The position numbers and the translations under genes were made by a program. DNA of 29,689 bases from a virus: positions 1 to 29,689 of IMG/VR virus record IMGVR_UViG_3300030060_005975. One strand, given 5' to 3'. This document shows positions 1 through 29,689 of the stretch, piece after piece (within the stretch, counting starts at the first letter, position 1; each line of letters begins with the position of its first letter). The notes under the pieces are model-generated. The model worked only from the letters and a program-made list of their open reading frames with translations, did not search any database and was not told where the DNA came from.

Positions 1-39
1 CCCTCTAGTTTCATTAGTAATAAAAAATATACAAGATAA
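1..39 (+). CDS. Possible 3' end of the upstream gene (gp6 position)
   Basis: Read from base 1, the frame gives about 12 codons ending in PSSFISNKKYTR and a TAA stop at 37-39, three bases before the next start. By T4 gene order the upstream gene would be the gp6 baseplate wedge protein, but too little is visible to recognise it. The third frame stops at 6-8 and is an equally possible end. The tight spacing to the next ATG favours the stop at 39. Confidence 0.35.
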   Translation, partial: PSSFISNKKYTR

Positions 40-42
40 GAA

Positions 43-3000
43 ATGTCTGATAAAAAAGTCAAAATTTCAAATATTCTGGGGAGCCAAATACCAGATTTTA
101 TACAAGCAGATAATCCACTTTTTAGAGAGTTTTTAACTCAATATTATGAGTCAGAGGAACGTGAGTATGGTACAACATACTTAGCTGATCATATTGCATC
201 ACTTAAAAAGATACCTACTATTGCAGATATTTCTTTAGTTGAAAAACAAACAATTCCTGCACCAAACAGCACAATACCAGAATCACCAGTTATTTTACCG
301 TCTTTAATTTATGCTTATGATAATGTTATTAATGTGAACCAAACGACTGGGTTTCCAGACAAATATGGTCTTTTAAAAATAGATAATGAAATAATCACAT
401 ATACAGGAAAAACTGAAACTTCATTTACAGGATGCATTAGAGGATTTAGTGGTATCTCTGCGATTGAAACTGCTGGTAATCCTGAGTTTTTAACATTTAG
501 TGATACAAATGCATCAGCACACGTTGCTAATTCTTTGGTAGTTAATCTTAGTTTTCTTTTTATAGCTGAATTTTACAAAAAATTCAAAAGAAACTTTTTA
601 CCTGGTTTAGAGGGAAGAAGTCTTTCTTACGGTTTAAATGTAGAAAACATTTTATCAAGAGCGAGAGATTTTTATAGTTCAAAAGGAACAGATACTTCTC
701 TACAAATACTTTTTCAAGTTTTGTATGGTGAACAAGTTGAGATAATTAAACCCTTTGATCAAACAATTATGCCATCAGAGGCTGAATGGGATACAACTGA
801 TGATATTGTAGTCGAAGTTCTTTCTGGTGATCCTTTAAATCTAGTTGGTGTTAAAATATATCAAGACTCTTTTACTAACCCAACTGCAAGTGGTGCAGTA
901 TCAAATGTAACAACAAAATTTTTAGGAAATACCAAATATTATCAAATATCTTTTTCAAAAGGAACAATAGGAGACAAATTTAAGGTTTCAACAAAAACAA
1001 AAGTAGTAGGTACAGCTTCAACAACAGAGGTTCTTACAGTCGATTCTACTATTGGGTTTGGAGCAACAGGTAATTTTTATTACCCAAACGCAGATAATGT
1101 TTATACATTAGCGGAATACACATCCAAGTCAAGTAATCAATTTTTTGGATGTACTGGTTTATCAAGACTTTTAACAGAATCCGATCCGATCATTGATACT
1201 AATTTTGTATATGGTTATGAAGATAATGACTTAACAAAGATCTGTATAATGAGAATAGTTGGATCTATCTCTGGTGCTGCAGATAATGTGAGTGTTACTA
1301 AGTATTTTGATTTAGATGATTCTATTCGAGTTAAACATTTAGGTGAAAAGTATGATGTATCCAATAAAAAATTTAATACTTGGTTTTATAATAACTTATC
1401 ATACGTTAATGTTCATCAACATCAAGCTGGTTCATCTACTTTTACAACTTTAACAGAACATTTTTTAAAAATAGGTGATATAGTAGATATTATTTTTACA
1501 AACACAGAAGGTTTAATAATACAAGATGCTATTATTAGTGATGTATATACTCCAACTCGTTTTTTAATTAGTGGAGGAACTCAATTAAATCCTATAGTAT
1601 TTGGTGATTATACTATTAAAAAGAAACTAAATTATGCATCATCTAATTTTGGAATTACCTCTTTATTATCAAATATACAAAATTCATTTTCTGATGTAGA
1701 TAAAAATACTTATGTCGCATTTTCTGGATATCCATCTTTTGACACTCAAACTACAAATAGATCAAAATCTGTTGTATCATCAGGAATTAGCACAAATGTA
1801 AATACAATTACAATAACTGATCATAATTTTATAAATGGTGAAAGAGTTTACCTGACAATTTCTGACAATTCTGGGATTAGTGGTAGTACAAGTGGATATT
1901 TTTATGTAAACGTAGTTGATACTAATACGATTAGATTAGCGTTAAATCCTTCAAATCTTTATAGAAATGCTTTTGAAGAAATTAAGTATGATGGTGTAGG
2001 AACTGGTACACATACATTAATACCTGCTTCATTATTTGATGGAGTGCAATTAACAAATCAAAATAATTTCAAAAGAATTTTAAAAGAACCTCAAATAAGA
2101 AAAGATAATAAAAATATATCTGGCCCAATTGGTTTATCATTAAATGGTGTAGAGTATCATTCACCTATTTCTGGAGATTCAGTTTTTTATGGTCAAATAG
2201 ATGAACTTGAAGTTTTAAACTCTGGAAAGGATTTTAATATTGTAAATTCTCCCACATTATCAATCACAGACGACACTGGAAGCGATTGTGAGGCATATGC
2301 AAATTTTTCAGGTAGTTTATCTGAAATAATAGTAAACGAGGGTGGATTTGACTATTCTGAAGTCCCCTCAGTTAGTATCACAGGTGGTAACGGAACTGGT
2401 GCTGTTTGTGAAGCAAAAATGAGAGGATTTACTCATAGTAAAACATTCACTGAATTTGAAATAGATTTAACAAATAATACTTTAGTGGGTGATCATAGAT
2501 TTTTAGATGGAGAAGAAGTTACATATATTGCTACAGGATCACCAATTGGAATCAATACTGGTGTTAATGTTGGATTTAGTACCAATACATTATCTTCTGG
2601 GAGCAATTATTTTGTTTCAAAGATAGACAATAATTCTTTTAGATTAGCAATTACTAAAAAAAGAGCTGTTACTAAGACTAATTTAATTGAACTTATTGAT
2701 AATGGAACTAGAAGTCATACTTTTAGATCAAATAAAAATAGACAAATTATTGATAGAATAGTGGTTAAGGATATTGGATCATCATATTCAAATCATAAAA
2801 TTTTGATAGATTCCCAAAAATACCCCACTACTAATAAGGAGGATTTATTTAAAACATTTGTAGGTATAAACACATTTAATAATTACATATATGCAAAAAA
2901 TCATAATTTTAGTGATGGAGATGCAGTAGAATATATTTGTAATGGAACTGTTATTTCTGGATTATCAACATCCTCTGCATATAAGGTCACAATTATAGAT

Positions 3001-6000
3001 GCGGATAAATTCAAATTAAGTGATGCAGGAACAGTGGCAACTATATCTAATGTTAATTATGATAGAAAGATATATGTTAATTTAGGTAGTGTTGGAGTTG
3101 GAACTCATACATTCAAATATCCAGACATTCAAGTTAAAATTGAAGGTAAAGTCTCTGTTGGAACCACTAGTTCAATTCCAGATTATTATAAATCATCTGC
3201 AAATGCAATTATAAAAGGTGGTTTAAAAAGTATTTTTGTTAAAAATGGTGGTGTAGGGTATGGAGTAACTAACATAATAAATTATCTACGTTCACCAAAT
3301 GTAAAATTATTAACTGGAAAAGATGGTTTTATAGTTCCAATAATTTCTCAAGGAAAAATATCCGATATTGATATTTTAAATTCTGGATCTGAGTATACAA
3401 CACCTCCAGAATTAGAAGTTGTGGGTGTAGGTGGAACTTCTGGAACAGTTGGCCAATTTGCCAAATTAGAATCAATCGTATCAGATGGAAAAATTACAGG
3501 TGTTAACATAATTTCAAGGGGAACTGGGTATGATGCGAATAATACAATAATAAAAGTAATACCTTCTGGATCTGAAGAAATTATTGCAACAAAAGTGCAT
3601 GAATGGAAAATAAATTCAGTTGAAAGGTATAAAAATTATCTAACTTTAAACAATTCTGAATTAATTCAAATAAGATCAGTATCATTAACTAATAACAATA
3701 AAATATGTGCTTTTTACCCACCAAAAAAATATCGTCGTTTACTTAGAGATAATATAGATAGTGCTTTTAATGAATCAACCACAAATCACTCTGAAATAGT
3801 TGGATGGTCTTATGATGGAAACCCAATTTATGGGCCTGTTAGCACAAATAAATCTGGAATCACTACATTTATGGAGTCAAGTTATGCTCTCAAAGTAATT
3901 TCGGATACCGATTTGAGGCCATCAGATTATCAAGATGGTTATTTTATTCAAGATTATGTTTATGATGAGAGTGGTGATTTAGATGAGTATAATGGAAAAT
4001 TTGTAAAAAATTCAGATTTTCCTAATGGAACATATGCTTATTTTTCAACTATTAATAGTACGACAAAAAATCCCTCTTTTCCTTACATTACATTTTTACA
4101 TAATAATTTTACAGACGACTTCAATTATGATGTAACTAAAGTTCAATCAGATAAAATTTTAAATACTGGTGAATACAAAAGAAATGTAACACATTTAGGA
4201 GTAAATGAACAATTTAGAACTTATCCTTTACTTGAGGACTCTTTAAAATCAAAAGCATTAATTAAAGTTAATGGTGTTGACTCTTCAACTATAACAAAGG
4301 TAAGTGTTATTGAATCTGGAACAGGATATAAAGTAAATGACAAATTAAATTTTAATGATCCAACTATAACTGCCAGTGTAGAACAAGTTATAGGAAAACC
4401 AATTATATCAATTGGAACTACAAATACAATAGTTAATAATTTAATATTTTCAGTCATTGATAACAAAATAACTGGTATATCAACTACACCACATGGATTA
4501 TCTGCGGGAGATATTGTTGAAATATCTGGAATATCATCAACAAATTATAAAAATATTGAAGGAGTTAGAACTATTGGTGTATCTACCGTAACATCTGGTT
4601 TATCAGAAAATATACCTAATCTTGCCACTAGTGGAATTACAACTTTTGTTGCGTTCCTTGATTCTACTGTTAATAGAAAATTTAATATCAATGATGTTAT
4701 TCAAATTGATTCTGAACAATTTTTAGTTATAGATCATGATGATGTTAACAACAAATATAGACTTCGTAGAGCTCACAATTCAACTACTGCTGCAACCCAC
4801 AGCACAGGATCATTAATCACTAGATTAGAAACAGAGTTTACTTATGAAATTACTAAAAAAGTTGAAAATATAAATGTACAACTACCTAATACTCAATATT
4901 TTGAAGCAGCAAGATCAGTTGGTATTGGAAGCACCGTTACAAATGTAGTTGTTGGATTTGCTGGAAGTTCACCTGTTAATAAATCAATCCCACCAAGAGC
5001 GATATATCTACCCAATCATCCTTTCCAAAGTGGAGATGAGGTGTCATTGGTTTCAATAGGTTCTACAATTAAAGCATCAAGAAATGCTAGTTTGACACCT
5101 GATTTTGATTTGGCAGATTTTGATAAACTTTATTGCCTTAGATTAAACAATTTGTATGTTGGATTAGCAACTGAAAAAGTTGGATTCAGTACAAATACTG
5201 TATTTTTCACACAAGTTTTAACTACAGGAGGAGATGATAACAAATTAGAAACAATTACAGATAATCTTTCTGGATCATTAAGAAGAGTAAATGGAACCGT
5301 TACTGTTGCAACCGCCACAACTACAGGACAACAACATAATTTATCAGTAAATGATAATTTTGAATTACATGTCACATCAAATAAAACTCAAACTTTTGAT
5401 TTAAGATATAATGAAAATATTAGAAAGTTAGTTGTAAATCCCATAACATTTACAGATACTGCAATCGGTATAGGAACTACATTATCAAAAATAACTCTCA
5501 ATGATCATGATTTCAATACTGGTGATTTGATAGTTTACAATTCATCAAATCCAGCTACTCCTTTGGTTGATAATGAAGTTTATTATATTATTAAAGATTC
5601 TAGAGATACCATACGGTTAGCAAATAATGAATATGATACTTTAGTTTTTCCATATAATTACATTGGAATTGGCACGACTGGAGGATCAAATCATCAAATA
5701 TCAAAAATAAATCCACAGTTATCTTTATATAAAAATAATACAATTGAATTTTTAACTTCTGATTCAAGTTTGGATGATTTTGATATTGAATTTTTTATAG
5801 ATAATAATTTTAAATCAAGCTATAATAGTGATTTAATTACTAAGACAGATGATAAAATTACTATAGAAGTAACAAATTCATTAGCACGAGAATTTTATTA
5901 TAAAGTTGAGGGTAAAGGTACGAACGTAATTAAAACTTTATCTTTTTCTGTAGATGAAAGAGTTCCAAATTATTCACAAATAAAAGTAATTGATTCTGAA

Positions 6001-9000
6001 TTTAATCAAGAATTTAAAGTAACAGGAATTGGAACAAATGTATTTAAATTTAATCCAACTGAAATTGCTGAAACTAGTTTATATAATTCTACAGGAATAT
6101 CAAGTTTCTTTTATTCGACAAAATCAACTAACGAAGTTGGTGGAATATATTCGATAAACTTATTAAATAGAGGTTTTAATGTAACTAATTTACCTATAAT
6201 TACATCAATTGGCACTAGTGAGGGTAAAAATGTTGTATTAACTGTAGAAACAGATAATATCGGAAGTGTTAACAACACTCAAGTTTTTAATCAAGGTTTA
6301 GAATTTTCTCCAGATAATACATTAAAACCAAAAGCAGATAGTAACATAATTTTAGAATTAAAAGATATATTTACTCTTGAAAATATAGGAATTGTTACTG
6401 GAGGAATTAATTATACAAGCCCTCCGAAAGTAATCGCAATTGGAAAACCAGATATAATTGCACAGACAACTTTAAACGGAACTTCAGTTGACAGTGTTAA
6501 AATTTTAACTAATGATAGTGGATTATCTAAAGATCTTAGAATTATTCCTACGATAAACTCAAATGGTGTTGTAGTAACTCAAGCATCAACTGATAGCAAT
6601 AAAACAGTTACTTTAGGTTTAAGAGCACCTAATCCAGAAACTGGTTCCGATAGTGGATTTTATAATCAGGGTGGAACATTCCCATTTGCGGTGGGTGATG
6701 AAATATTTGTTGAAAATATTAAAACTACTGATGGTAATGATGGATATAATTCTAGTGCTTATGACTATACTTACTTTACTGTTAGTGGTATCAATACTAC
6801 TAGTGGATTAGAATCAATCAGTTATTCTTTAGTTGGACTTGGAATCACTGGAGGAACATATCAACAAGAAAATAATTTTGGTAGAGTCATAAAAAGAAGT
6901 CATTTAGCAGAATTTTTACCAAAATTTAGAAAATCTTCGTTTGTTGAAAATGAAGTGGTTGAAGTTGTTGGTAAAAATATTACAGGAGTAGTTGCTGAAA
7001 ATGGTTGGGATCCTGTATCACAAACATTAAAAATATTTGATGTTACTGGAGATTTTTCAAAGGAAGATTTTATTATAGGTAAAATATCTAACAATAAAGG
7101 AACTGTAACTAACCAATTTAAATTTGATTTTGATTTAAATGTAGACGCAACAGCTAATAATATTAATAGTTGGAAAACTGATACAGGAAAATTAAATTTA
7201 GATATTCAAAGATTACATGATAATAATTACTATCAAAGATTCTCATATTCAGTTAAAGGTGCAGTTCCATTTAATATTTGGAAAGATGCAGTTAATAGTT
7301 TGGATCATGTAGCTGGATTTAAAAATTTCTGTAATTTGGGAATTGGATCTACTGCACAACATTATTTAAAATCAGATGGTGATCTCTTTCTAGAGGTTGA
7401 TATTGATGCAGAAGCATCTGTTCATGAGAAATTTTATTATGATATGGTAAATGAAGACACTGAGGATCCTAATTTATCAAAGTTAGTCGTATTTAAATCA
7501 AAAGTAATAACTGATTATAATGAATCAAGAACTAATAAAGTTTTACTAATAGATGATATAAGTCCACAATTTACAGGAATAGTAACTAGCACTGGTGGTG
7601 GTGTTATAGGAACTACAAGTTTTAATGTATTCACTGATGGAGATCCTCTATTTCATAAAGAATTTAACCCCTCAACAGGAATATCAACTGATACTCATCT
7701 ACTTACAATACCAAAACATAATTTTAATACTGGTGAAAGATTAATTTATAAACCACAATCTGGACAATCAGCAATCGGAATTGCAAGCACTGATGTTCCT
7801 GGTATTGGTGTTACTACATTATTACCATCAGATGTTTTTGCGATAAGAATTGATTCTGACATAATACAAGTTGCTACAGCTGCTAGTTTTGCTAGTGCGG
7901 GAATTGCAGTATCATTTACTGATATAACTGGTATTGGAACAAAACATACTCTATCTGTGCCATCTGAAAATGCTACTATCAGGTCATTAATTAGTATTGA
8001 TAATATAATTCAAAGTCCTGTCGGTGTAACAACAGTTATATCTGTTGGTTTATCAACTGAAGTTGGAATATCAACTGACATTGTATTTTTAAATGATGTT
8101 TCAGAGATTGCTGGTAAATCACTATTAAAAATTGAAGATGAAATATTAAAAGTAAATTTAGTAGGTGTCGGATCTACTAATTCATTAAATGTAATCAGAG
8201 GTCAAATGGGAACTGTTGCTGCAGCACATACTGTTGGTGCAGCAGTCACTGTAGTTAAAGGTGATTATAGAATTAATGAGGGAAGATTATACTTCTCTGA
8301 AGCACCTTATGGGCCTACAGGTAATACTGGAGTTACCACATTTTCTAGTTTTTCTGGAAGAGCATACTATAGATTGGATTATAATACCAATAAAATTATT
8401 GATGACATATCCGATAGATTTGATGGATCTACAGATAAGTTTAGTTTAACTAGTAATGGTACACAATTATCAGGTATCAATACTAGTTTTGGTGCGATAT
8501 TAATTAATAACATTTTCCAAAGACCTTTCTATGGTGATGTTGGTAGTATTAAAGAATCAGATTATGAAATTGTTGGAACTGGTCAAACTATTGATTTTAC
8601 AGGAACTTCTAGTAACAAAGATTTGCCTAGAGGTGGAATCATAAATGAGTTTGATGTTGGTATAGGAAGTGGGTACCAAGTTCCTAGAAAAGCTTTATTC
8701 AGTGCAGTAGTATCTAATACAGGAACTATATCAACTGTGGGAATACTTACTGGAGGTGCTGGTTACATAAATCCACCTATAATTTCAATTGCTTCTAGCA
8801 TTGGATCTGGTGCTACCATAGAAGCATCAATTACAGCAGGAATAGTTACTTCTTTAAATATATCAAATCCTGGTAGTGGATATACATCTACAGGCATTTC
8901 AACTGGACTTAATTTTGTTACTGCTGCACCACCAAGTCCTTACAAAAATATTTCACTGTCTGGTGGCAATGGATCTGGTGCTAAAATAGATGTTGTAGTG

Positions 9001-10434
9001 GGAACTGGTGGTAGCATAGTATCGTTTGATATATCGGATCGTGGTATAGGTTATGAAATAGGAGATAATTTAGAATTAACTACGCTACCTTTCCAAGTTG
9101 GAATTGGAACAAGTGCATTCAATATAACAATTAGAAATAAGTTTCAAGATAAATTTGCAGGTTGGTGTTTTGGTCAATTATTAGAACTTGATGATTTTAG
9201 TGAGCAATTCAATGGATTTAGAAAATCATTCTTAATAACTCGTACAGTTACAAATAAAGAGTATTACAGTATAGTCGCTCAAAAAGGTTCTGGAGTAATC
9301 TTACAAAATAATTTACTTATATTCATAAATGATATTTTACAAAAACCAAACAAAGATTACGAATTTGCAGGTGGGACAAGAATATCATTTAAAGAAGCAC
9401 CAAAAGCAGGTAGTAAATTTAAGATGTATTTTTACACTGGATCTGACGAGGATTATGTTGAGGTTGATGTTGATGAAACAATAAAACCAGGAGATGAATT
9501 ACGATTACAATATTCTGATAGTGTATCTGAACAGGATAATAGAATAATCTATGAATTAATTGCAGCAGATACTGTAGAAACAACAACCTATGGTGGAGTT
9601 GGTATTTCAACTGATGCTAACTTTATTAGACCAACAATGTGGAGAAAACAAACAAATGATTTAATTATAGATGGTGTTAAAATATCAAAGGAGAGGAATT
9701 ACTTAGAACCTCAAATACAACCAACAAGCGGTATCATAAAATCAATAAGTAAAACAGATACTAAGATATATGTCGAAAATACTTGGTTCTTCCAAAGAAT
9801 AGATGATCTAGCTCAAACTAAAAATGATATAACAATTGTTGGTTTAGGAACTACTGCTGTTGTAGAGAAGATTAAAAAAGTGTCATATGCTGGAGATTAT
9901 GGAATTATAGTTGGTATCGGAACCAGTTCAGTTGGTATCAATACCACTGGGCCTGCAATATTCTTTGAAATTAAACCACAACCAGGTGAAGACTATGGAA
10001 TATATGACCCAGACGGAATACCAAACGGTAGTAAAGATAAAAAAAGATCCAGATCAGGTATAAACACTGGTGATTACTTTGTAATTGAAAATACATTTAT
10101 AGGTGATGGTGTTACTGGAATAAAAACTACATCATCTGGCCCTGAAACCGTTGGTATAGGAAATACTTTCTTAGATAATGTGTATTTTGCTGAACATTTT
10201 GTTTCTGTTGGATCATCTGTAACAAGAGTTTTTGCAAATGTTGATTCGATTGCAGGAATAGATACTACAACTTTATCTCCTAGATTTAAATATGGAACAT
10301 ATAGTTGGGGATCGATTGATATTACTAGAGATAGCAATTCAAAATCATTTACTTTCCACAATCAAAATGGAGTTTTAGGAATTGAAACATCAGCTCAAGT
10401 GATAAGAACTCTACCTATAAAAACACTTTACTAA
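43..10434 (+). CDS. Giant gp7-like baseplate wedge protein, 3463 aa
   Basis: Probable homologue of T4 gp7, the large central protein of the baseplate wedge, which joins gp8, gp6 and gp10. Residues 207-234 (ARDFYSSKGT, then VLYGEQVEI) closely match the T4 gp7 segment around SYDFYSTKGIEAS and VLYNEEVEI as I remember it. The following stretch (about 252-316) corresponds to the T4 segment after it. A second match is the W-K-D-A-V motif with H-V-A-G-F at about residue 2413, resembling WKSDVIRFVHPVGF of T4. T4 gp7 is 1032 aa, so this protein is over three times longer. The added sequence is beta-rich repeats: at least eight H-x-F-x-x-G-D/E repeats, about eleven G-x-G-Y repeats, R-G-x-x-G-T modules, and a YHYH-like motif at residues 1251-1265. 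It sits directly before gp8, as in T4. The start follows AAGATAAGAA, a weak ribosome site. The gp7 identity is inferred from motifs and gene order. Confidence 0.8.
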   Translation: MSDKKVKISNILGSQIPDFIQADNPLFREFLTQYYESEEREYGTTYLADHIASLKKIPTIADISLVEKQTIPAPNSTIPESPVILPSLIYAYDNVINVNQTTGFPDKYGLLKIDNEIITYTGKTETSFTGCIRGFSGISAIETAGNPEFLTFSDTNASAHVANSLVVNLSFLFIAEFYKKFKRNFLPGLEGRSLSYGLNVENILSRARDFYSSKGTDTSLQILFQVLYGEQVEIIKPFDQTIMPSEAEWDTTDDIVVEVLSGDPLNLVGVKIYQDSFTNPTASGAVSNVTTKFLGNTKYYQISFSKGTIGDKFKVSTKTKVVGTASTTEVLTVDSTIGFGATGNFYYPNADNVYTLAEYTSKSSNQFFGCTGLSRLLTESDPIIDTNFVYGYEDNDLTKICIMRIVGSISGAADNVSVTKYFDLDDSIRVKHLGEKYDVSNKKFNTWFYNNLSYVNVHQHQAGSSTFTTLTEHFLKIGDIVDIIFTNTEGLIIQDAIISDVYTPTRFLISGGTQLNPIVFGDYTIKKKLNYASSNFGITSLLSNIQNSFSDVDKNTYVAFSGYPSFDTQTTNRSKSVVSSGISTNVNTITITDHNFINGERVYLTISDNSGISGSTSGYFYVNVVDTNTIRLALNPSNLYRNAFEEIKYDGVGTGTHTLIPASLFDGVQLTNQNNFKRILKEPQIRKDNKNISGPIGLSLNGVEYHSPISGDSVFYGQIDELEVLNSGKDFNIVNSPTLSITDDTGSDCEAYANFSGSLSEIIVNEGGFDYSEVPSVSITGGNGTGAVCEAKMRGFTHSKTFTEFEIDLTNNTLVGDHRFLDGEEVTYIATGSPIGINTGVNVGFSTNTLSSGSNYFVSKIDNNSFRLAITKKRAVTKTNLIELIDNGTRSHTFRSNKNRQIIDRIVVKDIGSSYSNHKILIDSQKYPTTNKEDLFKTFVGINTFNNYIYAKNHNFSDGDAVEYICNGTVISGLSTSSAYKVTIIDADKFKLSDAGTVATISNVNYDRKIYVNLGSVGVGTHTFKYPDIQVKIEGKVSVGTTSSIPDYYKSSANAIIKGGLKSIFVKNGGVGYGVTNIINYLRSPNVKLLTGKDGFIVPIISQGKISDIDILNSGSEYTTPPELEVVGVGGTSGTVGQFAKLESIVSDGKITGVNIISRGTGYDANNTIIKVIPSGSEEIIATKVHEWKINSVERYKNYLTLNNSELIQIRSVSLTNNNKICAFYPPKKYRRLLRDNIDSAFNESTTNHSEIVGWSYDGNPIYGPVSTNKSGITTFMESSYALKVISDTDLRPSDYQDGYFIQDYVYDESGDLDEYNGKFVKNSDFPNGTYAYFSTINSTTKNPSFPYITFLHNNFTDDFNYDVTKVQSDKILNTGEYKRNVTHLGVNEQFRTYPLLEDSLKSKALIKVNGVDSSTITKVSVIESGTGYKVNDKLNFNDPTITASVEQVIGKPIISIGTTNTIVNNLIFSVIDNKITGISTTPHGLSAGDIVEISGISSTNYKNIEGVRTIGVSTVTSGLSENIPNLATSGITTFVAFLDSTVNRKFNINDVIQIDSEQFLVIDHDDVNNKYRLRRAHNSTTAATHSTGSLITRLETEFTYEITKKVENINVQLPNTQYFEAARSVGIGSTVTNVVVGFAGSSPVNKSIPPRAIYLPNHPFQSGDEVSLVSIGSTIKASRNASLTPDFDLADFDKLYCLRLNNLYVGLATEKVGFSTNTVFFTQVLTTGGDDNKLETITDNLSGSLRRVNGTVTVATATTTGQQHNLSVNDNFELHVTSNKTQTFDLRYNENIRKLVVNPITFTDTAIGIGTTLSKITLNDHDFNTGDLIVYNSSNPATPLVDNEVYYIIKDSRDTIRLANNEYDTLVFPYNYIGIGTTGGSNHQISKINPQLSLYKNNTIEFLTSDSSLDDFDIEFFIDNNFKSSYNSDLITKTDDKITIEVTNSLAREFYYKVEGKGTNVIKTLSFSVDERVPNYSQIKVIDSEFNQEFKVTGIGTNVFKFNPTEIAETSLYNSTGISSFFYSTKSTNEVGGIYSINLLNRGFNVTNLPIITSIGTSEGKNVVLTVETDNIGSVNNTQVFNQGLEFSPDNTLKPKADSNIILELKDIFTLENIGIVTGGINYTSPPKVIAIGKPDIIAQTTLNGTSVDSVKILTNDSGLSKDLRIIPTINSNGVVVTQASTDSNKTVTLGLRAPNPETGSDSGFYNQGGTFPFAVGDEIFVENIKTTDGNDGYNSSAYDYTYFTVSGINTTSGLESISYSLVGLGITGGTYQQENNFGRVIKRSHLAEFLPKFRKSSFVENEVVEVVGKNITGVVAENGWDPVSQTLKIFDVTGDFSKEDFIIGKISNNKGTVTNQFKFDFDLNVDATANNINSWKTDTGKLNLDIQRLHDNNYYQRFSYSVKGAVPFNIWKDAVNSLDHVAGFKNFCNLGIGSTAQHYLKSDGDLFLEVDIDAEASVHEKFYYDMVNEDTEDPNLSKLVVFKSKVITDYNESRTNKVLLIDDISPQFTGIVTSTGGGVIGTTSFNVFTDGDPLFHKEFNPSTGISTDTHLLTIPKHNFNTGERLIYKPQSGQSAIGIASTDVPGIGVTTLLPSDVFAIRIDSDIIQVATAASFASAGIAVSFTDITGIGTKHTLSVPSENATIRSLISIDNIIQSPVGVTTVISVGLSTEVGISTDIVFLNDVSEIAGKSLLKIEDEILKVNLVGVGSTNSLNVIRGQMGTVAAAHTVGAAVTVVKGDYRINEGRLYFSEAPYGPTGNTGVTTFSSFSGRAYYRLDYNTNKIIDDISDRFDGSTDKFSLTSNGTQLSGINTSFGAILINNIFQRPFYGDVGSIKESDYEIVGTGQTIDFTGTSSNKDLPRGGIINEFDVGIGSGYQVPRKALFSAVVSNTGTISTVGILTGGAGYINPPIISIASSIGSGATIEASITAGIVTSLNISNPGSGYTSTGISTGLNFVTAAPPSPYKNISLSGGNGSGAKIDVVVGTGGSIVSFDISDRGIGYEIGDNLELTTLPFQVGIGTSAFNITIRNKFQDKFAGWCFGQLLELDDFSEQFNGFRKSFLITRTVTNKEYYSIVAQKGSGVILQNNLLIFINDILQKPNKDYEFAGGTRISFKEAPKAGSKFKMYFYTGSDEDYVEVDVDETIKPGDELRLQYSDSVSEQDNRIIYELIAADTVETTTYGGVGISTDANFIRPTMWRKQTNDLIIDGVKISKERNYLEPQIQPTSGIIKSISKTDTKIYVENTWFFQRIDDLAQTKNDITIVGLGTTAVVEKIKKVSYAGDYGIIVGIGTSSVGINTTGPAIFFEIKPQPGEDYGIYDPDGIPNGSKDKKRSRSGINTGDYFVIENTFIGDGVTGIKTTSSGPETVGIGNTFLDNVYFAEHFVSVGSSVTRVFANVDSIAGIDTTTLSPRFKYGTYSWGSIDITRDSNSKSFTFHNQNGVLGIETSAQVIRTLPIKTLY
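1786..7956 (+). repeat. H-x-F-x-x-G-D/E protein repeats in the gp7-like protein
   Basis: At least eight degenerate repeats share the pattern [ND]-H-x-F-x-x-G-[DE]-x-[VL]-x-Y, followed by a Y-x-V strand, an R-L-A strand and often a closing G-T-H-T. Clear cores are DHNFINGERVYL, DHRFLDGEEVTY, NHNFSDGDAVEY, PHGLSAGDIVEI, NHPFQSGDEVSL, DHDFNTGDLIVY and KHNFNTGERLIY. A weaker copy is QHNLSVNDNFEL. Approximate DNA spans are 1786-2019, 2461-2733, 2890-3114, 4447-4600, 5011-5200, 5305-5420, 5488-5700 and 7687-7956. They look like small beta domains strung along the protein. The repetition is visible only at protein level; the DNA copies have diverged. Confidence 0.75.
2203..9080 (+). repeat. G-x-G-Y-x-x-P-P beta repeats in the gp7-like protein
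   Basis: About eleven copies follow the pattern of a hydrophobic strand, then G-G-x-G/D-Y, three or four residues, P-P/S, then V-x-I/V-x-G. Examples are NEGGFDYSEVPSVSITGG (near 2338), NSGSEYTTPPELEVVG (near 3385), TGGINYTSPPKVIAIG (near 6397), TGGAGYINPPIISIAS (near 8749), NPGSGYTSTG (near 8866) and DRGIGYEIGDNLEL (near 9034). Related copies occur in the gp8, DUF4815 and gp14 proteins of this window. The function is unknown; a stacked beta scaffold is an inference. Confidence 0.75.
3790..4065 (+). other. YHYH-like domain inside the gp7-like protein
   Basis: Residues 1251-1265 read EIVGWSYDGNPIYGP, the signature of YHYH-domain proteins (G-x-x-x-D-G-x-P-I-Y-G-P). It is followed by a region rich in D, Y and G (DYQDGYFIQDYVYDESGDLD) and by NGTYAYFSTI, also usual in that family. 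YHYH domains occur in secreted bacterial proteins and in large structural proteins of marine myoviruses. Their biochemical role is unclear; metal or ligand binding is only a guess. Confidence 0.7.
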
Positions 10435-10441
10435 TAACAGG

Positions 10442-10449
10442 TATAAATA
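10442..10449 (+). promoter_or_regulatory. T4-type late promoter box before gp8
   Basis: A perfect TATAAATA lies in the short gap between the gp7-like stop (10434) and the gp8 start (10471). In T4 this box alone, with no -35 element, is recognised by the phage sigma factor gp55 with gp33 and the sliding clamp. If transcription starts at the usual distance, the leader would be only about 15 bases. The box is very likely functional because it is one of the few non-coding bases here. Confidence 0.75.
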
Positions 10450-10470
10450 ATCAAAAAAATGTAAGTATCA

Positions 10471-12060
10471 ATGCCCGCAATAATCACTGACCAATATCGT
10501 ATATTAAACGCAGAAACTTTTGTAGATAGTTTTGTAGGTATTGGTTCAACTGGAAGTAATAACTATTATAGTTTCTTAGGTCATCCAAATCCAAAAAATA
10601 TTTCGGTAAGAAATTATGGGGATCAAAACTGGGGAAATCCAGTTCCAAACCCTGTGGATGCTTTTGATCAAGAAAATTTTTACTATGATAGTATGCTTTT
10701 TTTAAAAAAAGTAACAGAAAATGATGTTAGGAGGGTAGTTCCTAGACTTGATTGGCAAACTGGAACAATATATGAGATGTATAGAAATAACTATTCATCT
10801 ACTAATCGTACTCCACAAACTAAATCTACTACATTATATGGTTCAAATTATTTTGTATTAAATTCTGAATTTAATTTGTATCTATGTATTAATAATGGAT
10901 CAAATCCAGATAATCCCAACGGACAAAAATCTTTATTTGAACCAACTCATACAAATACAGTTCCACAAGAAGCTGGTAATGGGTCAGATGGTTACCTTTG
11001 GAAATACTTATTCACTATTTCACCATCAGATATAGTTAAATTTGTAACTAATACATATATCCCTCTACCTAAAAAATGGGGAGATACAGCAACTGCAACT
11101 ATAAAAGATGCTTCAGTAAATGGAAAGATAGAAACTGTAGTTATAAAAAATGGAGGTTCTGGATATAGTATCGATGATGGAGGCACAGTTACATCAACTG
11201 GAACTATTTCTGGAATACCAATAACAGGAGACGGAACAGGAGGTTCAATATCAGTAAATATCAATAGTGGAATTATAGAAAGTATATCATCTGTTATTGG
11301 TGGAACTGACTATACATATGCATCTGTTAGATTTGAAGCTGGAGCTTTTGGTGGAAAAACTCTTATACCAGGCACTGATGCAGATTTTGAAGTTGTGATA
11401 CCACCTAAAGGAGGACATGGTGCAGATGTGTATCGTGAATTAGGTGGTTTTAGAGTTATGTTATATTCAAAATATGACAATAATGTTGATCACGTACCAG
11501 ATTATGTTCTTGGTAATGATTTTTCTCGTGTTGGTTTAGTTAAAAACCCACTTCAATTCAGTGGAACTGACCTTCTAAATAATACGACTGCGACTAATTT
11601 AGGTGCGTTAAAGTTAAAACCTGATGCTGCATCAGGACTTACTACCTCACAAGTTACATACACTCCAAATGATCTAATTACACAAGTAGTCGGAGTTAAT
11701 TCTACTGCAGTGGGTTATGTTGCATCTTGGAATCCAGATACTGGAATTTTAAAATACTATCAACCAGTAGGTTTTTCTACTCTTTCAACATATTCTTATA
11801 AAAAACTTGATTTTGTTGGATTAAATACTGCTATTACAGGAGGATCACCAGAAAATTTAGTCGTTGATGTTGGTTTTAATAATAAAAAATCAATTGCAGT
11901 TGGTGGAAAAAATGTTGATTTAGGTCAAACATTTAATCTAGGAAAAGCAAATCCAGATGTTAAAAAATATTCTGGAGAAATTATCTACATAGATAATCGA
12001 GCACCAGTAACGAGAACATCTTCACAAAAAGAAGAAGTAAAAATAGTCATAGAGTTCTAA
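10471..12060 (+). CDS. 8: Baseplate wedge protein gp8
   Basis: Homologue of T4 gp8, which is present as a dimer in each baseplate wedge and connects gp7 and gp6. The N-terminus keeps the family layout (QYRILNAETFVDSF against YRAIVTSKFRTEKMLNFY in T4). The middle has VPRLDW (T4 IPRRDW) and GSDGYLWKYLFTISP (T4 GDGYVWEYLFEIPP). The end, YSGEIIYIDNRAPV followed by a K-E-E-V-K-I-V-I-E-F tail, parallels HSGEMIYMENRPPI and the E-E-I-N-I-L-F-T-F ending of T4. At 529 aa it is longer than T4 gp8 (334 aa). The extra sequence includes a G-G-S-G-Y repeat at residues 228-232 and a V-A-S-W-N-P-D-T module in the second half. It is transcribed from its own late promoter and is followed four bases later by the DUF4815 gene. 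Confidence 0.93.
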   Translation: MPAIITDQYRILNAETFVDSFVGIGSTGSNNYYSFLGHPNPKNISVRNYGDQNWGNPVPNPVDAFDQENFYYDSMLFLKKVTENDVRRVVPRLDWQTGTIYEMYRNNYSSTNRTPQTKSTTLYGSNYFVLNSEFNLYLCINNGSNPDNPNGQKSLFEPTHTNTVPQEAGNGSDGYLWKYLFTISPSDIVKFVTNTYIPLPKKWGDTATATIKDASVNGKIETVVIKNGGSGYSIDDGGTVTSTGTISGIPITGDGTGGSISVNINSGIIESISSVIGGTDYTYASVRFEAGAFGGKTLIPGTDADFEVVIPPKGGHGADVYRELGGFRVMLYSKYDNNVDHVPDYVLGNDFSRVGLVKNPLQFSGTDLLNNTTATNLGALKLKPDAASGLTTSQVTYTPNDLITQVVGVNSTAVGYVASWNPDTGILKYYQPVGFSTLSTYSYKKLDFVGLNTAITGGSPENLVVDVGFNNKKSIAVGGKNVDLGQTFNLGKANPDVKKYSGEIIYIDNRAPVTRTSSQKEEVKIVIEF

Positions 12061-12064
12061 AAAG

Positions 12065-15000
12065 ATGCCACAAAATACGAATTTAAACGTCTCTCCTTAT
12101 TTTGATGATTTTGTTGATAGTAAAAACTATCAAAAAGTTTTGTTCAAACCAGGATTTCCAGTTCAAGCAAGGGAATTAACAACATTACAATCAATTCTTC
12201 AAAATCAAATTGAAAAATTTGGACAACACTTCTTTAAAGAAGGTTCAATGGTAATTCCTGGTGGAAATTCTTTTGATAATGAGTATTTTGCGGTAAAGAT
12301 AGATCCTAATTTTTTAAATATTCCAGTAAATAATTATACAAAAATATTAGCTGACAACAAGATAAAGATAAAAGGAGAGGTAACAGGAGTAGAAGCAACA
12401 GTAGTTAACCGTTTGACAGCATCAGAATCTATTGATGGTTTTGATACTTTATACGTTAAATATACAAAATCTGGGCCAGATGCAACTACTGGAGTTTTTG
12501 CAGATGGTGAAAATTTAATAACTCTTTCAAATTTTAATTATTTAAATACAAGTATTGCAGCTGATAGTCAGTTTGCTAGATGTATAGTGTCTAACGCAAC
12601 ATCTACTGGATCTGCATTTTCTGTAAGTGAAGGTATTTTCTTTGTTCGTGGATTTTTTGTAAAAAATGTTGCTTCAACAGTAATATTAGATCAGTATTCA
12701 AACTTTCCAAGTTATAGAGTTGGATTTTTAGTAACAGAAGAAACTGCCTCAGCTTCATCTGTAAATTCTGATTTATATGATAACGCTAAAGGATTTTCAA
12801 ACGAGGCAGCACCTGGTGCGGATAGATTTAAATTATCAGTAACTTTACATAAAAAACTTTTATCAGATATTAACGATAATGATTTTGTTGAGTTACTAAG
12901 AGTAGAAAATGGTGTTGTAAAAAACATAGTTAATAGAACAGAATATAATATATTTGCACAAGAATTAGCAAGAAGAACTTATGATGAATCTGGGGATTAT
13001 TATGTTAAACCATTTGCGTTAACTGCTAAAGAATCGTTAAATGACAGAATTGGTAATAGGGGAGTATACTTTTCTAATCAACAAACACAAAATGGCAATA
13101 CACCTGCAGAAGATATGCTTAGTTTGCAAGTATCTTCAGGAAAAGCATATGTAAGAGGTTATGAAGTAGAAAAAATATCATCATCATCAATTGATATATT
13201 GAAACCAAGAACTACTAAACTAGTTGAAAATCAAAGTTTACCTATTCGAATTGGTAATTCGATGCGAGTTACAAATATAAAAGGAACACCAACTATTGGA
13301 TTTAGTGCAAATTCATCAATTGATTTGAAAAATAGAAGAACTGGTGCAAATCAAGCAACTCAAGGTGATGTGATCGGCCAAGTTAGAGTTTTTGATTACG
13401 ATCAAAAAATAGTAGGAACATCTGCATCATTCTCTACATATGATTTAAAAATTTATGATCTTCAACTGTTCACAAATATTACAACTGCAAACAATTTTTC
13501 AGCAGCAATACATTCACATGTAAGAGGTAAATTTAGTGGATCTGTTGGATATGCAGTTGCAGCAGTAAGTAACGCAACTTCAATAACTCTTCGTGATGTT
13601 ACTGGTTTATTTCAAATCAATGAACCATTAATTATAAATGGAGTAGATTCAGGAAACAACATATTAACTGCTATTGATAATAGTTTTGAAGATGTAAAAT
13701 CAGTAAGTCACTCTTCTGGATTTACAGCAAATACAGTTTTAGATCGTAAGAAGAAAGTATTCAATGAGGGTGTAGAGTTTAGCATTACTGGTGGAAACGC
13801 ATTGGCTTCTGGGTCAATTGCTGATTTCAGAAGTCAATTGAAAGATGGAGATATAATTTCATATGCAACAACAACTGCTGGTGATCCAGTTTTTAATGAA
13901 GTTGGAACAGTTGATAAAAGTAGTGTGGCTCTTACTGCTGTTGAAACCCTTGATGAAGTTTGTAATGGTGCAGTTGTTAATAGCACACCTACTGGTGTTG
14001 ATGTTTTAATTCCATCTTTAAAGGAATCTGATGATCCTGGCTTTAGAGTTAAATTAGCAGACAGATATATCGAATCAATCAATGTTTTAGATAGTTCTTA
14101 TATCACAAGAAAACAACTTACAGGAACTGCAAGTGCAAATGGTGTTACATTTAATATTAGTTCAATCGGTGGAGATACAAGTAATCTTTTCTTTGAACCA
14201 TTTAGCACATCAAATTACGTTTTAGAAGTTGGTGGAAAATTAGAAAAACTTCTAGAACCAATGGTAACCATAAATGCAACTCTTAGAACAATTGCTATAA
14301 CTGGATTATCACAAGCAAGTGGTGCTGCAAAATTAACAGCTGCAGTGAGAAGAAGTGCGTTGGCATCAAAAGAAAAATCAATAGTAAGATGTGATGATTT
14401 AATTATTAATAGATCAAATTTGGATGGATCAGGTATTACAACTACATCATTTAATGATGGATTAACATTTAATGCTGTTTATGGAACAAGAGTTCAAGAT
14501 GAGGAAATATCTTTAAATGTTCCAGATGTTGTTCGTGTTTTAGCAGTATTTGAAACTAATGATTCAACTGATCCAGATTTACCATTAATAGGTGTTACAA
14601 ATCAAACAGATACATTTACTGGAAATGTAACTGTTGGAGAACAATTTGTTGGTGGATCATCAGGTGCAGTTGCTCGTGTAGTGGTAGTACAAGCGACTCA
14701 GTTATCTTTTGTTTATGAAAACGAAAATATATTCGAAGTTGGCGAAAACATCTCTCTGAAGACCTCTGGGATCTTTGCTACAATAACTGGTGTTACACCA
14801 GGTGATAGAAATATTCTTAAAAACTTTAAATTAGATAACGGACAAAGAGTTGAGTTTGCTGATTTTTCTAGACTTATCAGAAAACCTAATGTTGAGAAAC
14901 CATCTCGTAAATTAAGAGTTATCTTTGATCGTCTTCAAAATAATGAAGTATCAGGAAATATAGAAACAGTTAATAGTTACAATGGTCTAGATTATTCTAC

Positions 15001-18000
15001 AGAAATACCATACGTTTTTGATAGATACGCTTCTGATTTTATTGACTTTAGACCAAGAGTTGCAAAATACAATGCAGGAAGTAGTATTTCTCCATTCTCA
15101 TATGCATCGAGAGATTTTTCGTCTACTAATTCAGAATCAGTAGTGTCTGGTAAAACTGTTGTAGTTGATTACTCGTACTATCAAGGCCGAATTGATAGAT
15201 TATATCTAACAAAAGAAGGAACATTTGTTGTAAAAGAAGGAACACCATCTAGATTTCCAAAAGCACCTCTACCAAATGAAGAATCATTCCAAGTTGCTAC
15301 CTTAAAACTGTCACCTTATATCAGAAACGCATCATCAGAAGTTTTAATTAAAACTGTTCCTCATAAGAGATATACGATGAGAGATATTGGAAGTCTCGAA
15401 AATAGAATTAAAAATTTAGAAAATTATACAACACTATCATTATTAGAAACAGACACTAAAAATTTAGTAATTAAAGATCCAAATACTGGATTAGATAAAT
15501 TTAAATCTGGTTTTTTTGTAGATAATTTTAGAAATCACAATTCTCATAATTTAACTGGGGAATCTAAATTTGATATTGATATTGAAAAAAGTGAATTAAG
15601 ACCAAGAACAACAGAAAGAAATGTAAGTTTATTATTTGAAACTGTTACTACTCAAGCAAATCCATTAACTACAGATTATAATTTTGTTAATGATTTTCCT
15701 GATTCAAATATTACAAGAGGTGGTGCAGCTTTAACTTTAAGTTATACCGAAGAAATATTCTTAAATCAACCAAAAGCAACTCGAACAGAAAACTTAAATC
15801 CATTCCTTGTTGATGTATTTGTTGGTACAATTGATTTACTTCCTAATTCTGATTTTTGGATCGAAGAAATACCTTTAGAACCATTAAATGCTGAGATTGA
15901 TAATGCATATGATGCAATTTCAACAATATTGGGAGTTGAAGATCGTGAAAATGGTGGAATGGCATCTAGTTTCTTCAATTCACACGAAACTACTTGGAAT
16001 GGTAGAGACAGTGCTACTTTAGTTGATGAAGACGTTATTGATCAAGTAGTTCATTCACAAAGTAGAACTGTTCTTGATGAACGAGATATTGGTCAAGCAA
16101 TAATTACTACTATTCAAACTACCAGTGATGTTGAAAATACAATTAGACAAACATTTGAAGAGTCGGGAATAGAAAAAGAATTTGGACTTGAACTATCAGC
16201 AGGCACACAAGTTGTTGATTTAGGCACTAAGGTTGTAGGTATTGATGTATTATATAATGTGAGATCAAGAAATGTTCAGGTACACGCAAAAAGACTAAAA
16301 CCAAATACAAGATTTTATGTCTTTATGGAAAATACTGACCTTACATTATTTGCGGTTCCTAAGTATCTTCCAATTACAATGAATAGAGGAACTTTCCTTC
16401 CTAATGATATAGTTGAAAGTGTGGGTGAAGTAAATCCTGGTAGTGCTAATATAAAATTTAGAACTGCAGTTATAAATCACAAGTTAGGCCCATACAACGA
16501 TCCTGATCAAACTCTTGCTAGATGTATATTACCAAATGTTGGTGAAATAACTATTCCCACAACATATTCAAGTACTAGTGAAATTATAAACATTGATACT
16601 GCCGATTTAGCTCTTGATAATGATACTGAAACTGGTGGGTATGTTAAAAAAGGAATGAAAATTACTTCTGTTTTAGGTAGTGCGGAGGCAACAGTCGGTG
16701 ATGTAGCTTTAGTAAGTGATGAAAGAGGTGATCTAATATTCTCCCTACATATTCCTGATCCAAAAGTTATAGGTAATCCTTTATTCACTACTGGTAATAA
16801 CACCATAAGAGTAACAACAAGTGATACTAATGCAAGTATATTGGATCCTGGTTCTAGTTCAGCAGAGGCAGAATACTTAGCGAGTGGATATCAAACAAAT
16901 ACACAAGAACAAACATTATCAATTAAGACACCAAAGGTTGAAAGAAAACAAGTTGGTGTAAGAGATGTAACTAGAACATTTACAAGAGATAGAACTGAAC
17001 GAGTTCAAGAAGTTACAATAAACACAGAATATGAAGAGGTTGACAATAGTGATCCATTGGCACAGTCATTCTTTGTTGATTCTGAAAGTTATCAAGATGG
17101 TGTTTTTATTACTAGTGGAGAACTATTCTTTAAAACAAAAGATGAAGAACTTCCAGTAACTGTTCAAATACGAACTATGAGAGACGGAACACCAACTGAA
17201 ACACTTGTTCCATTTGGTGAAACTGAAATAGATCCAAGTGATGTAAATGTATCTGATGATGGAAGTGTTGCCACAGAATTTAAATTTAAATCACCAGTTT
17301 ATCTGCAAAGTGGATATGAATATTCTTTAATATTACTAGCAGGTAGAACTCTTAATTATCTAGCCTTCATAAACAGAATGGGTGAAATTGATTTAATCAC
17401 TCAAGCATTTAATAGTGGTCAACCAACTCTTGGTTCATTATTTAAATCACAAAATAATAGAACTTGGACTCCAAGTCAATATGAGGATCTTAAATTTAAA
17501 CTTAATAAAGCAAGTTTTGTAACAAATCAACCGTCAAGTGTTTTACTTCGTAATAGTAAATTACCTCTTGGTAAGATTAGAAAAGAAAATCCAGCAATAG
17601 GATTCTCAAAGAGAGTTAGTATAAAATTATCATCTACTAGTTCTGCAACATTTGCACAAGGTGAAGAGGTTAGACAAACAACTGCACTTGGTGTTGAAAA
17701 CACTGGAAGAATATTTGCATCTGGTGGGCCTTTGGCAACTGGTGCTAGTAAGTTAACAATTGTAAGTGATAATGAAGGTATTAGTGGTATTGGATTAACT
17801 AGTGGAACATTTACTGGAGTTGGTGTTTCAGCACTAACAGGTTCAGGAACTGGTGCAGTTGTTTCGTTAACAGTTAACACTTCATCTACGCCAAATATAG
17901 CAGGTGCTGCAGTAACTGTAACCACTGCTGGTTCAGGTTATGCTCCTGGTGATTTACTACTACTAGGAAATATTGGTGCTACAGGATCAGGAGTAAGAGT

Positions 18001-19426
18001 AGTTGTTACGAGTTCTTCAAGTGTAAACAATACAGATTTGTTAATTTTAGATGACGTTAAAGATAGTTTTGTAGATACTAGAGATATAGTTCATTTTGCT
18101 GGTGGTGGAACTCAGACTACAATAGCAAATGCCGATATTGCTACAGTTAATCCAGATCCAATAAGAGATGGATATACACTCCAGTTTGATCATAGAAATC
18201 ATGGAATGCATTCAAGCACTAATAAAGTAAAAATATCAAACTTCCACCCTGATGCAATACCAACAGTCTTAACCAGTAACATAGATGATGATACCACATC
18301 AATTACTGTTTCAGATGGAACAGATTTCTCAACATTTGAAGGAACTGCAGTTGGAGCTGGAAAATCAGGATTCCTCCTTATTGATAAAGAAATTATTCAA
18401 TATAATACAATTTCAAGTAATACAATTACTATTGATGGTGCTGATCGAGGTATTAATTCTAGTTTAAAATCAAACCACTCTGCAAATACTCTAGTTTACA
18501 AATATGAATTTAATGGAGTATCTTTATTAAAAATCAATAAGGAACACGATATAGATCCTAGAGAGAGAGCATTTGATAGTTACTTTATAAAAGTTTTTGA
18601 TACAGAATTTGCAGACACTGATCCAACATTTATTACTACTAAATCTGGCGGTGGGAGTGCAGTTCATGCTTCTCAAAATATTCCTTTTGAGATGATTGAT
18701 CCTCAAATTACATCAATAACACCTACAGGAACAAATATATCTGGCAGAATTAAAACAATATCTGGAACTAGTATAAGTGGTAATGAAGGTTCATTTAGAG
18801 ATGTTGGTTATGAAAATATATCACTAAACAAATTAAACTTCCTTGATAGTCCAAGAATGGTTGCATCAAAAATAAATGAGGAAGAATTACTTAGCAATGA
18901 AAGATCATTTGCTTTAGAGTTAACACTTTCAACCAATAATCCTGACGTATCTCCAGTGGTTGACTTAGAAAACCCAAATGCTATTCTCATAAGCAACCTA
19001 GTAGATGATAATGTAGATAATTTTGAAACTGATAGTAGACCAAAAATACCTGGTTCTGATCCAAATACTGCGATATATGAAACAAAAATGATCAACTTAG
19101 AGTTTGTTTCAAATTCACTATTTGTTCAGTTTGATGGTCATAGAGAAGCAGAGGGTGATATTAGGTTATTCTATAAATTAATTCGAGGTGATGGTGATGA
19201 TGATCACGCAACTTACATACCATTTAATAATGACGGATCTTCTGATAGTCCTGTGAATCCAAATAGAACAAGAGATACTTTTAGTGAGTATAAATTTACC
19301 GCAGAAAATACAGCTCAGTTCAAATCATTTATGATCAAAGTTGTTATGACATCCACAAATCAAGCAAAACCACCTAGAGTTAAGAACTTTAGAGCAATTG
19401 CACTTAGATCATTTGAAATTGATTAA
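12065..19426 (+). CDS. DUF4815-type baseplate/virion structural protein, 2453 aa
   Basis: The first ~80 residues are typical of DUF4815 proteins of marine T4-like phages: NVSPYFDDFVDSKNYQKVLF, then FPVQARELTTLQSILQNQIE and FGQHFFKEGSMVIPG. A short coiled-coil-like stretch lies at about 1109-1134 (SLENRIKNLENY). A second conserved block begins near residue 1663 with DPLAQSFFVDSESYQDGVF, continues through VQIRTMRDGTPTET, and includes LGSLFKSQNNRTWTPSQYED. The C-terminus (VKNFRAIALRSFEID) is also a usual family ending. The protein lies where T4 has gp9-gp12, so it probably forms the outer baseplate and may carry fibre attachment; this role is inferred from position only. It contains SGA-x-A type modules (near 14630), one A-G-S-G-Y repeat (near 17930) and an R-G module (18345-18504). 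The stop overlaps the next ATG (TAATG). Confidence 0.85.
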   Translation: MPQNTNLNVSPYFDDFVDSKNYQKVLFKPGFPVQARELTTLQSILQNQIEKFGQHFFKEGSMVIPGGNSFDNEYFAVKIDPNFLNIPVNNYTKILADNKIKIKGEVTGVEATVVNRLTASESIDGFDTLYVKYTKSGPDATTGVFADGENLITLSNFNYLNTSIAADSQFARCIVSNATSTGSAFSVSEGIFFVRGFFVKNVASTVILDQYSNFPSYRVGFLVTEETASASSVNSDLYDNAKGFSNEAAPGADRFKLSVTLHKKLLSDINDNDFVELLRVENGVVKNIVNRTEYNIFAQELARRTYDESGDYYVKPFALTAKESLNDRIGNRGVYFSNQQTQNGNTPAEDMLSLQVSSGKAYVRGYEVEKISSSSIDILKPRTTKLVENQSLPIRIGNSMRVTNIKGTPTIGFSANSSIDLKNRRTGANQATQGDVIGQVRVFDYDQKIVGTSASFSTYDLKIYDLQLFTNITTANNFSAAIHSHVRGKFSGSVGYAVAAVSNATSITLRDVTGLFQINEPLIINGVDSGNNILTAIDNSFEDVKSVSHSSGFTANTVLDRKKKVFNEGVEFSITGGNALASGSIADFRSQLKDGDIISYATTTAGDPVFNEVGTVDKSSVALTAVETLDEVCNGAVVNSTPTGVDVLIPSLKESDDPGFRVKLADRYIESINVLDSSYITRKQLTGTASANGVTFNISSIGGDTSNLFFEPFSTSNYVLEVGGKLEKLLEPMVTINATLRTIAITGLSQASGAAKLTAAVRRSALASKEKSIVRCDDLIINRSNLDGSGITTTSFNDGLTFNAVYGTRVQDEEISLNVPDVVRVLAVFETNDSTDPDLPLIGVTNQTDTFTGNVTVGEQFVGGSSGAVARVVVVQATQLSFVYENENIFEVGENISLKTSGIFATITGVTPGDRNILKNFKLDNGQRVEFADFSRLIRKPNVEKPSRKLRVIFDRLQNNEVSGNIETVNSYNGLDYSTEIPYVFDRYASDFIDFRPRVAKYNAGSSISPFSYASRDFSSTNSESVVSGKTVVVDYSYYQGRIDRLYLTKEGTFVVKEGTPSRFPKAPLPNEESFQVATLKLSPYIRNASSEVLIKTVPHKRYTMRDIGSLENRIKNLENYTTLSLLETDTKNLVIKDPNTGLDKFKSGFFVDNFRNHNSHNLTGESKFDIDIEKSELRPRTTERNVSLLFETVTTQANPLTTDYNFVNDFPDSNITRGGAALTLSYTEEIFLNQPKATRTENLNPFLVDVFVGTIDLLPNSDFWIEEIPLEPLNAEIDNAYDAISTILGVEDRENGGMASSFFNSHETTWNGRDSATLVDEDVIDQVVHSQSRTVLDERDIGQAIITTIQTTSDVENTIRQTFEESGIEKEFGLELSAGTQVVDLGTKVVGIDVLYNVRSRNVQVHAKRLKPNTRFYVFMENTDLTLFAVPKYLPITMNRGTFLPNDIVESVGEVNPGSANIKFRTAVINHKLGPYNDPDQTLARCILPNVGEITIPTTYSSTSEIINIDTADLALDNDTETGGYVKKGMKITSVLGSAEATVGDVALVSDERGDLIFSLHIPDPKVIGNPLFTTGNNTIRVTTSDTNASILDPGSSSAEAEYLASGYQTNTQEQTLSIKTPKVERKQVGVRDVTRTFTRDRTERVQEVTINTEYEEVDNSDPLAQSFFVDSESYQDGVFITSGELFFKTKDEELPVTVQIRTMRDGTPTETLVPFGETEIDPSDVNVSDDGSVATEFKFKSPVYLQSGYEYSLILLAGRTLNYLAFINRMGEIDLITQAFNSGQPTLGSLFKSQNNRTWTPSQYEDLKFKLNKASFVTNQPSSVLLRNSKLPLGKIRKENPAIGFSKRVSIKLSSTSSATFAQGEEVRQTTALGVENTGRIFASGGPLATGASKLTIVSDNEGISGIGLTSGTFTGVGVSALTGSGTGAVVSLTVNTSSTPNIAGAAVTVTTAGSGYAPGDLLLLGNIGATGSGVRVVVTSSSSVNNTDLLILDDVKDSFVDTRDIVHFAGGGTQTTIANADIATVNPDPIRDGYTLQFDHRNHGMHSSTNKVKISNFHPDAIPTVLTSNIDDDTTSITVSDGTDFSTFEGTAVGAGKSGFLLIDKEIIQYNTISSNTITIDGADRGINSSLKSNHSANTLVYKYEFNGVSLLKINKEHDIDPRERAFDSYFIKVFDTEFADTDPTFITTKSGGGSAVHASQNIPFEMIDPQITSITPTGTNISGRIKTISGTSISGNEGSFRDVGYENISLNKLNFLDSPRMVASKINEEELLSNERSFALELTLSTNNPDVSPVVDLENPNAILISNLVDDNVDNFETDSRPKIPGSDPNTAIYETKMINLEFVSNSLFVQFDGHREAEGDIRLFYKLIRGDGDDDHATYIPFNNDGSSDSPVNPNRTRDTFSEYKFTAENTAQFKSFMIKVVMTSTNQAKPPRVKNFRAIALRSFEID
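18345..18504 (+). repeat. R-G-x-x-(S/G)-x-x-x-x-H module in the DUF4815 protein
   Basis: The protein segment FLLIDKEIIQYNTISSNTIT then ADRGINSSLKSNHSANTLV follows the pattern I-D-x-E-x-I, a short beta hairpin, D/R-R-G, and a histidine before a hydrophobic strand. The same pattern occurs in the gp7-like protein (KIEDEILKVNLVG, then RGQMGTVAAAHTVGA near 8197) and in gp15 (near 25069). Modules of this type are common in phage tail and baseplate proteins. The exact role is unknown to me. Confidence 0.6.
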
Positions 19427-19650
19427 TGGATAAGTATTTAAAAGTAAAATCAGATGTATCTCTCGTAAGAGATATGGATTCAAATGCAATTATCAATCAA
19501 AATCAAAGTGAATATGATAAATTTGTAAGAGTTTCTCAGAAAAAATATGAAGAAAAAAGAAAATTTGATAATATGCGTGATGATTTGAATTGTTTAAAAA
19601 AGGAAATGGATGAGATAAAAACTCTTCTTAAAAATATTATGAATAAATGA
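19426..19650 (+). CDS. Small conserved virion-cluster protein with coiled coil, 74 aa
   Basis: This short protein begins MDKYLKVKSDVSLVRDMDSN and continues AIINQNQSEYD. The K-Y-L-K-V..L-V-R-D..S-N-A-I-I-N opening is one I associate with small late proteins of T4-like marine phages, though I cannot name a function. The C-terminal half (about residues 33-73) is charged with heptad-like spacing (LNCLKKEMDEIKTLLKNIM) and probably forms a coiled coil. It starts inside the stop codon of the DUF4815 gene (TAATG), which suggests translational coupling and a role in the same baseplate structure. A late promoter follows its stop. Confidence 0.75.
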   Translation: MDKYLKVKSDVSLVRDMDSNAIINQNQSEYDKFVRVSQKKYEEKRKFDNMRDDLNCLKKEMDEIKTLLKNIMNK

Positions 19651-19652
19651 TT

Positions 19653-19660
19653 TATAAATA
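19653..19660 (+). promoter_or_regulatory. T4-type late promoter box before the small tail/fibre genes
   Basis: A perfect TATAAATA starts three bases after the stop at 19650 and lies 29 bases before the ATG at 19690. The 39-base gap is among the longest in the cluster and holds only this box and an AT-rich leader. It would start a late transcript through the fibre and neck genes. Confidence 0.75.
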
Positions 19661-19689
19661 TTCCAAGATAGATTCTAATTAGTTAAATA

Positions 19690-20028
19690 ATGGCAGCATA
19701 TATTAGTAACATAGTAATTGATGCTGGTGCTGACTTTGACCAAGTTTTCAATTTAGAAGACACGGCCAACTCACCTTTAGATTTGACTGGTTTTTCAGCC
19801 ACTTCAAAATTAAAGAAACATCCTGCTTCATTGACTGATAAAGCAGCATTCTCGGTGTCTTTTCCAAACCGAAGTCAAGGTCAATTAAAAATTGCATTAG
19901 GATCGTCAATTACATCTGCTTTAAAAGCAGGTAGATATAGTTATGATGTTTTATTAAATGATGGTTCTGTAAAAACAAGAATTGTTAGTGGAAGTGCTAT
20001 TGTTACTGCTGGAGTTACTACAGGTTAA
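19690..20028 (+). CDS. Small virion structural protein, BppU N-domain-like, 112 aa
   Basis: The protein has the layout of a small beta domain: NIVIDAGADFDQVFNLEDTA, then SPLDLTGFSATSKLKKH, and finally AGRYSYDVLLNDGSVKTRIV with a closing V-x-x-G-V-T. This resembles the N-terminal domain of baseplate upper proteins (BppU-like) and small structural proteins of marine myoviruses. Family membership is inferred from the G-A-D-F..F-x-L..P-L-D-L-T-G-F and G-x-Y-x-Y-D-V motifs. It is the first gene after a late promoter and lies five bases before the next small gene, so a role in the tail tip or fibre base is plausible but not shown. Confidence 0.75.
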   Translation: MAAYISNIVIDAGADFDQVFNLEDTANSPLDLTGFSATSKLKKHPASLTDKAAFSVSFPNRSQGQLKIALGSSITSALKAGRYSYDVLLNDGSVKTRIVSGSAIVTAGVTTG

Positions 20029-20033
20029 TTAAT

Positions 20034-20261
20034 ATGGCTGATATAAAAGTCAGAGTCGGTTCAAGAAATGCCAATAAAGTTATATCCACGATATCTGGTA
20101 GTGGAGGAACTTTAGGTGGATTATCAGATGTTGATATATCTGGTGGTCTACAAAATGGAATGGTATTAGTTTTTAACGCAGCAACAAGTAAATTTGAAGC
20201 AACTTTAGAATTAACGCCAGGAGCAACACAAAATTTAGACATTAATGGGGGAAGTTTTTAA
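20034..20261 (+). CDS. Small tail/fibre-associated protein, 75 aa
   Basis: The sequence contains LSDVDISGGLQNGMVLVFNA followed by ATSKFEAT. This L-x-D-V-D..G-x-x-N-G-x-x-L-V-x-N/Y pattern is found in many phage tail-fibre and tail-tip proteins. It has no transmembrane segment or visible catalytic motif. The stop TAA abuts the ATG of the 485-aa gene directly, so the two are very probably translated together and may act in one fibre. Confidence 0.75.
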   Translation: MADIKVRVGSRNANKVISTISGSGGTLGGLSDVDISGGLQNGMVLVFNAATSKFEATLELTPGATQNLDINGGSF

Positions 20262-21719
20262 ATGGCCAGCATAATACGAGTAAGAAGATCGACTGGCACT
20301 AGTGCACCTGCAACCATAAACTTTGGTGAACTTGCGGTTACAGTTTCACAGGGAACTCAAGGTAATTTAGGTGGAAGGTTATTTGTTGGAGATAATACAA
20401 GTCCAGATCCAGATCCGATAGTTATTGGTGGTAAGTATTACACCGATATGATGCAAAATACACCAGGTACAGTTGCTGGTGGTGCGAATGCTAATTCTGG
20501 TACGTTAGCTAACGGTTTCATACCAATACTTGAAAGAGAAAATTCAGGACATCCTGGTGGTGGTTCTTCAGGTTTTGGAGAGGGTAGTAGTTCTGTAGGA
20601 AACTTACCAAGAGTTAATCAATGGAGTGTTAATAATCTTACAATCTCAGCACCTGGTGGTGGAACTAAAGCAAATACGATATATTCAAACAATACAGATG
20701 GAGATATAATTTTTGTACCTAATGGTGATGGGCAAGTTATTATTAATGATGATACCAAATTAACTTTTGGTGCAAGTGAAGATGCGAGTATTGAATACGA
20801 TGAAGATGGAACGGATAAAGTACAAGTGACTGGAGCACCTTGGGTGTATAATGGAGTCCCTCTTGAAATAATTACTCCTCCAGGCGGTGGTGAATTAATT
20901 GTTGATAATATTGGTATTTCTTCTAATGTAATTAGATCTAAATCTGGTGGTGGAAATACAATATTCATTGACCCATTTCCAGATGGTTTAGATAGTGATG
21001 GAATGGTGATAATTAAAGGTAGTTTACAGGTTGATGGAACAACCACCACAGTTAACTCTACAAATACAACATTAAATGATCCAATAATGAATATTGGTGA
21101 TGTTGTAAGTAAGAGAACTGTGATGGCAGTTGTTGGTTCTGGAACATCTTCAATTACTCTTGATTCTATTGTAGGTATTAACACTGGAGATCAGATAAGC
21201 GGTAGTTCTTCATTGCCAGGTGCTGGTACAACAACTATTCATTCTTTTACAGAATCAGCTGGTATTTCCACAGTTTTTATTGATGGTCAAACAACTGCGG
21301 GTATAACAACTACAACCCAATTGACAATTACTCATGGATTTGATACAAATACTGATCGTGGTATTACTTTTAATTACAATACTGGTTCAGGAGTAGCAAA
21401 TAATAAACTTGGATTTTTTGGATTTGATGATAGCAGACTTGCAGCTGATGGTAGTAGAATGTGGACTTATGTTCCTGAGGCTACTAATACTGGTAATGTT
21501 ATAAGTGGTACAAAAGGTTTCTTAGATATACGTGGAATATATTTCCAATCTGGTGAATTTGCTGCTGTTGGTAATGGAGTGGTTTATGCTGATTCTACTG
21601 GTAGATCAATAGTTTCAGCTGGTACGACTGCAGGCATAACTACTTCAAACTTTATATTAACAACTGATGCCAGTGGCATACCTAAATGGACAACAACAAT
21701 CGATGGAGGACAATTCTAA
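20262..21719 (+). CDS. Tail-fibre-like structural protein, 485 aa
   Basis: This looks like a fibre protein of marine T4-like phages. The N-terminus SIIRVRRSTGTSAPATINFG, then ELAVTV and GGRLFVGD, is a common start of such fibres. The middle has LTFGASEDASIEYDEDGTDK and, around residue 255, LQVDGTTTTVNSTNTTLNDP. The later block TDRGITFNYNTG with LGFFGFDDS and the final FILTTDASGIPKWTTT also fit. Between LNDPIMNIGD and TDRGITF there is an extra segment of about 75 residues (near 21110-21340) rich in S, T and G. It carries a strand-turn pattern, SITLDSIVGINTGDQISG. A receptor-binding or fibre-shaft role is inferred from composition and context. The start abuts the stop of the preceding gene. Confidence 0.8.
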   Translation: MASIIRVRRSTGTSAPATINFGELAVTVSQGTQGNLGGRLFVGDNTSPDPDPIVIGGKYYTDMMQNTPGTVAGGANANSGTLANGFIPILERENSGHPGGGSSGFGEGSSSVGNLPRVNQWSVNNLTISAPGGGTKANTIYSNNTDGDIIFVPNGDGQVIINDDTKLTFGASEDASIEYDEDGTDKVQVTGAPWVYNGVPLEIITPPGGGELIVDNIGISSNVIRSKSGGGNTIFIDPFPDGLDSDGMVIIKGSLQVDGTTTTVNSTNTTLNDPIMNIGDVVSKRTVMAVVGSGTSSITLDSIVGINTGDQISGSSSLPGAGTTTIHSFTESAGISTVFIDGQTTAGITTTTQLTITHGFDTNTDRGITFNYNTGSGVANNKLGFFGFDDSRLAADGSRMWTYVPEATNTGNVISGTKGFLDIRGIYFQSGEFAAVGNGVVYADSTGRSIVSAGTTAGITTSNFILTTDASGIPKWTTTIDGGQF

Positions 21720-21723
21720 TACT

Positions 21724-21900
21724 ATGAACAGTGAAGTTGATGTGAATATTTTGATTAGTCATTATCATAAAAAATTATCGACATTAGTTAATCAAAATAT
21801 ATTATTAGAGGCAAAAATGGAATCTATGTCAAAAGACTATATGATTTTAAAAGATCAATTTGATGAATTGCAAAAATCGAAGAGAGGAATTAAAAAATGA
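21724..21900 (+). CDS. Small coiled-coil protein before gp13, 58 aa
   Basis: The chosen start is the ATG at 21724 (MNSEVDVNILISHYHKKLST), four bases after the preceding stop. An in-frame ATG at 21667 exists but would overlap the fibre gene by 53 bases and would begin with fibre-frame shadow sequence. The rest (NQNILLEAKMESM, LKDQFDELQKSK) has heptad-like hydrophobic spacing and is probably one long helix. I do not recognise it. Its stop overlaps the gp13 start (ATGA), so it is probably translated with the neck gene. Confidence 0.7.
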   Translation: MNSEVDVNILISHYHKKLSTLVNQNILLEAKMESMSKDYMILKDQFDELQKSKRGIKK

Positions 21901-22712
21901 GTAAACCATCCACTAGACAGGAACTAATCGATTATTGTCTGCGAAGACTTGGATTTCCTGTGTTGGAAATTAATGTGGATGATGATCAAGTTGAAGATTT
22001 AATTGATGATGCGATTCAATATTTTCAAAACCGTCATTTTGATGGTGTGGAAAGAATGTTGTTGAAACATAAAATAACGGAAGAAGAAAGAGAAATATTG
22101 AGAACAGGTATCACTACAACAACAGCTAGTTCTACAGTTGGTATAACAACAACTAAATTTGAGGAAAATCAAAACTTTTTACAATTACCTGATCACATAT
22201 TAGGTGTAGAAAGAGTTTTAAAAATGGATAATAACACCATATCAAGTGGTTTGTTTAACATTAAATATCAAATATTTTTAAATGATCTTTATTATTATGG
22301 TGCACTTGATCTTTTAAATTACACAATGACCAAGACATACTTGGAAGATTTAAGTCGTATTATCACACCTGACACTCAAATAAGATTTAATAGAAAGCAA
22401 GGAAAACTGTATTTAGATATTGATTTTGCACAAATGTCTGATGATACTTTTATAGTAATTGATTGTTATCGTCTTTTAGATCCAGATGATGTTACTAAAA
22501 TCTACAATGACTTCTGGTTAAAGAAATATGCTACATCATTAATTAAAAAGCAATGGGGGATGAATCTAATTAAATTCCAAGGTGTGATGTTACCTGGTGG
22601 AGTTCAATTAAATGGAAGGCAAATATATGAAGATGCAATTAGAGAACTTGAAGAATTAGAAGAAACACTCAAGAGAGAATATGAGTTACCACCTCTCGAT
22701 TTCATAGGATGA
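21897..22712 (+). CDS. 13: Neck protein gp13
   Basis: Homologue of the T4 neck protein gp13, which closes the filled head beneath the portal and lets gp14 and the tail attach. The start RQELIDYCLRRLGFPVLEIN and the following VDDDQVEDLIDDAIQYFQNR are typical of gp13 of marine T4-like phages. The conserved end is the VQLNGRQIYEDAIREL region with a closing acidic helix. The length of 271 aa is slightly below T4 gp13 (309 aa). A short T/S/G-rich loop (residues ~70-82) may be a lineage-specific insertion. It overlaps the previous gene by four bases and is followed by gp14 after a four-base gap. Confidence 0.92.
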   Translation: MSKPSTRQELIDYCLRRLGFPVLEINVDDDQVEDLIDDAIQYFQNRHFDGVERMLLKHKITEEEREILRTGITTTTASSTVGITTTKFEENQNFLQLPDHILGVERVLKMDNNTISSGLFNIKYQIFLNDLYYYGALDLLNYTMTKTYLEDLSRIITPDTQIRFNRKQGKLYLDIDFAQMSDDTFIVIDCYRLLDPDDVTKIYNDFWLKKYATSLIKKQWGMNLIKFQGVMLPGGVQLNGRQIYEDAIRELEELEETLKREYELPPLDFIG

Positions 22713-22716
22713 TATT

Positions 22717-24162
22717 ATGCCACTTTCTCCATATTTTTTACAAGGATCGCAAGGTGAACAGAGACTAGTTCAAGATCTAATTAATGAGCAACTAAAAATT
22801 TATGGGCAAGATATAGTTTATCTTCCTCGTAAAATTATAAACAAAAAAACAATTATGAAAGAGGTTGTGGCCTCTACTTTTGACGATGCTTATCGTATGG
22901 AGGCATACCTTTTAAATTATCAAGGTTTTGAAGGTAGTGGAGATATTTTGCAAAAGTTTGGGGTGCAAACAACTGATGCTGTAACTTTTGTAGTTTCAAA
23001 GGAAAGATATGAAGACTTTATCAGTCCATTTTTGACTGCAGATACGGAGATTGAACTAGCAACGAGACCAGAAGAAGGAGATTTAATTTATTTCCCTCTT
23101 GATAATACAATGTTTGAAATCAAATATGTGGAGGGAAAAAAACCTTTTTATCAATTGAATGATCTTTATGTTTACACATTAAGTTGTGAAGTAATGGATT
23201 ATGCACTTGATGAAGATATTGATACAGGAATTGAAGAAGTTGATAGAGCAGCAGTTGAGTTTGGATTTACTACCAGATTAACTATGGTAAGTATCGCTGC
23301 ATCAACAGCATCGGCAACTGTTCAGTTATCAAAAAATGCTGGAAATACCCTTGTTGGTAAAGGAATTGCATTTATTGATTTAATTAATGATGGAACTGGA
23401 TATACACTTCCACCTTTAGTTGGAATAACATCTGCACCAAGTGATGGTATCAACGCAACTGCTGTTGCAATTATGACTAGTAGGGTGGGTCAATCTGGAC
23501 AGTCTATAGATCGTATCGAATTAACAAATCCTGGATTTGGATATACCATTACACCAACAGTTACTATAAGAAGCCAAAATGCATTTGGAACTGGTGGAAT
23601 TGCAACTGCAATCACAGCAGATGGAACAATATCAATACCCACAATAACAAACTCAGGTGCTAGTTATGGCATTGTTCCGAATGTAACTGTAAACCCTGTT
23701 GGTTTAGATACAAATATTGGAATTGGATCAACTGCAAAAGCAATAGCAATTGTCAACACTCTTGGTCAGATTGCTTCAATCAGATATTCTTTTGCTGGTA
23801 TTGGATATACTTTAACTCCTACTATTACAATTGATCCACCAGCAAGGGCTGGATTAGCAACTGGTAATTATCAGTTTAAAGAACTTGTTAGAGGAGTTTC
23901 AACAGGAACAACAGCAATCGTTGCTGATTGGGACAGAGATGATAGAATACTCAAAGTTACAAATGTCGGTGGTGTTGGATTTGCACCTGGTGAATCAGTT
24001 GTAGGTATCGGAACCACACTCTTAGGGTCTGATTCTGAATACATTGTACGAAGTGTTTCTGATCAAGATGAGTTTGATAATTATAATGAAAATATACTTG
24101 TAGAGTCCGAAGCAGATGCGATTATAGACTTTTCTGAGGACAATCCATTCGGTGATTTCTAA
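22717..24162 (+). CDS. 14: Neck protein gp14 with inserted beta repeats
   Basis: Homologue of T4 gp14, the second neck protein. The first ~180 residues carry the family core: GSQGEQRLVQDLINEQLKIY, GQDIVYLPRK, FDDAYRMEAYLLNY and GDILQKFGVQT. Also present are YFPLDNTMFEIKYVE and YVYTLSCEVMDYA. The acidic ending ADAIIDFSEDNPFGDF also looks native to the family. The protein is 481 aa against about 256 in T4. The difference lies between residues ~189 and ~440, made of four G-x-G-Y repeats (residues 226, 273, 314 and 361) and an A-I-V-A-D-W-D-R-D-D module. The inserted part therefore probably projects from the neck. It is translated just after gp13. Confidence 0.92.
   Translation: MPLSPYFLQGSQGEQRLVQDLINEQLKIYGQDIVYLPRKIINKKTIMKEVVASTFDDAYRMEAYLLNYQGFEGSGDILQKFGVQTTDAVTFVVSKERYEDFISPFLTADTEIELATRPEEGDLIYFPLDNTMFEIKYVEGKKPFYQLNDLYVYTLSCEVMDYALDEDIDTGIEEVDRAAVEFGFTTRLTMVSIAASTASATVQLSKNAGNTLVGKGIAFIDLINDGTGYTLPPLVGITSAPSDGINATAVAIMTSRVGQSGQSIDRIELTNPGFGYTITPTVTIRSQNAFGTGGIATAITADGTISIPTITNSGASYGIVPNVTVNPVGLDTNIGIGSTAKAIAIVNTLGQIASIRYSFAGIGYTLTPTITIDPPARAGLATGNYQFKELVRGVSTGTTAIVADWDRDDRILKVTNVGGVGFAPGESVVGIGTTLLGSDSEYIVRSVSDQDEFDNYNENILVESEADAIIDFSEDNPFGDF
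23377..23860 (+). repeat. Four G-x-G-Y beta repeats inserted in gp14
   Basis: Four copies start at residues 226 (GTGYTLPPLVGI), 273 (GFGYTITPTVTI), 314 (GASYGIVPNVTV) and 361 (GIGYTLTPTITI), spaced 47, 41 and 47 residues apart. They match the repeats of the gp7-like protein in pattern and composition. The regular spacing points to tandem duplication of a small beta unit. Confidence 0.8.
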
Positions 24163-24165
24163 ATA
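24158..24165 (+). promoter_or_regulatory. Weak candidate late promoter box before gp15
   Basis: TCTAAATA overlaps the gp14 stop, 24 bases before the gp15 ATG. It keeps the TAAATA half of the T4 late box but differs in the first two bases. The 27-base gap before gp15 is longer than most neighbouring gaps and has no clear ribosome site, which makes a regulatory role possible but unproven. Confidence 0.25.
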
Positions 24166-24189
24166 GTTTGGATAAGTCCTGTTTAAGTT

Positions 24190-25242
24190 ATGTTAGGAAC
24201 CTATTATTACCATGAAATAATCAGAAGGACTATTATATCCTTTGGTACTCTTTTTAATGCAATTGATATAAAACACCAAACATCTGCAGGTGGAGCATTT
24301 TCAACTGTAAGAGTTCCAATTGCTTATGGCCCAACAGAAAAGTTTTTAGCAAGATTAGAGCAAAAACCAGATTTAAGAAAGAGAGTTGCAATAACTTTAC
24401 CTCGTCTAGCATTTGAGATGGACGGTATATCATATGATCCTGCAAGAAAAGTTTCAACAATGCAAACTTTCAAAGCATTCACGAAAGATGGATCTAAAAG
24501 TGCAAGAAAAGTTTTTATGCCTGTTCCGTATAATTTAAGTTTTAAGTTATATGCAATGACTCAATATAATGAAGACTCTCTACAAATTATTGAACAGATA
24601 CTACCATATTTTCAACCATCATTTAATTTAACTGTAGATTTAGTTAAAGCAATTGGTGAGAAAAGAGATATACCAATGATTTTAGACAGCGTAACTTTTG
24701 ATGATAATTATGAGAGTGGATTTGAACAGAAAAGAGTTATAACTCATACACTAGGATTTACAGCAAAAACTTACTTGTTTGGCCCAGTATCAGATTCTGG
24801 AAGTGGTCTTATTAAGAAAGTTCAAGTCGATTACCATGCAAACACAAATACTAAAACCGCACAGAGATTTAAAAGATATGTTGCTACACCTAGAGCTCTT
24901 AAAGATTATAATGATGATGGAGTTACAAGACTTGCAGAGGATATAACAAAAACTCAAAGAAAATTCTTGGTACAAAATACTGCAAGTTTAGTTGTCGATA
25001 CTTACATTGCAATCGGTGATGAACTGATGTTTATAAAAGAAATTGATGGAAATAATATTACCGTTAATCGTGGTGAAGATGGAACAACTATAGATACTCA
25101 TATAAACGGTGATGTAATTGATGCAGTAAATGCTCAAGATGATGCACTTGTTGAGGTTGGTGATGACTTTGGATTTACTGAACAAAGGTTTGATTTACCA
25201 GACTTTAGATCTTATAGTCCAACAAAAGGAGTTGATGTATGA
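24190..25242 (+). CDS. 15: Tail completion and sheath stabiliser protein gp15
   Basis: Homologue of T4 gp15, the hexameric ring at the top of the tail that stabilises the sheath and docks to the neck. MLGTYYYHEIIRRTIISFG aligns with MFGYFYNSSFRRYATLMG of T4, which fixes the start although no clear Shine-Dalgarno is visible. Further matches are IDIKHQ, FSTVRVPIAYGPTEKFL, ITLPRLAFEM and above all LQIIEQILPYFQPSFN (T4 FQIVEQILPYFQPHFN). DYHANTNT near residue 215 matches DFHANTRD of T4. At 350 aa it exceeds T4 (272 aa). The extra part is a C-terminal module with IAIGDELMFIKEIDGNNITV and NRGEDGTTIDTHINGDVID. Its stop overlaps the gp16 start. Confidence 0.94.
   Translation: MLGTYYYHEIIRRTIISFGTLFNAIDIKHQTSAGGAFSTVRVPIAYGPTEKFLARLEQKPDLRKRVAITLPRLAFEMDGISYDPARKVSTMQTFKAFTKDGSKSARKVFMPVPYNLSFKLYAMTQYNEDSLQIIEQILPYFQPSFNLTVDLVKAIGEKRDIPMILDSVTFDDNYESGFEQKRVITHTLGFTAKTYLFGPVSDSGSGLIKKVQVDYHANTNTKTAQRFKRYVATPRALKDYNDDGVTRLAEDITKTQRKFLVQNTASLVVDTYIAIGDELMFIKEIDGNNITVNRGEDGTTIDTHINGDVIDAVNAQDDALVEVGDDFGFTEQRFDLPDFRSYSPTKGVDV
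25003..25128 (+). repeat. R-G-x-x-G-T-x-x-x-x-H module in gp15
   Basis: Residues ~272-312 read IGDELMFIKEIDGNNITVNR followed by GEDGTTIDTHINGDVID. This is the same hairpin-plus-R-G-x-x-G-T-x-x-x-x-H pattern found in the gp7-like protein near residue 2719 and in the DUF4815 protein. T4 gp15 as I remember it has no such segment, so it is probably an insertion. Confidence 0.65.
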
Positions 25243-25658
25243 GTAAATTTGAGGAGATAGATGAATTTTTGGATATAGAGCCGATTGATGTTCCAAAAAA
25301 GAATCAAATTAAAAAGATAGAGAAGAAAGATGATCCTACTCTTGACTATGAGTATTCAAGAGGTAATTTGTATTCTTTAATTGAGAAAGGGCAAGAGGCA
25401 ATAAATGGTATTCTAGATGTAGCACAAGGAAGTGATCATCCTAGAGCATATGAAGTTGCAGGACAGTTAATTAAAAGTGTTGGGGATACAACTGATAAGT
25501 TGATAGATCTTCAAACCAAAATGAAAGCATTAAAAAAGGAAGAAGATGGTTCACCAAAAACAGTTAATAACGCATTATTTGTTGGGTCAACTTCAGAACT
25601 TTCAAAATTATTGAAGAAAGGAGTTCTAAATAATAAGGTGGAAAAGGAAGAAGAATGA
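25239..25658 (+). CDS. 16: Small terminase subunit gp16
   Basis: Homologue of T4 gp16, which forms a ring that engages viral DNA and stimulates the gp17 motor. The region LDYEYSRGNLYSLIEKGQEA aligns with the T4 stretch [20 protein letters not shown]. The core SDHPRAYEVAGQLIKSVGDT parallels T4 SPRHMEVFATLMGQM, and LIDLQTKMKAL parallels ILKLHKDMKDI. The end NALFVGSTSELSKLL matches NATVFMGSPTELMDEI. The length of 139 aa is a little below T4 (164 aa). It overlaps gp15 and the next gene by four bases each (ATGA), so expression is probably coupled across the three. Confidence 0.92.
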   Translation: MSKFEEIDEFLDIEPIDVPKKNQIKKIEKKDDPTLDYEYSRGNLYSLIEKGQEAINGILDVAQGSDHPRAYEVAGQLIKSVGDTTDKLIDLQTKMKALKKEEDGSPKTVNNALFVGSTSELSKLLKKGVLNNKVEKEEE

Positions 25659-26365
25659 AAACATTCAAAGAATTTATACAAGAAAGCAGTCTTTCAAGAA
25701 TTAAAAGTAAAGCAGATAAAGGAGGAATGGCTGTTCTTTCTGGAAGTCGTGCAGATAAATCTAAGAAAGAAAATCAGGCAAGAGCAAAGCAATTAGATAA
25801 AGATATTCGTGGTAGAGGTTTACCTGGTGCAACTAAAGTAACTGGTAGATATGATGAAAAGGATAAGAAAACTGGTGAGGTTACTAAAGTAAAAGAAAGA
25901 AGTCACGTTGTAACTTCTGGTAAAATGGGTAAGAAAAAGTTTAAGAAAACAATCAAAGCACTTGGTAAAAAATATGATCAAGATGCAGTCATTACCCAAA
26001 CAAAAGGTGGTGGAGGTGCTACACTTAAAAGAACCCGTAAAGGTGCGTTACCAAAAAGAAATATACCAGTTGGAAAAATGAGACCAGGTAGAACTGGTGA
26101 AATGGATACTCGCATAAAAGGAAAGACATTTACTTATGAGTCATATCTTCGTATTCAGGAAAGAGGTAAAACTTATACGATAGCACTTAACTGGAGAGGT
26201 AAATTAATCACCACTCAAATGTTTATACCATCATTTAAGAGACCATCAAAAGCAGAGATGACAGCAGAAGTACAAAAAGTATATCCAACATCAGTTGTGA
26301 TGTATTTTAGTCCATCAGTGGTAGATCCAACAAAACCGATGTTATTTGCTGGACAAGAAACGTAA
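25655..26365 (+). CDS. Basic protein with capsid-targeting-like N-terminus, 236 aa
   Basis: Unnamed protein between the two terminase genes. Residues 1-10 (MKTFKEFIQE) closely resemble the capsid targeting sequence of T4 internal head proteins (MKTYQEFIAE), including the I-x-E site cut by the gp21 prohead protease. Here cutting would leave Ser11 as the new N-terminus. Residues ~22-118 (MAVLSGSRADKSKKEN, QARAKQLDKDIRG, VTGRY, ERSHVV, ALGKKYDQDAVI) follow the layout of DUF3293 proteins. The middle is very rich in Lys and Arg. Residues ~172-235 (YTIALNWRGKLITTQMFIPS, KRPSKAEMTAEVQKVYP, DPTKPMLFAG) form a distinct C-terminal domain that I do not recognise. It is coupled to gp16 by a four-base overlap. 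An internal head protein ejected with DNA is a reasonable hypothesis; a packaging accessory role is the alternative. Confidence 0.8.
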   Translation: MKTFKEFIQESSLSRIKSKADKGGMAVLSGSRADKSKKENQARAKQLDKDIRGRGLPGATKVTGRYDEKDKKTGEVTKVKERSHVVTSGKMGKKKFKKTIKALGKKYDQDAVITQTKGGGGATLKRTRKGALPKRNIPVGKMRPGRTGEMDTRIKGKTFTYESYLRIQERGKTYTIALNWRGKLITTQMFIPSFKRPSKAEMTAEVQKVYPTSVVMYFSPSVVDPTKPMLFAGQET

Positions 26366-26371
26366 ATTGTC

Positions 26372-28015
26372 ATGAGTGAAATTTATCTTGGTAATCCTAA
26401 TCTAAAAAAAGCAAATACACCGATTGAATTCACTGCAAAGCAGATTGAAGAATTTATGAAGTGTAAAAATGATCCTGTTTATTTCTCACAGAAATATGTA
26501 AAAATTGTGAGTCTTGATGAAGGATTAGTTCCGTTCAAACCATATAAATTTCAAGAAAAATTAATTAAGAGATTTCATAAAAACCGTTTTAATATTTGTA
26601 AGATGCCTCGACAAACAGGTAAATCTACAACTGTGGTATCTTATCTACTTCACTATGCAGTTTTTAATGATAGTGTAAATATTGGTATACTAGCAAACAA
26701 AGCTGCAACTGCAAGAGAATTATTAGGGAGATTACAGACTGCCTATGAAAATTTACCAAAGTGGATGCAACAAGGTGTATTAGTATGGAACCGTGGATCA
26801 TTGGAGTTAGAAAATGGATCTAAAATACTTGCAGCATCTACCTCCGCATCTGCAGTTAGAGGTATGTCTTTCAACATTCTTTTTCTGGACGAGTTTGCCT
26901 TTGTTCCTAATCATATCGCTGACTCGTTCTTTGCCTCTGTATATCCTACTATTACTTCTGGTAAAAAAACCAAAGTCATCATAGTTTCTACTCCACACGG
27001 TATGAATCATTTTTACCGACTGTGGCATGATGCAGAACGAGGAAAGAATGAGTATACACCGACTGATGTTCACTGGTCTGAAGTACCAGGTCGAAATGCA
27101 AAGTGGAAAAAACAAACGATTGCTAATACATCAGAACAACAATTCAAGATTGAGTTTGAATGTGAGTTCTTGGGATCTATTGATACTCTGATTGCTCCAA
27201 GTAAACTCAAAGCATTAGTATATGAGAATCCAATCAAACAGAATGCAGGTCTAGACATTTATATTCCTTCAGAAAAAAATCACGATTACTTAATGACAGT
27301 TGATGTTGCAAGAGGTGTTGGAGAGGATTACTCTGCATTTGTATTGACTGACATCACCGAGTTTCCACATAAGGTCGTGGCAAAGTATCGAAACAATGAA
27401 ATCAAACCAATGTTGTTTCCTAATATCATATACGAAGTGGCAATGAATTACAATCAAGCATTTATTCTTTGTGAAGTCAATGATATTGGTGATCAGATTG
27501 CTTCAATACTTAATTTTGATATGGAATACGAGAACCTTTTAATGTGTTCAATGAGAGGTCGTGCAGGTCAAATTGTAGGTCAGGGATTTAGTGGAAAGAA
27601 AACTCAACTTGGAGTTAAGATGTCCAAGACAGTTAAAAAAGTAGGAGCATTGAATCTCAAAACTATGATTGAAGAGAATAAATTATTATTCAAAGATTAT
27701 GAGATAATATCAGAACTCACCACATTCATATCAAAAAGTAATTCGTTTGAGGCTGAGGAGGGGTGTAATGATGACTTAGCAATGTGTCTTGTAATTTATG
27801 CTTGGTTAGTTGCACAGGATTATTTCAAAGAACTCACAGATCAGGATGTAAGAAAAAGATTATATGAAGAACAGAAGAATCAGATTGAACAAGATATGGC
27901 ACCATTTGGATTTATTTCTGATGGATTAGATGAAGGAAGTTTTGTTGATGAAGATGGAGATAGATGGCATGTTGATGAATATGGAGATCGATCATATATG
28001 TGGGAGTATCGTTAA
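26372..28015 (+). CDS. 17: Large terminase subunit gp17
   Basis: DNA-packaging motor with ATPase and headful nuclease domains; it docks on the portal and translocates DNA into the prohead. Visible motifs are Walker A PRQTGKST (residues 79-86), Walker B ILFLDEF with Asp173-Glu174, and the coupling motif STPHG (206-210). The RNaseH-like nuclease has Asp311 in TVDVARG, Glu368 in LCEVND and Asp467/Asp468 in CNDDLAM, matching the catalytic acids of T4 gp17. The length is 547 aa against 610 in T4, so the gene is complete. The C-terminus is acidic (EGSFVDEDGDRWHVDEYGDR). It begins seven bases after the preceding stop. The sequence is uninterrupted, with no intron or homing endonuclease insertion. 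Confidence 0.97.
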   Translation: MSEIYLGNPNLKKANTPIEFTAKQIEEFMKCKNDPVYFSQKYVKIVSLDEGLVPFKPYKFQEKLIKRFHKNRFNICKMPRQTGKSTTVVSYLLHYAVFNDSVNIGILANKAATARELLGRLQTAYENLPKWMQQGVLVWNRGSLELENGSKILAASTSASAVRGMSFNILFLDEFAFVPNHIADSFFASVYPTITSGKKTKVIIVSTPHGMNHFYRLWHDAERGKNEYTPTDVHWSEVPGRNAKWKKQTIANTSEQQFKIEFECEFLGSIDTLIAPSKLKALVYENPIKQNAGLDIYIPSEKNHDYLMTVDVARGVGEDYSAFVLTDITEFPHKVVAKYRNNEIKPMLFPNIIYEVAMNYNQAFILCEVNDIGDQIASILNFDMEYENLLMCSMRGRAGQIVGQGFSGKKTQLGVKMSKTVKKVGALNLKTMIEENKLLFKDYEIISELTTFISKSNSFEAEEGCNDDLAMCLVIYAWLVAQDYFKELTDQDVRKRLYEEQKNQIEQDMAPFGFISDGLDEGSFVDEDGDRWHVDEYGDRSYMWEYR

Positions 28016-28056
28016 TGTTACAGAAAACAAAGATAAAGCAAATATTAAATGCTTAA
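28015..28056 (+). CDS. Possible 13-codon leader ORF after gp17
   Basis: An ATG overlapping the gp17 stop (TAATG) opens a 13-residue frame, MLQKTKIKQILNA, ending at TAA 28054-28056. It is lysine-rich and could be chance. The same TAATG overlap couples real genes at 19426, which is the only support for translation. It ends inside the candidate box at 28052-28059. Confidence 0.2.
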   Translation: MLQKTKIKQILNA

Positions 28057-28059
28057 ATA
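28052..28059 (+). promoter_or_regulatory. Weak candidate promoter region before the small-gene cluster
   Basis: CTTAAATA resembles a late box with two mismatches and lies 16 bases before the ATG at 28076. A TATAAT stands at 28072-28077 but overlaps that ATG and has no matching -35 sequence. The 60-base gap between gp17 and the next gene is one of the two longest in the window, so a control element here is plausible. Confidence 0.25.
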
Positions 28060-28075
28060 ATTTTTGTAGGGTATA

Positions 28076-28252
28076 ATGGATTGGGATATAGAAGTAAAGT
28101 TATCTGAAATGGAGAACATGATTACTGTTTACGAAAAACACATTGAAGCACTTGAACATGAAAATAAAAGTTTGAAAGCTCAGATTTTATTTTTAACACA
28201 ACAACTAGAGTATAAAACTTTTGGAAAACCTAATAATGAGGAGGATTTATGA
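28076..28252 (+). CDS. Small coiled-coil protein after gp17, 58 aa
   Basis: The frame reads MDWDIEVKLSEMENMITVYE, continues through HIEALEHENKSLKAQILFLT and ends GKPNNEEDL. The spacing of hydrophobic residues is clearly heptad-like across most of its length, so it is probably a coiled-coil oligomer. TAGGG six bases upstream of the ATG is a possible ribosome site. The gene's stop overlaps the next ATG (ATGA). I do not recognise a family. Confidence 0.6.
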   Translation: MDWDIEVKLSEMENMITVYEKHIEALEHENKSLKAQILFLTQQLEYKTFGKPNNEEDL

Positions 28253-28404
28253 GTGGTGACATAGGATTACGAGATGATAGTATCATCTTTTACAGTAAAG
28301 AAATGACCCAAACAAAGTTAGTTTTACTAGCACACAAGGGTATTAAATTAGATTGGAAAGAATATGAGTATCACACTTCAACAAGTAAACGAATCTCTAA
28401 ATGA
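28249..28404 (+). CDS. Hypothetical protein, 51 aa
   Basis: The frame starts at an ATGA overlap with the preceding gene, with GAGGAGG just upstream (28238-28244), a strong ribosome site. It reads MSGDIGLRDDSIIFYSKEMT and ends in a basic tail, STSKRISK. It overlaps the Nfu gene by 41 bases, so either its last 14 residues are read in a second frame or one of the two is not translated. No family is recognised. Confidence 0.5.
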   Translation: MSGDIGLRDDSIIFYSKEMTQTKLVLLAHKGIKLDWKEYEYHTSTSKRISK

Positions 28405-28648
28405 TATTAGACCTTACATTGAATCAGATGGTGGGTATCTAGAACTAGTGGAAGTTGATTTTGATTTAGATGAAGACATCAGAATGTATTATGGTGTTCG
28501 AGAAGGTGAAGAAGCAGCAATTGCGAAAGTAAGATTAAGTGGTGCTTGCGAATCTTGTGCGATGAGTGCACAGACTTTAAGAATGGGAATCGAAAGACAT
28601 CTTACGCAAACTTTTCCAGAAATAGTAGGAGTAATACAGGTATTATGA
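28364..28648 (+). CDS. NifU-like (Nfu) iron-sulfur scaffold protein, 94 aa
   Basis: Stand-alone Nfu domain, the carrier that holds or delivers a 4Fe-4S cluster bridged between two subunits. The family pattern is clear: NESLNDIRPYIESDGGYLEL, then VRLSGACESCAMSAQTLRMG with the cluster-binding C-x-x-C, and a closing IERHLTQTFPEIVGVIQVL. An acidic loop of about 15 residues (DLDEDIRMYYGVREGEE) lengthens the turn between the strands. The length is normal for a lone Nfu domain. GGAAAG lies just before the ATG. It is a host-type metabolic gene set among late phage genes; NifU-like genes are known in marine myoviruses. It may supply Fe-S clusters to host or phage enzymes during infection, which is inference. 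The stop overlaps the next ATG. Confidence 0.92.
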   Translation: MSITLQQVNESLNDIRPYIESDGGYLELVEVDFDLDEDIRMYYGVREGEEAAIAKVRLSGACESCAMSAQTLRMGIERHLTQTFPEIVGVIQVL

Positions 28649-28851
28649 AGTCCGTTATTCTTGTTGCTTGCTTCTTACCACTAGCAATTATCTACATAGT
28701 TATGAAACTTGCGGTATGGTTATCTGCTACAAATGCTGAATCTACGTATGTTAAAAAAGAATCTCTCAGACCACACGGCCCGTATTTGGCAGATGCGTAT
28801 GCAGACGTTGACGAGGAGGAAGAAGAGTATTGGAATATCACAAAAGATTGA
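28645..28851 (+). CDS. Small membrane protein with one helix, 68 aa
   Basis: The chosen start is the ATG at 28645, which overlaps the Nfu stop (ATGA). A longer in-frame ATG at 28546 would read through the Nfu gene as a shadow. Residues ~3-27 (VILVACFLPLAIIYIVMKLA) form one membrane helix or an uncleaved signal anchor, ending in VWLSATNA. The remaining ~40 residues are soluble and end in an acidic cluster (DVDEEEEEYWNITKD). The family is unknown. A role at the host membrane is suggested by the helix only. Confidence 0.6.
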   Translation: MKSVILVACFLPLAIIYIVMKLAVWLSATNAESTYVKKESLRPHGPYLADAYADVDEEEEEYWNITKD

Positions 28852-28966
28852 TAGTATCTTATTTGAGTGGTATTCTGAGAGAGACATGGAAGTTCCAAAT
28901 TGGAAAATGAAAACTGATCCAGATTGGTGGATTGATTATTTGGAAGAGTTAAAACAATATGGATGA
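28793..28966 (+). CDS. Small acidic protein, start uncertain, about 26-58 aa
   Basis: The frame ending at 28966 has a protein-like C-terminal part: SQKIDSILFEWYSERDMEVP, then NWKMKTDPDWWIDYLEELKQ. The start is unclear. ATG 28709 would overlap the membrane-protein gene by 143 bases and seems too early. ATG 28793 overlaps it by 59 bases. ATG 28886 lies outside it but drops half of the plausible sequence. An ATT at about 28829 preceded by GAGGAGGAAGAAG could also serve but would be unusual. It overlaps the next gene by eight bases. No family is recognised. Confidence 0.45.
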   Translation: MRMQTLTRRKKSIGISQKIDSILFEWYSERDMEVPNWKMKTDPDWWIDYLEELKQYG

Positions 28967-29189
28967 AGAGTTTGGTTTTGATTTAGAACATCTACTCTTC
29001 AAAGAAAGAAAGTGTAGAGTTTGTGGAGAGATAAAAGATTTAGTGAATGAGTTTTACTTAGTGCGTAAGAATAAAAGAAATTTTCCATCTGCATATTCAT
29101 ATGAGTGTAAGATATGCACAATCAAAAGAATTGTCAAGAGTAGAAAGAATTTAATTATATCAAAGGAGTGGGCATATCCTGACTGGTGA
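28959..29189 (+). CDS. CxxC/CxxC zinc-binding-like protein, 76 aa
   Basis: Two C-x-x-C pairs are visible, Cys19-x-x-Cys22 (KCRVCGEIKDLVNEFY) and Cys50-x-x-Cys53 (YSYECKICTIKRIVKS). The spacing is that of a small zinc-ribbon fold seen in phage HNH-associated and recombination-endonuclease-like proteins. No H-N-H or other catalytic motif follows, so an enzyme is not supported; DNA or RNA binding is possible. The C-terminus is basic (IKRIVKSRKN). I recall similar proteins near gp17/gp18 of marine T4-like phages. It overlaps the preceding frame by eight bases and is the last gene before the gp18 promoter. Confidence 0.7.
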   Translation: MDEEFGFDLEHLLFKERKCRVCGEIKDLVNEFYLVRKNKRNFPSAYSYECKICTIKRIVKSRKNLIISKEWAYPDW

Positions 29190-29195
29190 TGTTCA

Positions 29196-29215
29196 TGCAT
29201 TGTTTCCCCAATGTA
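29196..29215 (+). other. Short inverted repeat between the small-gene cluster and gp18
   Basis: TGCATTG (29196-29202) can pair with CAATGTA (29209-29215) across the six-base loop TTTCCC, with one G-T pair. It is followed by AAAAG rather than a T-run, so it is not a typical factor-independent terminator. It may only stabilise the end of the upstream transcript. The 85-base gap holding it and the late promoter box is the longest non-coding stretch in the window. Confidence 0.25.
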
Positions 29216-29227
29216 AAAGTAGCGATT

Positions 29228-29235
29228 AATAAATA
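29228..29235 (+). promoter_or_regulatory. Late promoter box before gp18
   Basis: AATAAATA followed by CTTTT differs from the T4 late consensus TATAAATA at the first base only. It lies 39 bases before the gp18 ATG, in the longest intergenic gap of the window. A separate late promoter fits the high demand for sheath protein. Confidence 0.55.
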
Positions 29236-29274
29236 CTTTTAGTAAAATTGAATCTTTTATAAAGAGGGAAAGAC

Positions 29275-29689
29275 ATGTCGCTTAACTTAGTATCTCCTGG
29301 AGTCAAGGTAAGAGAAGTTGACTTGACTATCGGTAATATATCTGGAGCTAATGAACAGGTCGGAGCGATTGCTGGCCCATTTGAAAAAGGCCCCATTGAC
29401 GTACCGATATTAGTAGAAAACGAACAAGATCTTCTTGCAACTTATGGTAAACCATTAGATAAAGACGGACAATTTGAGTATTGGATGACTGCATCATCAT
29501 ATCTTTCATATGGTGGTACATTAAGAGTTTTGAGATCCGATGGTGCAAATTTAAACAACGCAAATGCAGGTGTTAGTATTGCATCAACAACTGTAAAAAT
29601 TAAAGGTTATGATGATTATACAGCAAATTACACACTTGCTTCTGATTGGTTCTATGCTGCAAAAAATCCTGGCACTTGGGGTAATGGAT
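29275..29689 (+). CDS. 18: Tail sheath protein gp18, 5' part
   Basis: Start of the contractile tail sheath protein; its contraction drives the tube through the host envelope. The N-terminus LNLVSPGVKVREVDLTIGNI fits the sheath family, in which S-P-G-V-x-V-x-E-x-D is the hallmark. It is followed by VGAIAGPFEKGPIDVPILVE and an E-Q-D-L-L-A-T-Y-G-K-P segment. WMTASSYLSYGGTLRVLR is the conserved first-domain motif. The window ends after 138 codons, so the reading frame is open at the edge. Ribosome site GAGGG lies six bases before the ATG, and a late promoter box lies at 29228-29235. Position directly after the gp17 region agrees with T4 order. Confidence 0.95.
   Translation, partial: MSLNLVSPGVKVREVDLTIGNISGANEQVGAIAGPFEKGPIDVPILVENEQDLLATYGKPLDKDGQFEYWMTASSYLSYGGTLRVLRSDGANLNNANAGVSIASTTVKIKGYDDYTANYTLASDWFYAAKNPGTWGNG

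Follow-up and report, generated by a model that had tools for sequence, protein, structure and literature searches.

Cyanophages are known to carry photosynthesis proteins, and PSSM2_228 of phage P-SSM2 is already annotated as nifU. Earlier work counts viral nifU among the auxiliary genes (PMC7785012; PMC8940887), and scaffolds with psaDCAB and gp17 have been figured in a paper whose main text contains neither nfu nor nifU (PMC5019241). The NfuA protein of Synechococcus 7002 can pass [4Fe-4S] on to PsaC, and two such clusters are bound by NdhI (PMC7058544). The literature searched, which was largely open-access, yielded no report of an Nfu gene at gp17/gp18, of the insertion described below or of adjacency between ndhI and nfu, and no discussion of phage-supplied help for Fe-S loading of photosynthesis proteins. 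Viral nifU is thus known, and the absence of the loop subtype and of the ndhI-nfu linkage from this literature is weak evidence of their novelty.

The window analysed here, 29,689 bases long, is the entire IMG/VR record IMGVR_UViG_3300030060_005975, a fragment of a virus genome. Judged by its gp13-gp18 late gene order and cyanophage-type gp17, the contig comes from a marine T4-like cyanophage (Kyanoviridae) near Prochlorococcus phage P-TIM68; its gp17 is also 87% identical to that of Bellamy. We read its nfu gene, with a probability of roughly 0.55, as encoding a late-made Nfu carrier that was acquired long ago and supplies [4Fe-4S] proteins of photosynthetic electron transport, whether phage- or host-encoded. 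The gene and its surroundings comprise the following features.

26372..28015, + strand: gp17, terminase large subunit, late gene upstream of nfu (family match; 87% identical to P-TIM68)
28076..28252, + strand: small ORF with a predicted coiled coil between gp17 and nfu (detected in 17/63 loci)
28249..28404, + strand: 51-aa ORF that shares 41 nt with the start of nfu in another frame (detected in 36/63 loci)
28364..28648, + strand: nfu, encoding a 94-aa Nfu (NifU C-terminal) domain protein (Pfam, PHROG, fold, P-TIM68 homologue)
28466..28507, + strand: insertion, residues 35-48 of Nfu, with a predicted short helix at 37-42 and invariant R40, Y43, G44 and V45
28547..28558, + strand: C62-E-S-C65, predicted cluster-binding CxxC, both Cys invariant
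28645..28851, + strand: 68-aa ORF with no function assigned, beginning at the nfu stop codon (ATGA overlap; phrog_2832, E=1.5e-30; detected in 26/63 loci)
28959..29189, + strand: endonuclease-VII-like four-cysteine protein (phrog_4723, E=3.4e-34; 60/63 loci)
29275..29689, + strand: gp18, tail sheath, truncated at the contig end (phrog_23, E=3.8e-20)

The first-pass annotation had placed a complete Nfu domain with C-E-S-C between gp17 and gp18, and the computed evidence bears this out. Besides the flanking genes, the ORF is complete from ATG to TGA, and its product matches Pfam NifU (PF01106; E=1.3e-19, 70.5 bits against a curated cut-off of 27) and, over its full length, phrog_29737 (E=2e-46). 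The AlphaFold model (pLDDT 89.7) has an Nfu fold, for which a Foldseek search of the PDB returned Arabidopsis CnfU as the top match (2z51, 7.3e-06), followed by a rice NifU-like protein (2jnv, 1.8e-04) and human NFU1 (2m5o, 4.6e-04). C62 and C65 are invariant across 51 aligned phage and cyanobacterial Nfu, and form the CxxC predicted to bind an Fe-S cluster. It consists of the Nfu domain alone, with no additional N-terminal domain; it shares this C-terminal domain with NifU and E. coli-type NfuA, but remains far under the cut-offs of the full-length equivalogs (TIGR02000 and TIGR03341; 39.3 and 32.8 bits against about 270). Cyanobacterial NfuA and plant CnfU likewise have a single Nfu domain with CxxC, but are 39-47% identical to the window protein, lack the insertion and read GACGSCPSS where it reads GACESCAMS. 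The top cellular relatives among the matches listed are all cyanobacterial save one MAG named Tatlockia. Among phages, the P-TIM68 homologue (AIR93439.1; KM359505, 98130-98411) is 76% identical, with the same insertion and the same place between gp17 and gp18. Since this protein is annotated as hypothetical and phrog_29737 is labelled as of unknown function, the Nfu identity has gone unrecorded for both. P-SSM2 nifU and its IMG/VR relatives are also Nfu-only with CxxC and belong to the same phage group in the tree, although P-SSM2 nifU is only about 42% identical, has no insertion, adjoins petE and lies far from gp17.

The insertion, previously described as an acidic loop distinguishing the protein from common bacterial Nfu, is real and is absent from the cyanobacterial Nfu examined, but "acidic" is half the story, because its acidic flanks enclose on both sides an invariant R-x-x-Y-G-V core. 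It lies between strands 1 and 2, at the site of a tight turn in host (cyanobacterial) Nfu, and amounts to 14 aa relative to loopless phage Nfu and 18 relative to a plant Nfu. Across 54 distinct nucleotide sequences R40, Y43, G44 and V45 are invariant and M41 and Y42 nearly so. No gap-free counterpart was found among the 80 cellular loci listed, all of which match with a gap at this site. Such strong conservation where cyanobacterial Nfu have a tight turn would fit an Nfu that the insertion has turned from a carrier into a protein binding or inhibiting some host Fe-S factor, an idea that we consider highly improbable, as the invariant CxxC and the purifying selection on the core are both expected if clusters are still carried.

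The median dN/dS among loop-type nfu sequences is 0.067, a value that indicates purifying selection and rules out nfu as a neutral passenger. For 74 of the 80 viral nfu relatives retrieved, gp17, gp18 or the intervening endonuclease-VII-like gene is no more than 2 kb away, and gp18 is often just 45-50% identical among the viral loci sharing this placement. The placement beside gp17/gp18 is thus old and under selection, and a recent insertion in one isolate fails as an explanation, since the arrangement is kept in dozens of diverged contigs. In a tree of 94 rows, phage Nfu form a single group (SH-aLRT 100) apart from cyanobacterial Nfu, in answer to the phylogenetic check that had been proposed, although the alignment is short and the inner order unsure. 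Every one of the 37 rows assigned to the loop type sits at gp17/gp18, and two rows assigned in the tree to the loopless type (L053 and L065) are in fact loop-type fragments truncated at a contig end. In Bellamy, SynMITS9220M01, S-SM2 and S-SCSM1 a single spacer gene separates gp17 from gp18 and no Nfu lies there, indicating that the locus gained or lost Nfu.

Whether a phage enzyme or a virion protein needs the cluster had been raised as a question by the position among late genes. A cluster or metal supplied by Nfu to a late phage protein, such as a tail protein or the endonuclease-VII-like four-Cys neighbour, would agree with the gp17-gp18 position and with the packing of nfu with the latter gene in 60 of 63 loci. 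We judge this quite improbable, because about two fifths of the sister Nfu loci are away from late genes and the endonuclease-VII-like gene also occurs in phages whose gp17-gp18 gap has no Nfu, for which reason it was rejected as a dedicated client. No finding of the analysis points to a client in the virion. The gp17 flank moreover looks like a photosynthesis-gene hotspot; as it bears photosynthesis genes in other contigs, the position of nfu need not mean a role in assembly. Near gp17, ndhI was seen in L112, L285, L114, L144, L152 and L157, and the order ndhI-nfu-unknown-gp17 occurs twice.

The second genomic context of the family lends support to the earlier suspicion that the cluster serves an enzyme and not the capsid. 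Among 80 loopless sister loci, 45 have gp17/gp18 nearby, 21 have photosynthetic electron-transport genes nearby, 2 have both and 12 have neither, "nearby" meaning within 2 kb for the electron-transport genes (23/80). In 8 of the 80, nfu is at most 10 nt from ndhI or ndhP; since the 9% chance level for adjacency is a rough estimate based on P-TIM68 and the loci share ancestry, p-values are indicative only. AG-345-D19 has ndhI and nfu matches with 2 nt in common, some sister nfu genes are near plastocyanin (petE), ferredoxin (petF) or photosystem genes, and L098, a second contig with photosystem-I genes, combines Nfu, ndhP and ndhI with the start of psaJF. A short NdhP-like match was also noticed 6 nt past nfu in L308, L309, L316, L347 and L350, which suggests that a further NDH-1 subunit is coupled to the carrier. 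The P-TIM68 genome itself has genes for PsaJF, C, A, B, K, E, D, NdhI, PsbA and PsbD as well as for a glutaredoxin, and its psa cassette and nfu are about 84 kb apart. Searches for ndhI of the cyanophage type identified it in P-TIM68, in P-TIM40 and in eight viruses from single cells; Nfu is present in 8 of these 10, the two without it being P-TIM40, which gave no Nfu match, and a 23-kb fragment. That nfu relatives often lie beside photosynthetic electron-chain genes suggests a role of phage Nfu in helping to sustain the light-driven energy supply of the host during infection.

On this favoured reading, the gene, acquired long ago and retained beside gp17, would be transcribed probably with the late block; the host Fe-S assembly system would load the phage Nfu with clusters, and the Nfu would hand [4Fe-4S] to NdhI of NDH-1 and, in photosystem I, to PsaC and PsaA/B, whether these proteins come from the phage or the host. 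Light would thereby go on supplying energy for as long as virions are being produced. If this is true, cluster delivery is a virus-controlled step that keeps host photosynthesis going, and the idea can be tested in P-TIM68, a phage available in culture whose Nfu still bears the label hypothetical. In a narrower version, the loop subtype would be a virus-specific factor that matures the photosystem I and NDH-1 encoded by the virus, its RxxYGV helix docking on phage-type PsaC or NdhI and steering clusters late in infection preferentially to the phage's own electron-transport proteins. We regard this narrower version as speculative and unlikely. Counting against the favoured reading itself are the lack of Nfu in P-TIM40, the negative client searches in G040 and P-SSM2 described below, and the fact that adjacency to ndhI/ndhP is seen for the loopless sister type, the loop-type genes being all at gp17/gp18; nor was ndhI found in loop-type contigs, although these are fragments of at most 61 kb.

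The distribution of possible clients also bears on general Fe-S housekeeping, in which phage Nfu would have no dedicated client and, when iron is scarce or photo-oxidative stress sets in, would take the place of host Nfu or add to it in serving Fe-S proteins of any kind. An interpretation of this sort exists for viral Fe-S genes (PMC8940887), and some Nfu-bearing phages have no recognised Fe-S client. One example is G040, a 236-kb contig with Nfu at gp17/gp18 that gave no NdhI, PsaA/B, Fer2 or radical-SAM match. Several large Nfu contigs matched no recognised phage client, one of the client queries matching nothing among them but matching in another search; P-SSM2 has Nfu and gave no NdhI or PsaA/B match. 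Radical-SAM matches in two contigs, G041 and G045, indicate that the clients of Nfu may vary. Housekeeping alone, which we hold possible though somewhat unlikely, leaves the repeated ndhI/ndhP adjacency and the petE/petF neighbourhood unexplained. Shared host ecology may lie behind part of the co-occurrence of nfu with photosynthesis genes. Phage [2Fe-2S] ferredoxin was rejected as a general client, since, of the 283 phage records that contain petF, five are known to have Nfu, and no general petF-Nfu link follows. In the collection searched, no phage besides P-TIM68 has psaA or psaC, and contig L091, not a classified phage, has psaA/psaB and no Nfu. The psa contigs of IMG/VR are few, and those examined end inside or beside the cassette; IMG/VR thus under-counts such phages. 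L097, L098 and L101 are viral contigs ending inside the photosystem-I cassette.

The probable late timing of nfu is read from promoter motifs and position. The cyanophage late-promoter motif is NATAAATA (PMC2984593), with the core ATAAATA; it is strongly depleted in the window (3 found against 21.5 expected), and the three cores, at 10443, 19654 and 29229, each lie just 5′ of a structural/late gene or its leading ORF. These sparse copies give a clean map of late units. Two of them flank nfu, both located by motif search.

19653..19660, + strand: late-promoter motif TATAAATA, the closest one upstream of nfu
29228..29235, + strand: late-promoter motif AATAAATA, 5′ of gp18 and 3′ of nfu

Of 55 loci, 45 have the motif between nfu and gp18, usually 41-46 bases ahead of gp18, and none has it between the start of gp17 and nfu. 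From this arrangement nfu is probably carried on upstream transcripts, with the nearest candidate start at 19653, and so transcribed with the late block. Within 26200-29689, no terminator-like sites were found and promoter-like matches showed no excess over shuffles. The 41-nt overlap of the 51-aa ORF with nfu makes translational coupling possible. Farther upstream, 43-10434 and 12065-19426 hold very long ORFs of 3463 and 2453 aa, in size like the giant baseplate/neck proteins annotated in P-TIM68.
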